64,000 nucleotides of DNA from Rasiella rasia (lineage in GTDB: Bacteria; Bacteroidota; Bacteroidia; Flavobacteriales; Flavobacteriaceae). Both the position numbers and the translations under genes were made by a program. The DNA lies in contig NZ_CP049057.1 of NCBI RefSeq assembly GCF_011044175.1, positions 1-64,000 of the forward strand, given 5' to 3'. The notes under the pieces are model-generated. The model worked only from the letters and a program-made list of their open reading frames with translations. It did no database searches and was not told the origin of the DNA. Each line of letters starts with the position of its first letter. Positions within the stretch are counted from its first letter, which is position 1. This document shows, piece by piece, positions 1 through 64,000 of the stretch.

Positions 1-1
1 G

Positions 2-187
2 TTTTCGATGATTAACTACGCGCGCTTCTTAAAAGTAGATCCTGAGAATGCTTTAGAACGTACCAACAAAAAATTTATAAAACGCTTTCAATATCTAGAA
101 GGGAAAGCTAAAGAAGCTGGAAAAGCGTTAAAGGATATGACGTTGGCAGAAATGGATGTGTATTGGAACGAAGCTAAGAAATTGTAA
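2..187 (+). CDS. mazG: MazG nucleotide pyrophosphohydrolase, C-terminal fragment
   Basis: The reading frame enters from the left edge and ends at TAA 185-187, giving about 61 residues. The end reads like the second MazG domain: an SMINYARFLKVDPENAL stretch, then TNKKFIKRF and a WNEAKKL tail. MazG enzymes hydrolyse nucleoside triphosphates to monophosphates and pyrophosphate as cytoplasmic house-cleaning enzymes. The metal-binding residues lie upstream of the window, so activity cannot be judged. Its 3' end overlaps the convergent methyltransferase gene by 14 bp. Confidence 0.85.
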   Translation, partial: FSMINYARFLKVDPENALERTNKKFIKRFQYLEGKAKEAGKALKDMTLAEMDVYWNEAKKL

Positions 188-812
188 TTAGCCTATCGTC
201 AATCACTATTTCTGAAAAGCCTACCTCGTTTTTAATTCGTTCTAAGTTTTCACCATTGTAAAAAATTACATGTGTGGGGTCATTTTTATAATACCATTTT
301 TTAAAATCTGAAATGGTCTTTGTTGTCTCCCAAGTATTAGTCATACAAAATAGTTTTCCATTGGGTTTTAGTAGTCGTTGAAGTCGCCTGAATTCTTTTA
401 GCGGATGGTGAAAATGCTCCATTACTTCGCAACACACTATAAAATCATATGTTTCTTGCAGCACCCCAGTGTTTGGATGAAAAAATGGATCGTACAGTTT
501 CATGGTATATCCTTTTTCAGCAAGAAGTTTAGTAATAACGGGCCCTGTACCAGCACCATAATCTAACCCAATTTTATCTGAAGAAAATGTACGCGCTACG
601 GCATCGATAATAGGGAAAACAAAGTGTTGGTAACCTGTATCGTTTATATCATTGTTGTGACTTAGATACCGTTCTTTTTCTGCAGCTGCGTCTAAATAGT
701 GCAACGGATTTCGAAAAACGGAGGTACAGGAAGTACATTTCAGAAAATCATGACGATTATCTTTGTAATAGCTTTCGATAGTCTCATTATTACAAAGAAT
801 ACAGGAAGTCAT
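174..812 (-). CDS. class I SAM-dependent methyltransferase with N-terminal zinc-ribbon-like cysteines
   Basis: The 212-residue protein starts with a CILCNNE and CTSC pair, so four cysteines sit in the first 30 residues as in small zinc-binding ribbons that precede many methyltransferase domains. A Rossmann SAM site follows: DYGAGTGPVI around residue 83, then CCEVMEHFHHP and a LLKPNGKLF strand typical of the Methyltransf_11/23 groups. The substrate is unknown; such proteins often modify sugars, lipids or natural products. Its ATG at 812 overlaps the DUF349 gene stop by one base, so the two are probably co-transcribed. Confidence 0.82.
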   Translation of the reverse strand: MTSCILCNNETIESYYKDNRHDFLKCTSCTSVFRNPLHYLDAAAEKERYLSHNNDINDTGYQHFVFPIIDAVARTFSSDKIGLDYGAGTGPVITKLLAEKGYTMKLYDPFFHPNTGVLQETYDFIVCCEVMEHFHHPLKEFRRLQRLLKPNGKLFCMTNTWETTKTISDFKKWYYKNDPTHVIFYNGENLERIKNEVGFSEIVIDDRLITIS

Positions 813-2869
813 TACGAATTACTTCTAGCCGATTTAATTTGAATTAACTTTTTCTTCCAAACTTCTAATTGCTCTTTATGTTTAGCAATGTTTTTATGTA
901 CTTCTGCCACCATAGGGTTGTCATCTGGTACATGTTGAAAGAACCCAAGGTTATTTTCTAATTGATTAATTTCAGCTTTCGCCTCTCCAATCTTTTTAGA
1001 AATAAAGTACTGCTCGTTTTGCAACTTGCGCTCATCTTCCTGAGATACCATAGAGCTCAGTTTATTTTCATACTTAATAAGCTCTGCTTCATTCTTTCCA
1101 AGGTCAAGTTTTTTGAAAAGTCCGTCAAGCACTTTATTGAAGTCTTGTTCAATACCTTTTTTCTTGTAAGGTACTCGTCCTAACTCCTTCCATTCCTTAA
1201 TGGAATTTTTAATCGATGCTAAATCGGCTTTATGATCGCCGGTTAATTCAGATTTTTTCAATGCTGCAAGTAGCGTTTCTTTTTTAGCGAAATTGTCTTT
1301 CTCTTCCTGACTTGCCTCATTTTTCTTGGTGTGAATTCTGTCAAAATAATGATTACAAGCCGCCTTAAATTCTTTCCATATCTTGTCACTATCTTTTCTA
1401 GGCACATGACCAATTGCTTTCCAATCTGCCTGAATTTTTTTCATTAACGGTGTTACCGCTTCAAAGTCTTCGCTATCTTTATTTTCGTTAGCAATTTTAA
1501 TTAGCTCTCGCTTCTTTTCAAGATTTGTATACTGCTCTTTCTTTTGATTCTTATAAAAAACGTTTTTTGCTTTATTAAAATCACGTGTAGCCTCTTTAAA
1601 TGCACTCCAAATCTCTTTGTTCTTAGACCTTGGCACTTTTCCAGTTTCAAAATATGCATCGCGAAGCTCCTGAATTTTCTTCATGCTATGCTGCCATGAA
1701 GAGTGATTTGGTTTTGTTTTTTCTTGCTGCGCTTTAATTTGAGCAACTAAATCTTTCTTTACTTCAAAATTAGTTTCGTAGGTAGCTTCTAAAGCGTCTT
1801 GCTGTGCTTGACGTTTGTCGTGAATTACTTTAGTAGCTTCACTAAACTTTTCCCAGACATCTTCTCTGTATTCTTTCGCAACAGGCCCTATTTCTTCCTT
1901 CCACATTTTGTGTAAAAGCTGTAACTCTCTAAACGCCTTGTTTATGTCAGTCTCTTGTTGAAGTTCTTCTGCGCGAATGATTAGCTTAAGTTTAGCATCT
2001 AGGTTATGCTTAAAATCTAAGTCGCGAAACTCCCTGTTTAAATGAAGAAAATCATAAAAATTTTCTACGTGGTGGTGGTAGGTATTCCAAGTTAAATTGT
2101 ATTTGTCTCTAGGAATGGGCCCTGCAGTATGCCATCGCTCTTGAATATCTTTAAAATGCTTATAGGTAGTATTTATATTCTCTTCTGCACTTAACAGTCC
2201 TTTCAATTCTTCTATAAGCTCCTCACGTTTTGCAAGATTGGCTTGTAAATCTTTTTTGAGATTTTTATAGTAGTTATTTCTCTTTTCTCTGTAATCGAAA
2301 AACAAAGAATTAAATTCTTTTTTAAGTGGCGTAGAGTAGTGGAAGTCTATAATATTACCTCCTTCTGCTAAAAATTCTTCTTTTTTCTCTTCTAATGCTT
2401 CGGAAAATTTAGCGTTAAACTCGGTTTTAATTTCTTCGGCTTCTTTCTTAATATCTTGTACGGGCTTATTTTTAAGCAACGCAGCAAAGGCTTCAATAAG
2501 ACCCTTCTTGTCCATTGAATGATAATCAACCGCATCTTCTTCGTCCTCTTCGGTATCTTCTTCGTCGTCGCTAGACGTCATCTCTTCTTCTTCTTCTTCT
2601 TCCTCTGAATCAGAAATATCATCGTCATTTTCTTCGGAAACTTCCTTTTTTTCAGCGGCTGCTACTGGTTCTTCACTTGCACTAGTGTTTTCTTCTGAAG
2701 TTTTAGGTTCGCTTTCGGCTTGAGGGTTGGCTACATCTTCTTCAACCGAAGTGGTATTAGAGGTGTCTTCAGACTCGGTAGGCTTTTGCGTCTCGTCATT
2801 GGGGATGTTTTCGAGCGTATTTTTTTTTGGAGTCGAATTTTCTTCTTGAGGTGTGTTTTCGTCAGACAT
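812..2869 (-). CDS. DUF349 repeat protein with acidic N-terminal tail
   Basis: The protein is about 685 residues. The first 120 residues are low-complexity and very acidic, with a run of glutamates and aspartates near residues 85-115. The rest is charged helical sequence with repeated units of the form W...G.VPR...IW..F..A, which is the DUF349 repeat; at least five copies are visible. The family is common in Bacteroidetes, and I know of no settled biochemical role. No signal peptide or membrane segment is seen, so it is probably cytoplasmic. I chose the ATG at 2869 over a TTG three codons upstream. Confidence 0.85.
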   Translation of the reverse strand: MSDENTPQEENSTPKKNTLENIPNDETQKPTESEDTSNTTSVEEDVANPQAESEPKTSEENTSASEEPVAAAEKKEVSEENDDDISDSEEEEEEEEMTSSDDEEDTEEDEEDAVDYHSMDKKGLIEAFAALLKNKPVQDIKKEAEEIKTEFNAKFSEALEEKKEEFLAEGGNIIDFHYSTPLKKEFNSLFFDYREKRNNYYKNLKKDLQANLAKREELIEELKGLLSAEENINTTYKHFKDIQERWHTAGPIPRDKYNLTWNTYHHHVENFYDFLHLNREFRDLDFKHNLDAKLKLIIRAEELQQETDINKAFRELQLLHKMWKEEIGPVAKEYREDVWEKFSEATKVIHDKRQAQQDALEATYETNFEVKKDLVAQIKAQQEKTKPNHSSWQHSMKKIQELRDAYFETGKVPRSKNKEIWSAFKEATRDFNKAKNVFYKNQKKEQYTNLEKKRELIKIANENKDSEDFEAVTPLMKKIQADWKAIGHVPRKDSDKIWKEFKAACNHYFDRIHTKKNEASQEEKDNFAKKETLLAALKKSELTGDHKADLASIKNSIKEWKELGRVPYKKKGIEQDFNKVLDGLFKKLDLGKNEAELIKYENKLSSMVSQEDERKLQNEQYFISKKIGEAKAEINQLENNLGFFQHVPDDNPMVAEVHKNIAKHKEQLEVWKKKLIQIKSARSNS

Positions 2870-2968
2870 TTTTTTCAATGTTAAGGTTCGCTAGTTAGGA
2901 GGGTTCAAGATACTAACTACTATACAAACGACAAAGGAGAACACTTTATTTTGAAGGGAACAATTAGC

Positions 2969-3700
2969 TTAGCTATTCCAAATCTTCCAAGATTTTTTTG
3001 CTTGATACTCGAGCATTTTAAAACCATTGCTAACTCTAGCCCCTCTAGCAAGACCGCGTTTCATGAATTCTGTCTCTCGCGGATTATAAATTAAATCGAA
3101 CAATACGTGATGCCTTCCGAGACTGGTGTACGGGATGTTTGGAGCTTCAGATATGTTTGGTGTTGTACCTAAAGGTGTGCAATTAATAATTAGAAAATGC
3201 TCTTCTAGTACTTTTGGGGTAACCTTTTCGTAGGTAATTGTATTTTCAGAAGAAGTACGTGACACCTGAAGATATTCAAAATTCATAGCATCTAGTACAT
3301 ATCTAATAGCTTTAGAAGCCCCGCCAGAACCAAGAATTAGCGCAGTTTTTTTATATATAGGTAGAAAATGAGCCAATGCCTTTGCAAAACCGTAGTGGTC
3401 TGTATTATAGCCAATTAATTTGCCGTCTTTTCTAAATTTAATGGTATTAACAGCCCCAATTTGTTTCGATTCTTTATCTAGCCTGAAAAGGTGTGGAATG
3501 ATAGCCTCCTTATACGGAATTGTAACATTGAGACCTTTTAAATCTGGTATGTCACTAATTAAATCTTTGAAATTTTGAATGCAGGGTACATCAAAGTTGA
3601 AGTACGTATGGGGGAGTGCTTCCTTTTCGAACTTTATACTGAAAAATGTTTGGGAAAAAGAATAGCCAATATCTTTTCCCAATAATCCATATTTAGCCAT
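2969..3700 (-). CDS. aroE: shikimate dehydrogenase
   Basis: AroE reduces 3-dehydroshikimate to shikimate with NADPH, the fourth step of the chorismate pathway. From the ATG at 3700 the protein has 243 residues, a normal family length. Visible motifs are GYSFS (12-16) for shikimate binding, the catalytic lysine K64 in NVTIPYKEA, NTD ending at D101, and the nucleotide-binding loop GSGGASK (124-130). An upstream in-frame start would add 38 unlike residues lying inside the DUF368 gene, so the ATG 11 bp after that gene's stop is preferred. Confidence 0.95.
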   Translation of the reverse strand: MAKYGLLGKDIGYSFSQTFFSIKFEKEALPHTYFNFDVPCIQNFKDLISDIPDLKGLNVTIPYKEAIIPHLFRLDKESKQIGAVNTIKFRKDGKLIGYNTDHYGFAKALAHFLPIYKKTALILGSGGASKAIRYVLDAMNFEYLQVSRTSSENTITYEKVTPKVLEEHFLIINCTPLGTTPNISEAPNIPYTSLGRHHVLFDLIYNPRETEFMKRGLARGARVSNGFKMLEYQAKKSWKIWNS

Positions 3701-3711
3701 ATTGAGGATGG

Positions 3712-4719
3712 TTATTTCTTTTTTTGATAGAAATCGAGGCTTAATACAATTCCAATCCCGACAAATATAAAGAGAATAGCTAAGAAAGTCTCGAAAGAAA
3801 ATTCTGAGGGCCAATATCTATCATAACCACTTATAATTTTCTCTCCGTTGGCATCTATACTAATATTTCCGAAGGAATCGTACGCATACTGCTTGTGTTT
3901 CCAAGGCCATACAACTCCGAGTGAGCCCGCAATAAAACCAATAATTACCGCATAGGTGGCTTTCCTGAAATGTTTTAAAACGTATGCTAAACCATGCGAC
4001 AGTGAGACTAGACCTGTAACAGATCCAAGGGTAAAGACCGCCAGAATTTTTAGCATCTGTAAACGTTCGGTATTAGAAATAAAGCTAGTGTCACCCTGGA
4101 TTAATTCAGAAAAAGTATCGTACAATGCATTAACGGAATCTACTAAAAGTAAAACATAATTACCCAGTAAAATTAATATGAAAGAACCAGACAACCCAGG
4201 AAGTGTCATTCCAGACACGCTAATAATTCCGCAGAAAAAAACAAATAGCAGGTTGCTGTTTTCTCTAGCAGGCTCTAAAAAACTAATACTTACTCCGGCG
4301 ATAATACCACAAAGTAGATAGGCTAGGTAGCGTCTATTCCATTCGCCAAAATCTTTTGCAATGTAATAGATAGAGCCTATAATCATCCCAAAAAAAGCAC
4401 TCCAAACAAGTAGCTCGAACTTTATAATAAGATAGTCTAGAAGCTTAGAAACGCTAAAATAACTAATAATCATTCCTAAGAGGAGAAGGCCTAGAAACTT
4501 GCCATTTATGTACTGAATAAAGCTTTTAAAACGACCGTTAAAAAGTAGCGAAAAGGCTTTTCTATTTACCTTCTGAAGTGAATAAATAAACTCTTCATAA
4601 AACCCCCCTACAAAGGCTACGACACCACCAGAAACTCCAGGAACCTTATTTGCTGCACCCATAAAGAGGCCTTTAAGTACCAGCCAAATTTTGTCTGAAA
4701 AGGTTCGAGTTTGCTGCAT
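3712..4719 (-). CDS. DUF368 membrane protein, likely polyprenyl-phosphate transporter (copy 2)
   Basis: The 335-residue multi-pass membrane protein carries the DUF368 signature twice: KGLFMGAANKVPGVSGG near the N-terminus and SGMTLPGLSGSFIL in the middle. DUF368 (PopT) proteins have been reported to return undecaprenyl phosphate across the cytoplasmic membrane for reuse in cell-wall and surface-polysaccharide synthesis. It directly follows a paralogue, with a one-base TAATG overlap, so the pair is translationally linked. This copy has AANKVPG where the other has AADVVPG, a possible difference at a functional position. Confidence 0.88.
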   Translation of the reverse strand: MQQTRTFSDKIWLVLKGLFMGAANKVPGVSGGVVAFVGGFYEEFIYSLQKVNRKAFSLLFNGRFKSFIQYINGKFLGLLLLGMIISYFSVSKLLDYLIIKFELLVWSAFFGMIIGSIYYIAKDFGEWNRRYLAYLLCGIIAGVSISFLEPARENSNLLFVFFCGIISVSGMTLPGLSGSFILILLGNYVLLLVDSVNALYDTFSELIQGDTSFISNTERLQMLKILAVFTLGSVTGLVSLSHGLAYVLKHFRKATYAVIIGFIAGSLGVVWPWKHKQYAYDSFGNISIDANGEKIISGYDRYWPSEFSFETFLAILFIFVGIGIVLSLDFYQKKK

Positions 4720-5690
4720 TAACGTTCTTTTTTGGTCGCTGCAAAGCGTTCCATGATAAAGATAGTTAAAAACCCAATGACCATAAAAATGACTGCATAC
4801 ATAAGTTGCGGGTCTTCTGGATAACTTCCGGGAAGAATGCTTTTTTCTAAAAACGGTACTTCATTACCGCTATGATTTATACGCGTTTCTAATACTTTTT
4901 TCCAAGGCCAAATTTTGTTTAAAGCTCCAATCATAAATCCAGTAAGTACTGCTAGAGTAATGTTCTTAAAATTTTTGAACATATAATTTAACGCCCTAGA
5001 AAACACCTTTAACCCTACTATAGCACCAAGACCAAAAACAAATAACTTAGTAAAAGCTCCAAAAAAGAGGTTGGCGTCAAGTTTTGTTATTCCGTCACCT
5101 AACTGTGAAAGAGTACCAATCACCGATGTATACGCACCAAGGAGAAGTAAAATAAAGGCACCACTAATACCTGGAAGTATCATTGCTATGATTGCAATGA
5201 AGCCTGCAAAAAACAAAATCCAAGTACTATCTATGGTTCCCACGGGCTTAGCAAGCGTGATTGCATACGCAAATCCAGCAGCAATGACCAAAGCAATAAT
5301 AACTTTTACATTCCATGACACGATTTGGTTTCCTACATAAAGAATACTCGCTATTACAAGTCCGAAAAAGAAGGACCACACCAAAATAGGATGATTTTCT
5401 AGCAAATAGGTAATTAATTTAGCTAGCGATAGTATGCTTATAAATACACCTCCAAAGAGGGCTAGTAAAAATCCTAGGTTGTAGGTATTCCAAGCTGTTT
5501 TGAATCCAGATTTTTTCCAAAGTTTAAAAAAACCTAAATTCAAGTTGTGTATGGTCTCGATGAGTTCTTCGTAAATACCAGCAATAAAGGCAATTGTACC
5601 TCCAGAAACACCAGGAACCACATCTGCGGCACCCATGGCAAGTCCTTTTAAAGTTATGGTAAGGTATTGAAAAAATGATCTTGAAGGCAT
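4719..5690 (-). CDS. DUF368 membrane protein, likely polyprenyl-phosphate transporter (copy 1)
   Basis: The 323-residue integral membrane protein has the family motifs KGLAMGAADVVPGVSGG at residues 14-30 and MILPGISGAFILLLLG in the middle, with about eight hydrophobic segments. The family is implicated in recycling of polyprenyl-phosphate lipid carrier. It is the first gene of a tandem DUF368 pair, with aroE and the DUF349 gene downstream on the same strand. The substrate assignment is from family knowledge, not from this sequence. Confidence 0.9.
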   Translation of the reverse strand: MPSRSFFQYLTITLKGLAMGAADVVPGVSGGTIAFIAGIYEELIETIHNLNLGFFKLWKKSGFKTAWNTYNLGFLLALFGGVFISILSLAKLITYLLENHPILVWSFFFGLVIASILYVGNQIVSWNVKVIIALVIAAGFAYAITLAKPVGTIDSTWILFFAGFIAIIAMILPGISGAFILLLLGAYTSVIGTLSQLGDGITKLDANLFFGAFTKLFVFGLGAIVGLKVFSRALNYMFKNFKNITLAVLTGFMIGALNKIWPWKKVLETRINHSGNEVPFLEKSILPGSYPEDPQLMYAVIFMVIGFLTIFIMERFAATKKER

Positions 5691-5726
5691 ACAAATAAGC
5701 TTAGTGTTGCCTCAAAAATACGGAAA

Positions 5727-7127
5727 TTAGACAGAGGTATTTTTATGTTTCTCAATTATTTGACGTACGCGTGTTTTTGCGTATACCTTCGGAAAAAGTT
5801 CTTCAAGAATCATTAGATAATCTGTGTTTGAACGCAATCCGTTTTTTAGATGAAACTCTGCTTTTCGGCCTTCTTTTAAAATATAAAACAGTCCGGCGAG
5901 GCGAAATTCAATTTCCACATTGTCTGGATAGAATTCGGTTGCCTGGAATAAGTTGCTTACTGCCGATTGAAACTCACCTAGCTTAATTAAGAGATCTGTT
6001 CTAGAGAGCCATGTGTCTAACTCGTAGTTACCAAGTTCTAAGGTTCTCCTGTAGCCGTGCTCTGCTTCTTCAAAACGCATAAGGCGCATGTTAATGCGGG
6101 CGTACCTTTTCCAGTAAAGCACATTTTCGCCATCTATATTAATTGCTTTTTCAATATAATAAAGTGCTTTTTCGAAGTCTTGTTGCTTTAAGAAGTAATC
6201 TGTTATAGCAATCCATCCTTTGTCAAGCAACCCGTCTTCTTCTACACATTTATTGTAAAACTGAAGCGCGAGGTCGTTGTCACCTAATTTCTCGTAGCAT
6301 TTGCCTATACGCAACAAGGCGAACGATGTAGGGTCGTCTAGCCCAAGTGTAATAGTATAGCTTTCAATGGCCTCACTGTATCGTTTAAGGCGCTCTAAAG
6401 CCTTTCCTTTTTCAAGGTAAGCACCAATAAACCTATCGTCACTAATAATAGCAAAATCGAAAGCTGCTAGGGCCTTTTTGTATTCCTTTAAAATATAATA
6501 TTGCTTTCCTACCTGATGCCAAGCAACTTCGCAATACGGATTTTTATTTAGAAAATCGTTCAGATAATCTATAGCGGCTTCATGCTCTTGTAGGTATTCA
6601 AAACAATAAATAATGTTATACAGTGCAGAATAATCTTGTTCGTCTTGCTCTAAACAGCGCATGAACGAACGCTTTGCATTATCGAAATCTTCTAAGAATA
6701 AGTATTCCATTCCAATAAGTGATAATACATCACTTTCGTCATTAGTTATTTCTAGCGCTTTTTCGAGCAATTTAATAGCGTTTTTATGATCGTCTCGACG
6801 AGAGAAGATATTTGCTTTCTGAATATAAATTTCTTCGTTACTCTGTTCAAGAAGGTATAAATCGTCTAAAAGAGCTTCTGCAGTATCTAGTTCATTTTCA
6901 AAAATGAACATTTCAATCTGAAATAGTTTTAGAGATGTAGCTGTTGGATGTTGCTCTAAACCTAGCTTGGTTGCTTTTTTGGCAAGGGCAACTTTTCCGT
7001 TTTCAAGGTAATGCTGTATGATCTGTTCAAATTCTTCAGAATCGAAAAAGTACACATCATTCGTTTTCAACATAGATTCGAAACGCGACAGTGGAAAATT
7101 GTTATACTCGTTAGGATTAGAGGGCAT
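5727..7127 (-). CDS. tetratricopeptide repeat protein
   Basis: The 466-residue protein consists almost wholly of TPR-like helical pairs, for example units around ALYNIIYCFEYLQEHEAAIDYL and the following 34-residue periods with conserved A, G and Y positions. No signal peptide or membrane segment is visible. TPR arrays are protein-interaction scaffolds, and the partner cannot be read from sequence. A TATCTTTA -7-like element lies on the minus strand at 7164-7157, about 30 bp upstream of the ATG, suggesting its own promoter. Confidence 0.85.
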   Translation of the reverse strand: MPSNPNEYNNFPLSRFESMLKTNDVYFFDSEEFEQIIQHYLENGKVALAKKATKLGLEQHPTATSLKLFQIEMFIFENELDTAEALLDDLYLLEQSNEEIYIQKANIFSRRDDHKNAIKLLEKALEITNDESDVLSLIGMEYLFLEDFDNAKRSFMRCLEQDEQDYSALYNIIYCFEYLQEHEAAIDYLNDFLNKNPYCEVAWHQVGKQYYILKEYKKALAAFDFAIISDDRFIGAYLEKGKALERLKRYSEAIESYTITLGLDDPTSFALLRIGKCYEKLGDNDLALQFYNKCVEEDGLLDKGWIAITDYFLKQQDFEKALYYIEKAINIDGENVLYWKRYARINMRLMRFEEAEHGYRRTLELGNYELDTWLSRTDLLIKLGEFQSAVSNLFQATEFYPDNVEIEFRLAGLFYILKEGRKAEFHLKNGLRSNTDYLMILEELFPKVYAKTRVRQIIEKHKNTSV

Positions 7128-7156
7128 AGACTACGGTTTAACGATTACTACTTTTT

Positions 7157-7164
7157 TAAAGATA
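7157..7164 (-). promoter_or_regulatory. candidate -7 element for the TPR gene
   Basis: The minus strand reads TATCTTTA, one base off the Bacteroidetes -7 consensus TAnnTTTG, 29 bp upstream of the ATG at 7127. No clear -33 TTG was found. Confidence 0.35.
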
Positions 7165-7265
7165 GCAATGTCATAGGGTTTTCAATAGTTATGCCGCGAT
7201 TGTTGTTAACAGGCTTATTAACACAATTTTTAAAAATTAAACAGCTGATACACAATTAATTAAGT

Positions 7266-8456
7266 CTATAATGTTTTTTTCTGAATGTCATCTAAGACAT
7301 CGGTAATTATGGCACATCCTTCTCTAATTTCGTCATCACTAATGGTTAAAGGTGGTGTAATACGAATTGCGCAAGGTTCAAAAAGCAGCCAAAATAGGAT
7401 GAGATATCTGTCTTTACAGGCTAAGATTATTTCCGAAGCAAGCTCAGCACTGCTAACTATTACAGCAAGCATTAAGCCTTTGCCTCTAACTTCTTTAATT
7501 AGTGGGTGTTTTAATAACGATCTAATTAACCGTTCTTTCTCTAATGTTTGTGCTATGAGGGTGGTTTCGGTAATTTCGGTAAGTGTTGCGAGTGCTGCAC
7601 TTGCAATTACTGCATTGCCTCCAAAAGTGGTGATGTGCCCTAACTTTGGATTGTCACTTAGCAGACTCATTAACCTGTGGGAAGCCGTAAATGCCCCAAT
7701 TGGCAAACCTCCGCCCATACCTTTTCCCATTACTAAAATATCTGGGACTACATGGTAATGCTCAAACCCGAACAGTTTCCCCGTGCGTCCAAACCCCGGC
7801 TGAATTTCGTCTAAAATCAACAATGCGCCCATCGCCTCACACCGTTGCTTTACTTTACTTAAGAAATTATGTTCTGGTAAAATAAATCCAGCACCTCCTT
7901 GAATGGTTTCTAAAATAACGGCAGCCGTATTTGTAGTAATCTGTTCTAGTGTGTTATCACTATTAAATTGAATAGGATGACAGTTAGGCAGCAGCGGACC
8001 AAAGGGTGTTTTACGAGCTTCATAACCCATAACGCTTAGCGCTCCAAACGTATTACCATGGTATGCTTTGTCTGCGTATAGAATTTCTGAACGACCCGTT
8101 GCTCGTCGTGCTAATTTTAAAGCGCCATCAATCGCTTCGGTACCACTATTTACCAAATAGGTTGTTTCTAAGGGGTGGGGTAGGTGGGCTGCTAAAAGTT
8201 TTGTTAGTTCTATCGCTGGCGACTGTATGTATTCGCCATACACCATTACGTGCTGGTATTTTTCAACCTGTTGTTTTATAGCGCTTATAACTTTAGGGTG
8301 GCTATGCCCTAGGCTACATGCCGAAACTCCCGCAACAAAGTCTAAATGTTTATTACCGTCTGAATCAAAAATATAACTTCCTTCGGCATGCGAAACTTCC
8401 ATCGCCAACGGGTGCGGGGTAGTTTGGGCTTGATAAGAGAGAAAGTCTTTTTTCAT
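7266..8456 (-). CDS. class III PLP-dependent aminotransferase (acetylornithine/ornithine type)
   Basis: The 396-residue enzyme has the class III fold-type I signatures: SGTEA (104-108) for phosphate binding, ILDEIQPGFGRTG with D216 contacting the PLP ring nitrogen, and the Schiff-base lysine K245 in MGKGMGGGLPIGA. Such enzymes transfer amino groups between omega-amino donors and 2-oxoglutarate. The exact substrate is uncertain: the closest pattern is ArgD/ornithine aminotransferase, but there is no arginine-pathway gene nearby. It lies 38 bp downstream of the OstA-like gene on the same strand. Confidence 0.87.
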   Translation of the reverse strand: MKKDFLSYQAQTTPHPLAMEVSHAEGSYIFDSDGNKHLDFVAGVSACSLGHSHPKVISAIKQQVEKYQHVMVYGEYIQSPAIELTKLLAAHLPHPLETTYLVNSGTEAIDGALKLARRATGRSEILYADKAYHGNTFGALSVMGYEARKTPFGPLLPNCHPIQFNSDNTLEQITTNTAAVILETIQGGAGFILPEHNFLSKVKQRCEAMGALLILDEIQPGFGRTGKLFGFEHYHVVPDILVMGKGMGGGLPIGAFTASHRLMSLLSDNPKLGHITTFGGNAVIASAALATLTEITETTLIAQTLEKERLIRSLLKHPLIKEVRGKGLMLAVIVSSAELASEIILACKDRYLILFWLLFEPCAIRITPPLTISDDEIREGCAIITDVLDDIQKKTL

Positions 8457-8494
8457 TCTATAGGTGGTACTAAAAATTTGCTGGTAAAAGGTAG

Positions 8495-10246
8495 CTATAT
8501 ACCATTGCCATCGCCATCTTCGTTATCAGATTCTTCTTCCCTTGTTTTCATTTTAGGGTCGTCTTTTCTATTCTGAAGATCTTCGGGTTTAAGTTTAGAG
8601 TTTTCAGGAAGATCTATTTCATCTAGCGGTATATCTTCAAAAAATTCACCTTCATCTTTGGGTAGTGGTATTCCTTGAATTTTTGGAAGAACGGGCATGG
8701 GTTTATCTTTAAAAAGATCGCTTACCGTCTTTAAGCGCTCATCACCGCGCCAAATAAAGCCTTTTAAAATACGGGCATTAGGAGGTAAATCAGATTCTGG
8801 ATACAGTTTACTTTTTGCTTTTTTGAAAAATTTAGTCCCTGTTATTTGCTGCTCATTTAAATAAACTTCAATGTAGCTACATACAGTGTTGTTAATGCCT
8901 AATAGCTCTTGCTTATCATTTCGAGCGTAGTACATGACCTCTGCATTTTTTAATACTGAAATAGTATCTAATTCGTTATTGGTAAATAACCCAATAAGTC
9001 GTTCTCCTTTTACCTGATTATACCCAAGACTGTCTTTTTGCACTAGAAAAGCGTTCTTAAAGACTTTTAAGGTGTCTAACTTGTCTGTAACCTTATCTGA
9101 AAGAATGTGAATGGTGTCTCCTGTCATTTGGTTTTCACCACTCCATAGTACGGGATTACGTATTAGTTTGGTGATGCCTGTTTTTTCTGAAGTGTATATG
9201 GAGTCACATTTACCACTGGTTGCTTCTTCGCCAGGTGCTCCGTATTTGAACATTCGTGCACGATAAAAGCCTCGTAAAATTCTGTTTTCTGGTTTCCCAG
9301 TAATTCGTAGTGTATCGGCATGCACATAGACCGAATCTTGATCTCTTAATGTTACGGCAACGGCTCGTTTTGTGATAAACACAGAGTCTTTGTCTCGAAA
9401 TACTTCGGCATAGTGACCTCTTACAATACTTTTATTTAAAGTATCTAATACCTTAATATTGTTAGTAGCCGATGCAAAGCTCTTATTTCGGTCGAAGTAG
9501 ATGCTATCGCCATATAATATTCTATTGTTGTAATCTATGCGCGAGTTTTTTACAAAATAACCTGTGTCTTCACGTGTATCGTAGTACCCGCGTTCGCAAT
9601 AAACGGTGCTTGTTTCAGAAACTATGGTAGACTCACCGTATAGATATGCACCTCCACTTTCAGAATAAAAATCGAGTTGTTCACTATTTACCGTGTACTT
9701 CGGATTAACAATCTTGACATCGCTTAAAAACTGATACTTTTTAGTTTCAGCAAAGTAACGACCAATATTGCTGGTAAGGGTGCTTGCTGTATCTACAACT
9801 TTACCACCGCTTCGGTAGTAGGCCTGTTGTTTAACACGGTCAAAATAAAGGGTGTCTGTGGTAAGTGTTGTTGCGGGTTCTTTTAAAATAACATTTCCGC
9901 TGGCAAAGGCAAACGAAGTATTCCCGTTATATTCTGCATAAGCACTGTTCATGGTCATGGTATCACCCTGTGTCATACGTACACTTCCATAGGCCTTTAC
10001 AAAATTATCTTGCGGGTATAAATACGCTTGGTCGCACCACATTTCAACACCTTCATGTACTACATACACTTGGCCGCTTTCGTCTTTTGTATAGATGACC
10101 GCATCGGGAATTTCGGGTTTAATTTCTAGATACCCCGATTTAATATCAACTTTCTGTTTTTCAGATGTTGGTTGTGCTTGCACACCAAGAGTAAAAGCAA
10201 TTAGAAATAGTACAAAGATGTAGTCTGTTATTCTCAATTGAATCAC
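8495..10246 (-). CDS. OstA-like protein (LptA/LptD N-terminal-like), exported
   Basis: The 583-residue protein starts with a hydrophobic signal sequence ending near GVQAQ. It is followed by many short beta repeats of the form ..Y...G.V...Q.D...NS.. that match the OstA/LptA jellyroll that carries lipopolysaccharide across the periplasm. The length is greater than LptA and lacks the LptD barrel; long OstA-like proteins of this kind are common in Flavobacteria. The C-terminus is acidic and charged. The start used is a GTG, and a TTG three codons inside is possible. It is preceded by its own TATTTTTG -7 element. Confidence 0.82.
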   Translation of the reverse strand: MIQLRITDYIFVLFLIAFTLGVQAQPTSEKQKVDIKSGYLEIKPEIPDAVIYTKDESGQVYVVHEGVEMWCDQAYLYPQDNFVKAYGSVRMTQGDTMTMNSAYAEYNGNTSFAFASGNVILKEPATTLTTDTLYFDRVKQQAYYRSGGKVVDTASTLTSNIGRYFAETKKYQFLSDVKIVNPKYTVNSEQLDFYSESGGAYLYGESTIVSETSTVYCERGYYDTREDTGYFVKNSRIDYNNRILYGDSIYFDRNKSFASATNNIKVLDTLNKSIVRGHYAEVFRDKDSVFITKRAVAVTLRDQDSVYVHADTLRITGKPENRILRGFYRARMFKYGAPGEEATSGKCDSIYTSEKTGITKLIRNPVLWSGENQMTGDTIHILSDKVTDKLDTLKVFKNAFLVQKDSLGYNQVKGERLIGLFTNNELDTISVLKNAEVMYYARNDKQELLGINNTVCSYIEVYLNEQQITGTKFFKKAKSKLYPESDLPPNARILKGFIWRGDERLKTVSDLFKDKPMPVLPKIQGIPLPKDEGEFFEDIPLDEIDLPENSKLKPEDLQNRKDDPKMKTREEESDNEDGDGNGI

Positions 10247-10270
10247 TGTTTAGTCTATTTCTTTTTTGTG

Positions 10271-10278
10271 CAAAAATA
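10271..10278 (-). promoter_or_regulatory. TAnnTTTG promoter element for the OstA-like gene
   Basis: The minus strand reads TATTTTTG in the 36-bp gap between the purA stop and the OstA-like start, 24 bp upstream of the start. Confidence 0.5.
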
Positions 10279-10282
10279 ATGC

Positions 10283-11554
10283 CTATCTATGGATAGTCTG
10301 TGTTCTATCGGGTCCTACAGAAACTATCTTTATCGGAATTTCAAGTTCTTTCTCTAAAAAGGCAATGTATTCGTCTAATTCTTTTGGGAATTGCGACGCA
10401 TCTGTCATTTTAGTAAGATCTTCTTTCCAGCAATCAAAGGTTGAATACATAGGTGTTACGTTTTCAGGCTCTATATTATAAGGCAAATGAGTAATAGTTT
10501 CACCTTTATATTTATATGCTGTACACACTTTTAAATTGGCAAAGCCACTAAGTACGTCACCTTTCATCATCATAAGTTGTGTAACACCATTTACCTGACA
10601 AGTATATTTTAAGGCTACTAAATCTAACCAGCCACAACGTCTTGGGCGTCCTGTTACAGCTCCAAATTCGCGACCTACTTTGGCCATTTTCTCACCAACT
10701 TTGTCGAAAAGTTCTGTAGGAAACGGACCAGAACCTACACGGGTGGTATAGGCTTTAAAAATACCGTACACATCTTTTACCTTGTTAGGAGCAACACCCA
10801 AACCGGTACAAGCACCTGCTGCAGTAGTGTTAGATGAGGTTACAAATGGGTATGTTCCAAAATCGATATCTAACAATGAGCCTTGTGCGCCTTCAGCCAA
10901 GATGGTTTTACCATTTTTCATGGCATCATTAAGGTAAGCTTCGCTATCTATAAAAGTGAGTTCTTTTAATCGTTCTACGGCCTCGAAAAATTCAACTTCC
11001 ATTTCGGCTAAATCGTATTGCACATCTACATTGTAAAAGGCAATCATAGCCTCGTGCTTATTAGCTAGGGCTCTATACTTTTCTTTCCAGTTCTCAAGCT
11101 CAAGATCACCTACACGAATTCCATTTCTACCTGTTTTGTCCATATAGGTTGGTCCAATTCCCTTGAGGGTAGAACCAATTTTTGCCTTTCCTTTAGATGC
11201 TTCTGAAGCGGCATCTAGTAATCTGTGCGTTGGTAAAATTAAATGTGCCTTTCTGGAAATAATTAACTTCGACTTGTAATCTATATTAAACTGATCTAGA
11301 CCTTCTAGCTCTTTTACAAATACTACAGGATCTATTACTACACCATTTCCGATGACATTCACAGATTTTTCGTGAAAGATACCAGATGGAATGGTTCTAA
11401 GCACATGCTTTATACCATCAAACTCTAGTGTATGCCCTGCATTAGGCCCTCCTTGAAAGCGAGCAATTATGTCGTAATTAGAGGTAAGAACGTCGACGAT
11501 TTTTCCTTTTCCTTCGTCTCCCCATTGTAATCCAAGTAGTAAGTCTACTGCCAT
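10283..11554 (-). CDS. purA: adenylosuccinate synthase
   Basis: PurA joins IMP and aspartate using GTP, the first committed step of AMP synthesis. The protein from the ATG at 11554 is 423 residues, a normal length, and begins with LLLGLQWGDEGKGK, the glycine-rich GTP loop with its catalytic aspartate. GGPNAGHT, the GPTYMDK substrate segment and GRPRRCGWLDLV are also present. A longer frame upstream would add 27 unrelated residues inside the Fur-family gene, so the ATG 4 bp after that gene's stop is preferred. It is probably co-transcribed with the regulator upstream. Confidence 0.97.
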   Translation of the reverse strand: MAVDLLLGLQWGDEGKGKIVDVLTSNYDIIARFQGGPNAGHTLEFDGIKHVLRTIPSGIFHEKSVNVIGNGVVIDPVVFVKELEGLDQFNIDYKSKLIISRKAHLILPTHRLLDAASEASKGKAKIGSTLKGIGPTYMDKTGRNGIRVGDLELENWKEKYRALANKHEAMIAFYNVDVQYDLAEMEVEFFEAVERLKELTFIDSEAYLNDAMKNGKTILAEGAQGSLLDIDFGTYPFVTSSNTTAAGACTGLGVAPNKVKDVYGIFKAYTTRVGSGPFPTELFDKVGEKMAKVGREFGAVTGRPRRCGWLDLVALKYTCQVNGVTQLMMMKGDVLSGFANLKVCTAYKYKGETITHLPYNIEPENVTPMYSTFDCWKEDLTKMTDASQFPKELDEYIAFLEKELEIPIKIVSVGPDRTQTIHR

Positions 11555-11558
11555 AATA

Positions 11559-12011
11559 TTATGTGTTGGTCGTTTTTCTATTTCCGTAGAAATATAGTGA
11601 GTGCTTGGTGATTTCAACATCAAACACTTCTTCAATAGTTTTTTTTATGGTCTGAATACGAGGGTCGCAGAATTCTATAACTTCACCGTTAGAAAGGATG
11701 ACATGGTCGTGTTGCTTGTCGAAATACGATTTTTCGTAATGCGCTTGATTTTGTCCAAACTGATGTTTTCTAACCAAACTACATTCTAATAACAGCTCAA
11801 TCGTGTTGTACAGCGTAGCACGACTCACTCGATAGTTCTTGTTTTTCATGTTAATATAGAGCGATTCTATATCGAAATGATCTTCATGGTCGTAAATTTC
11901 TTGAAGTATAGCGAAACGTTCTGGCGTTTTTCTGTGCCCTTTCTCCTCCAAAAATGTAGTAAATACATTCTTGACAATAGCTTGATTATTAGTTTCTGTA
12001 GGTGTACTCAT
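11559..12011 (-). CDS. Fur-family transcriptional regulator
   Basis: The 150-residue protein has the Fur layout: a winged helix ([13 protein letters not shown], then [14 protein letters not shown] recognition helix) and a dimerisation domain with HDHVI and a C-terminal histidine-containing strand. The usual CxxC structural zinc pair of Fur/PerR is absent; only one cysteine (EFCDPR) follows HDHVI. The metal or signal sensed is therefore unclear. I chose the ATG at 12011, because the upstream TTG lies almost on the promoter. The gene sits between rel and purA, which may link stringent response, metal or redox sensing and purine synthesis. Confidence 0.88.
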
Positions 12012-12020
12012 ACCAATGCA

Positions 12021-12028
12021 CAAAGTTA
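12021..12028 (-). promoter_or_regulatory. TAnnTTTG promoter element for fur-purA
   Basis: The minus strand reads TAACTTTG, a perfect -7 consensus, 9 bp before the ATG at 12011 and within the short gap after rel. It implies a very short leader. Confidence 0.6.
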
Positions 12029-12033
12029 GCTAT

Positions 12034-14238
12034 TTATCCTCTTGTAACTTTGTCAATTCCGTTTATTTTTTTGAGGTTTTGAACCAAGTTATCAAGAATG
12101 GCTTTGTTTTTAACAACAACAACAATCTCACCATTAAAAATACCATCATCACTGTCGAAATAGACCTTCTTCATATCTATATGTAAGTTGTTACTCACCA
12201 CCTTTGTCACCTCATTTACTAAACCTACAGCATCTATTCCTGATATTTTAAGCTGCGCCTTAAATTCTTGCTGAGTAGAATCTATCCATTTCGCAGGCAT
12301 GATACGATAGCTATAATTGCTTTGTAACTGAATAGCGTTCGGACAATTTAGCTTGTGTACTTTTATGCCTTCATTCACCGTTACAAATCCGAAAACGTCG
12401 TCTCCCGGTATGGGGTTGCAACAATTTGCCATTACATAATCAAGATGTTGTTCGTCTTTACCGAACACTAACTGATCGTATTTAATGGTAATTTCTTCTT
12501 TATTGACGTCCTGCGACTTGTCTGGTTTTCTAATTTTATTCTTGAAGAAACTAACAAGCATATTACTTCTCGAAGCAGCAAAATCTTTAAGTTGTTGGTT
12601 ATCTATAATTCCTGCTCCCGCACGATAAAATAAATCGAGACTGGTTTTTACTTTAAAGTGGTTCACCATCTGATTTACAGTACGCTCGTCTAGTGTTATT
12701 TTGAGAGATTTAAGTTTACGAGCGAGTATCTCTTTACCTTCGGAAGCAATTTGTTTTTGCTCTTCTTTTAATGACGATTTAATTTTACTTCGGGCCTTAC
12801 CCGTAGTGGCATAGTCTAACCAGTTATTTGAAGGTTTCGCTTTTTCTGAAGTAATAATCTCTACCTGATCACCACTCTTTAATTCTTGACTTAAAGGAGT
12901 AAGTTTACCATTTACCTTAGTACCTCTAGTATGTAAACCTACTTCTGTATGTATGTGAAAGGCAAAATCTAACGCAGTTGCTCCTTTGGGTAAGGAGTAT
13001 AAATCTCCCTTCGGACTAAAAACAAAAATTTCTTTTGCGTATAGGTTTAACTTAAATTCTTCGACAAAATCTATAGCGCTAATCTCACTGTTTTCTAACG
13101 TTTCTTGTAGTTTGTTTAGCCAATCTTCTAGTCCGTCGTCTTTCTCTTTGTTTTTGTACTTATAGTGTGCAGCAAAGCCTTTTTCGGCAATTTCGTTCAT
13201 GCGTTCACTACGTATTTGTACTTCAACCCATTTTCCTTTGGGCCCCATAACCGTTATGTGCAGTGCCTCGTATCCCGTAGATTTTGGAGAAGAAATCCAA
13301 TCCCGCAATCTTGTGGGATTAGGTCTAAAATGATCGGTAACAATAGAGTATATTTTCCAAGCTACAAACTTTTCAGCTTCACCCGTATCGCTACTATATA
13401 TTATTCTTACCGCAAACTTGTCGTATACCTCATCGAAGGTCACATTCTGGGCTAACATTTTTCGCCTAATCGAAAAAATAGATTTAGGTCTACCTTTAAT
13501 TTCATAAGTCAGCTTTTCGGCATCTAATGAATCTTTAATGACCTTTGTGAAATCTTCTATATATGCATCTTGTTCTTCTTTACTATCTGTAATTTTACTT
13601 AAAATATCATCGTACACTTCAGGCGCTGTATATTTTAATCCTAAATCTTCAAGCTGCGTTTTAATATTATAAAGTCCTATTCTATGGGCAAGCGGTGCGT
13701 AGATGTATAAAGTTTCCGAAGCAATTTTTACTTGTTTGTACTCTGGCATGCTATCCATAGTCTGCATGTTGTGTAAACGGTCTGCAATCTTTATGATAAT
13801 AACCCTTATATCTTCATTAAGGGTAAGTAACATTTTTCTGAAATTTTCTGCTTGCAGCGATACATCACCGTCATACGGCATTTTAGATATTTTAGTAAGA
13901 CCGTCTACAATACGAGCTACGGTTTCACCAAACAATTGTTCTAAATCTGCAAGAGTATACGAAGTGTCTTCTACAACATCATGAAGAAGTGCCGCAGCAA
14001 TTGAGGTGGCATCTAAGCCAATCTCTGAGGCTACAATTTTTGCTACTGCAATGGGGTGGAAAACGTATGCTTCACCACTTTTTCGGCGTTGGTCTTTGTG
14101 GGCATCTACTGCTACATCAAATGCCGAACGAATGAGCTTCTTATCGGCTGCCGAAAGTGTTCGGTAACTAATTTTTAAGAGCTCTTTGTATTGTTTTTTG
14201 AGTTCTTTTTTCTCTTCTTCTAAAACATCTTCGGTCAT
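12034..14238 (-). CDS. rel: bifunctional (p)ppGpp synthetase/hydrolase
   Basis: The 734-residue protein has the full long RelA/SpoT layout. An N-terminal HD hydrolase domain shows HPIAVA (61-66) and LLHDVVEDT with H86-D87. A synthetase domain follows around residues 230-350 (GRPKSIFSI, then FAVRIIY and GYEALHI), then a TGS domain (VFSPKGDLYSLPKGATALDF) and a C-terminal ACT domain. The intact HD residues indicate hydrolase competence, so this is a Rel/SpoT-type enzyme rather than synthetase-only RelA. It makes and degrades the alarmone of the stringent response. Confidence 0.95.
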   Translation of the reverse strand: MTEDVLEEEKKELKKQYKELLKISYRTLSAADKKLIRSAFDVAVDAHKDQRRKSGEAYVFHPIAVAKIVASEIGLDATSIAAALLHDVVEDTSYTLADLEQLFGETVARIVDGLTKISKMPYDGDVSLQAENFRKMLLTLNEDIRVIIIKIADRLHNMQTMDSMPEYKQVKIASETLYIYAPLAHRIGLYNIKTQLEDLGLKYTAPEVYDDILSKITDSKEEQDAYIEDFTKVIKDSLDAEKLTYEIKGRPKSIFSIRRKMLAQNVTFDEVYDKFAVRIIYSSDTGEAEKFVAWKIYSIVTDHFRPNPTRLRDWISSPKSTGYEALHITVMGPKGKWVEVQIRSERMNEIAEKGFAAHYKYKNKEKDDGLEDWLNKLQETLENSEISAIDFVEEFKLNLYAKEIFVFSPKGDLYSLPKGATALDFAFHIHTEVGLHTRGTKVNGKLTPLSQELKSGDQVEIITSEKAKPSNNWLDYATTGKARSKIKSSLKEEQKQIASEGKEILARKLKSLKITLDERTVNQMVNHFKVKTSLDLFYRAGAGIIDNQQLKDFAASRSNMLVSFFKNKIRKPDKSQDVNKEEITIKYDQLVFGKDEQHLDYVMANCCNPIPGDDVFGFVTVNEGIKVHKLNCPNAIQLQSNYSYRIMPAKWIDSTQQEFKAQLKISGIDAVGLVNEVTKVVSNNLHIDMKKVYFDSDDGIFNGEIVVVVKNKAILDNLVQNLKKINGIDKVTRG

Positions 14239-14382
14239 AGTTTAAATGTACAATTTCAAGATATAATGACCAATTTTTTGTTTGCTATATTTCGCTAAGT
14301 AATGGCTGTTTCAATATTTTCTGTTTTTTAGCTACAGAAACACAACACCTTAAACGTAGGTAAGATGTTTGAAATCAGCTTT

Positions 14383-15621
14383 TTACTTCAGCAGGTTTTT
14401 AAATCGTTGCAATAGCGTAGGATGAGAATAGTGCACAAATACATATGCAGGATGCGGAGTTAGATTGCTCAAACTATTTTTACTCAATTTTTTTAAGGCC
14501 GAAATAAGCGGTGATGCAGCATAGGTATCTTTGGCAAAGTTATCTGCTTGGTATTCAAACTTCCTGGAAAGCAAATTCATAAAAAGGCCAGTAATTTCTG
14601 AAATCGGACTGTATAAAATTCCGAAGGCTATTAAACCAATATGAAATGATGGTTCGGTAACACCTAAGGCGGCAGAAAGAGCAGCGTTGTCTATGAATAG
14701 GGATAAAATCCAAAATGTAAACCCTGTTAAAACAATAGAAGCCAACAGGTTAAAAACAATATGCTTTTTTTTATAGTGTCCAACTTCATGTGCTAAAACC
14801 GCCACGATTTCCTCGTCTTCTAAATCGTTTATTAGTGTGTCGTACAGAGTGATGCGCTTTTCACTTCCGAAGCCAGAAAAATATGCGTTTGCTTTAGTAC
14901 TTCTTTTTGAACCATCAATTACAAAAATATGTGCTAAGCTAAAATTTACCTGTTTCGCATAGGCTTCAATTTTAGTACGTAAGCCACCGTCTTCTAGGGG
15001 CGACTGCTTATTAAATAATGGGACAATAAGTCTGGCGTAAAAAAGATTCATAAAAACAGTAAAGATGGTAACCAACCCCCATGCATACAACCAAAATAAT
15101 GAACCAGTAGTTTCGTAAAACCAGATAATTGCGGCGAGGAGTATTCCTCCTACAACGCCCATCATAATCCATCCTTTTAACTTGTCTAGAAAAAAGGTGG
15201 TAACATTTGTTTTATTAAAACCATACTTTTCTTCAATTACAAAGGTGTTGTAATAACTAAAAGGAGTACTTAGAACATCTGAAAGAAACATAATAATGCC
15301 AAAAAACAATAGGGCAATTACTATCGTGTTTTCTGAAAAACTACGTGCCCAAGTGTCGATAAGTGCAAAACCGTCGAAAACAAAAAAAGCTAGTGTTGCA
15401 ATAATAGAAAGAGTAGAGGTAATAAGTGCAAAGCGATACTTCTCTTTTTTATAGCGTTGTGATTTTTGATATTCTTGAGGGTCGTACACATCGCTAATTT
15501 CATTAGGCAATGCATCATTAAAATGCTTAGCATTTAGTGCGTCTAACCATTTATCAAGTATAAAGTTACCAATTATGATTGCAATAATTATGTAGAAAAT
15601 CGTCTGTGGACTCAATAGCAA
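14383..15621 (-). CDS. M48 zinc metalloprotease, Ste24/CAAX protease-like
   Basis: The 412-residue membrane protease has the zinc-binding motif HEVGH at residues 278-282 and a downstream glutamate-containing segment (RKFEYQADNFA) that supplies the third ligand. Several transmembrane helices flank it, as in Ste24-type CAAX prenyl protease 1 homologues. Bacterial members act in membrane protein quality control; no prenylation is implied. No ATG is available, so a TTG start abutting the upstream RNA methyltransferase stop is used, suggesting translational coupling. Confidence 0.9.
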   Translation of the reverse strand: MLLSPQTIFYIIIAIIIGNFILDKWLDALNAKHFNDALPNEISDVYDPQEYQKSQRYKKEKYRFALITSTLSIIATLAFFVFDGFALIDTWARSFSENTIVIALLFFGIIMFLSDVLSTPFSYYNTFVIEEKYGFNKTNVTTFFLDKLKGWIMMGVVGGILLAAIIWFYETTGSLFWLYAWGLVTIFTVFMNLFYARLIVPLFNKQSPLEDGGLRTKIEAYAKQVNFSLAHIFVIDGSKRSTKANAYFSGFGSEKRITLYDTLINDLEDEEIVAVLAHEVGHYKKKHIVFNLLASIVLTGFTFWILSLFIDNAALSAALGVTEPSFHIGLIAFGILYSPISEITGLFMNLLSRKFEYQADNFAKDTYAASPLISALKKLSKNSLSNLTPHPAYVFVHYSHPTLLQRFKNLLK

Positions 15622-16416
15622 TTATTTAAATTTTCGCTGTCTTTTGGCTTCAAAGATAAGAATTCCAGCAGCTACCGAAACATTCATACTGTCTATTTCT
15701 CCTTGCATTGGGATGATAATATTTTGAGTGCTTTGGGTACGCCATTCTTCTGTAAGTCCGGTAGCTTCTGTTCCTACAACCAAAGCCGTTGGTTTGGTAA
15801 AATCGCAGCGATGATACGGTATGCTATCTTGTAGTATAGCACTGTAAATTTGAATGTTTTGACTTTTCAGAAATTGAAGTATCTCTGCCGTAGTTCCGGT
15901 AATTACGCTATTTGTAAAAATACACCCAACACTGCTACGTATTATATTTGGGTTGTATATATCGGTTCGCGGGTTGGCAATAATTACTAAATCTACGTTT
16001 GCCGCATCTGCCGTACGCAACAAGGCGCCAATATTTCCAGGTTTCTCGGGAGCTTCGGCAACTAAGACAAGCGGATTGTCATTTTCAAGTGGGCTGTTTG
16101 CTACCGAATGATCCTTTGCTTCAGCCACTGCTAAAACACCTTCGGTAGTAGTACGATATGCCAGTTTTTGGTATACTTCTTCGGAAATTTTAATGATTTC
16201 AGTATGGTCTGTTGTTAGCCTAGTTGGGTCTTCAACAAAAATTTCAGCACAAAATAAAAGCTGCTTAAAACAATAGCCGCCTTTTTTAGCAAGTGCTATT
16301 TCTCTAGCTCCCTCAATTACAAATAAACCCGATTTCTTACGGTCACGCGACTTTTCAATCAATGCCGCTATTTGTTTCACCAAAGAATTTTGCGTACTAC
16401 TAATACTTTTATACAT
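15622..16416 (-). CDS. SpoU/TrmH-family RNA 2'-O-ribose methyltransferase
   Basis: The 264-residue protein has an N-terminal substrate-binding region (SLVKQIAALIEKSRDR) and the SPOUT knot motifs: EAPEKPGNIGALLRTADA, VVGTEATGLTEEW and IPMQGEIDSMNVSVAAGI. These bind SAM in the trefoil knot and methylate ribose in rRNA or tRNA; the exact nucleotide is unknown. It is the first gene of a two-gene unit with the M48 protease. A perfect TATCTTTG element lies 5 bp before the ATG, so the transcript may be leaderless. Confidence 0.92.
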   Translation of the reverse strand: MYKSISSTQNSLVKQIAALIEKSRDRKKSGLFVIEGAREIALAKKGGYCFKQLLFCAEIFVEDPTRLTTDHTEIIKISEEVYQKLAYRTTTEGVLAVAEAKDHSVANSPLENDNPLVLVAEAPEKPGNIGALLRTADAANVDLVIIANPRTDIYNPNIIRSSVGCIFTNSVITGTTAEILQFLKSQNIQIYSAILQDSIPYHRCDFTKPTALVVGTEATGLTEEWRTQSTQNIIIPMQGEIDSMNVSVAAGILIFEAKRQRKFK

Positions 16417-16421
16417 AGTGC

Positions 16422-16429
16422 CAAAGATA
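16422..16429 (-). promoter_or_regulatory. TAnnTTTG promoter element for the RNA methyltransferase
   Basis: The minus strand reads TATCTTTG, a perfect -7 match only 5 bp before the ATG at 16416. Transcription would start at or next to the start codon. Confidence 0.6.
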
Positions 16430-16478
16430 CATAAAGCACATTTTGGTTGAAAGCACCAAACACTAACTTATTGCACTG

Positions 16479-16486
16479 TATATTTG
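16479..16486 (+). promoter_or_regulatory. TAnnTTTG promoter element for the sorting-tail protein
   Basis: TATATTTG, a perfect -7 match, 15 bp upstream of ATG 16502. It overlaps a possible TTG start at 16484, which argues that the ATG is the real start. Confidence 0.5.
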
Positions 16487-16501
16487 TCTAAAATTATACT
16501 T

Positions 16502-17917
16502 ATGAAATCACTTTTCCTTTTTAGTTTCTTAGCATTATATACAACTCTAACATACGCTCAGGCCACTGCAAATCAGCCAGCAGACTTAGCAATATGCGAT
16601 GATTTTCCTTTTGACGGGATGGAAGCTTTTGATTTAACAGTTACAGAATCGGAAATTTTAGGAACGCAAGACCCTGCTTCTTACGACGTGGCGTTTTTTC
16701 TAACGCAAATAGATGCCGATTCAAATACTAATCCTATCGTTAATGAAACTATGTATGTAAATAGTTCAAACCCGCAACAGCTATATGCGAGAGTGACTAA
16801 CATAAGTAATGCCGATTTTGACGTTACAGATTTTCAGCTAATTGTTCTAGATGTTCCCAATGTATTTGCGCCTTCTCCGCTAGAAGTGTGTGATGATGAT
16901 AATGACGGTTTTGCGATATTCGATTTAACCTTAAAAGATGCTGAAATTGTAGCTGGAGATCCAGAATTGGTAGTAACATATCATGAGAACTTTACAGACG
17001 CAGCGAGTGGTATAAACGCTTTAGCAAGCCCATACCAGAATATTAGTGCCTTTCTCCAGATTATCTACATCAGGGTAGAAAACATGAATACGGGCTGTGT
17101 TACCTTGTTAGATATGGACATTGTAGTGTTTGAAATTCCAGAACCAACCCAACCCAATAACATATATATAAATGAAGGCGATGGAGATGGAATGGCAATT
17201 TTTGATTTAACCGTTAACGATGAAATTTTAGCAGATGGCATTGCAAATGCTCAAATTTCGTATTATGAAACAATGGCAGATGCGCAGGCACTAAATAATT
17301 CAATTACAAACCCTGAGGCCTACCCCAACACAAGCAATCCGCAACAATTATATGCTTCAGCTCAAAATGGTGATACAAGTTGCTATGCGGTGGTATCTTT
17401 TATTATTGCTACAGATGAAACTGGCTTGCCAGATAATGATAACGATTTAGTACCCGATGCCATAGAAGACACAAACGCTAACGGAGATCTTACAGACGAC
17501 GATACCGATGATGATACAATTCCAAATTTTCAAGACGACGATGACGATGGTGATGGTACCCGTACCGCAGACGAAGATTATAACAGCAACGGAAGCCCAA
17601 CAGACGACGATACCAACGCCAATAGAATACCCGATTACTTAGACCCTGCCGTTACTTTGGGGGTTTCAGAATTTACTTCTGCTAACATACAGGTGTACCC
17701 AAATCCAGCAACTAATAATCTTTTAGTGGCCTTAGAATCTATGCAAGTAACACTACGAATAGCAGTGAATAGCATTCATGGTAAGACAATTTTTAGCGAT
17801 ACGCTACATACAACTAATTCGTTTAAATTAGATGTGTCATCGTATGCTAGCGGAGTTTATTTTATAACAATTGCTTCGGAAAAGGGGACAGCAACACTAA
17901 AATTTATAAAAAAATAG
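16502..17917 (+). CDS. secreted surface protein with calcium-binding-like repeats and type IX sorting tail
   Basis: The roughly 471-residue protein begins with a signal peptide ending at TYAQA. Its body has repeated segments of the form VCDDDNDGFAIFDLT that recur in Bacteroidetes surface proteins. An aspartate-rich stretch (residues about 300-385, DxDxDG repeats like thrombospondin type 3) probably binds calcium. The last 75 residues form a type A type IX sorting domain: VYPNPA, then SSYASGVYFITI and a final KFIKK. It should be exported through the T9SS and anchored or released at the cell surface. The ligand or role is unknown. Confidence 0.88.
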   Translation: MKSLFLFSFLALYTTLTYAQATANQPADLAICDDFPFDGMEAFDLTVTESEILGTQDPASYDVAFFLTQIDADSNTNPIVNETMYVNSSNPQQLYARVTNISNADFDVTDFQLIVLDVPNVFAPSPLEVCDDDNDGFAIFDLTLKDAEIVAGDPELVVTYHENFTDAASGINALASPYQNISAFLQIIYIRVENMNTGCVTLLDMDIVVFEIPEPTQPNNIYINEGDGDGMAIFDLTVNDEILADGIANAQISYYETMADAQALNNSITNPEAYPNTSNPQQLYASAQNGDTSCYAVVSFIIATDETGLPDNDNDLVPDAIEDTNANGDLTDDDTDDDTIPNFQDDDDDGDGTRTADEDYNSNGSPTDDDTNANRIPDYLDPAVTLGVSEFTSANIQVYPNPATNNLLVALESMQVTLRIAVNSIHGKTIFSDTLHTTNSFKLDVSSYASGVYFITIASEKGTATLKFIKK

Positions 17918-17993
17918 ACCGCACTTTAAGGTTTGACCACATCTTTCGACTTAAAACGAAAGTTTCAAACTAAAACACTTAAAAACTAGGAAC

Positions 17994-18809
17994 ATGAAAA
18001 AAACACTAATCTTAATCGTAGCGATAATAAGTATTGTTGCTTGTAAAAATGATGTAAAATCAGAAGACACCGTAGTAATTCATGACACTGTAGAAGTTTC
18101 AGAAATAGAAAATACCACGCCTACATATCCAGAGGCATTAGCGGCTATATTTGAAGCGCATGGAGGTATAGATACTTGGACTACTATGAATAACCTCTGT
18201 TACCAGATAGAGGGCCGTAGCGGTACCGAAACGCACACAACGGATTTAAAAAATAGAAAGGCCAAAATAGAACACAAAGATTGGTCTATTGGATACGACG
18301 GTGAAGACGTGTGGCTGTTGCAGAATAAGCCAGATTCTTACCAAGGAAATGCCCGTTTTTATCACAACCTCATGTTTTATTTTTATGCAATGCCCTTCAT
18401 TTTAGCAGACGATGGTATTGAGTACTCTACTGTTGCTGAAACAGAACTCGACGGAAAAATGTATAAAGGCATTAAAATTGGTTATAAAGCAAATGTGGGT
18501 GATACCCCAGAAGATGAATACATTTTATTTTACGATACTGAAACCAACAAAATGGAATGGTTAGCGTATACGGTAACCTTTAAAACAGGAGAAAAAAGTG
18601 ATGACTGGCGTTTTATAAAATACAGTAATTGGCAAGAGCTTAACGGATTAATTCTACCTGAGACCTTGACATGGTATAACGTTGAAAACGGCGCACCTAC
18701 CAGCAAACGTAATGATATGGAGTTTACTAAGGTAACTATATCTACACTTACCTTAGACGACACTGTTTTTGCGAAACCAGAAGCAGCAACGGTTATTCCT
18801 AAAGAGTAA
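17994..18809 (+). CDS. DUF6503-like lipoprotein
   Basis: The 271-residue protein has a lipoprotein signal: a hydrophobic stretch ending IVACKND, with the lipidated cysteine near residue 17. The mature part has the pattern of Flavobacteria lipoproteins with a sandwich fold (IFEAHGGIDTW near the start, then YDTETNKMEWLAY and a W..Y..WQELNGLILP segment), like LolA-like carriers or the DUF6503 family. It probably sits in the periplasm or outer membrane. The function is unknown. It converges on the heme A synthase gene 3 bp away. Confidence 0.7.
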   Translation: MKKTLILIVAIISIVACKNDVKSEDTVVIHDTVEVSEIENTTPTYPEALAAIFEAHGGIDTWTTMNNLCYQIEGRSGTETHTTDLKNRKAKIEHKDWSIGYDGEDVWLLQNKPDSYQGNARFYHNLMFYFYAMPFILADDGIEYSTVAETELDGKMYKGIKIGYKANVGDTPEDEYILFYDTETNKMEWLAYTVTFKTGEKSDDWRFIKYSNWQELNGLILPETLTWYNVENGAPTSKRNDMEFTKVTISTLTLDDTVFAKPEAATVIPKE

Positions 18810-18812
18810 CTA

Positions 18813-19826
18813 TTATTTGCTAAAACGGTGTAATGTAAATGTCATCGCTGCCAATAAGAAAAAGGCGAATACTTGATGCAATACTCCTAAGACTACTGGC
18901 ACGTGCATTAGAAGTGTTAGTACACCTAAAATAAATTGTACTCCTACCAAAATTAACAACCATCGAACTCCTTTCGTCTGCAAAGGGGTTCGGTTTATTT
19001 TTTTAGACTTGTGCCAAATTAAAATTATTAAACCAACAACTATGTATGCCAGATAACGATGTACAAATTGTACACCACTTTTGCCTTCTACAAAGTTCTT
19101 CCATACTGGGGTTTGCTCTATGGTTACAGTTTCATGAATAAGTTCTCCATCGCTCATTAAAGGCCAGTGGTTGTGAATCCATCCTGCATCTAAACCCGCC
19201 ACAAAAGCACCCCAGATAATCTGTACAAGCAAGAGCACTAACCCCAATCGAATAAGGTTTCGTAACCCTTTGTGGATTTCTTTACGCTCTGGAAATTTTA
19301 AATCTAATGCCACCCAAAACGTATACGCAAAGGTGATAAAGGCAGTGGTTAAGTGCATGGCGAGTCGGTAGTGACTCACGTCAGGATGATCTATCAGGCC
19401 ACTTTTTACCATATACCACCCCAAAAAACCTTGAAATCCGCCAAGAAAGAGTAAGACAATACATTTTTTTATCGTTGGCTTGGTGAGTTGTTTTTTTAGC
19501 AAAAAGTAAAGAAACGGAATGATAAACACCACACCTATAAATCGCCCAAGTACACGATGCAACCACTCCCAAAAGTAGATGTCTTTAAAGTCTGCCAGGG
19601 TAAAGTTGCTGTTTAGTTTTTGATATTCAGGATACTGCTTATACAAATCGAATGCTGCTTGCCACTCTGTTTCATTTAAAGGCGGTATAGTACCTGAGAT
19701 TAGTTTGTAATTAGATATAGATAGCCCAGAATGAGTAAGTCTTGTAATTCCACCCACTACAACCATTATAAAAATAAGGGCACAGCCAATAAGCAACCAA
19801 TACATTACTTTTTTATGATCTTTCAT
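18813..19826 (-). CDS. ctaA: heme A synthase, COX15/CtaA family
   Basis: CtaA oxidises the C8 methyl of heme O to make heme A for cytochrome c oxidase. The 337-residue protein has eight membrane segments. The N-terminal motif is VVVGGITRLTHSGLSISNYK, followed by EWLHRVLGRFIG with the first histidine pair region, and later histidines in SHYRLAMHLTTAF, FVHRYLAYIV and VLHQVFAF. The EFxRVTGS-like elements and loop glycines match the eukaryote/alphaproteobacterial COX15 type. It overlaps the GNAT gene by 14 bp. Confidence 0.93.
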   Translation of the reverse strand: MKDHKKVMYWLLIGCALIFIMVVVGGITRLTHSGLSISNYKLISGTIPPLNETEWQAAFDLYKQYPEYQKLNSNFTLADFKDIYFWEWLHRVLGRFIGVVFIIPFLYFLLKKQLTKPTIKKCIVLLFLGGFQGFLGWYMVKSGLIDHPDVSHYRLAMHLTTAFITFAYTFWVALDLKFPERKEIHKGLRNLIRLGLVLLLVQIIWGAFVAGLDAGWIHNHWPLMSDGELIHETVTIEQTPVWKNFVEGKSGVQFVHRYLAYIVVGLIILIWHKSKKINRTPLQTKGVRWLLILVGVQFILGVLTLLMHVPVVLGVLHQVFAFFLLAAMTFTLHRFSK

Positions 19827-20346
19827 AATCTTCTTTAGTTATTACATACCAATCTAAAATAGCTTCTTCGTCAGGATACGATGCCTTTTTTTCAAACTGA
19901 AAGTTTAGTTTTTTTAAGACTCGGGTAGAAGCTGTATTTTCTGGATATACAGTAGCCACAATTCTTTTTAGATTTAAATCATTAAAGGCGTGTTCTAGAA
20001 TAGCTTTAGAGGCTTCTGTTGCAATTCCTTTACCCCAATAGTTTGGTATAAGCCGATACCCTAAATCTGTTTCGTCTATCTCTGGTAAATACTTTACGCC
20101 ACAAAAACCTAATATTGTTTTGCTCTCTTTCTCTATTACAGCATATCTGCCATACCCAAACTTTTTATAGTCTGAAAGCCACACATTTTTAATCAAATCT
20201 GTTACACCATCTAAGGTTGTAATTATTGGGTCTCCAGTATATTTATTAATCACCGGGTTACTACTAAAAACCAACACCTGTTCCTCGTCTCCCAAAGCAA
20301 AGGGACGCAACCATAGACGCTCTGTTTCTAACAATAACTGCTTCAT
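19813..20346 (-). CDS. GNAT N-acetyltransferase, RimJ/RimL-like
   Basis: The 177-residue protein has the GNAT fold of the ribosomal-protein acetyltransferase group: ETERLWLRPF at the start, DLGYRLIPNYWGKGIATEA containing the acetyl-CoA loop, and VYPENTASTRVLKKLNF. The substrate is not predictable. The ATG at 20346 overlaps the upstream nucleotidyltransferase stop by one base, so translation is coupled. A GTG one codon earlier is possible. Confidence 0.87.
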   Translation of the reverse strand: MKQLLLETERLWLRPFALGDEEQVLVFSSNPVINKYTGDPIITTLDGVTDLIKNVWLSDYKKFGYGRYAVIEKESKTILGFCGVKYLPEIDETDLGYRLIPNYWGKGIATEASKAILEHAFNDLNLKRIVATVYPENTASTRVLKKLNFQFEKKASYPDEEAILDWYVITKEDYERS

Positions 20347-21764
20347 CACGCTTCTGTTAATCCAAGTGCTTTTCCTTTTTTTAGCATAAATGCTTTGGCA
20401 GGCTCGTACTCGTTAGGAATCTCTCCTTCAAGAATAGCCTCTTTAATAGCCTCTTTAATAATTCCTATTTCTCGAGATGGTTTTAAATTGAACGTTTTCA
20501 TAATTTCTTCTCCGCTAACTGGAGGCTGAAAATTTCGAATACGGTCTCGTTCTTCTACTTCTGAAATCTTACTGCGTACCAATTGAAAATTACTGTGGTA
20601 CTTTTTAAATTTCTTCGGATTTTTAGTCGTGATGTCTGCTTCACACAAGGTCATTAAATCTTCCACATAGTCGCCTGCGTCAAAAACCAATCGGCGTACG
20701 GCACTATCGGTTACTTCGCTTGCCAATACAATAGGTCTAGAACTCATTAACACCATTTTCTGAACAAATTTCATTTTGTCATTCAGTGGCATTTTCAATC
20801 GTTTAAACAGTTTAAAAACCATTTTTGAACCCACAAATTCATGTGCATGGAAGGTCCAGCCTATTTTTTTATCAAATCGTTTTGTAGGTGCTTTCCCAAT
20901 ATCGTGCAACAACGCAGCCCAGCGTAACCAAAGATTATCTGTAGTTTCTGAAATATTATCGACCACTTCTAAGGTGTGCCAAAAATTATCTTTGTGTCGT
21001 TGCCCTTCTTTTTCTTCAATTCCTTGCAACGCTAGTAATTCTGGAAAAATATATTGTAAAAGCTTCGTTTTATGCAAGAGCGCAAATCCTTTTGAAGGCA
21101 CAGAAGCCATAAGAATCTTATTAATTTCATCTACAATACGTTCTTTAGAAATAATCTTAATCCTATTCGCATTTCTAGTAATTGCCTCAAGCGACGCTGG
21201 CTCAATCATAAAATCTAATTGTGTAGCAAATCGAATGGCTCGTAACATTCGTAAAGGATCGTCGCTATACGTAATGTCTGGATCTAAAGGAGTCCGAATT
21301 GTTTTTTTCTGAAGGTCTTTAATACCACCAAACGGGTCTAATAAATCTCCGAAGGTAGTCTCATTTAGGCTTATTGCTAAGGCATTAATGGTAAAATCAC
21401 GCCTGTTTTGATCGTCTTGAAGTGTTCCGTTTTCTACCGATGGGTTTCTACTATCTTCTGCATACGACTCTTTTCTAGCGCCTACAAATTCAAGTTCTAT
21501 GCCACCAGTTTTTAGCATGGCCGTACCGTAATTTTTAAAAACTGAAACGTTAGGAGTTCCGGGAAGTAACTTAGAAACAGCTTTGGCTAATTCAATGCCA
21601 CTGCCCACCGCAACAATATCAATGTCTTTTGCCGAGCCTCGCTCTAGAATGTGGTCGCGTACAAAACCGCCAATTACATATGTTTCTAATTGAAGGTCTT
21701 TGGCGGCTTTTGAAATAACACGAAAAACCGGATTTTTAAGTGCTGTTTTATAGTTAGAAGGCAT
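20346..21764 (-). CDS. CCA tRNA nucleotidyltransferase-type enzyme with HD domain
   Basis: The 472-residue protein has a class II polymerase-beta nucleotidyltransferase head ([20 protein letters not shown] with the metal-binding DxD). This is followed by the [10 protein letters not shown] motif, the [17 protein letters not shown] stretch and an HD phosphohydrolase domain ([13 protein letters not shown]). This is the PcnB/CCA-adding family that completes the tRNA 3' CCA end. The longer TTG start at 21785 lies inside a perfect TACCTTTG -7 element, so the ATG at 21764 is preferred. Confidence 0.9.
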
Positions 21765-21782
21765 TGTTATATTTTGCTCGTG

Positions 21783-21790
21783 CAAAGGTA
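21783..21790 (-). promoter_or_regulatory. TAnnTTTG promoter element for the CCA-adding-type gene
   Basis: The minus strand reads TACCTTTG, 18 bp before the ATG at 21764. It covers the alternative TTG start and so decides the start. Confidence 0.6.
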
Positions 21791-21835
21791 CAACATACGC
21801 TTTGGTAGCGCAACTTAGCCTTATACTTTTACCCT

Positions 21836-22396
21836 TTATTCTCTAATTACAGTTACACTCCCGTTTAATTTTAATTTAATTATAGCAGACGGATTAGAAC
21901 TCTTTCCTTTTCTACCGTGATTCACTACATAATCTACACCGCTTTTAATTTCTTCGGAAATTTCCGCAAATGAGCGTGGGGTTGCTTTGCCACTTAAATT
22001 CGCAGAGGTAGAAACAATAGGTTTTCTAAACTTTCTGATGAGCGTTTTACAAAAATCATCTTTCGAAACCCGAAAAGCAAGCGAATTGTCCTCTGCAATC
22101 AAGTTGGTTGCAACTCTAATAGGGTCGTCGTAAATTATGGAAGTAGGTTTTACTGCGTATTTTAAAATGTCGTAGGCTACTTCAGGTATTTCTTCTACAA
22201 ACTGATTCAACATTTTAAAATCGTGTACCAAACAGATCATTGCTTTATTTTCAGCACGCTTTTTTAAGGCGTAAATTTTATCAACCGCATCTGCATTGGT
22301 TGCATCACAACCTATTCCCCAAACCGTATCGGTTGGGTAGAGAATTAATCCGCCACGTTTTAAGGTTGCTAAGGCATTTTCTATTTCAGTCTTCAT
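21836..22396 (-). CDS. L-threonylcarbamoyladenylate synthase (Sua5/YrdC)
   Basis: The 186-residue protein makes threonylcarbamoyl-AMP from threonine, bicarbonate and ATP for the t6A37 modification of tRNAs. The motifs are [14 protein letters not shown] near residue 19, [16 protein letters not shown], and the [15 protein letters not shown] segment. It has the short YrdC length without the Sua5 C-terminal domain. It overlaps the following glycosyltransferase gene's stop by 11 bp. Confidence 0.92.
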
Positions 22397-23297
22397 AAAA
22401 TCGTAAGGTTTGTTTTTGTTTCAAAGATTGGGTAAGTGAATTACCTCGTACAATTATAGGCAGTAAATACCATTTTTTTGGTTTTAGTGCTAACGCTATC
22501 ATCAAGTACAGACGTATAACGTACCATTTAAAATTTCCGTAGTTTTTAAGAATAACATACAAATAAGAAATGTAACTTTCTTTACTAATAATTTTAGATG
22601 TGCCTGTGCTCACGCCTTGATAATGCAATATTTTAGCTTCTGGTACAAGGGTGCTCTTTAAGCCATGTTTCTTTAAACGATGGCAAATGTCCATTTCTTC
22701 CCAGTATAGAAAAATGTTGTTATCAAAACCGCCCACAGCGTTAAATGCAGTTGCCCTAAAAAACAGAAAAGCTCCATTTACCCAATTAGCTTCAACGGGT
22801 TGGGTGTATTCTTTTTTTCGCTTCGGATAGGTGTTAGGGTTTAATTTCTCTAGAAATCCACGCCCAAATAACAGCCTTCGTAGGCCTTTATTGTGATCAA
22901 AAGAAGGCACAAATTTGTTGTGCTCATTGTAATTTTGTGCAGTACAAACACCAACATCGTCATGGGTATCCATATAGCTTGTCAAGATGCTTAAACAATC
23001 GTTTAGCAACATGGCATCATTGTTAAGAAAAAGGAGATAGCGGGCGTTTGCATATGGCATTCCTAACATGTTTCCCCCACCGAATCCAGTGTTTATCGGA
23101 CTCCTATGCAAGGTGAAATTGTCTTGCTTCGGAAAGTTGGCTTCTAATTGTTTGTAGTCTTCTAGTTCAGAATTGTTATCCACAACAATCACCTGGTAGC
23201 TTAGTTGTGTATTGGCTTTATCTTGCACCGCCTTTACACATGCTAATGTGTATTCTGCGGTGTTAAAGTTTACTATGATGATGGCAACATCTCTCAT
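22386..23297 (-). CDS. family 2 glycosyltransferase, rhamnosyltransferase-like
   Basis: The 303-residue GT-A enzyme has VAIIIVNFNTAEYT at the start, the NTGFGGGNMLGM nucleotide-sugar region, the metal-binding LFLNNDAML motif, and VNGAFLFFRATAF then YWEEMDICHRLKKHG. This is the WbbL/rhamnosyltransferase-like branch that adds sugars to surface polysaccharides. It has one hydrophobic segment near the end. It is last in a minus-strand run of glycosyltransferases starting at 25138; Sua5 follows it. Confidence 0.88.
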   Translation of the reverse strand: MRDVAIIIVNFNTAEYTLACVKAVQDKANTQLSYQVIVVDNNSELEDYKQLEANFPKQDNFTLHRSPINTGFGGGNMLGMPYANARYLLFLNNDAMLLNDCLSILTSYMDTHDDVGVCTAQNYNEHNKFVPSFDHNKGLRRLLFGRGFLEKLNPNTYPKRKKEYTQPVEANWVNGAFLFFRATAFNAVGGFDNNIFLYWEEMDICHRLKKHGLKSTLVPEAKILHYQGVSTGTSKIISKESYISYLYVILKNYGNFKWYVIRLYLMIALALKPKKWYLLPIIVRGNSLTQSLKQKQTLRFYED

Positions 23298-23306
23298 ACC
23301 GCAAAC

Positions 23307-24374
23307 TTACTGCAAAATTGTGTTATAGACATCTAGATACTGCTTGGCTGTAGTTTTCCAGTTAAAACTTTTAGCGCGCGCAATATACCATTCTTCGTAT
23401 TCGGTCTGATGTGCAAAATAAGTTTCCATACCCTCCTTAAAAATAGTTGCCATATATTCTGGATCGTAATGATCCCAATAAAAACTTTGTGCACCACCTA
23501 TTTCTGGTAGCGAGGTATTGTTTGATAAAAAAACAGGTTTTCCAAAACGCATAGCTTCTATGGGAGGGATTCCAAAGCCTTCTCGTAATGACGGAAACAG
23601 AAAAGCTTCACAGTTCTTCAGATAATATTTTTTTTCGTCGTCACCAATCTTTCCTGGGAGTATCACTCTATTGGTAAGTTGATACGTTTCTACCAAATTG
23701 CGCAAGGTGTCTGCATACACAGACTGATTATTTCCAGCCAAAACAAGTTGGTGATGGGGTAAATGGCGTAACATTTCAACAAGCGAAATAAAATTCTTTC
23801 GTTCACTAAAATCGCCTATCGAAAAGAGAAATGGCGCGCTTGGAGTTTTCTTTGGGGCAAAATTTTCTGGTACCGAAACATCTGTAATAGTGTTGCCGTT
23901 ATAGATTACAAACTCGGGTACATTAGGAACCTCAAAATGTTTGTGGGTATCTTTTTTCGCAAATTCTGAAATATAAGTGATAGCAGTAGCGCGTTGTAAT
24001 TTTTTATTGAATTGTGCACGTAACTTTTGCTGTAACCCGTCAGAACCCTCTGTAATAAAGTGAATATCATGAACCGTTAATAAATATGGAATATTGTAAA
24101 AAGGTTCAACTTTAATATTCTGATTTAAACAATGCCACAAATCGTATTTTTTCTTAATTCTAAATGGCTTGTGGCGTGTTAGGCTCTTGTATTTTTTATA
24201 GATAAAGGTACTGCCATACTCTTTTTGTAAAACGCCTGTATCTTTAGCATGAAGTGTTATGTTTAAATGGCTGAGGTCATTTTGTGACAAACCTCTTATA
24301 AGGTGCAAATTAAATTGCCCAAAACCAGAAAACGGATTCTTAAGGTTATGCGATTCTAAAAATATCTCTTTCAT
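23307..24374 (-). CDS. GT4-type glycosyltransferase
   Basis: The roughly 355-residue GT-B enzyme has the C-terminal donor-binding core: SIGDFSERKNFISLVEM, LPGKIGDDEKKYYL, and the EGFGIPPIEAM region with the conserved glutamates of retaining GT4 enzymes. The N-terminal half has LTVHDIHFI. The sugar is unknown; a role in LPS core or surface glycan assembly is inferred from context. I use the ATG at 24374, just after the upstream gene's stop, rather than the frame's longer start inside that gene. Confidence 0.88.
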   Translation of the reverse strand: MKEIFLESHNLKNPFSGFGQFNLHLIRGLSQNDLSHLNITLHAKDTGVLQKEYGSTFIYKKYKSLTRHKPFRIKKKYDLWHCLNQNIKVEPFYNIPYLLTVHDIHFITEGSDGLQQKLRAQFNKKLQRATAITYISEFAKKDTHKHFEVPNVPEFVIYNGNTITDVSVPENFAPKKTPSAPFLFSIGDFSERKNFISLVEMLRHLPHHQLVLAGNNQSVYADTLRNLVETYQLTNRVILPGKIGDDEKKYYLKNCEAFLFPSLREGFGIPPIEAMRFGKPVFLSNNTSLPEIGGAQSFYWDHYDPEYMATIFKEGMETYFAHQTEYEEWYIARAKSFNWKTTAKQYLDVYNTILQ

Positions 24375-24376
24375 CT

Positions 24377-25138
24377 TTAGTCTATTTTTCGGTACAATAA
24401 CCAAAGATTAACATAGCGCTTAAAAACCGTAAAAGCATTAACATAGGCGAGTATAAATCCTTCTTTTCCATCTAAAATACCAAGTCTAAGAATGTACTGA
24501 TGCCAAAACCTATAAAAAGGTCTAAAAAAGAACTGAAATAATTTCGGCTTTTTGCCTTTGTCATACATCATCTGGGCTTGCAGCGCACTATACTTATGTA
24601 ATTTTCGGGTGTAGTCGTCAAAGTTTTTATACGTATGGTGGGGTAGGCGCTGTGTTAGTTTTCCTGTGCTACCATTCACATCAATAGTTTCATGAACAAG
24701 GTTGCCATTATATTCACAGAAGTCTTTGTGAAACAATCGCACCACCCAATCGGTTTGAAATCCGCTGTACTTAATGCGCTTCTTCATAAAATACAATTGC
24801 CTTTTAACCATGTACCCCTGATGTTTTGGGTTGGCAAGCGTAGCAACTATCTCGTCTGCTAAGGGTTTGGTGATTTCTTCATCTGGGTCAAAAAAAACTA
24901 CCCAGTCATGAGATGCCTTCGAAATTGCAAAATTCTTTTGGGAAGAGAAGTTGTCAAAAGTGCGTTGGTGCACTACAACATTCTCGTGTTGTTCTGCCAA
25001 TGCTACTGTATTGTCTGAACTAAAAGAGTCTACAATTACAATTTCGTCTGCAAACCATAGACTTCTCACAAAGCCTTCTATGTGCTCAGCTTCGTTTAAG
25101 GTTATGGCTAGTGCCGAAATTTTCACAGGAGAATTCAA
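24377..25138 (-). CDS. family 2 glycosyltransferase, WaaE/KdtX-like
   Basis: The 253-residue protein has ALAITLNEAEHI, the DEIVIVDSFSSDNTV strand, and VVFFDPDEEITKPL with the metal-binding aspartates, then a helical tail ending AYVNAFTVFKRYVNLWLL. This is the LPS core glucosyltransferase-like branch (WaaE/KdtX). A paralogue with the same tail pattern lies at 25906-26643. The start is uncertain: a TTG at 25138 or a GTG four codons inside, as no ATG is available. Confidence 0.85.
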   Translation of the reverse strand: MNSPVKISALAITLNEAEHIEGFVRSLWFADEIVIVDSFSSDNTVALAEQHENVVVHQRTFDNFSSQKNFAISKASHDWVVFFDPDEEITKPLADEIVATLANPKHQGYMVKRQLYFMKKRIKYSGFQTDWVVRLFHKDFCEYNGNLVHETIDVNGSTGKLTQRLPHHTYKNFDDYTRKLHKYSALQAQMMYDKGKKPKLFQFFFRPFYRFWHQYILRLGILDGKEGFILAYVNAFTVFKRYVNLWLLYRKID

Positions 25139-25190
25139 GTACAGTGTATAGTTTCCGTAAAAGTACTAATTTTACCACGTACCGCACACT

Positions 25191-25901
25191 ATGGCCTCGT
25201 CAAAACTACCAATACTCATGTACCACAATATTCATCCCGAGAGCGGTGAAGGTTTAACATGTAGCATGGCTAATTTTGAGGCACATTGTAAGCTGTTAGT
25301 TTCAGAAGGCTATAAGACCTATCATTTTTCTGAAACAGCTGCTATTTCAGAATTGCCAGCTAAAAAAAATTGCATCATCACGTTCGACGATGGTTATGTA
25401 AATCAGTTAAACTATGCGGTGCCTTTACTTCGGAAATATAAGTTGAAAGCTACCTTTTTTATTCCGTTGGCTTACCTCGGAAAAGCAGATACGTGGAATA
25501 CAGGAAATTTGCCAATTATGACCGCAGCACAACTACGAACGTTACCTTCAGATACGATAGAACTGGCGTACCATAGCTTTCAGCACAAAAAATATGACGA
25601 ATTATCATTTCAGGAAGTTTCCGAAGACACTCAAAAGTGCCTTAAACTTGCAGAAGAGGAAAACCTAAACTTTACAAACGTCGTCGCGTATCCGTACGGC
25701 AAGTTTCCGCGGAAAAATCCTGAGCAAGCCATATTCTTCAAACAATTAGAAGATGCGGGAATTAAAAACGGACTGAGAATTGGGAATAGAATAGAATCAT
25801 TTCCGTTTAAAAATCCTTTTCAGATAAACCGAATTGACGTAAAAGGAGAATGGACCTTGGCAAAATTTAAACGAAAGTTGAAGTTTGGAAAATGGTTCTA
25901 A
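25191..25901 (+). CDS. polysaccharide deacetylase (CE4-like)
   Basis: The 236-residue protein has the NodB homology motifs: ILMYHNIHPESG at the start, CIITFDDGYV with catalytic and metal-binding aspartates (66-67), and AYHSFQHKKYDEL near residue 125 with the two zinc-binding histidines. A VAYPYGKFPRKNPE segment supplies the third motif. It lacks a signal peptide, so it may act on a lipid-linked or nucleotide-linked glycan on the cytoplasmic side. It is flanked by the two WaaE-like genes on the opposite strand. Confidence 0.88.
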   Translation: MASSKLPILMYHNIHPESGEGLTCSMANFEAHCKLLVSEGYKTYHFSETAAISELPAKKNCIITFDDGYVNQLNYAVPLLRKYKLKATFFIPLAYLGKADTWNTGNLPIMTAAQLRTLPSDTIELAYHSFQHKKYDELSFQEVSEDTQKCLKLAEEENLNFTNVVAYPYGKFPRKNPEQAIFFKQLEDAGIKNGLRIGNRIESFPFKNPFQINRIDVKGEWTLAKFKRKLKFGKWF

Positions 25902-25905
25902 CAGC

Positions 25906-26643
25906 TTAACGCATTCCTTTTTGAAGCAGCCGTAATTTTACATACCGCTGAAAAACACCATAGGCATTTACCGCAGCTACAGTAAGACCAGGAACACCAT
26001 CTCTAAAGCCTCCTTTTACTATATACGAGCTAAAAAACCGATAACATGGTTTTATAACCAACTTCGCCCAAGTGGTGCGCTCGCCTTTTTCAAACCGTTG
26101 TTCTGCTTGAAACCATGCGTAACTTTCTTTTTTGGTTATATAATTTTGCAAACCTTTGTAGGTGTAGTGTAGCATTGGGTGCCTAAGTTTGCCAATGCTG
26201 CCGGTACATTGTAGTTTTTCATGAACAGATCCACTAAATGAAGCCCCGTTTCTTTGTACCAAACGCAGCACGTCGTCACTGTGGTGATAGAGAAATCGGT
26301 TCATGTAAAAATGCGGAAAATTTAACTTGTAGCCACCGTGTTTAGGGTTGGCAAGTGTTTCTTTAATTTCGTTTTCTAGCGAATGCGTCACCCGTTCATC
26401 GGCATCTACAAACAGTACCCAATCGCCCGTGGCTTTTTGTAAGGCATGATTTTTTTGTGCCGAAAAATTATCGAATTCCCGAAGTAAGATAGTATTGGTA
26501 TACTGTTTCGCAATCGATACTGTTTCGTCTGTGCTATAACTATCTATTACGATTATTTCATCGGCAAAGAGGACCGATTGTAAGGCGCCTTCTATATACG
26601 CTGCCTCGTTATACGTGGGAATAATAACCGATACTGTAACCAT
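25906..26643 (-). CDS. family 2 glycosyltransferase, WaaE/KdtX-like (paralogue)
   Basis: The 245-residue protein has VSVIIPTYNEAAYI, DEIIVIDSYSTDETVSIA and VLFVDADERVTHSL with the metal-binding DxD. The tail AAVNAYGVFQRYVKLRLL resembles that of the gene at 24377-25138. It is probably an LPS core glycosyltransferase. A TAGATTTG -7 element lies 4 bp before the ATG, and a divergent promoter serves the methyltransferase on the other side. Confidence 0.87.
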   Translation of the reverse strand: MVTVSVIIPTYNEAAYIEGALQSVLFADEIIVIDSYSTDETVSIAKQYTNTILLREFDNFSAQKNHALQKATGDWVLFVDADERVTHSLENEIKETLANPKHGGYKLNFPHFYMNRFLYHHSDDVLRLVQRNGASFSGSVHEKLQCTGSIGKLRHPMLHYTYKGLQNYITKKESYAWFQAEQRFEKGERTTWAKLVIKPCYRFFSSYIVKGGFRDGVPGLTVAAVNAYGVFQRYVKLRLLQKGMR

Positions 26644-26647
26644 AGTA

Positions 26648-26655
26648 CAAATCTA
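26648..26655 (-). promoter_or_regulatory. TAnnTTTG promoter element for the WaaE-like gene
   Basis: The minus strand reads TAGATTTG, a perfect -7 match 4 bp before the ATG at 26643, implying a leaderless or near-leaderless mRNA. Confidence 0.5.
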
Positions 26656-26681
26656 GGAAATGTTCTTGTTACCCAACGATA

Positions 26682-26710
26682 TTTGAAAAAAACAAAAAAG
26701 TTTACCTTTA
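26682..26710 (+). promoter_or_regulatory. Bacteroidetes-type promoter for the methyltransferase
   Basis: A -33 TTTG at 26682-26685 is followed by 17 bp and a TACCTTTA -7-like element at 26703-26710. The spacing is the one described for Flavobacterium promoters. ATG is at 26733. Confidence 0.55.
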
Positions 26711-26732
26711 TATTATCGTTAAAATAATTGAC

Positions 26733-27686
26733 ATGCATTGTAGAATTTGCGGAAATTCTAAAGACAATACCTCATATCAAGCACGTGAAATGATGTTCGG
26801 GCTTCGGGAGACATTTAATTATTTTGAATGTTCACAATGCAAATGCTTACAGATAGCAGAGTTTCCTGAAGACATGTCTGCATACTACCCAGAAAACTAC
26901 TATAGTTTTGGTGCTTACTCAGGCGATAAGTTTTTAGGCTTTAAAGGCTCCATTAAGAAAAAACAATACCAATGGTCTGCATTAGGCGGTGCAACCTATC
27001 GCAACACCCTCGGAAAGTTGATAGGTAAAAAAGAATATGCCATTTTTAAAGAGCTTAAGGTTACTAAAGACACACGCATCCTAGATGTTGGCTGTGGTAA
27101 TGGAAGAAATTTTTTGTACCCGTTAGCCGAAGTGGGCCTTAAAAATTTACTTGGTTGCGACCCATTTCTAGCAAACGATTTAAAATACCCCAACGGGCTA
27201 GAAATAAAGAAGGCCGAAATTTTTGATATCGCTGGCACTTGGGATATTATTACCTATCACCATTCTTTTGAGCATCTTCCAAATCCGAAGCAACACTTTA
27301 AAAAGATTGTGGAACTGTTAGCACCTAACGGTGTTTGTATTATTAGAATCCCTACCACCTCTTCATATGCTTGGAAACATTACAGAGAAAACTGGGTGCA
27401 ATTAGACGCGCCAAGGCATTTTTTCCTGTATTCTGAAGAAAGTATGGAAATTCTTGCGCAAGAAGCGGCGTTAGATCTGTATAAAATAGAAGACGATGCT
27501 ACGCATTTTCAGTTTACAGGAAGTGAGAAATACATGAAAGATATTCCGCTTTCTGCCCCTAAGCAAAGAGGGTTTAAAAAGTCATTGCAGCGAAAACTAA
27601 CTAATTTTAAGTTGAATCGAAAAGCAAAGAGGTTAAATAAAAAGGGAGCAGGTGACCAATCGGCGTTTTATTTCAGAAAGAAATAA
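26733..27686 (+). CDS. class I SAM-dependent methyltransferase with cysteine-pair N-terminus
   Basis: The 317-residue protein starts with two cysteine pairs (CRICGN and CSQCKC), a zinc-ribbon-like start. A SAM-binding Rossmann fold follows: ILDVGCGNGRNFL around residue 114, TYHHSFEHLPNPKQH, and LLAPNGVCIIRIPT. This group often methylates sugars or lipids in polysaccharide clusters, which fits its position among glycosyltransferases. The acceptor is unknown. The start of the next glycosyltransferase lies 16 bp after its stop. Confidence 0.85.
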   Translation: MHCRICGNSKDNTSYQAREMMFGLRETFNYFECSQCKCLQIAEFPEDMSAYYPENYYSFGAYSGDKFLGFKGSIKKKQYQWSALGGATYRNTLGKLIGKKEYAIFKELKVTKDTRILDVGCGNGRNFLYPLAEVGLKNLLGCDPFLANDLKYPNGLEIKKAEIFDIAGTWDIITYHHSFEHLPNPKQHFKKIVELLAPNGVCIIRIPTTSSYAWKHYRENWVQLDAPRHFFLYSEESMEILAQEAALDLYKIEDDATHFQFTGSEKYMKDIPLSAPKQRGFKKSLQRKLTNFKLNRKAKRLNKKGAGDQSAFYFRKK

Positions 27687-27689
27687 ACT

Positions 27690-27697
27690 TATCTTTG
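27690..27697 (+). promoter_or_regulatory. TAnnTTTG promoter element before the GT2 gene
   Basis: TATCTTTG, a perfect -7 match ending 5 bp before the GTG at 27703. It supports that GTG as start and a leaderless transcript. Confidence 0.55.
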
Positions 27698-27702
27698 CAC
27701 TT

Positions 27703-28524
27703 GTGAATACGTTAGATACTTCCATAATAATAAGCACTTATAATTCTACTAAATGGTTAGAGAAAGTGTTATATGGGTATAACAACCAAACCTATAGAAT
27801 GTTTGAGATTGTTATTGCAGACGATGGTTCTACTCAAGAGACAAAAGAATTGCTAGACCGTATGCAAAAGGAAGTGTTTTATCCAATTGTGCATGTATGG
27901 CATGAAGACAATGGCTTTCAGAAGTCTCAAATTTTGAATAAGGCAATTGTAAAGTGTAGTACGCCTTATATTATCATGAGCGATGGCGATTGTATTCCGC
28001 GTAAAGATTTTGTAGAGCAGCACGTTAAATACAGAGAAGAGGGTTACTTTTTGTCGGGCGGCTATTTTATGTTGCCTATGAATATTTCAGAAAAAATTAC
28101 AAAAGAAGATATTTATTCAGAAGCGTGTTTTGATGTGCACTGGCTAAAAAAGAATGGCTTAAAAGCCTCATTTAAGAATAACAAACTTACCTCTGGCGGA
28201 CTAAAAGCCTCGTTGTTGAACGCGGTAACACCTACAAATGCAAGCTGGAACGGGCATAACGCTTCGGGATGGAAAGACGATATCGTAACTGTAAACGGTT
28301 TTGATGAACGTATGCAGTACGGCGGACAAGACCGTGAGTTGGGGGAGCGACTCGTAAACCTCGGGATTAAAAGCAAGCAAATTAGGTACAATGCAGTTGT
28401 AATTCATTTAGACCACCCACGTGGCTATAAAAACGAAGCGTCTATTGCTAAAAACCAAGCAATCAGAAAAACCACTCGAGACGAAAAAAAGAAGCAAACC
28501 GACTTTGGAATTGTCAAAAAATAA
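27703..28524 (+). CDS. family 2 glycosyltransferase with galactosyltransferase-like C-terminus
   Basis: From the GTG at 27703 the protein has 273 residues and begins NTLDTSIIISTYNSTKWL. The donor-binding motif IVIADDGSTQET, the IIMSDGDCIPR metal site and a C-terminal NGFDERMQYGGQDRELGERL segment match the Glyco_transf_7C extension seen in galactosyltransferase-like GT2 enzymes. A longer frame from a GTG at 27652 would overlap the methyltransferase by 35 bp and lacks family sequence. It probably completes the surface glycan cluster. Confidence 0.87.
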   Translation: MNTLDTSIIISTYNSTKWLEKVLYGYNNQTYRMFEIVIADDGSTQETKELLDRMQKEVFYPIVHVWHEDNGFQKSQILNKAIVKCSTPYIIMSDGDCIPRKDFVEQHVKYREEGYFLSGGYFMLPMNISEKITKEDIYSEACFDVHWLKKNGLKASFKNNKLTSGGLKASLLNAVTPTNASWNGHNASGWKDDIVTVNGFDERMQYGGQDRELGERLVNLGIKSKQIRYNAVVIHLDHPRGYKNEASIAKNQAIRKTTRDEKKKQTDFGIVKK

Positions 28525-28552
28525 ACGGGTTTAAGGTAAAAAGAGTAACCTC

Positions 28553-28600
28553 ACTATCCACTATCCACTATCCACTATCCACTACTCACTACTCACTACT
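28553..28600 (+). repeat. heptamer tandem repeat across the 3' end of the DnaE gene
   Basis: Four perfect ACTATCC units are followed by two ACTACTC units and a partial ACTACT, 48 bp in all. The minus-strand dnaE stop (28582-28584) lies within the fifth unit, so the last five codons are part of the repeat. Confidence 0.9.
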
Positions 28601-31593
28601 ATATTCTTATACCGCTTACCACTTGCTCTTGTCTGTACGGCTCCTTCGGCGTATCTAGGGTCTTCAATAATAGCGAGACGTTCCATTTGGGTGACCTCTA
28701 TGGTAATACAGTCAAATTCATTTAGTACTTTTCCTATAATTTGGTAGATTCCTTTTCCTCTAAAGGGATATTTTGCAGCAACAGGAGGAAAGTGAACCGT
28801 GTCTATAAAATCGCCATCTTCATCTAAAAATGTCCCAAAAAACATACGTTTACCATTTGCAGTGGCTGTATGCTTTATGGTTACCAAATAGCCATTTATT
28901 TTAACGAGTCTATTTTCGAAATGATATAAGTGTTGTGCGCGTAATGTTCCTTTTGGCGGCTGTATTAATAGTGAAAACGGGTTACACAACGGGTAACCAA
29001 GTAGTTCCAACTCGTCAAAGGCATCTTCTAATAGAGTGTTTGGTAAATTGGGTGTTTTGTAATTAACCTTTTCAGCAGTAAATAATAGTAGCTTTTTTTC
29101 CTCGAATGAAATTTTATTAATTTTCATATGGGCTTCCCAAAGCAATTCGCGCTTGTTGCGATTTGTAAAACGAAATGCATTTATTTTTATCAATATTGAA
29201 ATCTGATCCATACTAATGGGCACGCGATCTATAAAGTTGTCTAGACTAGAAAAATGGCCGTTGTACTGTCTTTCTTCTATCAAACGTGTTATAGTTTTAG
29301 ATTCTAGCGATTGTAGAAAGGCAAACCCTAAATAAATATTTGTGGCACGAATTACTGCAAGCGCCTCGCTTTTATTAACACAAGGCGGAAGTATAGAACC
29401 GCCATGCATACGCGCTTCATGCACATACAATTCTTGCCGGTAAAATCCGCCGCCATTATTAAGTGTGGCTACCATGTATTCTAAGGGGTAATAGGCTTTT
29501 AAAAATAGACTTTGGTAGCTTTCTACGGCGTAAGATGCAGAATGCCCTTTGGCAAAAGCATAGCCTGCAAAACTTTCGGTTTGGCGCCATACTTCGGCAG
29601 TGAGCTCATACGACTTGCCTTGCTTTTTACAATTGTCGAAGAACTGTTGTTTTACTTTTAAAAACTCGTCTCGAGAGCGAAATTTCCCGCTCATACCACG
29701 ACGTAACATATCTGCTTCTCCTAAATCGAGACCGCCAAAATAGTGGGCTACTTTTATCACATCTTCTTGATACACCATAACACCGTAGGTTTCGGGCATA
29801 ATATCCAGCAGGGCAGGGTGGGCTTCGTTTCGCTTTTCTGGAAATCGGTGTCGTAGAATGTACTGTCGCATCATTCCAGATTTGGCAACACCAGGACGAA
29901 TTACCGAACTTGCCGCTACCAGGCCTAGGTAATCATCAACCTGTAATTTCCGAAGTAACATACGCATAGCAGGCGATTCTACATAAAAACAGCCAATAGC
30001 TTTGGCATTTCTTAGCAAGTGTTTAATACGTTCATCTTGCTTAAAACGTTTAATATCATGAATGTCTATACGTGCATCTTTTGGGTGATTATTTCGAATA
30101 ATTGTAACTGCGTCTTTAATTTTTCCGAGGCCACGCTGACTTAAAATATCAAATTTGTAGAGCCCAATGTCTTCTGCTACTACCATATCAAACTGTGTGG
30201 TAGCAAAGCCTTTTGGCGGCATAAAAGTAGCCGTATAATAGTGAATAGGCTTTTCAGAAATAATAATACCGCTGGCGTGTATGCCCAAATAATTAGGGAA
30301 GCCCTCGATGCGTTGGCTATAGGTAACCACGAGTTGCGATAGTTTATCTAGCGTTGTAAAATTATAACGCCCAGAAGACAGTATGTCTATCTCCGCTTTT
30401 GGAAGTCCGAACACTTTACCCAACTCCCGTACTGCTGCCTTGTATTTAAAGGTATTGTATACAGTAATAAGCGCAGTATTTTTAAAGGTTTTAAAGATGA
30501 ATTTGGTAATATCGTCACGGTCTGTCCATGAAAAATCGATATCGAAATCGGGCGGATTCTTACGATATAAATTAATAAAGCGCTCAAAATATAGGTCAAG
30601 CTCAATTGGGTCTACGTCTGTAATACGAAGCAGATATGCCACAACACTGTTAGCACCGCTTCCACGCCCTACATAAAAATAGCCTTTGCTTCGGGCGTAT
30701 TCTAAAATGTGCCAGTTAATAAGAAAATACGAAACAAACCCCTTCTGTTTAATAATGTCTAGCTCTTTTTCAATACGCGATAGGATACTTTTTTCAGGAT
30801 TTTTTCCGAAGCGATAGGGGAGGCCGCTATAGGTAAGTTTCTTTAAAAGTGAGTAATCTTCGGTTTCAGATTTTGTAAAACATTGCTGGTTGTTAGGTGT
30901 TTCTTTACTGAAATCGAAGGTTACATGGCACTGTTCTAATAAGCTGATTGCATTGCAAAGGAGCTCAGGGAATTCTTTAAAGCTTTCTTTTAGTTTTTCT
31001 GCAGAAATATACGTGTGGGTTTCACTTCCTTGTTCAGAAACAGTTAGCTTGCTAAGCAGTGTATTGTTGTCTATGGCACGTAATAACCTATGTGTGTTGA
31101 AACCTTTTTTATCTTGAAATGAAATGGTATGTAAGGCTACAAGTTTGTGTGTTTTTTTACGCCAAGGAGAAAATTTTAAACGGTTGAGGTCTGTTGCGCG
31201 TACGCCTAAATATTCATGTTTCCCTAATTTTTTATGTTGATTTTGCTGAAACGGATACACCACAAAAGTATCGGGCAGTTTTTTGGCTGTCTTAGGAATT
31301 TGGGTTTCGGTATGCAAGAAGTGAGACAGATAAGTATTTATGTTTTTAAATCCGTTATTACTAGCAGCGTACATGATAAATTGTTGTTGTGCACCATTTC
31401 TAAAATCAACACCTATTATCGGACTTACATTGTACGTAGGCGCCATTCTAAGTATCTCTAGACAAGCCGAAGTAGTATTAATATCTGTAATAGCAAAACG
31501 TTGTATGCCTACATGTTGGAAATACTCCAAAAGTGCTCTAGAGGCAATAGTGCCGTAGCGTAAACTAAAATAAGTATGCGTATTGATAAACAT
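28582..31593 (-). CDS. DNA polymerase III alpha-type polymerase, second DnaE (ImuC/DnaE2-like length)
   Basis: The 1003-residue C-family polymerase starts with a PHP domain (THTYFSLRYGT, then FAITDINTTS). The polymerase core has GRGSGANSVVAYLL and the catalytic PPDFDIDFSW near residue 355, and later GVMVYQEDVI and FAKGHSASYAVESYQSL. It is shorter than replicative DnaE (over 1100 residues in this phylum), matching the second DnaE often tied to DNA damage and mutagenesis. No imuA/imuB-like gene is adjacent. The upstream region has operator-like palindromes. Confidence 0.88.
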   Translation of the reverse strand: MFINTHTYFSLRYGTIASRALLEYFQHVGIQRFAITDINTTSACLEILRMAPTYNVSPIIGVDFRNGAQQQFIMYAASNNGFKNINTYLSHFLHTETQIPKTAKKLPDTFVVYPFQQNQHKKLGKHEYLGVRATDLNRLKFSPWRKKTHKLVALHTISFQDKKGFNTHRLLRAIDNNTLLSKLTVSEQGSETHTYISAEKLKESFKEFPELLCNAISLLEQCHVTFDFSKETPNNQQCFTKSETEDYSLLKKLTYSGLPYRFGKNPEKSILSRIEKELDIIKQKGFVSYFLINWHILEYARSKGYFYVGRGSGANSVVAYLLRITDVDPIELDLYFERFINLYRKNPPDFDIDFSWTDRDDITKFIFKTFKNTALITVYNTFKYKAAVRELGKVFGLPKAEIDILSSGRYNFTTLDKLSQLVVTYSQRIEGFPNYLGIHASGIIISEKPIHYYTATFMPPKGFATTQFDMVVAEDIGLYKFDILSQRGLGKIKDAVTIIRNNHPKDARIDIHDIKRFKQDERIKHLLRNAKAIGCFYVESPAMRMLLRKLQVDDYLGLVAASSVIRPGVAKSGMMRQYILRHRFPEKRNEAHPALLDIMPETYGVMVYQEDVIKVAHYFGGLDLGEADMLRRGMSGKFRSRDEFLKVKQQFFDNCKKQGKSYELTAEVWRQTESFAGYAFAKGHSASYAVESYQSLFLKAYYPLEYMVATLNNGGGFYRQELYVHEARMHGGSILPPCVNKSEALAVIRATNIYLGFAFLQSLESKTITRLIEERQYNGHFSSLDNFIDRVPISMDQISILIKINAFRFTNRNKRELLWEAHMKINKISFEEKKLLLFTAEKVNYKTPNLPNTLLEDAFDELELLGYPLCNPFSLLIQPPKGTLRAQHLYHFENRLVKINGYLVTIKHTATANGKRMFFGTFLDEDGDFIDTVHFPPVAAKYPFRGKGIYQIIGKVLNEFDCITIEVTQMERLAIIEDPRYAEGAVQTRASGKRYKNIVVSSE

Positions 31594-31599
31594 AAAAAA

Positions 31600-31653
31600 G
31601 GAAATAATCCAAAATTATGGAATAATTCCTAATTTATTGAAAATAGTTTTCAA
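31600..31653 (-). promoter_or_regulatory. promoter and palindromic operator-like sites for the dnaE gene
   Basis: On the minus strand a perfect TAATTTTG -7 element (31617-31610) lies 16 bp before the ATG. It is flanked by GGAATTATTCC (31629-31619, an odd-centre palindrome) and the similar GGATTATTTCC (31610-31600). A 17-bp palindrome, TTGAAAA CTA TTTTCAA, covers 31637-31653. The layout suggests repressor control, as expected for a damage-inducible polymerase. Confidence 0.55.
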
Positions 31654-31679
31654 CAACTACGCTTTACGCATCATATATA

Positions 31680-32939
31680 TTAAGATGTAGGTTTTGAAAT
31701 TCTATAAAAAATAATGGAAGCCAGTAAACCAACAGTAGAAAAACCAGCCAGTAACCAAAACACATAATGATGCCCTGTAGCACCTTTAAACGTGTCTAAC
31801 AAATAGCCAGTCATAGGTCCTGCAAATATATCGGGGGTATAACCCACAAACGAAATAAGCCCTACCGCCGTACCTGTAAGTGCCAGCGGAATTTTACCTT
31901 CTCGCATTACGGCAAAATACAATACGCGCGCTGCGTACACACCAATTGCTGTAATAATAATGGTTAAGAAAAACATCATGTCTGTACCAGGTCCTAAGAT
32001 CCCTGAAGCAAATAAGGAAGCTCCAATAATAGAGAATAAAAAACCTAGGCAGAGGTAGAGCGAAGGCCTGCTTCTATCTGCCAAAAAACCAATGGTTACC
32101 CCTACAATAGGCCGTATAAAGAGCAGAAAGGTGCCTGTTTTGGCAGCATCTACTTCAGAATAGTATAATACCTTACTTGCATAAAGTGAGAAGATATCGG
32201 TTATTTTATAGCCTACATAAGCGCACAGTATTATTACCATGAGTAGCCATACAGACGGTAGTTTGAGTACAGATTGTATGTTTTTTAGTGTTATTTTTTC
32301 GCGCAGTATATTTTCTTCGGAAACTTTAGATTTTAAAAAGAAGAACACAGCAACACCAATAAGGGCAACTAGTATTGACGAAATATAGACTACCATAGCA
32401 AAGGCATCCTTTTGTTGAAATGTATTAAGCGCTACATTTTCTGAAGGAATAAAAAGAGAAAACACATACACCCCCAACAACCCAAACAGCGCGCCAACGA
32501 GTCCGCGACCCCCATCAAGAAATCCGAAGGCTTTTCCTTGGTTTGTTGTGCCTCCCCAAACACGAGTAGCCTTTATCATAGGTGCCCAGAACAAAAATAT
32601 GGTAGTAAAACCCCAATAGCCATATAAAACCTTAAGGTGAAACAACGACGGATTGTTAGCGTAGACAATTCCGCCAAGGGCAGTTAACACAAGAGCAATA
32701 CCCATGAGCTTTCGGGGCTCAAATTTATCGGCTAACGGTCCTCCAATAAGATAAGACCCTAGCGCTACGAGTCCGTAGATGGAGAAACAGAGTCCGATTT
32801 CTACATTGGTAATATTAAAAACATCTAAAACGGTTGCTCTAAACACTCGTGCTAAAACGAAGGGAAGTATAAACACTGCTTCCCCTGCTAGAATAAGCAA
32901 GATAATATACAGCGGAGATTGTTTTGTGGGTTGGCTCAT
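31680..32939 (-). CDS. MFS transporter
   Basis: The 419-residue protein has twelve predicted membrane segments and the MFS loop motif GGPLADKFEPRKLMGI between segments 2 and 3. A partly related loop, GFLADRSRPSLYLCLG, follows in the second half. It resembles the oxalate/formate-antiporter or sugar-phosphate-like branches, but the substrate is unknown. It lies 86 bp upstream of dnaE on the same strand; a functional link is not evident. Confidence 0.85.
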   Translation of the reverse strand: MSQPTKQSPLYIILLILAGEAVFILPFVLARVFRATVLDVFNITNVEIGLCFSIYGLVALGSYLIGGPLADKFEPRKLMGIALVLTALGGIVYANNPSLFHLKVLYGYWGFTTIFLFWAPMIKATRVWGGTTNQGKAFGFLDGGRGLVGALFGLLGVYVFSLFIPSENVALNTFQQKDAFAMVVYISSILVALIGVAVFFFLKSKVSEENILREKITLKNIQSVLKLPSVWLLMVIILCAYVGYKITDIFSLYASKVLYYSEVDAAKTGTFLLFIRPIVGVTIGFLADRSRPSLYLCLGFLFSIIGASLFASGILGPGTDMMFFLTIIITAIGVYAARVLYFAVMREGKIPLALTGTAVGLISFVGYTPDIFAGPMTGYLLDTFKGATGHHYVFWLLAGFSTVGLLASIIFYRISKPTS

Positions 32940-33033
32940 GAATATGCAAGGTATTCATTTTTATTATTCTTCTGTATGAACAGAACAATACCCCTTCCTA
33001 ATAAGTATCTCTGGAGACCTATGCAGCACACGT

Positions 33034-33462
33034 TTATTTTGGTTCTACAATTAAAAAAATTGCTGTGCTATCGCCTACGTTTTGTACTTGGTGCCAATCT
33101 ATGCCGTCATTATAAAACTCTGTTCCAGTTGGCACTTCTACAACTCGGGTGCCTGTGGTATCTGTAATTTTAAATGTACTTCCTTGTATGGTGTAACCAA
33201 AGTGAGATGCATGATAGTGTTTATCATGTCCTACCCCCGGCGGGAAGGTACATTTAAGCACTCTAATTTTTGGATTGTTTTCTACAACTTCGCACACGGC
33301 CTGATTTTGCCAACCTGCTTGCAGTGGGTCTGGCAATTTAGTAGTGTTTTGGCAAGCCATACATAGTGTAAATACGACGCAAGCCAGAACAATTTTAGTA
33401 TTCAAGACTATTTTATAACGGGGCTTTTGTTTGCGGTATAGGGTTTGAAAGAATGTACTCAT
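33034..33462 (-). CDS. cupin-domain lipoprotein
   Basis: The 142-residue protein has a basic start, a hydrophobic helix and a lipobox-like LCMACQN with the cysteine near residue 37. The mature part is a single cupin barrel: FPPGVGHDKHYHASHFGYTIQGS gives the first motif with three histidines, and FYNDGIDWHQVQNVG the second. It probably binds a metal in the periplasm. Whether it is an enzyme or a sensor is unknown. Confidence 0.75.
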   Translation of the reverse strand: MSTFFQTLYRKQKPRYKIVLNTKIVLACVVFTLCMACQNTTKLPDPLQAGWQNQAVCEVVENNPKIRVLKCTFPPGVGHDKHYHASHFGYTIQGSTFKITDTTGTRVVEVPTGTEFYNDGIDWHQVQNVGDSTAIFLIVEPK

Positions 33463-33652
33463 GTATGCTTGGTTTGTTAGGGTGTTTCCAGAAAATTAAA
33501 AATACATTTTTATTTCAGAAGGGGAGTGTGTGTGGTGTAATTCCTTTTAAAATCATTGTTTACGGCCCTTTTAGTTTAAGTCAAGCGTTTGTAAGAGAAG
33601 GGTAAAATTTAGGTATGCACTGCGTTATGGATAGAGCGGTGTGTTTGAGCTC

Positions 33653-33827
33653 TTTTGCGATATTATTGTATGTATTCGCCTTTTGTATGTAGTACGAGTT
33701 TTTTTAAGTTTCTAGTGTCGCAAAAAGCGAGTAGCGATAGCCAGACCCTGCTGTAGCTTGTAATTTTACTAGCTGAAACTTTAGGGGTTTGGCGCGGGGT
33801 TAGGTAAATGCGACGCATAGCGCAGGG
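33653..33827. other. structured intergenic element upstream of dnaK
   Basis: This covers most of the 533-bp gap between the cupin gene and dnaK. An 8-bp stem TTTTGCGA (33653-33660) pairs with TCGCAAAA (33718-33725), and CCCTGC (33746-33751) pairs with GCAGGG (33822-33827). A minus-strand frame of 102 codons here has no family features and I do not call it a gene. The block resembles GC-richer structured intergenic elements that I recall from other Flavobacteria, but that is memory, not a search. Confidence 0.4.
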
Positions 33828-33904
33828 GAACGCCCTAATTTGTACTACTGCAATTGGGCTATAGTGCTTGTACTGACGAAAAATGCGCTGTTTTAGGATG
33901 AATT

Positions 33905-35906
<2,002 letters not shown>

Positions 35907-35973
35907 GCAGAAGCTTCTAGGTGCTTATCCCGCCGCATTGCGGGATCTTAAACCCAGAATCATATAGTAATAG

Positions 35974-36007
35974 AAAATCCCCAATCTGTTTAAGGTTGGG
36001 GATTTTT
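35974..36007 (+). terminator. rho-independent terminator of dnaK
   Basis: AAAATCCCCAA pairs with TTGGGGATTTT around an 11-base loop and runs into a T-rich tail (TTTTTGTTTTTTG). A second small hairpin, CCCGC-N6-GCGGG, sits just before at 35929-35944. Confidence 0.85.
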
Positions 36008-36172
36008 GTTTTTTGCGGTGCTGCTAAAAGATGTATCTTTAGGGTAACCGCTACATAAAGAATAGGCTGCCCTGGCTGTGTATTGGGATAAAGGCTATAC
36101 AATTGATGTTGTGAGAAGTTGGCATTTATTGCTAATAAAATTTGGTAATTAATAAGTTTAGAAATCAATTCT

Positions 36173-39100
36173 ATGAAAACGAAAGATTTATTTCTTGATC
36201 AATTTGATCCGAAAATTAAAAGTGAAATAATTGAATTTGGAAAACGGCTAAATTCTATGAATGCTGACGTTTTTATACTGATGGCGCGAAAAGCTGCCTG
36301 TTTCATAGATTGTCTTCAAGAACTAAATCTCACCAGCTTAGATGGTTTTATTACATCAGAAAGGATATTAGATTTAGACACAAAATGGTTAAAAGGAAAA
36401 AGAATAGCGATTATTGATGATACAATTATTTCTGGTACGACCTTATTTAAAACTATCAATAAATTAAAAAAAGTAAACGTAGAAAATATTTCTGTTTCCG
36501 TACTTACGGTAGATAAAGAGCATTTTGTTGAAGATTTACTTATTAATGACGATACTCAAGAAAGTTATCTTTTAGAACCATATTTAAAGTTGTCACATAC
36601 CGAATGTATTAAGGTATGTTCAGATATCGTAAACGCTTTATCAATATTTCCAAGACCTTACAATGTTGACTTCCCATATATCAGTAAAGTAAACATCTTA
36701 GAAAATGATTTTATAAGATTTGTACAACTCACTAATTGGACGTTAGAGGACGGAACGTCGTACCTTCAAAACAGGCATAACACCTTCACATATTCATTTA
36801 CTCCAAATTTCAGCCTTGAGGACGAATTTGATCAATTACTCGGTATAAAAGCATCTAAATTTGCAATGCTAAAAATAAGAGCATTTGGGAAATATTTAAA
36901 AAAAGATAAGAATTCTTATATATTAAAAATACTCCCAGTTGTAGTTTTAAAGCCATTAAGTTACAACAATATCGATGACCTATTTGAATCGATTAAGATG
37001 ATTAATAGTGATGACACTTTTAATCAGATAAAGACCAAATCATCAAAACTACGATTTATACAATATTTTTTAGCCTCTATACTTGCGGAGTTTTGGGTAA
37101 ATTCTATCTCGAAATTTATAAATGCAAAAGTTGAAATAAATCATGATGTCTCGTCACTAAGGCTACTTTATAATCAAGATATTATTTCTTCGTTCTTGAA
37201 ATTAATGAAAGTCAAAACTGTTCCAGTGCTTTTAAATGACATTCATTTAGAACCTGACGAAATTAACATCGATAATCTTGACTATATTCCCCATAATAAA
37301 CGCGATGATGAAAATGTTGAATCAATACATTTATTATTAACCGAGCCATTTCTTAGATTGTATCATGAGAAGGAAAAGAAAGCATGGGAGACTGTAAAAA
37401 AGTATGGCCGTAACGTCTTTGAAAATCCTGAATATATAAAACTAGTAAATCGTCTGGAGAAGGGATTTTCCTTGTCTTTCTTAATAAAACTATTAGATTT
37501 TTCTGAGGATATAAACTCCGCTAAAATCGTTTCATCATTCTTAGACAAGGCTATTGATATCGGAATAGCAGTTCCTATAATTGTTGACGATTCAGAGGAA
37601 AAACTCATCTATAGAGCCTATAGACATGGAGAAGATGTCCCTTTCGGAGAAAAAGAGGAAAAACTTTTAGCCATAGTAATTAAAGCTTTTTCGGAATCAC
37701 TAGGAAGTGAGAACTTACAGCACATTTGGTTAGAAAAACTTACTGTGTTGTTATTAAAAATTGGCATACAAAATAAATTTCTCAATCCAATTATAACAAA
37801 TATTCCCCAAAGGGATACTATAACTTCAAAAAAGGGTCATTTAACTGCTGTTGCTTCTATTAAATCATATCTTTATGGACCTGTGGCAACTTTCAAAGAA
37901 TATGAAATCGGCGAATCAATTAATTCCAAACCTTTCCTAGAACCCGGGGAAAAAGATTTATGGCTATCTAATGTACTTTTAGAAAAAGGAATAATTATCA
38001 AAGAACCAATCAAAAATCTATACAGATTTAATCAGTTTCCTAATATCTCGTTAGATGAAAAACTTGAAGGAAAAGCTGAAAATATTGGATTGGTGTTTGG
38101 AGAATTAATGAAGAAGAAAATAATTTCAAAAGACAATGATTTAGTGAAACTGACAGCCTGTGTTTATCCCCAAGATTGTCTACAATCTTTGGCAGCAGAA
38201 ATCAACATCTTCAACAAGAAATGGAGATATTATCAGCAATATTTAGAACGAAATTTTCATAATAAAAAAATGCATTATCAATTAGCTGAAGGGGTTAGAA
38301 ATTCAAATCTGGCCTTTACAGCTATCAATAGCGGCCAACAAAAATTCTTTTGGTTCATTGAAAAAGATGCCTTGAAATTAATTGATCATATTAAAAATAT
38401 TATCGAGCCAAAATATTTGAAGAATATATGGGCAGAATTTTGGTCTCCAAATAAAGATTGGAATATAGAATCAATTGATAAAGATCTTTATAAAGGCATA
38501 ATTAATCAAGGACTATGGCTTATTTCAATGAACAGTTATTTGAGGATTTTAGACTATAGTCTTAGAAATACTGCTATTCCAGAAGGTAAAATTCAAATTA
38601 ATAAAAACAATAATCTAAAAAATAAGAGGTTTGAAGAAATTAAGGAGTATCACAAAAAGCTTACAAAATATAAATCAAATAAACGGACTCGAGAAATTAT
38701 ACCATTCGTCGAAAGTTTAATCAATAAAAGAAATGAGCTTTCTGAAACTGACCACTTGGCAAATATTAAAATAGTTTTAACTAAAATTAGAAGTTTAGTA
38801 AATAACTCAAAGGTATTATTGGACAACACAGATCTACTCGTAAATAAATTTGGAAAAATTGAAAATATTCAGAGGTTTAACCACACATTATATATCGACA
38901 TTGATGAAAGTTCATTTTTTTTAAAAAAAAGAGTCTGGAAAGAAATTTTTGACTTCATCGATCAATATAAAATAGACCTAAATAATTCTGAAGACCAGGA
39001 AGATTTAATTATTCAAATACCACATGACAAAAACGTGCTAGAACGAGGAGTATGGTTTGCTTCGAATGGTTCACTTAGCTCTACCACCTTAGTAGATTTA

Positions 39101-40255
39101 GTGCATAAAATTATCGAAAAATTCACATCGACTTTAAAAGTTAAATGCGTAATATTCGGACAGTTACCTGAAGACTTTAGAATAAAGACAGCTGGAACAA
39201 ATAGTTCGAATATTAAATTCGGTAATTTTTGGACACAAGTTTCGCTGTTATCTGAATTTTTTACTATAGATTTTCAGAAAAATATCGAAGAAAGCGAATT
39301 AATTTCGTTAATAGAAAATAAAGAAATTCTAAACTCGGAGTTCAACAAATTATTGGAACCAGAAAAATATCAATATGAATTACGTTCTTCGCTAGAAATT
39401 AAGGATCAAGGTGTTTTTAATAACAATTTTATCTACGAACAATATATATACTCAAGCAAGATGACCAAAGAAAACGCAGACATAGGTGTTATTACTGTTG
39501 TAACTCACGAAACAAGGGCTGTTTTAAAGCATCTACGAATAAATCCAAAAAATGATATTTTAAAAAACGGACGATCCTTCTATGAAGGTGTTACAGAGGC
39601 TTCTGAAAAGGGAATACATAAAATTGTTGTAACTCAGCAATTAGATATTGGAAATAGATCAGTTATCCCTGCATATAATGCTCTAGTAAACACTTATCGA
39701 CCAAAATTAATTATTTTACTTGGTATAGCAGGAAGCATTTCAAAAGATCTTGAACTTTGCGATGTGGTGATTGCAAATCAGGTTATTTATTACGAGAATA
39801 GAAAGGAAGTCCCTAATAAAACAAATCGGAGGGGCGAAATGTATAAAATTGAAGTAAAGCTAAAACAAGTTATCAATAAATTTTTTGTAATACATAATGA
39901 GCCGGCAGTTTTCAAGGCAGAAAAAGATTCTTTAAATGAGGATTTTCAAATTTTGACTGGTCCTATTGGAAGCGGAGAAGCTGTAATTGCAGATAATGCA
40001 TCAAGTATAAAAGAATGGTTGCTTGAAGTTAACTCTAAGACCCTTGCGCTCGAAATGGAAGCTGGAGGGTTTCTACAAGCATTTTATGAAGATGGATTAT
40101 CCGAATTTCAACCCATTCATGGAGTTTTAGTCATTCGTGGTATTTCTGACCATGCCGATTTTGAAAAAGATGATAAATGGAGAAAACCAGCTTCTGAAAA
40201 TGCCGTTAAATGCTTATCGGAAATTTTAAAAATTATTCCCGAATTCGAAATATAA
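36173..40255 (+). CDS. phosphoribosyltransferase-like / nucleoside phosphorylase fusion, candidate conflict-system protein
   Basis: This 1360-residue protein has no family that I recognise over its whole length. Residues about 25-150 look like a type I phosphoribosyltransferase: DVFILMARK (32-40), then IIDDTIISGTTL (80-91), the PRPP-binding loop. Residues about 165-1095 are AT-rich-coded, mostly helical, and unlike any domain I know. Residues about 1103-1356 are a PNP/MTAN-type nucleosidase fold: LLGIAGSISKDLELCDVV, GPIGSGE, EMEAGG (1294-1299) and RGISDHAD with the catalytic aspartate kept. PRTase and PNP domains recur in nucleotide-centred conflict systems, so an anti-phage or nucleotide-depleting role is inferred only. 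It opens the accessory island after dnaK. Confidence 0.75.
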   Translation: MKTKDLFLDQFDPKIKSEIIEFGKRLNSMNADVFILMARKAACFIDCLQELNLTSLDGFITSERILDLDTKWLKGKRIAIIDDTIISGTTLFKTINKLKKVNVENISVSVLTVDKEHFVEDLLINDDTQESYLLEPYLKLSHTECIKVCSDIVNALSIFPRPYNVDFPYISKVNILENDFIRFVQLTNWTLEDGTSYLQNRHNTFTYSFTPNFSLEDEFDQLLGIKASKFAMLKIRAFGKYLKKDKNSYILKILPVVVLKPLSYNNIDDLFESIKMINSDDTFNQIKTKSSKLRFIQYFLASILAEFWVNSISKFINAKVEINHDVSSLRLLYNQDIISSFLKLMKVKTVPVLLNDIHLEPDEINIDNLDYIPHNKRDDENVESIHLLLTEPFLRLYHEKEKKAWETVKKYGRNVFENPEYIKLVNRLEKGFSLSFLIKLLDFSEDINSAKIVSSFLDKAIDIGIAVPIIVDDSEEKLIYRAYRHGEDVPFGEKEEKLLAIVIKAFSESLGSENLQHIWLEKLTVLLLKIGIQNKFLNPIITNIPQRDTITSKKGHLTAVASIKSYLYGPVATFKEYEIGESINSKPFLEPGEKDLWLSNVLLEKGIIIKEPIKNLYRFNQFPNISLDEKLEGKAENIGLVFGELMKKKIISKDNDLVKLTACVYPQDCLQSLAAEINIFNKKWRYYQQYLERNFHNKKMHYQLAEGVRNSNLAFTAINSGQQKFFWFIEKDALKLIDHIKNIIEPKYLKNIWAEFWSPNKDWNIESIDKDLYKGIINQGLWLISMNSYLRILDYSLRNTAIPEGKIQINKNNNLKNKRFEEIKEYHKKLTKYKSNKRTREIIPFVESLINKRNELSETDHLANIKIVLTKIRSLVNNSKVLLDNTDLLVNKFGKIENIQRFNHTLYIDIDESSFFLKKRVWKEIFDFIDQYKIDLNNSEDQEDLIIQIPHDKNVLERGVWFASNGSLSSTTLVDLVHKIIEKFTSTLKVKCVIFGQLPEDFRIKTAGTNSSNIKFGNFWTQVSLLSEFFTIDFQKNIEESELISLIENKEILNSEFNKLLEPEKYQYELRSSLEIKDQGVFNNNFIYEQYIYSSKMTKENADIGVITVVTHETRAVLKHLRINPKNDILKNGRSFYEGVTEASEKGIHKIVVTQQLDIGNRSVIPAYNALVNTYRPKLIILLGIAGSISKDLELCDVVIANQVIYYENRKEVPNKTNRRGEMYKIEVKLKQVINKFFVIHNEPAVFKAEKDSLNEDFQILTGPIGSGEAVIADNASSIKEWLLEVNSKTLALEMEAGGFLQAFYEDGLSEFQPIHGVLVIRGISDHADFEKDDKWRKPASENAVKCLSEILKIIPEFEI

Positions 40256-40270
40256 CCATAAGCAACAAAA

Positions 40271-40501
40271 TGCCAACAACGTATATAATTTATGGCTTAG
40301 ATGGGTAAACGAATTAAACTTCCTACATTTTTTTACTAACTTGTCAATCGGATAAAACCGGCGAGGCTTGCCATCCGAAACGGCGCTTTTACTCCGGCTA
40401 AATTGAAAAATTCGGCTCAATCAAGCGCTCAACGCTCAATTCGCTTTAGAAATCATAGTCTAGGGTGGATTTCGTAAGAAGGACTCATTAAGCCACCCTA
40501 G
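40271..40501 (+). repeat. attC-like site A, with hairpin
   Basis: TGCCAACAACGTATATAA (40271-40288) opens the 317-bp gap. A TTCCTACATT block at 40320 and an ATCGG block at 40347 are spaced exactly as in site G (58430 and 58457). The right part diverges and holds a perfect 9-bp stem, CTAGGGTGG (40460-40468) with CCACCCTAG (40493-40501). No clear CGTT end was found. Confidence 0.45.
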
Positions 40502-40572
40502 CAAGCAAAGACGCCGCTTAAAACCAATTTTAATCTGTAGCCGTATTTTAGGACGAGACATTTAATAAAACG

Positions 40573-41349
40573 ATGATAAAAGATATTTTTCTATCATTCC
40601 GAGATAATTTCAAAGAAAAGACAACCAATCCATTTTTAGGTACATATTTAATTATTTGGATTATTAGAAATTGGGAATTGGTCTACTCTCTTTTTAATTT
40701 TGATTCAAGCGACACCTTAGAAATTAAGGTGAATTTTATTAAGGAATATTATAAAAACAATTCATTTATTGAAGGTATTTTAAATAATATTCTTTGGACT
40801 TTCGGCGTATTAATAATTACTTTTCTATTACTGAATATTTCTCGTGCAATTGTAAATTTATTTGAAAAGCAACTTAAACCTTGGATATATAAACTAACCG
40901 ACTCAAAATCAGTTGTACTAAAATCAACTTATGAAATTATTAGAAACGAAAGAGATGATTTGCAATTCAGACTTGACAAAGAAAGAGATTCAAAATCAAG
41001 ACTTGAATCAAGAATAAAAACATTGGAAGGAGAAATTTTAGAGCGAGAAAGGGCTGTTGCAGAAAAAGAAGGAGAAGAAAGTATTGAATCAAATAAAAAA
41101 GAAGAGCCTTCTGATTTACAACTCGTATTTAATAAGTTAAATGCTTTAAAGTTAATTGAGGATTTCAAAGAAATGGCTGTTGCATCTAAAAAAGGGGATC
41201 CAATTTCTGTAGTGCACAATTCTGTAGACAAATATCTCGAATATGGACTATTAGAATATAAAGAATCCACATATAGTGGTGATGGGAAATATTATAAAGT
41301 AACACCCGAAGGAGATAAATTACTCAGATATATGAGAAATAATATATAA
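40573..41349 (+). CDS. membrane-anchored coiled-coil protein with winged-helix-like C-terminus
   Basis: I do not recognise a named family. The 258-residue protein has a conserved-looking start (SFRDNFKEKTTNPFLGTYL) and two hydrophobic segments near residues 23-42 and 65-92. A strongly charged coiled coil follows (about 115-170, rich in E, R and K). The last 80 residues (LQLVFNKLNALKLIEDF to LLRYMRN) have the helix-turn and wing pattern of small DNA- or protein-binding domains. It is probably anchored in the inner membrane. It is in its own block, between sites A and B, so a link to the 1360-residue protein is possible but unproven. Confidence 0.7.
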   Translation: MIKDIFLSFRDNFKEKTTNPFLGTYLIIWIIRNWELVYSLFNFDSSDTLEIKVNFIKEYYKNNSFIEGILNNILWTFGVLIITFLLLNISRAIVNLFEKQLKPWIYKLTDSKSVVLKSTYEIIRNERDDLQFRLDKERDSKSRLESRIKTLEGEILERERAVAEKEGEESIESNKKEEPSDLQLVFNKLNALKLIEDFKEMAVASKKGDPISVVHNSVDKYLEYGLLEYKESTYSGDGKYYKVTPEGDKLLRYMRNNI

Positions 41350-41356
41350 AAACTAT

Positions 41357-41488
41357 GCCCAACAATGTATAACCGCAATTACGGCGAATTCGACTACGTC
41401 CGAATCCACTCGGAATTACGAGCGTTAGTACCAAACAGAAAAAAACAACTTAAAACGCATAACTGACGGTTATACAAGACCGTTAACC
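41357..41488 (+). repeat. attC-like site B
   Basis: The site runs GCCCAAC (41357-41363, matching RYYYAAC), two bases, TGTATAACCG (41366-41375), a 91-base centre, CGGTTATACA (41467-41476), then AGAC and CGTTAACC (41481-41488). The 10-bp arms are a perfect inverted repeat. The length of 132 bp equals that of site F. The stop of the preceding gene is 8 bp upstream. Confidence 0.6.
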
Positions 41489-42624
41489 TTCATTACGACT
41501 AACTGACTAATCAGGATGAAATTATTTGAAGCAGTTAAGCATAAATCACTGTTTAAAGTAACTCGTTTTATATGCTAATCCTATCCTTTTTTCCATTAGT
41601 AATACTTCAGGTTTATCTTTTCTTAAACCAACTTGCCAATTATTAAAAATCTCCCAATCATCGTTACTAAAAATTGGGTTTCCATACTGATTCATCAAGG
41701 CTCTTCTAATTCTATCTTCTTCTCCTTTTCCCGTCAAAATCCATACTACATTAAGCTTATTATCTCCAAAACGAGCTTCAATTTTTCTTGGAAACCCCAA
41801 ATAATCTACACCAAAACAGTTTATCTGAATTTGAGCATTGGGATCTGATCCATCTAGTTTTTCTGTATTAGTAAAATTACTACGGGCTTCTAATATTGGT
41901 TTTAATTCGTCAATAGTGGCTCCCATTTTAAGAAATGCCGGAATTTGATCTGAGGAATTAGGCTCGGTTTCGTCTTTATAGCTTAAATCTATATACGGAT
42001 TTTCCCAAGCATATAGATTAGTATGCATTGCTTCTTTTGTCAATATCCAAGCGGCATCCTTGTTTTTATCTAAAAATAACCTATCTGCAACATAGACATC
42101 ATAGTTCAAATATACTCTGGCTGTATCAATACGCTTACTTACAAAAACTTTCTGTACATTCCCCCTTACCTCTATGTATTTAAGCGTGTCGTCGGCAAAT
42201 GTAAATACAACTTTGTCAATTATTCCATTACTAGTCTTTACTTGAGAGCAGACTAAGTGCTCCTCTTTTAATTTTGCTAAGGGAAAGTTTGGATTGTCGA
42301 CCGATATCGTGTCTACTGTTTTAGATATTTCTTTTAATTTTTGAACAGTTTTTTCTAGTGATTCATTCAACTTAACACCATTGAATATTGATTCAGTCTG
42401 TGCATAAAACATGCAAGGTGTAATCAGAAAAATAATTGTGAATATAATTTTATGCAAATTCATAATTGGAAAATTTCTTTATTATTCTATAAGGATATCA
42501 TTAAGCTTGATTGTTACAACATATATAAAAAATAGTAGTTTCAGTACTTAAACGAAAGATAGATAATAAAATAAAGGTCAGTTATAAACCGGAAAGTTAG
42601 TACTTAAAAATCTGCTACTTTTCA
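41481..42624. repeat. 1.14-kb direct repeat, copy 1
   Basis: This block, from CGTTAACC to CTACTTTTCA, recurs at 54192-55336. The only difference I found is one extra T in copy 2. It contains one minus-strand gene and the left part of site C. Confidence 0.95.
41546..42463 (-). CDS. exported protein of unknown function (intact duplicate)
   Basis: The 305-residue protein has a signal peptide (IIFTIIFLITPCMFYAQ) and no recognisable domain. The mature sequence mixes charged and aromatic residues, with a YLNYDVYVADRLF segment in the middle and WILTGKGEEDRIRRALMNQYGNP toward the end. It is the only minus-strand gene in this part of the island. It is intact here; its copy at 54257-55175 has a frameshift. 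It is probably periplasmic or outer-surface; I cannot assign a role. Confidence 0.75.
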   Translation of the reverse strand: MNLHKIIFTIIFLITPCMFYAQTESIFNGVKLNESLEKTVQKLKEISKTVDTISVDNPNFPLAKLKEEHLVCSQVKTSNGIIDKVVFTFADDTLKYIEVRGNVQKVFVSKRIDTARVYLNYDVYVADRLFLDKNKDAAWILTKEAMHTNLYAWENPYIDLSYKDETEPNSSDQIPAFLKMGATIDELKPILEARSNFTNTEKLDGSDPNAQIQINCFGVDYLGFPRKIEARFGDNKLNVVWILTGKGEEDRIRRALMNQYGNPIFSNDDWEIFNNWQVGLRKDKPEVLLMEKRIGLAYKTSYFKQ

Positions 42625-42642
42625 TATACAAAACCGTCGTGT
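42514..42642 (+). repeat. attC-like site C
   Basis: TTACAACATATATAAAAAATAGTAG on the left pairs imperfectly with CTGCTACTTTTCATATAC on the right, and the right end reads CCGTCGTG rather than CGTT. The inner ends GTACTTAA (left) and TTAGTACTTAA (right) also pair. It separates the duplicated gene from the SRPBCC operon. Confidence 0.45.
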
Positions 42643-42753
42643 GCAATGCGGAAAAAACAAATACAGTAAATTGAATTAGATAATCCGTAATCTGCTTAAT
42701 TTCTTTCAATAAAAAGCCTGCAATTTTGTGGTATAAAATCACAAACAATTGAA

Positions 42754-43227
42754 ATGGCAAATTCAAAATTAGTTTCTTTCGAACTTTCACACTTCTATCC
42801 AATTATAGAACTTCAAAAATTCTGGGAGTTTTTCGTTGACCATAAATGGTATTCTCAATCCGAAATTATGGCGGGAGAAATTGTTGTCCTTAAAGAAGGT
42901 AAAGACCACCCACAGGGCTTGGGAGCTGTTAGAAAAATTTTGATTGGAGATATAAATCTTACCGAAGATATTGTTGGTTTTGACCCACCAAATTATTTCA
43001 GTTATGCTGTACACGAAGGAGGTATGCCTGTAAATAAATACAGAGGAGAATTTTTCTACGAATCGAAGAATGGCGGAATGTTATGGAAATACAAAGGAAA
43101 CTTTGAGCCAAAACATTTCGGTACAGGTTGGTTTTTTAAATGGTTTCTAAAATCAAGAATGAAATCACAACTTCCTGTATGGGAGAATGGGTACAATTCT
43201 TATTACAAAACAAGTACTTCACTATGA
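42754..43227 (+). CDS. SRPBCC-family protein
   Basis: The 157-residue protein has the START/Bet v1-like pattern: FELSHFYPIIELQKFWEFFVDHKWYS at the start, RKILIGDINLTEDIVGFDPPNYFSYAV and a closing helix around WFLKSRMKSQLP. Such proteins bind hydrophobic small molecules or act as polyketide cyclases. It is first in a six-gene plus-strand operon. Its TGA stop overlaps the SDR start by 4 bp (ATGA). Confidence 0.8.
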   Translation: MANSKLVSFELSHFYPIIELQKFWEFFVDHKWYSQSEIMAGEIVVLKEGKDHPQGLGAVRKILIGDINLTEDIVGFDPPNYFSYAVHEGGMPVNKYRGEFFYESKNGGMLWKYKGNFEPKHFGTGWFFKWFLKSRMKSQLPVWENGYNSYYKTSTSL

Positions 43228-44168
43228 AATTATTAAACGCAAAGACACGTATTTTACTCAAACTGTTCCTTCCTCAGCGAAAAAAAGCCAATTCTAAATA
43301 TGCAATTCCTGAGTCAGATAAAAATTTGTCTGGGAAAACTATTGTCTTTACAGGTGGAACAGACGGAATAGGTCAAGTAGCTGTTGAAATGCTTTACCAA
43401 ATGAATGCAAATATTGTTTTGTTAGCACGAAATCCCCAAAAAGTCCAGAAGCAAATTAAAGAATTGAAGTTGCCAAAAAGACAAAATACAATAGATTTTG
43501 AAATTTGTGATTTGGCATCTATGAGCAGTGTAAAAGATTGTGCCCATCGTATTTTAAAGAGATACGACAACATAGATGTTCTGGTAAATTGTGCTGGAAT
43601 TAATTCTACCGATAAAGCAGTTAGTAAAGATGGTTTTGAATTGAATTGGGCTATCAATTATTTAGCGCCATTCCTTTTGACCAATCTATTAGTAGAAAGG
43701 CTAAAAGAATCGGCATCTGCTCGCATAGTGAATATCACTACGAACACAGATTTTCTAGAAAAAATCAACTTCGATGAAATTGAAAAACAATCTGATTTTT
43801 CCACCAATGATAATTATTCCGCGTCCAAATTATCTTTAAATATGTTTTCCATTGATTTAGCTGAAAGACTTAAAACTACTGGTGTCACGGTAAATTACCT
43901 CTACCCTGGATACATCAAATCAAACTTATTACGACACCTGAAAGGAGGAGCGAAACTAATGCAATTTATGATGAATATTATGGCATCACCAACCGAAGTG
44001 GGTGCAGACAGAATCCTACGACTAGCCATATCTTCCGAATATAAAGAGGTTACGGGAGTATATGTCGCAGAAGACCAAATTATGCCACCTCATAGCGAAG
44101 CTCAAATTGAATTAAAAAGAGAAAAGCTTGAACAAATTACAGTAAAGGCATTAAAACAATGGTTATAA
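43224..44168 (+). CDS. short-chain dehydrogenase/reductase
   Basis: The 314-residue SDR has the cofactor motif GGTDGIG, the NCAGIN segment and the catalytic YSASK (after NITTNTDFL with S/T). It belongs to the retinol-dehydrogenase/WW-oxidoreductase-like branch by its insert. The real start is the ATG at 43224 overlapping the SRPBCC stop; a longer frame from 43140 adds 28 residues inside that gene. The substrate is unknown. Confidence 0.88.
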   Translation: MKLLNAKTRILLKLFLPQRKKANSKYAIPESDKNLSGKTIVFTGGTDGIGQVAVEMLYQMNANIVLLARNPQKVQKQIKELKLPKRQNTIDFEICDLASMSSVKDCAHRILKRYDNIDVLVNCAGINSTDKAVSKDGFELNWAINYLAPFLLTNLLVERLKESASARIVNITTNTDFLEKINFDEIEKQSDFSTNDNYSASKLSLNMFSIDLAERLKTTGVTVNYLYPGYIKSNLLRHLKGGAKLMQFMMNIMASPTEVGADRILRLAISSEYKEVTGVYVAEDQIMPPHSEAQIELKREKLEQITVKALKQWL

Positions 44169-44208
44169 AATTACAATTGAACAATTTTTAATATAAAACT
44201 CTAATAAA

Positions 44209-44613
44209 ATGAAAAATGTAAAAAGCACTGAAGCTAATAGAGTGTTAGCACAGAAAGTAATAGAAGCAATTAGTAATGATAATTGGGAATATGTAAATGA
44301 AGTTTTTGCAGAAGATGCTATTGTTTGGGTAGCTGGTAGTATGCCAATTTCAGGCACACATACTAAAGATTTTGTAATCGTTGCAGGTAAAAGAACAAGA
44401 GAAGGTTTTCCCGAAGGACTGAGCCTTAAAACAAAAGCTATGACAGTAGAAGGAAGTCGAGTCGCCATTGAAGCCGAATCTCTTGGAAAGCATATTAGTG
44501 GTAAAACCTACAATAATCATTTTCATATTCTAATGGAAATAAAAGACGAAAAAGTTTGTACTTGGAAAGAATATATGGATACTATGCACGCAAATGAGGT
44601 CTTTTTTGGATAA
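44209..44613 (+). CDS. SnoaL-like (NTF2 fold) protein
   Basis: The 134-residue protein has an N-terminal helix pair (RVLAQKVIEAISNDNWEYVNEVFAEDA), VWVAGSMPISGTHTK, and IEAESLGKHISGKTYNNHFH and WKEYMDT strands, which is the SnoaL/NTF2 cone. Members are isomerases, cyclases or binding subunits. It probably shares a pathway with the adjacent SDR, SRPBCC and EthD proteins. Confidence 0.82.
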   Translation: MKNVKSTEANRVLAQKVIEAISNDNWEYVNEVFAEDAIVWVAGSMPISGTHTKDFVIVAGKRTREGFPEGLSLKTKAMTVEGSRVAIEAESLGKHISGKTYNNHFHILMEIKDEKVCTWKEYMDTMHANEVFFG

Positions 44614-44656
44614 ATAATGCAAAGACATTATAAATGCAAATTATTATATTAACAAG

Positions 44657-45562
44657 ATGGAAGAATTTAGAGAGATAAAATCAATTAGTCAGATGCATCA
44701 CCTTTTAGGATTGAACAAGCCTATGCATCCGGCAATTTCATTAGTAAATATGAAGGATGTTAAACTCTCTAAAGAGCTGTTCAATCAAAAATACATCTGG
44801 GATTTTTATATGATTTCTTTAAAATTCGAGAATTGTGAACTTCAGTATGGCAGGCAATACTATGATTTTGAAGAAGGGACTTTAGTCTTTAGTTCACCTG
44901 GACAAGTATTCGAAGCAAAAAAACTACCTGAAACATTAAATGAAAACGGTTGGGCCTTATACTTTCATTCAGATTTAATTCAAAAATCTGATTTAGGCAA
45001 GAACATAAAATCATATGGATTCTTTTCTTATAAGTCCAATGAAGCGTTGCATCTATCGGGAAAAGAAAAGGAAAAAATTTCGCGATGCATTGAGGCAATA
45101 GAAGACGAATGTCAGCAAAATATAGACAAACATAGTCAAACCGTCATTGTTTCTAATTTGGAATTATTACTCAACTATTGTAATCGATTTTACGACCGTC
45201 AATTTTATACGCGAAGTACACACCAACAGGATGTTGTAGAAAAAATCGAAGAATTATTGGTCGATTTCTTTAATTCGGAAAAATCCACACAACAAGGGAT
45301 TCCAACCGTAAAATTTTGTGCAGACCAAGTGAATCTTTCACCAAACTATTTGAGTGATTTACTGAAAAAAGAGACAGGTAAGAATACGCAAGAGCATATC
45401 CATTTTCACCTCATTGAAAAAGCTAAAAATCTATTATTGTCATCAAATGTATCAGTTAGTGGAATTGCTTACGATTTAGGTTTTGAATATCCACAGTCTT
45501 TTGGAACTCTTTTTAAAAAGAAAGTTGGAATGTCACCAAACAAATACAGACAATTAAATTAA
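44657..45562 (+). CDS. AraC-family transcriptional regulator
   Basis: The 301-residue protein has an N-terminal ligand-binding part (PMHPAISLVNMKDVKLS, then FSSPGQVFEAKKLP, cupin-like). Two C-terminal helix-turn-helices follow: VKFCADQVNLSPNYLSDLLKKETG and VSVSGIAYDLGFEYPQSFGTLFKKKVGMSPNKYRQ. It probably controls the operon 42754-46621 in which it lies. The inducer is unknown. Confidence 0.9.
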   Translation: MEEFREIKSISQMHHLLGLNKPMHPAISLVNMKDVKLSKELFNQKYIWDFYMISLKFENCELQYGRQYYDFEEGTLVFSSPGQVFEAKKLPETLNENGWALYFHSDLIQKSDLGKNIKSYGFFSYKSNEALHLSGKEKEKISRCIEAIEDECQQNIDKHSQTVIVSNLELLLNYCNRFYDRQFYTRSTHQQDVVEKIEELLVDFFNSEKSTQQGIPTVKFCADQVNLSPNYLSDLLKKETGKNTQEHIHFHLIEKAKNLLLSSNVSVSGIAYDLGFEYPQSFGTLFKKKVGMSPNKYRQLN

Positions 45563-45580
45563 CTCTAAAGCAAAAAAACA

Positions 45581-45946
45581 ATGGTAAAATATTTAACATT
45601 TGCAAAGCGAAAAGACGGGATGTCTCACGAAGATTTTGCAAACTACTATGCAAACCAACATACACCTTTATGTGTTGAACTTCTTCCTGTTTTAAAAAAA
45701 TGTACCATAAGAAGAAATTTTCTTCTGGGTAACCAGATAATTTACCCGCAAGGCTTTTCAGGTGAATTAGAATATGACGTGGTTACAGAATCAATTTGGT
45801 CTAACCCAGAGGCATTCAATCAATTTCTAGAAGATATTAATAACACGGAAATTCAAGAAAAAATCAATGAAGACGAAAAGAATCTTTTTAAACCAGGCTC
45901 TATTCGAGTAGTTATGGTTGAAGTTTCCGAACATAAAAACGAATAA
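45581..45946 (+). CDS. EthD-domain protein
   Basis: The 121-residue protein has the ferredoxin-like alpha/beta barrel pattern: KYLTFAKRKDGMSHEDFANYYANQHTPLCVELLP, with the conserved YW...H.P-like turn, and a VVTESIWSNPEAFNQFLED segment. EthD-type proteins occur in ether degradation and polyketide tailoring. Here it is the fifth gene of the SRPBCC-SDR operon. Its start lies 18 bp after the AraC gene. Confidence 0.78.
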   Translation: MVKYLTFAKRKDGMSHEDFANYYANQHTPLCVELLPVLKKCTIRRNFLLGNQIIYPQGFSGELEYDVVTESIWSNPEAFNQFLEDINNTEIQEKINEDEKNLFKPGSIRVVMVEVSEHKNE

Positions 45947-45952
45947 CTTGTT

Positions 45953-46621
45953 ATGAAAGTTATAATGACAGGTTCAACTGGTATGGTAGGTAAGGGAGTT
46001 TTGTTGGAATGTATTGATGATGAAACAGTTGAAAAGATTTTATTAATCAACAGAAACCCAATTGACATTTCTCATCCCAAGATAAAAGAAATTTTGCATC
46101 AGGATTTTACAAGTTTCAACAAAATTAAAGTAGAATTCAAAGACTATAATGCTTGTTTTCATTGTATGGGTGTATCATCAGCTGGTATATCTGAAGAAAC
46201 TTATTATAAACTCACTTATACAATTTCTGAAGCACTAGCTAATGCAATTTATAATGTAAATCCTAATATACTTTTTACATATGTTTCAGGTGCAGGAACA
46301 GACAGTTCTGAGCAAGGTTACTCAATGTGGGCAAGAGTAAAGGGCAAAACCGAAAATTTTATTTTAAACAAAGGTTTTAAGGATGCTTATGCGTTTAGAC
46401 CAGGAGTTATTTTACCTGAACGTGGTGTGAAATCTAAAACTAAACTGTACAATTTTTTCTATGTTATCACTAAACCAATATTTCCTTTAATAAAAAGAAT
46501 GAAGTCAGTAACAACCACTTCAAGAATTGGAAGAGCAATGATTAATTTATACCATGACCCTCATCCCTTAAAACATCTTGAAGGAGCTGATATCAACAAG
46601 GTTGCCAAATTAAAAGTATAA
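45953..46621 (+). CDS. NAD(P)-binding Rossmann protein, epimerase-like
   Basis: The 222-residue protein starts MKVIMTGSTGMVGKG, the dinucleotide-binding loop of atypical SDRs, and has YVSGAGTDSSEQGYSMWARVKGKTE with the YxxxK-like region, then AFRPGVILPERG. It resembles the HTATIP2/YwnB-like group of NAD-dependent oxidoreductases. It is last in the operon; its stop is 7 bp before site D. Confidence 0.82.
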   Translation: MKVIMTGSTGMVGKGVLLECIDDETVEKILLINRNPIDISHPKIKEILHQDFTSFNKIKVEFKDYNACFHCMGVSSAGISEETYYKLTYTISEALANAIYNVNPNILFTYVSGAGTDSSEQGYSMWARVKGKTENFILNKGFKDAYAFRPGVILPERGVKSKTKLYNFFYVITKPIFPLIKRMKSVTTTSRIGRAMINLYHDPHPLKHLEGADINKVAKLKV

Positions 46622-46627
46622 AAGTAC

Positions 46628-46757
46628 AGCACACCACAAAGCATATACCCCACGCCTCTTGACATACCTAAAAATTTATTACCTTTCAATTGAATAAATT
46701 TTTGGGTAACCTGTTCTAGTAAATATTGGCGCAGGTCATCTGTGAGAACGTTGTGTG
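46628..46757 (+). repeat. attC-like site D with internal hairpin
   Basis: The left arm CAGCACACCACAAAGCATATA and right end CGTTGTGTG (46749-46757) form a partly complementary pair. Inside, TAAAAATTTATT and AATAAATTTTT make an 11-bp perfect stem (about 46670-46710). It falls in the gap between two plus-strand genes. Confidence 0.45.
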
Positions 46758-46775
46758 TAATTAAAAAATGAAAAT

Positions 46776-47291
46776 ATGGATGTATTAAAACTATCAATCG
46801 AATGGGCAAAAGCCGAAGTATTCTCAACACGTTTCTTTATTTTCTTCGCTATTGGCTTTTTAATCGCAAGTGCTGGATTTTGGCAATTAGGAAAAACAGA
46901 TTTAGCAAAGGCTTATATCATTCCAACATTAGTAGTAGGTATATTACTATTAGTAATTGGCAGCGGTACTAACTACACCAATATTCAAAGAGTTAAACAG
47001 TTTGAAAAGGATTTTAATACCGATGAAACTGCCTTTTATCACTCCGAAATTAAACGTTCTAAAAGCACTTTAAAGCAATTTGCATTTGTATTTAAAGTAG
47101 TTCCAATATTAATTATCGTAGCAGCATTTTTAATTCTAATTATTAATACACCAACTTGGAGAGCAATTAGTGTTACAACCATTTCAATGTTAATTGTCAT
47201 TTTATTAATTGACGGAAATGCACAATCAAGAATTGAGAACTACCACAAAGATTTGAAATTGTTGGACTTAAAAAATGAAATAAAAAAATAA
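46776..47291 (+). CDS. small integral membrane protein, unknown function
   Basis: The 171-residue protein has four hydrophobic segments in two hairpins: near residues 20-35 and 46-62, and near 105-122 and 130-146. A charged tail follows (RIENYHKDLKLLDLK). No family is recognised. It stands alone between sites D and E, so it is probably a one-gene cassette. Confidence 0.65.
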   Translation: MDVLKLSIEWAKAEVFSTRFFIFFAIGFLIASAGFWQLGKTDLAKAYIIPTLVVGILLLVIGSGTNYTNIQRVKQFEKDFNTDETAFYHSEIKRSKSTLKQFAFVFKVVPILIIVAAFLILIINTPTWRAISVTTISMLIVILLIDGNAQSRIENYHKDLKLLDLKNEIKK

Positions 47292-47293
47292 CT

Positions 47294-47363
47294 GCACACA
47301 ACAAAGGCTATATGTCCATGTCGGGCAAAAGCCCGCCACGGCACATAGCCAGACCGTTGGCGG
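47294..47363 (+). repeat. attC-like site E, compact
   Basis: ACACAAC (47296-47302) is followed by GGCTATATGTCC (47306-47317), a central GGGC-AAAA-GCCC hairpin, GGCACATAGCC (47340-47350), AGAC and CGTTGGCGG. The GGCTAT(a)TG / CATAGCC arms pair with one unpaired base, as in the extra-helical bases of attC. Length is about 70 bp, within the attC range. It is the clearest site. Confidence 0.6.
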
Positions 47364-47374
47364 TAATTAGAAAA

Positions 47375-47941
47375 ATGCAAAAATCAGAAATCAAACTAAT
47401 AGAAATCATTGAAAATGATATTTGGATGACTAACATTTTGAAAATTGTTAGAGGTTTAAACTTAAATGATTGTTGGATTGGAGCTGGTTTTGTAAGAAAC
47501 AAAGTTTGGGATGAAAAACATAGAAAAGACAGAACTGAACTTAATGATATTGATGTTATATACTTTGATAAATCAAACGCAAGTAAAAAATATGACTTGC
47601 AAATAGAAAACAAGTTACGAAAACTAAATTCGCATCTAAAATGGTCTGTAAAAAATCAAGCAATAATGCATATTAGAAATGGACACGAACCATATGCTAA
47701 TTGCAATGAAGCAATTTGTTTTTGGCCAGAAACAGCAACTGCAATAGCTGTAAGACTGAATCTTGAAAACCAAATTGAATTTATAGCGCCTTATGGTTTA
47801 GATGATTTGTTTAACCTTATTGTAAGACCAACTCCTAATTTTGATTTAACTATTTACAATGCTAGAATTAAAAATAAAAATTGGAAAGATATATGGAGTA
47901 AATTAAAAATAGAAACCGAACATATAAATAGTTTAAATTAA
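47375..47941 (+). CDS. nucleotidyltransferase-family protein (NTP_transf_9/DUF925)
   Basis: The 188-residue protein has GAGFVRNKVWDEKH, the ELNDIDVIYFD metal-binding segment with DxD, and the C-terminal IYNARIKNKNWKDIW tail. These are the features of the NTP_transf_9 family, whose substrates are unknown. I use the ATG at 47375 because the longer frame from 47312 runs through site E. The Crp/Fnr gene follows 2 bp later. Confidence 0.85.
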   Translation: MQKSEIKLIEIIENDIWMTNILKIVRGLNLNDCWIGAGFVRNKVWDEKHRKDRTELNDIDVIYFDKSNASKKYDLQIENKLRKLNSHLKWSVKNQAIMHIRNGHEPYANCNEAICFWPETATAIAVRLNLENQIEFIAPYGLDDLFNLIVRPTPNFDLTIYNARIKNKNWKDIWSKLKIETEHINSLN

Positions 47942-47943
47942 AA

Positions 47944-48531
47944 ATGAATTCTATTAAAATACAACATCTTCTAGGTTACTTTGAAAATTTTTGGCCAATT
48001 GAAAACTTAACTACTGAAATGTTAAATCAATGTGTACTAGAAAAGAAGCTTAAAAAAAAAGAAAAAATCTTAGTAGAAGGAGAAAATTGCAACTTCTTAA
48101 CTTTTGTGGTTAAGGGCATTTTAAAAACCTATCATATTGACAAAAAAGGAAACCAACACAACCTTCAATTTACTTCCGAAAATAAATGGGTAACAGACTT
48201 TAGTAGTTTATATAATAGTCTTCCTAGTAAACTTAATATTGAGGCTTTAGAAGCTTCTATTATTCTACAAATAAAAAAAGAAGATCTTTTTAATTTATAT
48301 GATAATTCCCCTATGTTCGACAGAAATATGAGGATTATTACAGAGAATGCATTTATTGAACAACAAGAAAGGGTACTTCAGCATATAAGCTCAACTGCTC
48401 ATGAGAGATATCTTTACTTTCTAAATAAATATCCTAATTTGTCAAACCGTATTTCAAACATACAAATTGCTTCATACATAGGTGTAACTCCAGAATTTTT
48501 AAGTGCTATTAGAAAAAAGACAACTATCTAA
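47944..48531 (+). CDS. Crp/Fnr-family transcriptional regulator
   Basis: The 195-residue protein has a cyclic-nucleotide-binding-like barrel (KKEKILVEGENCNFLTFVVKGILKTY, then FTSENKWVTDF) and a C-terminal winged helix (SNIQIASYIGVTPEFLSAIRKK). The arginine of the cAMP-binding phosphate cassette is not obvious, so the ligand is uncertain. A 19-bp palindrome lies 45 bp after its stop, at the promoter of the next gene. Confidence 0.85.
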   Translation: MNSIKIQHLLGYFENFWPIENLTTEMLNQCVLEKKLKKKEKILVEGENCNFLTFVVKGILKTYHIDKKGNQHNLQFTSENKWVTDFSSLYNSLPSKLNIEALEASIILQIKKEDLFNLYDNSPMFDRNMRIITENAFIEQQERVLQHISSTAHERYLYFLNKYPNLSNRISNIQIASYIGVTPEFLSAIRKKTTI

Positions 48532-48575
48532 AGTTAATTTTCTTAAACTATCTTATTGTTTCGCACAAAACAACC

Positions 48576-48594
48576 TTAGTAGTTTTGCTACTAA
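48576..48594 (+). promoter_or_regulatory. palindromic operator overlapping a -7 element
   Basis: TTAGTAG TTTTG CTACTAA is a perfect 7-bp inverted repeat. It contains a TAGTTTTG -7 element (48580-48587), 30 bp upstream of the start at 48618. It is a likely Crp/Fnr or repressor site. Confidence 0.6.
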
Positions 48595-48617
48595 TAATTA
48601 AAACAAATAATTAAAAC

Positions 48618-48923
48618 ATGATAGTAGAAATCACCACTTACAAAACGGCTAAAAATGTAACTCACAAAGAACTTTTAATAGCTTCAAAAGCATTTAACAA
48701 AGATTATTGCTCTAAATGCAGAGGTCTAATTAGTAGACAATTTTTAAAAACAGAAAATGGTTACATGGATATCTTTGTTTGGAAAAGCAAAGAGGCTGTT
48801 GAACACGTTCAAGAAACATTTATGCAAGATACAGATGCCATGAAATTTGCCAGTTTAACAGACGTAAATAGTTTAACAATGAAAAACTATGAAGTTTTAG
48901 AATCTATTAGTTTTAAAAATTAA
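48618..48923 (+). CDS. small alpha/beta-barrel protein, possible antibiotic-monooxygenase-like
   Basis: The 101-residue protein has VEITTYKTAKNVTHKELLIASKAFN at the start, a CSKCRGLISRQFLK pair of cysteines and YMDIFVWKSKEAVEHVQETFM, resembling dimeric alpha/beta barrel (ABM-like) proteins. A function cannot be given. It is the likely target of the adjacent Crp/Fnr regulator. Confidence 0.6.
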   Translation: MIVEITTYKTAKNVTHKELLIASKAFNKDYCSKCRGLISRQFLKTENGYMDIFVWKSKEAVEHVQETFMQDTDAMKFASLTDVNSLTMKNYEVLESISFKN

Positions 48924-48957
48924 AACTTTTATAATGTTGGTATAAAAAACGATTAAG

Positions 48958-49587
48958 ATGATTGAATTTTGGGAAGAAACTTATAGAAATAATGAAAAAA
49001 TGTGGGGAGAAAAACCTACAGACAACTCCTTTACAGTTCTTAAATTATTACAAAAGCAAAATATTAAAAACCTACTAATTCCTGGTTTTGGATACGGGAG
49101 AAATGCAAAGGTTTTTTATGATAATGGAATTGAAGTTACTGGAATTGAAATCTCAAAAACAGCTATCGAAAGAGCCCATAAATATTTTGAAAGTGACGTA
49201 AAAATACACTTTGGCTCTGTTACTAAAATGCCTTTTGACAAAAACCAATATCAATCAATCTACTGCTATTCACTAATTCACCTTTTAAATAAAACCGACA
49301 GAAAAAAATTAATTAAAGATTGCTATACACAATTAGAATATAACGGAGTTATGATTTTTGTGGCATTATCTATAAATGACAAAAGATTTGGAGTAGGAGA
49401 AAAATTAGAACATAACACTTTTTATTCTCCACAAGGACTTAATCTTTTCTTTTATGATGAAGTTTCTATTAAAGAAGAGTTTGGGGATTATAATATTTTA
49501 AAAACAATAGAAATTAATGAACCTTTAAAAAAACCAAATGAAAAACACTGGATGATTATATGTAAGAAAACATCTAAAAACGAATAA
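48958..49587 (+). CDS. class I SAM-dependent methyltransferase (TehB/thiopurine-like)
   Basis: The 209-residue protein begins EFWEETYRNNEKMWGEKPTD, a start shared with TehB-like and thiopurine methyltransferases. It has LIPGFGYGRNAKVFYDNGIEVTGIE as the SAM site, then YSLIHLLNKTDRKKL. The substrate is unknown; detoxification of metalloids or small thiols is possible. It sits 34 bp after the ABM-like gene. Confidence 0.83.
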   Translation: MIEFWEETYRNNEKMWGEKPTDNSFTVLKLLQKQNIKNLLIPGFGYGRNAKVFYDNGIEVTGIEISKTAIERAHKYFESDVKIHFGSVTKMPFDKNQYQSIYCYSLIHLLNKTDRKKLIKDCYTQLEYNGVMIFVALSINDKRFGVGEKLEHNTFYSPQGLNLFFYDEVSIKEEFGDYNILKTIEINEPLKKPNEKHWMIICKKTSKNE

Positions 49588-49623
49588 TCAAAGTGTACAA
49601 ATAATTAATACATTTTAAAAAAA

Positions 49624-49650
49624 TGTCACGTTTTCACTTTTCAAATTGTC
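49624..49650 (+). promoter_or_regulatory. ECF41-type promoter of the sigma gene
   Basis: TGTCACG, 16 bp, TGTC. The ECF41 consensus is TGTCACA-N16-CGTC, so this is one mismatch in each box and exact spacing. The sigma gene starts 27 bp downstream, implying autoregulation. Confidence 0.75.
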
Positions 49651-49677
49651 ATACCTTCAAAACATAATAATTAGATT

Positions 49678-50508
49678 TTGAAAAATTATCACGACATATT
49701 GTTTCCATTCGCATATAACATTCTTGGTTCTTCTGAAGATGCAAAAGATACTATTCAAGATATTCTTGTAAAGTACTTGATAATTGACAAAGAGCATATT
49801 GAGAATGAAATTGGATATTTAATCAAGTCTGTCATCAATCAATCGATTAATGTAAAAAAGAAGAAAAAAGCAATAGCTACAGATAGTATTTGGCTTCCAG
49901 AGCCACTTTCAACCGAAAATGCAGATGACAACATCAATTACAATGAGATTTTATCTTATTCAATGCTTACGCTTCTGGAGAAATTAACAGCAAAAGAACG
50001 TGCTGTTTTTATTTTAAAAGTAGCTTTTGATTATTCTCATAAAGAAATTGCCGAAACCATTGGTTTTACAATTGAAAATTCAAGAAAATTATTAAGTAGA
50101 GCAAAAATTAAACTGAATAATAGCAAAACAAAAAACAATAGTATTCCCAAAAATGAATACCAAAAATTGAAGCAATACATTGAAGCAATGCAAAATGGAA
50201 ACTTGTCTGCTTTAGAAAAACTACTATCTAAAGACATACTACTAGCCGCAGATGGAGGGAAAAACATTAAAGTAGTTAGAGAATTAACAAGCGGTATAAC
50301 AAACACTTCTAAGCTATTACTTTATGTTTATAGAGCCTTTTTAACTGGTTTAGAGATTAAACACACTATCATAAATCACCAACCTGCTATTCTATTTTAT
50401 CAAAATGAGGTACTTAAAAATTGTCAAATATTTGAAATAGAAAAAAATTTGATTGTAAATATTTACTCTATTGTTGATCCAAATAAACTAAAATCACTTT
50501 CCTTATAA
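49678..50508 (+). CDS. ECF41-type sigma factor with SnoaL-like C-terminal domain
   Basis: The 276-residue sigma-70 family protein has an N-terminal region 2 (FAYNILGSSEDAKDTIQDILVKYL) and region 4 (TAKERAVFILKVAFDYSHKEIAETIGF). The linker has the ECF41 motif WLPEP (72-76), and the SnoaL-like tail has DGGK (192-195, ECF41 DGGGK) and DPNKL (267-271, like NPDKL). The tail controls activity without a separate anti-sigma factor. The start is a TTG. Matching promoters precede this gene and the azoreductase gene. Confidence 0.92.
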   Translation: MKNYHDILFPFAYNILGSSEDAKDTIQDILVKYLIIDKEHIENEIGYLIKSVINQSINVKKKKKAIATDSIWLPEPLSTENADDNINYNEILSYSMLTLLEKLTAKERAVFILKVAFDYSHKEIAETIGFTIENSRKLLSRAKIKLNNSKTKNNSIPKNEYQKLKQYIEAMQNGNLSALEKLLSKDILLAADGGKNIKVVRELTSGITNTSKLLLYVYRAFLTGLEIKHTIINHQPAILFYQNEVLKNCQIFEIEKNLIVNIYSIVDPNKLKSLSL

Positions 50509-50512
50509 AATT

Positions 50513-50539
50513 TGTCACGTTTTGTCTTTTGGTTTTGTC
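50513..50539 (+). promoter_or_regulatory. ECF41-type promoter of the azoreductase gene
   Basis: TGTCACG, 16 bp, TGTC, the same boxes and spacing as the sigma gene promoter. ATG is 27 bp downstream at 50567. It defines the azoreductase and cupin genes as likely targets. Confidence 0.75.
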
Positions 50540-50566
50540 ATACTATTGAACATAAATACGCAATAG

Positions 50567-51184
50567 ATGAAAAAATTATTACGAATAGATGCCAGCTTAA
50601 GAAAAGAAGGTTCGCACTCCAGACACTTAGCTGATTATTTTGAAAAGAATTGGTTAAAAGCCCATCCTACAGGAAAAGTGATTTATAAAGACTTAACAAA
50701 AACTGAAATACCTCACTTGAAAAATGAAACGGTAGAAGCATTCCATATTCCTCTTAAAGAGCAGAACAAGATTAACAAACAAGCTACAAGGTTATCTGAC
50801 AAACTTATTTTAGAACTAAAATCTGCAGACTACGTACTCATTAGTAGTCCTTTGTATAATTTAAATATCCCATCCACTTTAAAATCGTACTTAGATCACA
50901 TCGTTAGATCTGATCATACATTTAGAGTAAATAAAGATGGTAGTTATCAAGGTTTACTCAAAAACACTAAAGCATATGTAATTACAACTAAAGGCGAAAC
51001 GTATAAAGGTACAGCAATGGCTTCTTTAGATTTTCAAGAACCATATCTTAAAACAATTTTCGGTTTTATCAATTTAGAACTTAAAGCCATATTTTCTCTT
51101 GAAGGAACAGCTTATCCGGAGCTTCTAGAAAAGAATAATAAAATACAACAGGAAAAGATTTTAATGAACTTACAAAATATTTAA
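50567..51184 (+). CDS. FMN-dependent NADH-azoreductase-like flavoprotein
   Basis: The 205-residue flavodoxin-fold enzyme begins KLLRIDASLRKEGSHSRHLADYF and has ISSPLYNLNIPSTLKSYLDHIVR, which bind FMN as in AzoR. It reduces quinones and azo compounds with NADH. It is the first gene behind the second ECF41-type promoter, and the cupin gene follows 3 bp after its stop, so the two are one transcript. Confidence 0.88.
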   Translation: MKKLLRIDASLRKEGSHSRHLADYFEKNWLKAHPTGKVIYKDLTKTEIPHLKNETVEAFHIPLKEQNKINKQATRLSDKLILELKSADYVLISSPLYNLNIPSTLKSYLDHIVRSDHTFRVNKDGSYQGLLKNTKAYVITTKGETYKGTAMASLDFQEPYLKTIFGFINLELKAIFSLEGTAYPELLEKNNKIQQEKILMNLQNI

Positions 51185-51187
51185 TCC

Positions 51188-51694
51188 ATGAAACCAGATT
51201 ACTTTAATGACAAGCTTGAAAATAAAGCTTCTATTATACAGCCCAATGAAGGAGAAAAATTAGAGTTAAGTACCATTGCAATAACATTTAAAGTAACTAG
51301 TGAAATGTCTAATGACCAATTAGGTGTTTATGAAATTACGCTTCCGCCAATGGCAATTGGTGCAAAATTGCATTACCATAGATTTATGGACGAAACGTTT
51401 ATTGTAAACCAAGGAGAGTTAACCATGCAAGTTGGCAAAGAAGAGTACAAAGCCAAACCAGGAACTGTTGCCTATGTTCCAAGATTTACACCTCACGGAT
51501 TTAAAAATGACACGGATAAAACTGTAAAACTGACCTTAATTTTTAATCCATCTCAAAAACGAGAAGGTTTTTTTAAGGGCTTATATGAAACCTTAAATGA
51601 AGTGCCTATTAACCCCGAAAAATATTTAAAACTATACAATAAATATGATAGTTTCCCTGTAGACACTTCTAATATGATACCTGTAAGAGAATAA
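51188..51694 (+). CDS. cupin-domain protein
   Basis: The 168-residue protein has the cupin motifs LPPMAIGAKLHYHRFMDETFIVNQGE (histidines and glutamate) and VAYVPRFTPHGFKN. Such small cupins bind metals and act as dioxygenases, isomerases or sensors. It is co-transcribed with the azoreductase, so a role in quinone or aromatic stress is possible. Confidence 0.85.
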   Translation: MKPDYFNDKLENKASIIQPNEGEKLELSTIAITFKVTSEMSNDQLGVYEITLPPMAIGAKLHYHRFMDETFIVNQGELTMQVGKEEYKAKPGTVAYVPRFTPHGFKNDTDKTVKLTLIFNPSQKREGFFKGLYETLNEVPINPEKYLKLYNKYDSFPVDTSNMIPVRE

Positions 51695-51855
51695 AACTAC
51701 AGAAAAAATAATTGTAGCTGGTAGCATTTGTTGAACTATTGTAATCTATTTTAGTAAACAATAATTGAAAAGTAAATCATTTTAACTTACCTTGAAAACA
51801 AGGTTGAAATTAAGTTTTCTAGTATTTAGATTATTTTATAAACAAATGTACAATC

Positions 51856-52140
51856 ATGTATGAATTTTCTGCAAAAGTATGGCAACACACAACTCCTGGT
51901 GGATGGTATTTTGTTACTTTACCTCAAGATATGTCCAAAGAAATAAAACTATATTTTGGCAAGCAAGAAGAAGGTTGGGGAAGAATGAAAGTTACAGCTT
52001 TAATTGATAACTATAAATGGAGTTCAGCGATTTGGTTTGACTCTAAATCAGAAACTTACGTTTTACCGGTCAAAGCTGAAGTTAGAAAGAAATTTAATAT
52101 AGATGCTAATTCAGAAATCAACATTAAACTATGGGTATAA
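51856..52140 (+). CDS. DUF1905-domain protein
   Basis: The 94-residue protein has the DUF1905 beta-barrel pattern: FSAKVWQHTTPGGWYFVTLPQDM, VTALIDNYKWSSAIWFDSK and LPVKAEVRKKFNI. The function of the family is unknown. A 6-bp hairpin, ACCTTG-AAAA-CAAGGT (51789-51804), lies in the 161-bp gap before it. Its end overlaps the next gene's start by 10 bp. Confidence 0.82.
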   Translation: MYEFSAKVWQHTTPGGWYFVTLPQDMSKEIKLYFGKQEEGWGRMKVTALIDNYKWSSAIWFDSKSETYVLPVKAEVRKKFNIDANSEINIKLWV

Positions 52141-52883
52141 ACTATAATGAATATTCACCATTACCTCAATTAAATTCTATTGTTGATTCAATTTGGTTAG
52201 CTACAAATTTCTCACGACAAATTGAATCCAGAATCCTTCCTGATGGTTATATCGATCTAATTTTTGAGCTAAATAAAGAAACTTGCGACTATTCAAAGAA
52301 TAAAATTAGAGTTTCAGGAATGATGACAAAATTTAATAAAGTAACCTCTAAAAAAAATTCTCAAACCATTGGAATTCGTTTTAAAGCTGGACAATTTAGT
52401 GCGCTAATTAATATTCCTATTTCAGAATTAAAGAATCAAACAATAAGTGCTTCAGATATCCTCCCTCAGTTAGACTATTCAATAATAGAAAAGCTTGTTC
52501 AATGCAAAAACAACACTACTAAAATTAATATAATCAACAACTTTATAACCGAACGGGTCAAATGGTCTAATACAAATAAAAGTAAGATAGAACTTTCTGT
52601 TTGTAAGTCCATTGAAACTAATTTTCAAGATATTGACCTAGCCAAAATTGCTCAAGAGCATTTTATTAGTTTAAGGCAGTTAGAAAGACGTTTTAAAGCA
52701 ATAGTTGGAGTTACCATGAAGGAATATCATGCCATAACCCGATTTAACAAAACAATGGAACATATTACTACAAACCCTGACACTAGTTTACTAAATATTG
52801 CTTTTGATATGGGATATTTTGACCATTCTCATCTCACTAAAGAGATTAACAAAATGTCGGGTTTAAATCCATCAGAAATTTAA
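52131..52883 (+). CDS. AraC-family regulator, DUF6597-like N-terminus
   Basis: The 250-residue protein has an N-terminal part with RILPDGYIDLIFEL and TIGIRFKAGQFSALI, like the DUF6597 sensor group, and a C-terminal double helix-turn-helix ending LNIAFDMGYFDHSHLTKEINKMSGLNPSEI. It overlaps the DUF1905 gene and is probably translated with it. The inducer is unknown. Confidence 0.86.
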   Translation: MGINYNEYSPLPQLNSIVDSIWLATNFSRQIESRILPDGYIDLIFELNKETCDYSKNKIRVSGMMTKFNKVTSKKNSQTIGIRFKAGQFSALINIPISELKNQTISASDILPQLDYSIIEKLVQCKNNTTKINIINNFITERVKWSNTNKSKIELSVCKSIETNFQDIDLAKIAQEHFISLRQLERRFKAIVGVTMKEYHAITRFNKTMEHITTNPDTSLLNIAFDMGYFDHSHLTKEINKMSGLNPSEI

Positions 52884-52948
52884 TACTGTCGTTTTTTTAC
52901 AAAGTATAACACATTGGTTGTTTTTACTTTTGTGAGATAACAAACAAG

Positions 52949-53416
52949 ATGAGAAAACACTTTTTAATACTTATGTTTCTTGGTTCCTCTTATCTTATTC
53001 ATTCACAAACTAAAAACAACAATATGGCAAAATTAGAATCCCTTACACCAAACATAATGGTTAAAGATGTAAACGCAACTTTAGATTATTACATAGAGCG
53101 TCTAGGTTTTAAATTAATAGATACAAATCCTGAATCAGGTCAATTTGAATGGGGTTATGTTATGCTAGATAATGTGGGAATGATGTTCCAAAAGGAAAAA
53201 TCATTAAAAACCGAGTATAAAGAAATGGAGCCTTTAAAAGTTGGAGGTGCTTTGACTTTTTACATTAGAATAAATGATATTGATAGTTATTACAATAAGC
53301 TAAGCAAAGAAATTAAGATCATAAAACCTATAAATAGAACTTTTTATGGTACCAATGAATTTGCTATAATGGACATAAACGGATTTATTTTAACCTTTTC
53401 TGAAACACCAGAATAA
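52949..53416 (+). CDS. VOC/glyoxalase-family protein with export signal
   Basis: The 155-residue protein has a VOC fold: TPNIMVKDVNATLDYYIERLGF, VMLDNVGMMFQ, and FAIMDINGFILTFSE. It begins with a hydrophobic stretch (FLILMFLGSSYLIHSQ) that looks like a cleaved signal peptide, which is unusual for this cytoplasmic family. A second methionine at residue 26 (MAKLESL) could instead be the start. A TACTTTTG -7 element lies at 52925-52932. Confidence 0.78.
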   Translation: MRKHFLILMFLGSSYLIHSQTKNNNMAKLESLTPNIMVKDVNATLDYYIERLGFKLIDTNPESGQFEWGYVMLDNVGMMFQKEKSLKTEYKEMEPLKVGGALTFYIRINDIDSYYNKLSKEIKIIKPINRTFYGTNEFAIMDINGFILTFSETPE

Positions 53417-53424
53417 ATTGCTAA

Positions 53425-54093
53425 ATGAATTTTGAGAAAATTGCAAAACAGTTAGCTAATCCATCAGGGAAATTTGGAGTTGATGTTGCATTGGGCATGA
53501 ATACTATGAATGAATTCATAAGTAAAACAACTTATGAATTGCTGAAAATAAAAGACAATGAATCTGTTTTAGAAATTGGATTGGGAAATGGTAAATTTAT
53601 AAAGGATATTCTGAACTATGGTTCAAGAATATCCTTCACTGGAATTGATATTTCTGAGACTATGATAATTGAAGCAAAAAAAAATAATAGCTCTCTAATA
53701 GAAACAGAATATGTGGATTTATTTGATGCAGATGTTGAGAAAATACCTGTTTGGGATGAAACACTTGATAAAATATGCACAATTAACACCATCTACTTTT
53801 GGAAAAATCCAGTAAAGGCATTAGAGGAAATTTATAGAGTACTAAGACCAAATGGCATATTAATCGTTTCGTTTAGACCTTTTATCGAAGGACAAACACT
53901 CAACTTTACTAAATATGGCTTTAAAGAATATCGAGCCGAAGACTTTGAATATTTAATTCAACAAACAGCATTTAAAATAGTTAAAAAAATTGAGAAAACT
54001 GAACCCGAAGTTGAATTTAATGAACAAAAACATAATCTATTATCTAAATATTTTATAGTAAAAAAACTACCTCCAACAACGTATATAAAATAG
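53425..54093 (+). CDS. class I SAM-dependent methyltransferase (UbiE-like)
   Basis: The 222-residue protein has VLEIGLGNGKFI for SAM binding, FTGIDISETMIIEAK, and CTINTIYFWKNPVKALEEIYRVLRPNGILIVSFRP. It looks like the UbiE/Methyltransf_11 group with an unknown acceptor. The last residues, PPTTYIK, are encoded by the beginning of an attC-like site, so the natural C-terminus may have been altered by cassette recombination. Confidence 0.82.
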   Translation: MNFEKIAKQLANPSGKFGVDVALGMNTMNEFISKTTYELLKIKDNESVLEIGLGNGKFIKDILNYGSRISFTGIDISETMIIEAKKNNSSLIETEYVDLFDADVEKIPVWDETLDKICTINTIYFWKNPVKALEEIYRVLRPNGILIVSFRPFIEGQTLNFTKYGFKEYRAEDFEYLIQQTAFKIVKKIEKTEPEVEFNEQKHNLLSKYFIVKKLPPTTYIK

Positions 54094-54198
54094 CAATATA
54101 GAGCTAAATTAAAAGTTTGGTTCTTTTCTGCTATCTTTGTTTTAAATCGAAAATTAGCACATATAAATCTGCTACTTTTCATTTACAAACTCGTTAAC
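54072..54198 (+). repeat. attC-like site ahead of the duplicated block
   Basis: CTCCAACAACGTATATAAAATAGCA on the left pairs imperfectly with TGCTACTTTTCATTTACAAAC on the right, and it ends CTCGTTAACC. The right part shares AAATCTGCTACTTTTCAT with site C. Length is about 127 bp. Confidence 0.5.
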
Positions 54199-55336
54199 CT
54201 TCATTACGACTAACTGACTAATCAGGATGAAATTATTTGAAGCAGTTAAGCATAAATCACTGTTTAAAGTAACTCGTTTTATATGCTAATCCTATCCTTT
54301 TTTCCATTAGTAATACTTCAGGTTTATCTTTTCTTAAACCAACTTGCCAATTATTAAAAATCTCCCAATCATCGTTACTAAAAATTGGGTTTCCATACTG
54401 ATTCATCAAGGCTCTTCTAATTCTATCTTCTTCTCCTTTTCCCGTCAAAATCCATACTACATTAAGCTTATTATCTCCAAAACGAGCTTCAATTTTTCTT
54501 GGAAACCCCAAATAATCTACACCAAAACAGTTTATCTGAATTTGAGCATTGGGATCTGATCCATCTAGTTTTTTCTGTATTAGTAAAATTACTACGGGCT
54601 TCTAATATTGGTTTTAATTCGTCAATAGTGGCTCCCATTTTAAGAAATGCCGGAATTTGATCTGAGGAATTAGGCTCGGTTTCGTCTTTATAGCTTAAAT
54701 CTATATACGGATTTTCCCAAGCATATAGATTAGTATGCATTGCTTCTTTTGTCAATATCCAAGCGGCATCCTTGTTTTTATCTAAAAATAACCTATCTGC
54801 AACATAGACATCATAGTTCAAATATACTCTGGCTGTATCAATACGCTTACTTACAAAAACTTTCTGTACATTCCCCCTTACCTCTATGTATTTAAGCGTG
54901 TCGTCGGCAAATGTAAATACAACTTTGTCAATTATTCCATTACTAGTCTTTACTTGAGAGCAGACTAAGTGCTCCTCTTTTAATTTTGCTAAGGGAAAGT
55001 TTGGATTGTCGACCGATATCGTGTCTACTGTTTTAGATATTTCTTTTAATTTTTGAACAGTTTTTTCTAGTGATTCATTCAACTTAACACCATTGAATAT
55101 TGATTCAGTCTGTGCATAAAACATGCAAGGTGTAATCAGAAAAATAATTGTGAATATAATTTTATGCAAATTCATAATTGGAAAATTTCTTTATTATTCT
55201 ATAAGGATATCATTAAGCTTGATTGTTACAACATATATAAAAAATAGTAGTTTCAGTACTTAAACGAAAGATAGATAATAAAATAAAGGTCAGTTATAAA
55301 CCGGAAAGTTAGTACTTAAAAATCTGCTACTTTTCA
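54192..55336. repeat. 1.14-kb direct repeat, copy 2
   Basis: This is the second copy of 41481-42624, starting at the same CGTTAACC. It has one extra T, in a T-run at 54569-54574, and ends at CTACTTTTCA before unrelated sequence. No transposase is present. The two copies are in direct orientation, 12.7 kb apart. Confidence 0.95.
54257..55175 (-). pseudogene. frameshifted copy of the exported protein gene
   Basis: The first 206 codons from ATG 55175 match the gene at 41546-42463 exactly. A sixth T at 54569-54574 (five in the intact copy) then shifts the frame, which stops early at 54489. The remaining 84 codons stay open in another frame down to 54257. Unless homopolymer slippage restores the frame, the product is truncated. 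Confidence 0.9.
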
Positions 55337-55387
55337 ATCTGATTAGCTAGGCTGGATTTATAAAAAGATCGAAAATAAGTTTTTATA

Positions 55388-55410
55388 GTTAGGAATCCTT
55401 ACTATATTTG
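55388..55410 (+). promoter_or_regulatory. promoter with MarR-type operator (thioredoxin-like gene)
   Basis: GTTAGGAATCCTTAC (55388-55402) is a near-palindrome directly before a perfect TATATTTG -7 element (55403-55410). ATG is 37 bp downstream. The same operator type precedes the next two transcripts. Confidence 0.65.
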
Positions 55411-55446
55411 TAATGCAATTGTGCAATAACATAAATTCTTAATCAA

Positions 55447-55680
55447 ATGAGTAAATCAGTTTTTTATCACGCAGGTTGTCCTGTATGTGTCAGTGCAGAA
55501 CACGACATTATTAATTTAGTAGGAAAAGAAAATGTTGAAGTAGTTAACATTGGCGAAAATCGTACACGAATTTCAGAAGCAGAAAAAGCAGGAGTAAAAT
55601 CTGTTCCAGCGTTAGTTACACCTAATGGCAATGCGTTACACATCAATTTTGGTGCTTCAATTGCAGACGTAAAAGGATAA
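55447..55680 (+). CDS. small thioredoxin/glutaredoxin-like protein (CPVC)
   Basis: The 77-residue protein has the redox motif CPVC (residues 11-14) after a short strand (SVFYHAG) and a later VKSVPALVTPNG with the cis-proline of thioredoxin folds. It lacks the N- and C-terminal elements of full thioredoxin. It probably handles dithiol-disulfide exchange in the cytoplasm. It heads a set of genes behind matching operators and a MarR regulator. Confidence 0.83.
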   Translation: MSKSVFYHAGCPVCVSAEHDIINLVGKENVEVVNIGENRTRISEAEKAGVKSVPALVTPNGNALHINFGASIADVKG

Positions 55681-55697
55681 TTTTTTAACTTATAAAG

Positions 55698-55730
55698 TTA
55701 GGATTCCTAATATATTGTAGGTATCCTAAC
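55698..55730 (+). promoter_or_regulatory. tandem MarR-type operators
   Basis: TTAGGATTCCTAA (55698-55710), a near-perfect palindrome, is followed by a second partial copy GTAGGTATCCTAAC (55717-55730). They lie 19 bp or more before the start of the exported protein gene at 55749. Confidence 0.6.
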
Positions 55731-55748
55731 TTTTTAAAACAATTTAGT

Positions 55749-56468
55749 ATGAAATCAATAATATTATTTTCAGCCATGGTTTTTTCGGTACTTCAAACCG
55801 GCTATACCCAAGAAAGCGAATACAGAAATGACGACTTTTTAATAAATGAAGTTAGCGTAACGCACCAAGCCGATTTAGGCATTACAATTTGGGAAATACG
55901 TGTGAATGGCAAGGCGGGCAACACAACGCCTACAAAAGTTGGTCAACTCAATGGCGCACCAGTTTTGGGATATGTGTTTCCAACCAGTTTAAAATCAACC
56001 GACGTAGGTTTCAATCAAACAGCTGGTATTGTAGCACTTGCTCTAACATCTCATCCCGACTTTGATGATACACCTTTGTGGGACGAGAATAACGATAACG
56101 TTTATGATAACGATGGCGTTATTTGGCATCCTCATTGGGTTATTCTTCACGAAGATAAACGAGTAGGGGGAGGTCTTTCAGTAAAACAATTTAAAAAAGC
56201 AGATGAAGCAGTTATATTACCGCCAACAAATCCAGGAATGCCAATGTATATGGACTCACCAGGTTATCCTGTTTCCACTAAAAATAGAACCATAAAAGTC
56301 ATAGTTCCTGATTACCGAATGAACAACAAAACAGAATTTAATTATGATGGTGTTACAGCTTTTATGAAAGTTAACACAAGTAATGAAAACTTACCAATGT
56401 TGGGCGTTTATGAAGTTTTTAGTGTAGCAAGTGGAGATTTGTCTTTACCCTATAAAGTTAAAAAGTAA
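55749..56468 (+). CDS. exported protein of unknown function
   Basis: The 239-residue protein has a signal peptide ending near GYTQE. The mature part is rich in beta-type sequence: EIRVNGKAGNTTPTKVGQLNG, then WHPHWVILHEDKRVGGG and VPDYRMNNKTEFNYDG. Acidic DENNDNVYDNDG near residue 117 looks like a calcium loop. I do not recognise the family. It is preceded by MarR-type operators and followed 4 bp later by the DUF2024 gene. Confidence 0.72.
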   Translation: MKSIILFSAMVFSVLQTGYTQESEYRNDDFLINEVSVTHQADLGITIWEIRVNGKAGNTTPTKVGQLNGAPVLGYVFPTSLKSTDVGFNQTAGIVALALTSHPDFDDTPLWDENNDNVYDNDGVIWHPHWVILHEDKRVGGGLSVKQFKKADEAVILPPTNPGMPMYMDSPGYPVSTKNRTIKVIVPDYRMNNKTEFNYDGVTAFMKVNTSNENLPMLGVYEVFSVASGDLSLPYKVKK

Positions 56469-56472
56469 TATC

Positions 56473-56736
56473 ATGAAAATAGCAGTTTGGGACACCTATG
56501 TGAAAAGAGAAGATGGAAAGGTAATGCATTTTGATATTTTGGTTCCAAAAAATATAACAGACGAAACAACCATAATAGCTCATGGTAAGTCTTATTTGGA
56601 AACCAAGGCTTTTGCAACAAACCAATTAACAGCTAATGAATGTCGCCTATGTCATTTTGAACAAGCAACCCAAGATATTATCTTATCAATTCAACAAAAA
56701 GGATACGCAATTATAGAAATGGAAAATTGTAATTAA
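56473..56736 (+). CDS. DUF2024-family protein
   Basis: The 87-residue protein starts KIAVWDTYVKREDGKVMHFDI and contains CRLCHFEQATQDI, the family's cysteine pair (CxxC) and histidine. The role is unknown, but the cysteines suggest metal or redox chemistry. I use the ATG at 56473; the longer frame from 56431 overlaps the preceding gene. It is probably in one transcript with the exported protein gene. Confidence 0.85.
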   Translation: MKIAVWDTYVKREDGKVMHFDILVPKNITDETTIIAHGKSYLETKAFATNQLTANECRLCHFEQATQDIILSIQQKGYAIIEMENCN

Positions 56737-56741
56737 TTTAA

Positions 56742-56759
56742 TTAGGATTGCTAACTTTG
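56742..56759 (+). promoter_or_regulatory. MarR-type operator and promoter of the marR gene
   Basis: TTAGGATTGCTAA (56742-56754) overlaps a perfect TAACTTTG -7 element (56752-56759), 30 bp before the ATG. The regulator probably represses itself. Confidence 0.65.
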
Positions 56760-56789
56760 CCTGTCGAATAATTCTCGACAGGCTTTTTT

Positions 56790-57401
56790 ATGAAAGAAAG
56801 TACATTTAATCCAAAACAGCAAGAAAACGATATTTCGAGTAAAATCGTTGTAGGATTGGAACGTGTTTCAGAAGTATTTAAAATCTTATTATGGGAGCAA
56901 GCTAAAATGGTTGGATTAAGTCCAATTCAAATTCAGATACTTATTTTCATAGCATTCCATAAAACAGATTTATGTAACGTTAGTCACCTTGCTAGAGAGT
57001 TTAATATAACAAAACCGACTGTAAGTGATGCTGTTAGAATTTTGGACAAGAAAGGGCTTATCATAAAGGACTATTCATCATCTGACAGTCGAAGTTATTC
57101 AATATCCCTATCTAAATTAGGTAATGAAATAGTCTCACAAACGAACGACTTCTCAAGTCCGTTAAAAAAGGAAGTCAATGCATTTTCGCAATCTGAATTA
57201 GAGAGTTTGTTTGCAACGTTAAGTCAACTAATATATAAGCTAAACCGCAATGGAATTTTGAGTGTTCAAAGAACTTGTTTTGCTTGTAAGTTTTATGAAA
57301 GAAATCGAGAAGTTGATTATTGCAACCTACTTCAAAAAGAATTATTGAATAAGGAAATCCGATTGGATTGTCCAGAATATGAAGAAAGAGCTAGTGGCTA
57401 A
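56790..57401 (+). CDS. MarR-family regulator with C-terminal cysteine cluster
   Basis: The 203-residue protein has a MarR winged helix: VSHLAREFNITKPTVSDAVRILDKKGLI, with the wing DSRSYSISLSKLG. Beyond the usual length is a tail with four cysteines, C163, C166, C178 and C194 (CFAC, YC, DCPE). This is likely a metal, Fe-S or thiol switch. Operators TTAGGAWTCCTAA before this gene and two upstream transcripts suggest a redox-responsive local regulon. Its TAA stop lies inside site F. Confidence 0.88.
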   Translation: MKESTFNPKQQENDISSKIVVGLERVSEVFKILLWEQAKMVGLSPIQIQILIFIAFHKTDLCNVSHLAREFNITKPTVSDAVRILDKKGLIIKDYSSSDSRSYSISLSKLGNEIVSQTNDFSSPLKKEVNAFSQSELESLFATLSQLIYKLNRNGILSVQRTCFACKFYERNREVDYCNLLQKELLNKEIRLDCPEYEERASG

Positions 57402-57528
57402 CAACATATATAATTAATCCCTATTTCTAGTCTACTTACCAAATTACTAGCAGATTTTCTATTCAGTTTGTATATGCTAAACTAGTTGTTTAAATCACCC
57501 AATAGCTCGTAGCCAAGACCGTTGGGCT
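57397..57528 (+). repeat. attC-like site F
   Basis: GGCTAAC (57397-57403) followed by AACATATATAA forms the left end; CAAGACCGTTGGGC is the right end, with GTTGGGC (57522-57528) matching GTTRRRY. The centre has TTTGTATATG, complementary to the left CATATATAA. The site is 132 bp long, like site B, and its outer part recurs degraded at 60365. Confidence 0.5.
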
Positions 57529-57586
57529 TCATTATTTGATTACCCCAATTAATTAAAAATCATATCTTTAGAGAAACTATCGACTT

Positions 57587-58375
57587 ATGATAAAATTCTT
57601 TCGGAAAATACGCTACGACCTTCTAGGAAAAAATAAAACTGGAAAGTACATTAAATATGCTATTGGAGAAATTGTACTTGTGGTTATTGGAATTTTGATT
57701 GCGCTACAGATTAATAACTGGAATGAGCAAAGAAAAGACAGAACAAAAGAAACTATTTTACTAAATCAACTTCGAGAAGATTATCAGGCTAATCTAATTC
57801 AACTTGAAGAAAAAATGACGACAAGAGAAAAGATTGTAATTTCGGCAGTTTCATTATTAGAAGCATTTGATTACCCGCAGAAGGCAAATAGAGATAGCGT
57901 TATAAAAAAAATTGCAATTATCGGAAACGATCCAACGTTTGACCCTATAAAGAATGATTTAAACAGTTCTGAGAATTTAAGATTGATTAGAAATGTAAAA
58001 TTAAGTCGCTTGCTGTCCAATTGGTCATCAGATGTAGTTGCAGTTAAAGAGGTTGAGGATCTTTGGACTAAAATAGTATACAACCAATTTGATTTGGCCA
58101 GTTTAGAATTAGGTATCGGTAGGGATTTGTCAAATAGTTTTATGAACGAACAAGACCATCCTTGGTTATTAGACCAAAATCCAAGTTCATTTAAAATTAA
58201 AATAGGAAAATCAAAATTAGGAGCAAACCTAAATGAAATATTAACCAATAAATATTTAGAAGGTGTTTTAGGGAATGCTATAACAATAAATAAGTCAGCA
58301 AATTTGCAATCTGAGGCATTGCGCAATAGAATTAGGGACATACTGGCTATAATCGAAATTGAATTAAATAAATAA
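57587..58375 (+). CDS. DUF6090-family membrane protein
   Basis: The 262-residue protein begins KFFRKIRYDLLGKNKTGKYIKYAIGEIVLVVIGILIALQINNWNE, the strict start of DUF6090, with one membrane segment at residues 28-44. The rest is a periplasmic helical domain. DUF6090 proteins often occur in clusters in Flavobacteria; no function is established. It is a single-gene block between sites F and G. Confidence 0.85.
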   Translation: MIKFFRKIRYDLLGKNKTGKYIKYAIGEIVLVVIGILIALQINNWNEQRKDRTKETILLNQLREDYQANLIQLEEKMTTREKIVISAVSLLEAFDYPQKANRDSVIKKIAIIGNDPTFDPIKNDLNSSENLRLIRNVKLSRLLSNWSSDVVAVKEVEDLWTKIVYNQFDLASLELGIGRDLSNSFMNEQDHPWLLDQNPSSFKIKIGKSKLGANLNEILTNKYLEGVLGNAITINKSANLQSEALRNRIRDILAIIEIELNK

Positions 58376-58380
58376 TGAAA

Positions 58381-58593
58381 ACATAACAACGCGTATAATG
58401 TGGTGGTCTAATGGTTAAGTGAATCGTATTTCCTACATTAAATCGTAAATTAGTCCATCGGAAAAAACCGATAAGCAGGGCCACTGCACACGGCTGCTTC
58501 GCATGTTGGCTTCCCACTTTCGCTGACGCAACATGTTGGCACTTCTGAAACAATCACTCAAACCCCATCATATCATACACAAAACAGTTGTGC
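58381..58593 (+). repeat. attC-like site G
   Basis: AACAACGCGTATAATGTGGTGG on the left and CCCCATCATATCATACAC (near 58563-58580) on the right form an imperfect inverted repeat. It ends ACAGTTGTGCG. Inside are direct repeats CATGTTGGC at 58502 and 58532. Blocks shared with site A lie at identical spacing. It fills most of the 328-bp gap before the serine hydrolase gene. Confidence 0.5.
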
Positions 58594-58703
58594 GCAAGCC
58601 TATTTCAGGTTAAACTATTGATTTAAAAAAGAGCAATGTTAATTTTATACAATTTTGCATCTTTTTTTCGAGGTACTTTTGCCTTATAAAGAAACGAAAA
58701 ATC

Positions 58704-60344
58704 ATGACTAAGAGATTTATAATTAGTCTTACCATGTTTCTGTCGCTATTTAATACCTCTGCTCAACAAAGCATGGCGGATTATATAGGAGAATGGACGG
58801 GAAAGCCAAAAATTGATGATGCCCTTTATCTGGACATAACTATTGAAAAGTTACCTAACGAAAATGCTATTTTTACACTTTCAAATCACAAAAACGTTCT
58901 AACAAAATCCTTCAAATTTGAAAACAATGTTACTATTACCTTAGATGATAATTTTGGTTTTAATGGAATGGTCAATAAGAATCAATCAGAAATAATTGGT
59001 TTTATTAGGCTAAATAAGGATTTGTACCCAACTGTACTCTATAAAGTAGGAAACAAATTCGAAGGAAAATGGAACTTATCAATTATTCATTATCTACAGC
59101 CTCAATCTTTAAAATTAACTATAAGAGAAGGTGGTGGAGAAGATGACGAATATAAGGCCTATCCAATTCTTGGAAGTTTCTGGTGTGCTGATTTTAAGAA
59201 AAAAAACGACTCGATTTCATTTACAGATTATAAAACAGGACTTGAATTCGAAGGTGTCCTAAATCGCTCTGAAATAATATTAAACATCAGTATAGGAGAT
59301 ATTTTTATTGCTCAAACATCATTTAAAAAAAATATAAAGCAGCACAAATTTGTTTCATCCGTTGTAGATGAAAATTATGAATTTGACGATGGTTGGAAAT
59401 TATCAAAGCAACTACTATCATTACCAAAATTGGAGCATGCTATACACCGCGATATTTTGGAAGGAATTGAGAGTGTGCTTATTGCTAAAAACAGTGAAAT
59501 CATTTATGAAAAATATTATGCTGGTTTTAATGCGAGAATCCCTCATGATATGCGTTCTGCCTCAAAAAGCATCTCCTCAGCCATTATTGGTATAGCGATA
59601 GATGATGGTATTATAGAGAACGTTGAGCAGGAAATTTATAAGTATCTACCACAAGAATATCAATACACCAAGGATTATCAAAAATCTAGAATACGTGTTA
59701 AAGATTTACTTACAATGAGTTCAGGAATAAATGTTTCTGAAGGCCAATATCAAGAATCTGATAATTGGTTGAAAACAGTGTTAGAAGCTCCCTTAAAACA
59801 CGAACCAAATTCACATACTACTTATAAATCTGCCGATCCTTTTCTTTCAGGAGTATACTTAAGTAAACGTTTAGATATGCCATTAGCAATCTATATGCAT
59901 AAAGAGTTTTTTATGCCTCTAGGAATTACAAATTACATATTGAATACAGATGACACCAACGTTATACCTTATTTTGGAGGTGGTTTGTATTTAACCCCTA
60001 GAGATATGCTCAAGTTTGGTCAATTATATCTAAACAAAGGCTTATGGAATGATAAACGTATTATTTCTAAAAAATGGGTTAACGATTCATTTAAGAAGCA
60101 TACTTTTTTAGAAGATGTAAGTGATAAAAATGAATACGGCTACTTTTGGTGGCACAACACCTATACCATTAATGGAAAGAGATTAGAATCTGTTGAAGCC
60201 AGAGGTGCTGGAGGACAATATATTTTCATTATTCCAGATTTAAACGCTGTAATTGTTATAACATCAGGGAATTATAGAAACGGGAAAACTAGACAGCCAG
60301 AAAAAATAGTGAAGGAATATCTTCTATCTGCTATTTTAAATTAA
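58704..60344 (+). CDS. serine hydrolase, class C beta-lactamase/DD-peptidase-like, exported
   Basis: The 546-residue protein has a signal peptide (FLSLFNTSAQ). After a 230-residue N-terminal part it has a beta-lactamase-like domain: MRSASKSISSA with the nucleophile in S285-A-S-K288 (SxxK), a later YKSADPFLSG (YxS/N-like) and a HNT..GKRLE region before GAGGQYIFI. Such proteins act on D-amino acid or ester bonds; it need not give beta-lactam resistance. It is a single-gene block. Confidence 0.85.
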   Translation: MTKRFIISLTMFLSLFNTSAQQSMADYIGEWTGKPKIDDALYLDITIEKLPNENAIFTLSNHKNVLTKSFKFENNVTITLDDNFGFNGMVNKNQSEIIGFIRLNKDLYPTVLYKVGNKFEGKWNLSIIHYLQPQSLKLTIREGGGEDDEYKAYPILGSFWCADFKKKNDSISFTDYKTGLEFEGVLNRSEIILNISIGDIFIAQTSFKKNIKQHKFVSSVVDENYEFDDGWKLSKQLLSLPKLEHAIHRDILEGIESVLIAKNSEIIYEKYYAGFNARIPHDMRSASKSISSAIIGIAIDDGIIENVEQEIYKYLPQEYQYTKDYQKSRIRVKDLLTMSSGINVSEGQYQESDNWLKTVLEAPLKHEPNSHTTYKSADPFLSGVYLSKRLDMPLAIYMHKEFFMPLGITNYILNTDDTNVIPYFGGGLYLTPRDMLKFGQLYLNKGLWNDKRIISKKWVNDSFKKHTFLEDVSDKNEYGYFWWHNTYTINGKRLESVEARGAGGQYIFIIPDLNAVIVITSGNYRNGKTRQPEKIVKEYLLSAILN

Positions 60345-60364
60345 ATAGACAATATATTTCCTTG

Positions 60365-60550
60365 TATAATTAATCCCTAGTTCTAGTCTACTTACCAAAT
60401 TACTAGCAGCTTCTCTATTCAGTTTGTATATGTTATACTAGTTATTTAAATCACCCAACAGCTCATTACCAAAATCGATATACTACATTAATTAAATTTC
60501 AAAACTCATTAATTATCATATCTTTAAAGAAACTAACGGCTTGTGATAAA
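60365..60550 (+). repeat. degraded copy of site F and flanking leader
   Basis: About 185 bp from TATAATTAATCCC to TGATAAA align with 57407-57594 at high identity by eye, including ACTTACCAAATTACTAGCAG and CATATCTTTA. The CGTT end of site F is not kept. It marks another block boundary. Confidence 0.7.
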
Positions 60551-60754
60551 AAGGAACCTAAAAACTTTGACTTAGATTTTTACTTAAAGGAAAAAATTAA
60601 AAATTGGGATAGATTTGAGATTCCGAAGTACGAGAATGAAGAGAACAACATTGTTTATGTACTTGGTGCAGGAGCGTCTGATTAACTAAAACTTCATTAT
60701 AATGACGATGGCCTGATAATAAAGCTAGCGTATAGAAGCGAAGACCCAGGGTAA
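60542..60754 (+). pseudogene. remnant of a small gene with in-frame stop
   Basis: An open frame reads CDKKEPKNFDLDFYLKEK, then VYVLGAGASD, a TAA at 60683-60685, then LHYNDDGLIIKLAYRSEDPG and a TAA at 60752-60754, all in one frame. The continuous sensible protein sequence on both sides of the internal TAA points to a nonsense mutation. The start is lost in the degraded repeat upstream. The family is not recognised. Confidence 0.6.
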
Positions 60755-60807
60755 GAAATGAATAAAGTGCGTTTTATATCAATATATAATTATTTAGTAG
60801 CTGAAAT

Positions 60808-61251
60808 ATGAAAACAACCTACCCACCAATCATCGTCACACAAACCTTTCCTGTTTCTGCGGAAACCGTCTGGAAGGCAATTACTTCTATTGATGAAATG
60901 AAGCAATGGTATTTTGAAGTACTGAGTAGTTTTAAACCTAAAGTAGGCTTTGAAACCCGTTTTACGGTTTCGGTTGAAGATAGAGTTTATCCGCATATCT
61001 GGAAGGTAACTGAAGTAATTCCGAAGCAAAAAATTTCGTACCAATGGACTTTCGACGGGTACAAAGGAAAAAGTGTAACCCATTGGGAACTTTCCGAAGA
61101 AAACAATAAAACAACGTTAAAATTAACTTCAGAAGTACTAGAACCTTATCCTGAAAACATTCCAGAATTTGAACGAGAAAGTGGGGTAGAAGGATGGAAT
61201 TATTTTATAAAAAAAACGCTTGACATCCTATTTACAGACCGTGAAATTTAG
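60808..61251 (+). CDS. SRPBCC-family (AHSA1-like) protein
   Basis: The 147-residue protein has the activator-of-Hsp90-like/START pattern: VTQTFPVSAETVWKAITSIDEMKQWYF at the start, KVTEVIPKQKISYQWTFDGYKG, and a closing GVEGWNYFIKKTLDIL helix. It lies just after the accessory island, where composition looks like the flanking chromosome. The ligand is unknown. Confidence 0.85.
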   Translation: MKTTYPPIIVTQTFPVSAETVWKAITSIDEMKQWYFEVLSSFKPKVGFETRFTVSVEDRVYPHIWKVTEVIPKQKISYQWTFDGYKGKSVTHWELSEENNKTTLKLTSEVLEPYPENIPEFERESGVEGWNYFIKKTLDILFTDREI

Positions 61252-61272
61252 TTAGTGCGTACTTCAAAATAA

Positions 61273-61725
61273 CTAGAGCAACTTTTCGAAACAAACACTG
61301 TTCTCTTGGCCTTTATATTGCCCATAGTTTTGAATTCGAGCATAGCCATTCTTTTCGTACAATGCAATGGCGTCGGGCTGTCTTTTTCCAGTCTCTAAGG
61401 CAGATTTCTCATAATCTAACTCTTTTGCCCACAATTCTAACTCGGTAAGCAGCCGAGAACCTATTCCTTGGCCTCGATATTCAGGTACAGTAAACATACG
61501 TTTTACTTCTACACAGGTTGGTGTTAGTTCTTTAATTGCACCTATGGCAACTGGTATCTCCTCATGGTAACCTACCAGTCTATGTTTAAGCGTATCTAAA
61601 CCATTAAACTGATGGTAAAACTCGTGCTCGTCTCCATCGGTTTCTGCCAAAGTAGTATCTAATTGTTTAACCAAATTAATAAAGTCTACCTGATGGGTCG
61701 GTACGCGCTTAAATATAATGTTCAT
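61273..61725 (-). CDS. GNAT N-acetyltransferase
   Basis: The 150-residue protein has the acetyl-CoA loop MFTVPEYRGQGIGSRLL and a later YEKSALETGKRQPDAIALYEKNGY segment, standard GNAT motifs. The substrate is unknown. I use the ATG at 61725; a TTG one codon upstream is possible. It is on the minus strand next to the hydrolase gene. Confidence 0.88.
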   Translation of the reverse strand: MNIIFKRVPTHQVDFINLVKQLDTTLAETDGDEHEFYHQFNGLDTLKHRLVGYHEEIPVAIGAIKELTPTCVEVKRMFTVPEYRGQGIGSRLLTELELWAKELDYEKSALETGKRQPDAIALYEKNGYARIQNYGQYKGQENSVCFEKLL

Positions 61726-61736
61726 CAATACAGTAC

Positions 61737-63389
61737 TTATTTGACTAAAAACTTCAGTGTTTGAGATCCATTAGCATCGCTAAGCGTAATAAAATAGAAT
61801 CCAGCCGATAGGGTATGGGCTATCGAAATTTCATTCGAGGAAATTTCCGAAGTCTGTTGTAGTAATGCCTGCCCTAACTGATTGTAAATTACCACAGATA
61901 AGGTACCGTTAGTGGCGGGTGTGTTCACTAAAACGTCTATAGCTGTTTTCGTCACAGGATTCTGCTTAAGCTGAAAACGGCTTTTTATTGAAACATCGTT
62001 TACACCTAAAGGTACTTGTCTAATTTCGCTCAATGCAAAAAGTATATTTTGAGTAGTAGGCTGTACATGGCGTTCGTTGGTTGAAGGTATATGTGTAGCT
62101 ACAAAAGGGGAGTCGTTTAGGTCTGGCGTAGCATACCAATTGTCTTCACTCTCTAGCGCTAATGCACTTATAGTTGGAATAAAAGAAAACTCATCTTGGT
62201 CTAATGCATCAACAAAATCTTGAATTACAGGATTGCCACCGCCACCGCCAAGCGCGTTAGAAATAAGTGATAACCCACCTGGTGCAGCATCAACACCCGC
62301 AACAGTGCCTGACTGGGCATCGGCTTCAAAAGTACCTGTTGGAATACCAACAATAAAGGTGGAGAACGTAGTTACGTTTATAGTTTGATTGGCTTCAGGC
62401 GTAAAATGTAATGTTAAGTCGGCCGTAACACCTGTAGTAATATCGAGGGTTGTTTCTACAACTTGCATTCCTGGCATGCCTACGGTTGTACCATTGTCAG
62501 TTCCGTTAATCATAGCTACATTTCTAACATCTTGCGGAAACCCTAAAGCGTCTAATTCTGCTTGAAAGGCATCTCTAAAATCTGGTGCGCCAGCAGGCAA
62601 AAGCTTCGTAGGGTCTTGTTGTGTAGGCGAACCTGCCAATAAATGCCCTAATAAATGATCGTACAGCATTTCTTTAGCTGCAGGGGAGTTTAGTACAGTA
62701 TCTACAATTGCCTGCGCCTGCGCGTCGCTAAACTCTTCTGCTAAATAATTTATAAGGTATTGTAAGCTAATGGGTATGTTGGCACCTTTATGAGGCGAGT
62801 CAAAAGAAATATACAATCGTGTATCGTGCACTAAACTGTTTTGCTCCATATACGATAAACCATAGCGTGCTATAAGTCCGCCCATACTAGGCCCTAGTAC
62901 TACTAGTTGTTCACTACCTACTTTTTGTGCGTTAATTTCTTCGATTAATGCTACCAATACCATGGCATTACGTTGTATGTAGTCTGCACCACCATCTATA
63001 GTTTTGCCTCCTGTGGTATATTGTGGTGCATTAAGTATTACAATATCAAACCCTTCATCTCTAACAATATCAGCCAAATTTTGTCCGCCAAACGAGAAAC
63101 TGTTATACAGTCCGTTAATATCTCTGGCATCACCAGGGTCGAAACCGTCTAAAATAATGATAGGCTTGTCTAAAACGCCATTAACATTATCTAGAAAAAT
63201 CTCATATTCACCTTCACCAAAATAAGCTTGGGTCTCATCGTAACCTTGATATGAAATATCGGCTACAATAGGTACTACCGCCTGTCTATTAGAAACATTT
63301 TGGGTATTGTTTATAGGATTTTGAAAAGTGAACTGAGCAAATGAACTGGCAGTGATCACAAGAGCTATTAAGGTAAAAGTAAACTTCAT
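61737..63389 (-). CDS. secreted alpha/beta-hydrolase with type IX sorting tail
   Basis: The 550-residue protein has a signal peptide ending SSFAQ. It contains PIIILDGFDPGDARD, the nucleophile elbow GPSMGG with S168, and SFDSPHKGANIPISLQ with candidate acid residues, resembling a lipase or esterase of the PGAP1/serine-hydrolase group. The C-terminal 70 residues (NPVTKTAID, SAGFYFITLSDANGSQTLKFLVK) are a type IX sorting domain. It is probably displayed on the cell surface. Confidence 0.87.
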   Translation of the reverse strand: MKFTFTLIALVITASSFAQFTFQNPINNTQNVSNRQAVVPIVADISYQGYDETQAYFGEGEYEIFLDNVNGVLDKPIIILDGFDPGDARDINGLYNSFSFGGQNLADIVRDEGFDIVILNAPQYTTGGKTIDGGADYIQRNAMVLVALIEEINAQKVGSEQLVVLGPSMGGLIARYGLSYMEQNSLVHDTRLYISFDSPHKGANIPISLQYLINYLAEEFSDAQAQAIVDTVLNSPAAKEMLYDHLLGHLLAGSPTQQDPTKLLPAGAPDFRDAFQAELDALGFPQDVRNVAMINGTDNGTTVGMPGMQVVETTLDITTGVTADLTLHFTPEANQTINVTTFSTFIVGIPTGTFEADAQSGTVAGVDAAPGGLSLISNALGGGGGNPVIQDFVDALDQDEFSFIPTISALALESEDNWYATPDLNDSPFVATHIPSTNERHVQPTTQNILFALSEIRQVPLGVNDVSIKSRFQLKQNPVTKTAIDVLVNTPATNGTLSVVIYNQLGQALLQQTSEISSNEISIAHTLSAGFYFITLSDANGSQTLKFLVK

Positions 63390-63497
63390 GATTGCAATTA
63401 TTTAGAAGTTACAAGGTACAACTTTACAATGAAAGTAAGGGTTGCCGTTGTTCTGATTTCGCTTCGGAAATTTTAGTATATCTTTAAGTTTAAATAA

Positions 63498-64000
63498 ATG
63501 GATATGGATAATTTATCAACTATTATTTTAGGCGGAGCTTTATTTGTAATTATGTTAGGTATGGGGCTGTCATTACGTACCGAAGATTTTAAACGAATCG
63601 TACTGTATCCAAAAGCCATTTTTCTCGGACTCTTTAATCAGTTACTATTGTTACCGCTTATTGGTTTACTAATAGCCGTTACGATTACTTCTACACCCGA
63701 AATTGCTGTAGGTATTATGATTCTTGCGGCTTGCCCTGGGGGGCCAACTTCTAACCTAATTTCGTTTATGGCAAAAGGTGACTTGGCATTATCGGTTAGT
63801 TTAACGGCAATAAGTAGCTTAATAACTATTATCACCATTCCTTTTATAGTGTTATTCTCACTTGAATATTTTTTAGGTACTAGCCAAGAAATTGAGCTTA
63901 ATATATTCGCAATGATTGCGCAAATATTTGTTATAGTTGTGATACCCATTGGTATTGGAATGATGATTCGACGTTTTAAAACCAGCTTTGCAGAGCGTAT
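63498..64000 (+). CDS. bile acid:sodium symporter family protein, N-terminal part
   Basis: The frame runs off the right edge after about 167 codons. It has successive hydrophobic segments with GGALFVIMLGMGLSL, and LAACPGGPTSNLISFMAKGDLALSV, the conserved crossover motif of BASS-family sodium symporters. The substrate is unknown. The start is the ATG at 63498 or the one at 63504. Confidence 0.85.
   Translation, partial: MDMDNLSTIILGGALFVIMLGMGLSLRTEDFKRIVLYPKAIFLGLFNQLLLLPLIGLLIAVTITSTPEIAVGIMILAACPGGPTSNLISFMAKGDLALSVSLTAISSLITIITIPFIVLFSLEYFLGTSQEIELNIFAMIAQIFVIVVIPIGIGMMIRRFKTSFAER

What the first reader, a model, noticed from the sequence alone, without database searches (positions are those of the whole stretch)
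36173..40255. 1360-residue PRTase-like plus nucleosidase fusion, possible new conflict system
Directly seen: IIDDTIISGTTL (80-91) is a PRPP loop, and GIAGS, EMEAGG and ISDHAD in the last 260 residues are nucleosidase/phosphorylase motifs with the catalytic aspartate kept. About 900 residues between them match nothing I know. Established: PRTase and PNP domains are recurrent parts of nucleotide-centred conflict systems. Inference: an effector (PNP) controlled by a large sensor middle, perhaps degrading or making a nucleotide signal on phage infection.
Basis: partly seen in the sequence, partly recalled or inferred. Interest (0 to 1): 0.85.

Follow-up and report, generated by a model that had tools for sequence, protein, structure and literature searches.

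The report
Two-enzyme bacterial immune-type fusion protein
A rare, recently acquired 1360-residue bacterial protein joins, through a large unknown middle, two enzyme modules that bacteria use separately to poison their own nucleotide supply during virus attack, so it is probably a new design of anti-phage protein, though nobody has tested it.

Summary
The ORF is real: 36173-40255, + strand, 1360 aa. Residues 1-170 are a type I phosphoribosyltransferase (PRTase) by PRPP loop and by predicted fold. Residues 1104-1352 are a nucleosidase/phosphorylase (PNP) with the MTAN catalytic residues kept (E1113, M1295/E1296, R1322/S1325/D1326). Residues 171-1090 match no Pfam, NCBIfam, PADLOC or PDB entry convincingly. 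It is not a dnaK-linked housekeeping gene. It is absent from four same-genus genomes and from 396 other sampled family genomes, and it opens a 24.5-kb low-GC block that replaces other DNA downstream of dnaK. Only two full-architecture relatives were found (distant Bacteroidota MAGs, 31% identity overall, 50% in the PRTase). One lies beside a PADLOC defence candidate (PDC-S42, 2.9e-122). The PNP groups with defence PNPs (CBASS, Detocs-type, EAD7), apart from housekeeping MTAN, and is not sister to its own relative's PNP (AU p=0.008): apparent effector exchange. The PRTase weakly hits PRTases of retrons III-A and ShosT. Best reading: a single-chain abortive-infection protein in which a sensor middle controls an ATP-nucleosidase-type PNP, with the PRTase as second nucleotide-acting enzyme or nucleotide sensor. 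New variant of a known kind; substrate, trigger and the middle's fold are unknown and function is untested.

The parts
36173..40255 (+). Whole gene, 1360 aa: PRTase + unknown middle + PNP nucleosidase fusion
   Evidence: relatives with the same order L011 9995-14332 (1445 aa, complete) and L008 125-4084 (PNP cut short by a stop near the contig end)
36173..36682 (+). PRTase domain, residues 1-170: PPi-loop position 37-42 (MARKAA), PRPP loop 80-91, invariant PRPYN.DFP at 160-168
   Evidence: PF00156 1.6e-4; PADLOC PRTase_III-A 1.2e-4 and ShosT 0.0035 when scanned alone; AF2 model matches HGPRTs, VIA Z 9.5; 49-54% identical to relatives
36683..39440 (+). Middle region, residues 171-1089; conserved islands at 389-431, 452-492 (YR.YRHGE) and 656-725 (LT.CV...SLAAE, TAINSG..KF); alpha/beta stretch at about 900-1000
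   Evidence: no convincing family or PDB match; 16-37% identity to the relatives; AF2 failed on it, pLDDT 33
39482..40228 (+). PNP nucleosidase domain, residues 1104-1352; E1113, GIAG 1184-1187, M1295/E1296, R1322/S1325/D1326 align with E. coli MTAN catalytic/binding residues
   Evidence: PF01048 3.7e-15 (coordinates); PADLOC PDC-M60C and CBASS 'Effector PN-superfamily' about 1e-21 to 1e-23; alignment and tree
35973..36007 (+). Terminator-like hairpin after dnaK, ahead of the gene
   Evidence: consensus match only; 2 found against 2.4 expected in shuffles
40573..41349 (+). Next gene, 258 aa: N-terminal hydrophobic segment(s), coiled coil, C-terminal winged-helix-like end; possible accessory, 317 bp downstream
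   Evidence: no family match; a relative of its N-terminus sits in a type I R-M operon; partnership with the fusion not shown
36010..60550 (.). Low-GC accessory block downstream of dnaK that holds the gene
   Evidence: GC 0.28-0.33 against 0.36-0.41 before it; no synteny with four same-genus genomes until 60.8 kb (G004) or 63.5 kb (G001)

Best explanation
This is a single-protein immune (abortive-infection) device of Bacteroidota that attacks the cell's own purine nucleotides when triggered. SHOWN by sequence, fold or tree: a type I PRTase fold at the N-terminus; a PNP domain at the C-terminus with the nucleosidase catalytic residues intact, belonging with defence PNPs; a long undescribed middle; horizontal, patchy occurrence. 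INFERRED: the middle (and perhaps the PRTase pocket) senses infection and releases the PNP, which hydrolyses the N-glycosidic bond of an adenine nucleotide, most likely (d)ATP as its Cap17/Detocs relatives do, so that ATP collapses and phage replication stops. INFERRED, less sure: the PRTase is a second active module, as in ShosT and retron III-A, drawing on PRPP or unbalancing purine pools, or preventing salvage of the released adenine, rather than a passive fold.
For: PNP groups with CBASS SAVED-PNP, HNH-PNP-EAD7 and response-regulator-PNP proteins and apart from E. coli Mtn and family MTANs (100/100 split; AU p=0.010 against an MTAN grouping). Plasmid hits of this PNP lie beside CBASS cyclases and response regulators. 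Published activity of such PNPs: (d)ATP degradation (PMC10952713; PMC11249213). PRTase alone hits PRTase_III-A and ShosT; ShosT disturbs purine metabolism (PMC12593503). N-terminal parts are orthologous but the PNPs of window and L011 are not sisters (AU p=0.008), the effector-exchange signature. Relative L011 abuts PDC-S42 (2.9e-122). Patchy, acquired. Housekeeping is covered: two other PNP-family and six other PRTase genes in the genome.
Against: No defence gene was recognised among the window's neighbours scanned. Only three members of the architecture are known, so neighbourhood statistics are impossible. The PADLOC PNP profiles also hit E. coli Mtn, though less strongly (54.6 against 79.7 bits). 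The middle could not be folded, so 'sensor' is inference. The PNP non-sisterhood rests on a 15-row tree with long branches, and the pair was chosen after a BLAST comparison.
Confidence: 0.6

Rival explanations
1. Signal-making variant: the PRTase, or the PNP, produces a nucleotide or base signal that regulates a separate effector, for example the downstream membrane/winged-helix gene 40573-41349.
For: Kaur et al. 2020 proposed that PNP and TIR domains release a base as second messenger in conflict systems (PMC7159879). The next gene has an N-terminal hydrophobic segment and a winged-helix-like end. Retron III-A pairs a PRTase with a winged-helix protein (PMC12548924).
Against: The downstream gene is 317 bp away and is not found beside either relative; its own relatives occur elsewhere, in an R-M operon or by an ABC gene. 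Characterised PNPs of this kind destroy (d)ATP.
Confidence: 0.15
2. Toxin against competitors or a stress-response enzyme rather than an anti-phage effector: the same chemistry, but another trigger such as DNA damage, starvation or competition.
For: The window itself shows no recognised defence island. ShosTA acts through DNA damage and purine imbalance (PMC12593503).
Against: A PADLOC defence candidate abuts L011 and the PNP clade is a defence clade. The chain has no hydrophobic leader at its start, which speaks against a secreted toxin.
Confidence: 0.15
3. Housekeeping or salvage bifunctional enzyme: PNP releases a base that the PRTase recharges with PRPP.
For: The two activities are chemically consecutive (base release, then base + PRPP to nucleotide); both catalytic loops look intact.
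Against: Absent from same-genus genomes and nearly all of the family. Genome already holds two other PNP-family and six other PRTase genes. PNP lies outside the MTAN clade. Does not explain a 900-residue middle. Residue 86 is Ile/Phe where 6-oxopurine PRTases carry their base-contacting Asp (own knowledge of HPRT).
Confidence: 0.07
4. Decaying or inactive gene carried on an island.
For: Relative L008 has its PNP cut short by a stop near the contig end, beside an IS5-type transposase.
Against: In the window the 1360-codon frame is open and all catalytic residues named here are kept.
Confidence: 0.03

Closest known systems
Cap17 / PNP (ATP nucleosidase) effectors of CBASS and Detocs (Rousset et al. 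2023, doi 10.1016/j.cell.2023.07.020)
   Same: C-terminal PNP domain of the same clade with intact nucleosidase residues; expected to degrade (d)ATP.
   Different: No SAVED, response-regulator or kinase part; PNP at the C-end of a 1360-aa chain headed by a PRTase; no cyclase or two-component genes nearby.
ShosTA (ShosT PRTase toxin + ShosA DprA-like antitoxin)
   Same: PRTase as nucleotide-perturbing immune module; weak profile match ShosT 0.0035; purine disturbance reported.
   Different: No DprA-like partner seen; PRTase fused to a 900-aa middle and a PNP.
Retron type III-A (PRTase + winged-helix effector)
   Same: PRTase_III-A is the best PADLOC match of the N-terminal domain (1.2e-4); a winged-helix-like gene follows in the window.
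   Different: No reverse transcriptase recognised among the neighbours scanned and no Rfam hit; single-chain fusion with PNP.
PDC-M60C (PADLOC candidate; here it matches response-regulator-PNP proteins of Detocs type) and PDC-S42
   Same: PDC-M60C: PNP half matches at 1.4e-21. PDC-S42 lies next to relative L011.
   Different: PDC-M60C's receiver half is missing here; PDC-S42 was not found in the window.
Housekeeping MTA/SAH nucleosidase (MTAN)
   Same: Same fold family; nearest solved structures by sequence, 2.7e-5; same catalytic residues.
   Different: Separated from MTAN in the tree (100/100; AU p=0.010).

Membership tests
PNP/UDP phosphorylase superfamily (PF01048) | Domain match over curated cut-off with catalytic E, EME and RxxSD motifs | tested here: met
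   56.4 bits against cut-off 25.1; E1113, E1296, R1322, D1326 aligned
Defence-type PNP (ATP nucleosidase) clade | Groups with CBASS/Detocs/EAD PNPs, not with MTAN | tested here: met
   100/100 split, AU p=0.010; only 15 rows and long branches
Defence-type PNP (ATP nucleosidase) clade | Hydrolyses (d)ATP on infection | not testable with these tools
   needs biochemistry
Type I PRTase | PRPP loop hhhDD...SGTT and PRTase fold | tested here: met
   loop 80-90 invariant apart from positions 86 and 90 in three relatives; VIA Z 9.5, 3.6 A, 131 residues to 5esx; Pfam score itself is below cut-off
6-oxopurine PRTase (HPRT type) | Catalytic Asp of 6-oxopurine PRTases after the DD pair | tested here: not met
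   position 86 is Ile (Phe in L008); the base is therefore unlikely to be handled as in HPRT
CBASS | CD-NTase cyclase gene adjacent and SAVED/other sensor domain on effector | tested here: not met
   only the PNP part of PDLC00759 matches (profile 235-491 of 506); no cyclase among neighbours scanned
Detocs | DtcA kinase, DtcB, and DtcC with receiver + PNP | tested here: not met
   receiver half of PDC-M60C unmatched (profile 134-398 of 407); no kinase or receiver gene among neighbours scanned
ShosTA | PRTase with a DprA-like partner gene | tested here: not met
   PRTase match weak (0.0035); no DprA-like gene among neighbours scanned
Retron III-A | Reverse transcriptase + ncRNA + PRTase + winged helix | tested here: not met
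   PRTase_III-A 1.2e-4, but no RT among neighbours scanned and no Rfam RNA in the window
dnaK-linked housekeeping gene | Conserved beside dnaK in relatives | tested here: not met
   none in 6 relatives' dnaK loci; absent from family sample

The most novel reading that the evidence does not exclude
A stand-alone, one-protein immune system of a new type: a sensor of roughly 900 residues without known relatives that controls two nucleotide enzymes at once, a PRTase consuming PRPP/base and an exchangeable PNP destroying ATP, so that the cell can neither keep nor re-make purine nucleotides; or the PRTase product is itself the ligand that switches the PNP on.
Probability: 0.25. Interest if true: 0.8.

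Novelty: new variant of a known kind. Interest (0 to 1): 0.6.

Why it matters
PRTase and PNP modules are known separately in defence (ShosT and retron III on one side, CBASS/Detocs PNP on the other). I found no report of the two on one chain, within the open-access library searched. If active, the protein would show directly whether destroying ATP and disturbing PRPP/purine salvage are coupled strategies, and its large middle would be a new kind of infection sensor. The apparent exchange of the PNP between otherwise orthologous proteins would make it a clean natural case of effector swapping on a fixed sensor.

Tried and rejected
Housekeeping near dnaK: rejected. Relatives in plasmids, phages and IMG/VR for the N-terminal and middle parts: none. 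A single-sequence scan of genome contigs found nothing; the alignment scan gave L010 and L011; both used few exact peptide patterns, so the count of relatives is a lower bound. More relatives by profile in sampled genomes: only the same two. Hits G343, G971 and G1089 are PRPP-loop matches only and G845 is a weak match broken by stops, not relatives. AF2 on residues 1-1083 failed (mean pLDDT 33), so no fold search was made with it. Sequence search of the PDB with residues 1-1083 gave only an HGPRT loop (0.084) and MTH889 (0.67); the latter would fit an alpha/beta stretch near 900-1000 but is too weak to use. The Streptomyces plasmid operon with the closest PNP (36%) carries no PRTase. The HamA match beside L008 (4.7e-4, 17.5 bits) is too weak to call Hachiman. 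No Rfam RNA and no tRNA in the window. I considered calling the downstream gene a partner and did not: it is not conserved beside relatives.
Full report
OBSERVATION. The 1360-codon frame at 36173-40255 (+) is real and starts with ATG. Pfam finds the phosphorylase superfamily at residues 1104-1352 (3.7e-15) and, below its cut-off, a PRTase stretch at 68-112 (1.6e-4). NCBIfam gives the same picture with no equivalog over cut-off.

PRTase. The stretch 1-180 was aligned with two relatives and folded: mean pLDDT 69, pTM 0.70. Foldseek's first nine rows are PRTases, mostly hypoxanthine-guanine enzymes (best E 1.6e-4). VIA-align gives Z 9.5, 3.6 A over 131 residues to 5esx, and every row shown is an HGPRT-type enzyme. 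The claim 'PRTase-like' therefore stands on fold as well as on the PRPP loop. The residue that is the catalytic Asp in HPRT (own knowledge) is Ile86 here and Phe in L008, so it is not a plain 6-oxopurine salvage enzyme. Scanned alone against PADLOC, the domain's only matches up to 0.1 are retron PRTase_III-A (1.2e-4) and ShosT (0.0035). The PRTase is also the best conserved part of the protein: 49-54% identity to the relatives against 16-37% elsewhere.

PNP. Residues E1113, M1295/E1296, R1322, S1325 and D1326 align with E. coli MTAN E12, M173/E174, R193, S196 and D197 (the roles of these MTAN residues are own knowledge). Nearest solved structures by sequence are MTANs (2.7e-5). PADLOC profiles of the CBASS PN-superfamily effector and PDC-M60C match at about 1e-21 on the whole protein, but a control with E. 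coli Mtn also matches these (54.6 bits against 79.7 for the window domain), so a tree was made. Plasmid relatives of the domain include a CBASS SAVED-PNP protein next to its cyclase, an HNH-PNP-EAD7 protein next to response-regulator-PNP genes, and a PN-superfamily effector near a CBASS cyclase. In a 15-row maximum-likelihood tree all of these, the window and L011 separate from MTAN with 100/100 support, and the window pairs with a Streptomyces plasmid PNP at 100/98. Placing the window with MTAN is rejected (AU p=0.010), and so is making the window and L011 PNPs sisters (p=0.008). Limits: long branches, few rows, and the second pair was tested after a BLAST comparison had suggested it.

MIDDLE. 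Residues 171-1089 match no Pfam, NCBIfam or PADLOC family and no PDB chain at a meaningful level. It is conserved in islands (389-431, 452-492, 656-725). AF2 on 1-1083 with three rows failed (pLDDT 33), so its fold stays unknown. No strongly hydrophobic segment was seen.

RELATIVES. Searches of plasmids, phages and IMG/VR with the N-terminal and middle parts gave nothing. In sampled genomes of the family (397), phylum (395), class (395) and class of the relative (245), only two other full relatives appeared: a Candidatus Kapaibacterium MAG contig (L008/L010; 1319 aa, PNP ending early at a stop 124 bases from the contig end) and a Bacteroidetes RIFCSPLOWO2 MAG (L011; 1445 aa, complete). L011's second gene downstream is PDC-S42 (2.9e-122). 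L008 lies by an IS5-type transposase and a gene with a very weak HamA match.

CONTEXT. None of four same-genus genomes holds the gene. Their dnaK loci, and those of two other family members, carry different genes after dnaK. Synteny with G004 resumes at window 60.8 kb and with G001 at 63.5 kb. GC falls from 0.36-0.41 to 0.28-0.33 between 36 and 60 kb. The gene thus opens an acquired block of about 24.5 kb. Other genes of the block that were scanned are metabolic or regulatory (SDR, AraC, methyltransferase, flavodoxin-like, MarR, beta-lactamase-fold), and none was recognised as a defence gene. Two other PNP-family genes and six other PRTase genes exist in the genome, so salvage does not depend on this protein.

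MECHANISM. Literature: PNP domains of this kind in CBASS, Detocs, pAgo, DRT8 and NLR-like systems degrade (d)ATP, the Detocs one to adenine and ribose-5'-triphosphate (PMC10952713; PMC11249213). ShosT is reported as phosphoribosyl transferase and pyrophosphatase that disturbs purine pools (PMC12593503), and PRTases are the usual effectors of retron III (PMC12548924). A PRTase also occurs in a validated system of the DefensePredictor study (PMC13092281). From these I infer that the window protein is a one-chain abortive-infection factor: middle as sensor/regulator, PNP as exchangeable ATP nucleosidase, PRTase as second nucleotide-acting module or nucleotide sensor. Sensor role, trigger, substrates and anti-phage effect are all untested.

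VERDICT. The architecture was not found in the papers searched, but that library holds open-access papers only. New variant of a known kind.

Noticed in passing
41473-42624 and 54184-55336: A 1153-bp direct repeat, 99.65% identical, containing a secreted-protein ORF (41546-42463) and its shortened second copy (54489-55175), brackets 11.6 kb; it looks like a recent duplication or an element integrated by recombination.
   Followed up: partly
57409-57595 and 60365-60551: A second pair of direct repeats (187 bp, 83%) near the far end of the low-GC block.
   Followed up: no
dnaK-downstream site, about 36000; L020-L025: The DNA directly after dnaK differs in every same-genus genome examined; it may be an integration or rearrangement hotspot.
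   Followed up: partly
40573-41349; L046 7386-8012: Hydrophobic N-terminus/coiled-coil/winged-helix-like protein; a relative of its N-terminus sits inside a type I restriction-modification operon with an extra PD-(D/E)XK gene.
   Followed up: partly
L030 5602-12454 (Agrobacterium plasmid pAtLMG292b): An HNH-PNP-EAD7 protein encoded just before a Detocs-like set (1155-aa protein, response regulator, receiver-PNP protein): two PNP effectors side by side, seen on many Agrobacterium plasmids.
   Followed up: no
L028 5135-7762 (Streptomyces plasmid CP106748): A four-gene operon ending in the closest PNP found (36% identity), with uncharacterised partners; possibly another uncharacterised PNP system.
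   Followed up: partly
L035 1863-5647 (Calothrix plasmid): Two different PNP-family genes close together with an integral membrane protein gene between them, on a mobilizable plasmid.
   Followed up: no

Follow-up and report, generated by a model that had tools for sequence, protein, structure and literature searches.

A duplicated 1.1-kb block in Rasiella rasia and its probable origin as a cassette of an integron-like system

Introduction

The first 64,000 nucleotides of the Rasiella rasia chromosome (NZ_CP049057.1, positions 1 to 64,000; hereafter the window) carry the same 1.1-kb sequence twice, which raises the question of how the second copy arose. A first-pass annotation, made from the sequence alone, had answered with the insertion of a cassette at the crossover point of an attC-like site, CG/TT (a slash in a sequence marks the crossover). 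The comparisons described here, within the window, along the rest of the chromosome and across related genomes, indicate that the duplication itself is ordinary cassette behaviour and that the block is part of a large integron-like gene-stockpiling system of Bacteroidota which is apparently undescribed. In a literature search that left preprints and most subscription papers outside its scope, no paper on integron arrays of Flavobacteriaceae was found.

The duplicated block and its edges

Alignment of the two copies, 41481-42624 and 54192-55336, reproduced what had been reported of them: they are the same over 1,144 nt apart from one T, extra in copy 2 and lying in a T run, and both start at CGTTAACC (CG/TTAACC) behind attC-like ends that differ, ACAAGAC before copy 1 and ACAAACT before copy 2. 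The right edges had been placed at CTACTTTTCA, and identity does end there, but the functional right edge of copy 1 is 12 nt further. Past the end of identity, copy 1 continues with TATACAAAACCG/TCGTGTGC (/TCGTG), a normal attC 3' end; copy 2 stops 12 nt before the attC 3' end, which leaves three edges out of four at the crossover point. The genome, one contig of 3.39 Mb, has no third full copy of the block; the last 109 nt of the block also find matches at 776 kb (91%), 738 kb (85%) and 837 kb (80%), all three being related attC sites. The features of the two copies are as follows.

41357 to 41482, plus strand: attC belonging to the cassette before copy 1; R'' at 41357 (GCCCAAC), 3' end GGTTATACAAGACCG, crossover after 41482; weight matrix 10.0
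41483 to 42636, no strand assigned: cassette copy 1, TTAACC ... TATACAAAACCG; from copy alignment, weight matrix and duplicate-edge comparison
41546 to 42463, minus strand: 305-aa gene of copy 1, intact, a predicted secreted protein of unknown function; single open reading frame
42514 to 42636, plus strand: attC of copy 1; R'' TTACAAC, 3' end CATATACAAAACCG; weight matrix 21.5
42637, plus strand: start of the next cassette, TCGTGTGC, its TT core changed from T to C; weight matrix
54149 to 54193, plus strand: attC before copy 2, 3' half, CTACTTTTCATTTACAAACTCG, crossover after 54193; weight matrix 11.0
54194 to 55336, no strand assigned: cassette copy 2, last 12 nt missing; copy alignment
54257 to 55175, minus strand: 305-aa gene of copy 2, frameshifted by the extra T into two pieces; open reading frames and copy alignment
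55226 to 55336, plus strand: truncated attC of copy 2, L'/R' end missing; copy alignment and R'' position

The 305-aa protein has no Pfam match at E<=0.001, and in a fold search its AlphaFold model (pLDDT 71.8) likewise matched nothing in the PDB at E<=0.001. Twelve relatives, 59-92% identical, came from scanning genome contigs, and these can be used to locate the edge of the block independently of its two copies. In six related genomes (L016-L021) homology begins at the same TT behind unrelated left flanks, and so in these genomes as in the two copies it starts at the crossover base, neither well inside nor well outside it, which had been the point at which the cassette reading could have failed. 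A left edge at G/TT behind an attC is thereby found in independent contexts, the two copies and six other genomes. Over 27 pairs, the pair of copy 1 and copy 2 excluded, mean identity is 0.79 in the first 150 nt inside the edge, and 0.589 in the left flank vs 0.580 for a shuffled flank. The bases before the TT are CG in five of the six relatives and CA in L016. In four other relatives (L022-L025) the left end, as read, has no attC boundary; this comparison of left ends thus covers ten of the 12 relatives, all but L026 and L027.

The relatives also bear on the attC of the block. In L016 and L017 the cassette ends with R'' GGCCAAC, complementary to its own start. The R'' of the block, TTACAAC (42514), is not complementary to its start, GTTAACC, which points to a foreign attC acquired by the cassette. 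Compared with L016 and L017, the attC of the block has been swapped for another type after GATTGTTACAACAT; the swap is common to both copies, so the duplication is later than the swap.

The right edge of copy 2 can be read against the cassettes that follow it.

55336 to 55337, no strand assigned: junction of two fused cassettes, probably left by a deletion spanning the border with the following one (operon 55447-57401); comparison with L117 and L118
57396 to 57521, plus strand: attC that closes the operon cassette; R'' GGCTAAC, 3' end CCAAGACCG/TTGGGC; weight matrix 10.6
58588, plus strand: further cassette start, CACAAAACAG/TTGTGC; weight matrix 22.5

The region 55337-57400, within which a small operon lies, is matched in 53 of the 199 family genomes. 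In L117 this region is a complete cassette, /TTAGCC...R'' GGCTAAC...CACG/TTGTGC; the operon cassette of the window has kept the R'' GGCTAAC and its left end is gone. On comparison with the complete operon cassette, the right edge of copy 2 was rejected as a cassette edge. The sequence 3' of copy 2 begins to look like L117 at a point about 35 nt into the cassette (10 of 11 nt, a short match). The simplest reading of that match would be one later deletion of about 47 nt in total, with 12 nt taken from copy 2 and about 35 nt from the cassette that follows. A pairing of the R'' at 57396, taken as GGTTAAC, with the left edge of copy 2 was also rejected, the actual R'' being GGCTAAC.

The cassette cluster and the main array

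A weight matrix trained on 76 attC 3' ends from the main array finds five sites in the window, all on the plus strand (41483, 42637, 54194, 57522, 58588) and none on the minus strand; six Markov-shuffled windows gave 0-2 sites. In a genome of the same genus (G073), the gene placed near 63.5 kb in the window comes within about 0.3 kb of dnaK, and the window therefore has an extra segment of about 27 kb (36.0-63.4 kb) between these two genes. The cassettes of the window belong to this accessory segment, and 0.66 Mb separates them from the main array; there is no recombinase gene within the cluster itself.

Several other features of the window were recorded. Between 42637 and 54193 lie 11.5 kb of co-oriented genes with no more attC ends by the matrix, perhaps fused or degenerate cassettes. 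A 1360-aa protein (36173-40255) has a C-terminal phosphorylase-superfamily domain (PNP_UDP_1), and a phosphoribosyltransferase match is weak and below cut-off. A 187-nt direct repeat, 83% identical (57409-57595 and 60365-60551), is the attC plus leader of adjacent cassettes, and a 37-nt repeat, TGTCACGTTTT...GTCATAC, at 49618-49654 and 50507-50543 flanks a sigma-factor-like gene. An Rfam search and a tRNA scan gave no matches in the window.

The main array lies on the same chromosome at 720.5 to 863 kb, where a matrix scan of 714-878 kb found 119 attC 3' ends on the plus strand and one on the minus strand. It holds 117 cassettes shorter than 6 kb, and an R'' was found in 104 of them. Setting aside 24 repeat-type cassettes, whose R'' as a rule fits the own start at three of four bases, leaves 80 ordinary cassettes, and in 70 of these the R'' fits its own start at all four variable bases (permuted mean 3.5; none of 2000 permutations as high). 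A cruder end list, made before the right ends of the repeat type were recognised, gave 36 matches in 75 vs a permuted 3.0. The chromosome thus carries an attC array with R''/R' complementarity. Dispersed duplicate cassettes in the array have exact CG/TT edges at both ends, at 724076 and 811745 (1,535 bp, 99.7%) and at 801412 and 821300 (445 bp, 99.1%). A repeat cassette of 360-363 bp without a clear gene is present in 21 copies, tandem in places (e.g., 756758, 757119 and 757480, 361 bp).

The spacers of the attC sites are 3 and 7 nt in all 104, and in 96 of the 104 the bottom strand is the more stable of the two strands. The first 15 stem positions are free of extra bases in 76 of 104 and have one or two in the other 28, mostly the repeat cassette, these counts covering the attC of this array only. 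Of 365 arm differences, spacer included, 182 are G.T in the bottom strand and 10 in the top strand; they come from 54 distinct but related arm pairs, so that the counts are not independent events.

The recombinase next to the array

Directly 5' of the main array is a gene for a 390-aa tyrosine recombinase, and the gene upstream of it reads as a putative release factor. Relatives of the recombinase were found in 125 of 199 family genomes at E<=1e-40 and in 119 of 295 class genomes at E<=1e-50. Forty of their loci, from 40 genomes (20 closest-tier, 20 next-tier), were chosen, not at random, for having room downstream; at least one downstream attC is found at 31 of the 40 and no downstream match at nine, the search being shortened in seven fetched stretches by a contig end within 15 kb. 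In the 509 kb searched downstream of these loci there are 124 attC ends on the same strand and one on the opposite strand; the 169 kb searched upstream has none on the same strand and two on the opposite strand. A strict pattern places an attI-like site, ATATAAC..GTT, within 250 nt of the stop at 15 of the 21 closest-tier loci, vs 7 of 420 random stretches; by eye it can be made out at four more closest-tier loci, Rasiella rasia among them. An integrase gene and an attI-like site are thus found together at one end of the array, the gene being that of the 390-aa recombinase.

The enzyme is distinct from known integron integrases, for which the additional domain has been used as a defining test (PMC2426708, PMC9668308). 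The IntI additional domain (I2, patch III) is absent from the 390-aa recombinase, which scores 184.9 bits against the IntI profile, below the cut-off of 265. The spacing from the conserved R to HxxRH is 89-90 residues in all 47 measured entries (40 closest-tier and seven next-tier, among which as many as 11 closest-tier genes may count twice because their loci overlap), compared with 131 in 16 of 16 IntI and 96 in XerD; 91 sequences were entered, and those lacking the motif pattern, 13 next-tier ones included, were uncounted. No family genome of 199 has a canonical IntI profile match above cut-off, and the control also matched nowhere; 84 of 296 phylum genomes do pass, so the profile works in the phylum. 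In a tree of 79 sequences, with its rooting open and a few closest-tier genes present twice, the recombinase family, IntI and Xer each form a clade with support 1.0.

Origin of the second copy

On this evidence the block is most probably a cassette of an integron-type system, with the 390-aa recombinase acting at CG/TT, the old copy kept and a later deletion in copy 2. Insertion at CG/TT, as originally proposed, is upheld by the left edges, the start shared by six relatives, the 119-site array, the R'' complementarity and the exact-edged duplicates. The footing of the wider account is what was observed: the cassette edges and their recurrence elsewhere, the array, the R'' complementarity, the adjacency of the recombinase and the absence of the IntI domain. 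From these we infer recombination catalysed by the 390-aa enzyme on a single-strand substrate, the keeping of a copy and an order of events. The recombinase, encoded 0.66 Mb away by the main array, would most likely recombine the folded bottom strand of attC at CG/TT. Excision from one strand would spare the other, and the old copy would be kept on replication; the excised circle would go in behind another attC. With the other strand intact and the circle inserted elsewhere, two identical copies would result. Replicative resolution has been described for IntI (PMC4792948). A small deletion would later have removed the attC end of copy 2 together with the beginning of the cassette after it, fusing the two cassettes and locking copy 2 in place. 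Against this explanation stand the mismatch of the block's R'', the right edge of copy 2 off the crossover point, the nine loci of 40 without a downstream attC, the lack of a recombinase in the window's own cluster and the presence of XerC and XerD in the genome.

The second copy could also be a product of homologous recombination or segmental duplication, in which case its cassette edges would have come with the attC repeats. Over 46 nt, the attC end that precedes copy 2 and the one that closes the cassette are 85% similar, which would let a circle in by homology. Copy 1, however, sits behind an attC of a type unrelated to the cassette's own, identity starts at the crossover base and not within the attC, and the exact-edge pattern recurs in the dispersed duplicates of the main array; we consider this route unlikely. 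XerC and XerD are also encoded in the genome and could in principle act on cassettes. That these host enzymes move them, with the 390-aa enzyme next to the array unrelated, is quite improbable given the separate clade of the 390-aa family and the downstream attC on the same strand at 31 of the 40 chosen loci.

An assembly artefact might be suspected where the two blocks differ internally by no more than a single base of a T run, but the copies lie in one contig with four different flanks, and the changes private to copy 2 include the deletion junction, which makes an artefact hard to credit. An identical 1.1-kb sequence at two sites would also suit a transposon or insertion sequence, which can be ruled out: as the first-pass annotation had noted, the block has no transposase and no terminal inverted repeats (open reading frames, domain search and an inverted-match test against shuffles), the best terminal inverted match, 7 of 12, being equalled in 498 of 500 shuffles, and there is no target duplication either.

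Implications

The block leads to an integron-like array of more than 100 cassettes in one Bacteroidota family, paired with an enzyme below the IntI profile cut-off, and with it to a large store of cassette genes that have yet to be studied. PMC4792948 assigns the recognition of extra-helical bases to the I2 domain and calls the origin of that domain a chicken-and-egg paradox. We give even weight to the proposal that Bacteroidia hold a third branch of cassette-array systems, in which a tyrosine recombinase lacking I2 works on attC-like hairpins whose active strand is marked by G.T wobbles and spacer asymmetry (3 vs 7 nt) and not by extra-helical bases. If true, this branch would either answer, in living form, how attC could predate the I2 domain or represent a second origin of integrons. 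A natural system without the I2 domain and, it appears, largely without extra-helical bases makes the I2-origin paradox testable in a laboratory host.

Comparison with known systems

The system is integron-like in its working, but it is not a canonical IntI integron. With sedentary chromosomal integrons (Vibrio type, IntI) it shares a large array in one direction, R''/R' complementarity of attC, the G/TT crossover, an attI-like site and recombinase at one end, and dispersed duplicate cassettes. It differs from them in a recombinase that lacks the IntI additional domain, forms its own clade and lies on the same strand as the cassettes, and in attC stems that appear mostly to have G.T wobbles instead of extra-helical bases. 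The integron of Treponema denticola, as described in PMC3607928, is alike in that its integrase is transcribed toward attI, in the cassette direction, and unlike in using what that paper terms an intI. Salinibacter ruber provides an integron within the wider phylum (Bacteroidetes); there a complete integron was called by IntegronFinder according to PMC9024848, whereas here the IntI profile passes its cut-off in none of the 199 family genomes. XerA, XerC and XerD resemble the 390-aa family in catalytic fold and in a motif spacing without the extra domain; the family differs from them in its own clade, its roughly 90 extra N-terminal residues and its tie to cassette arrays.
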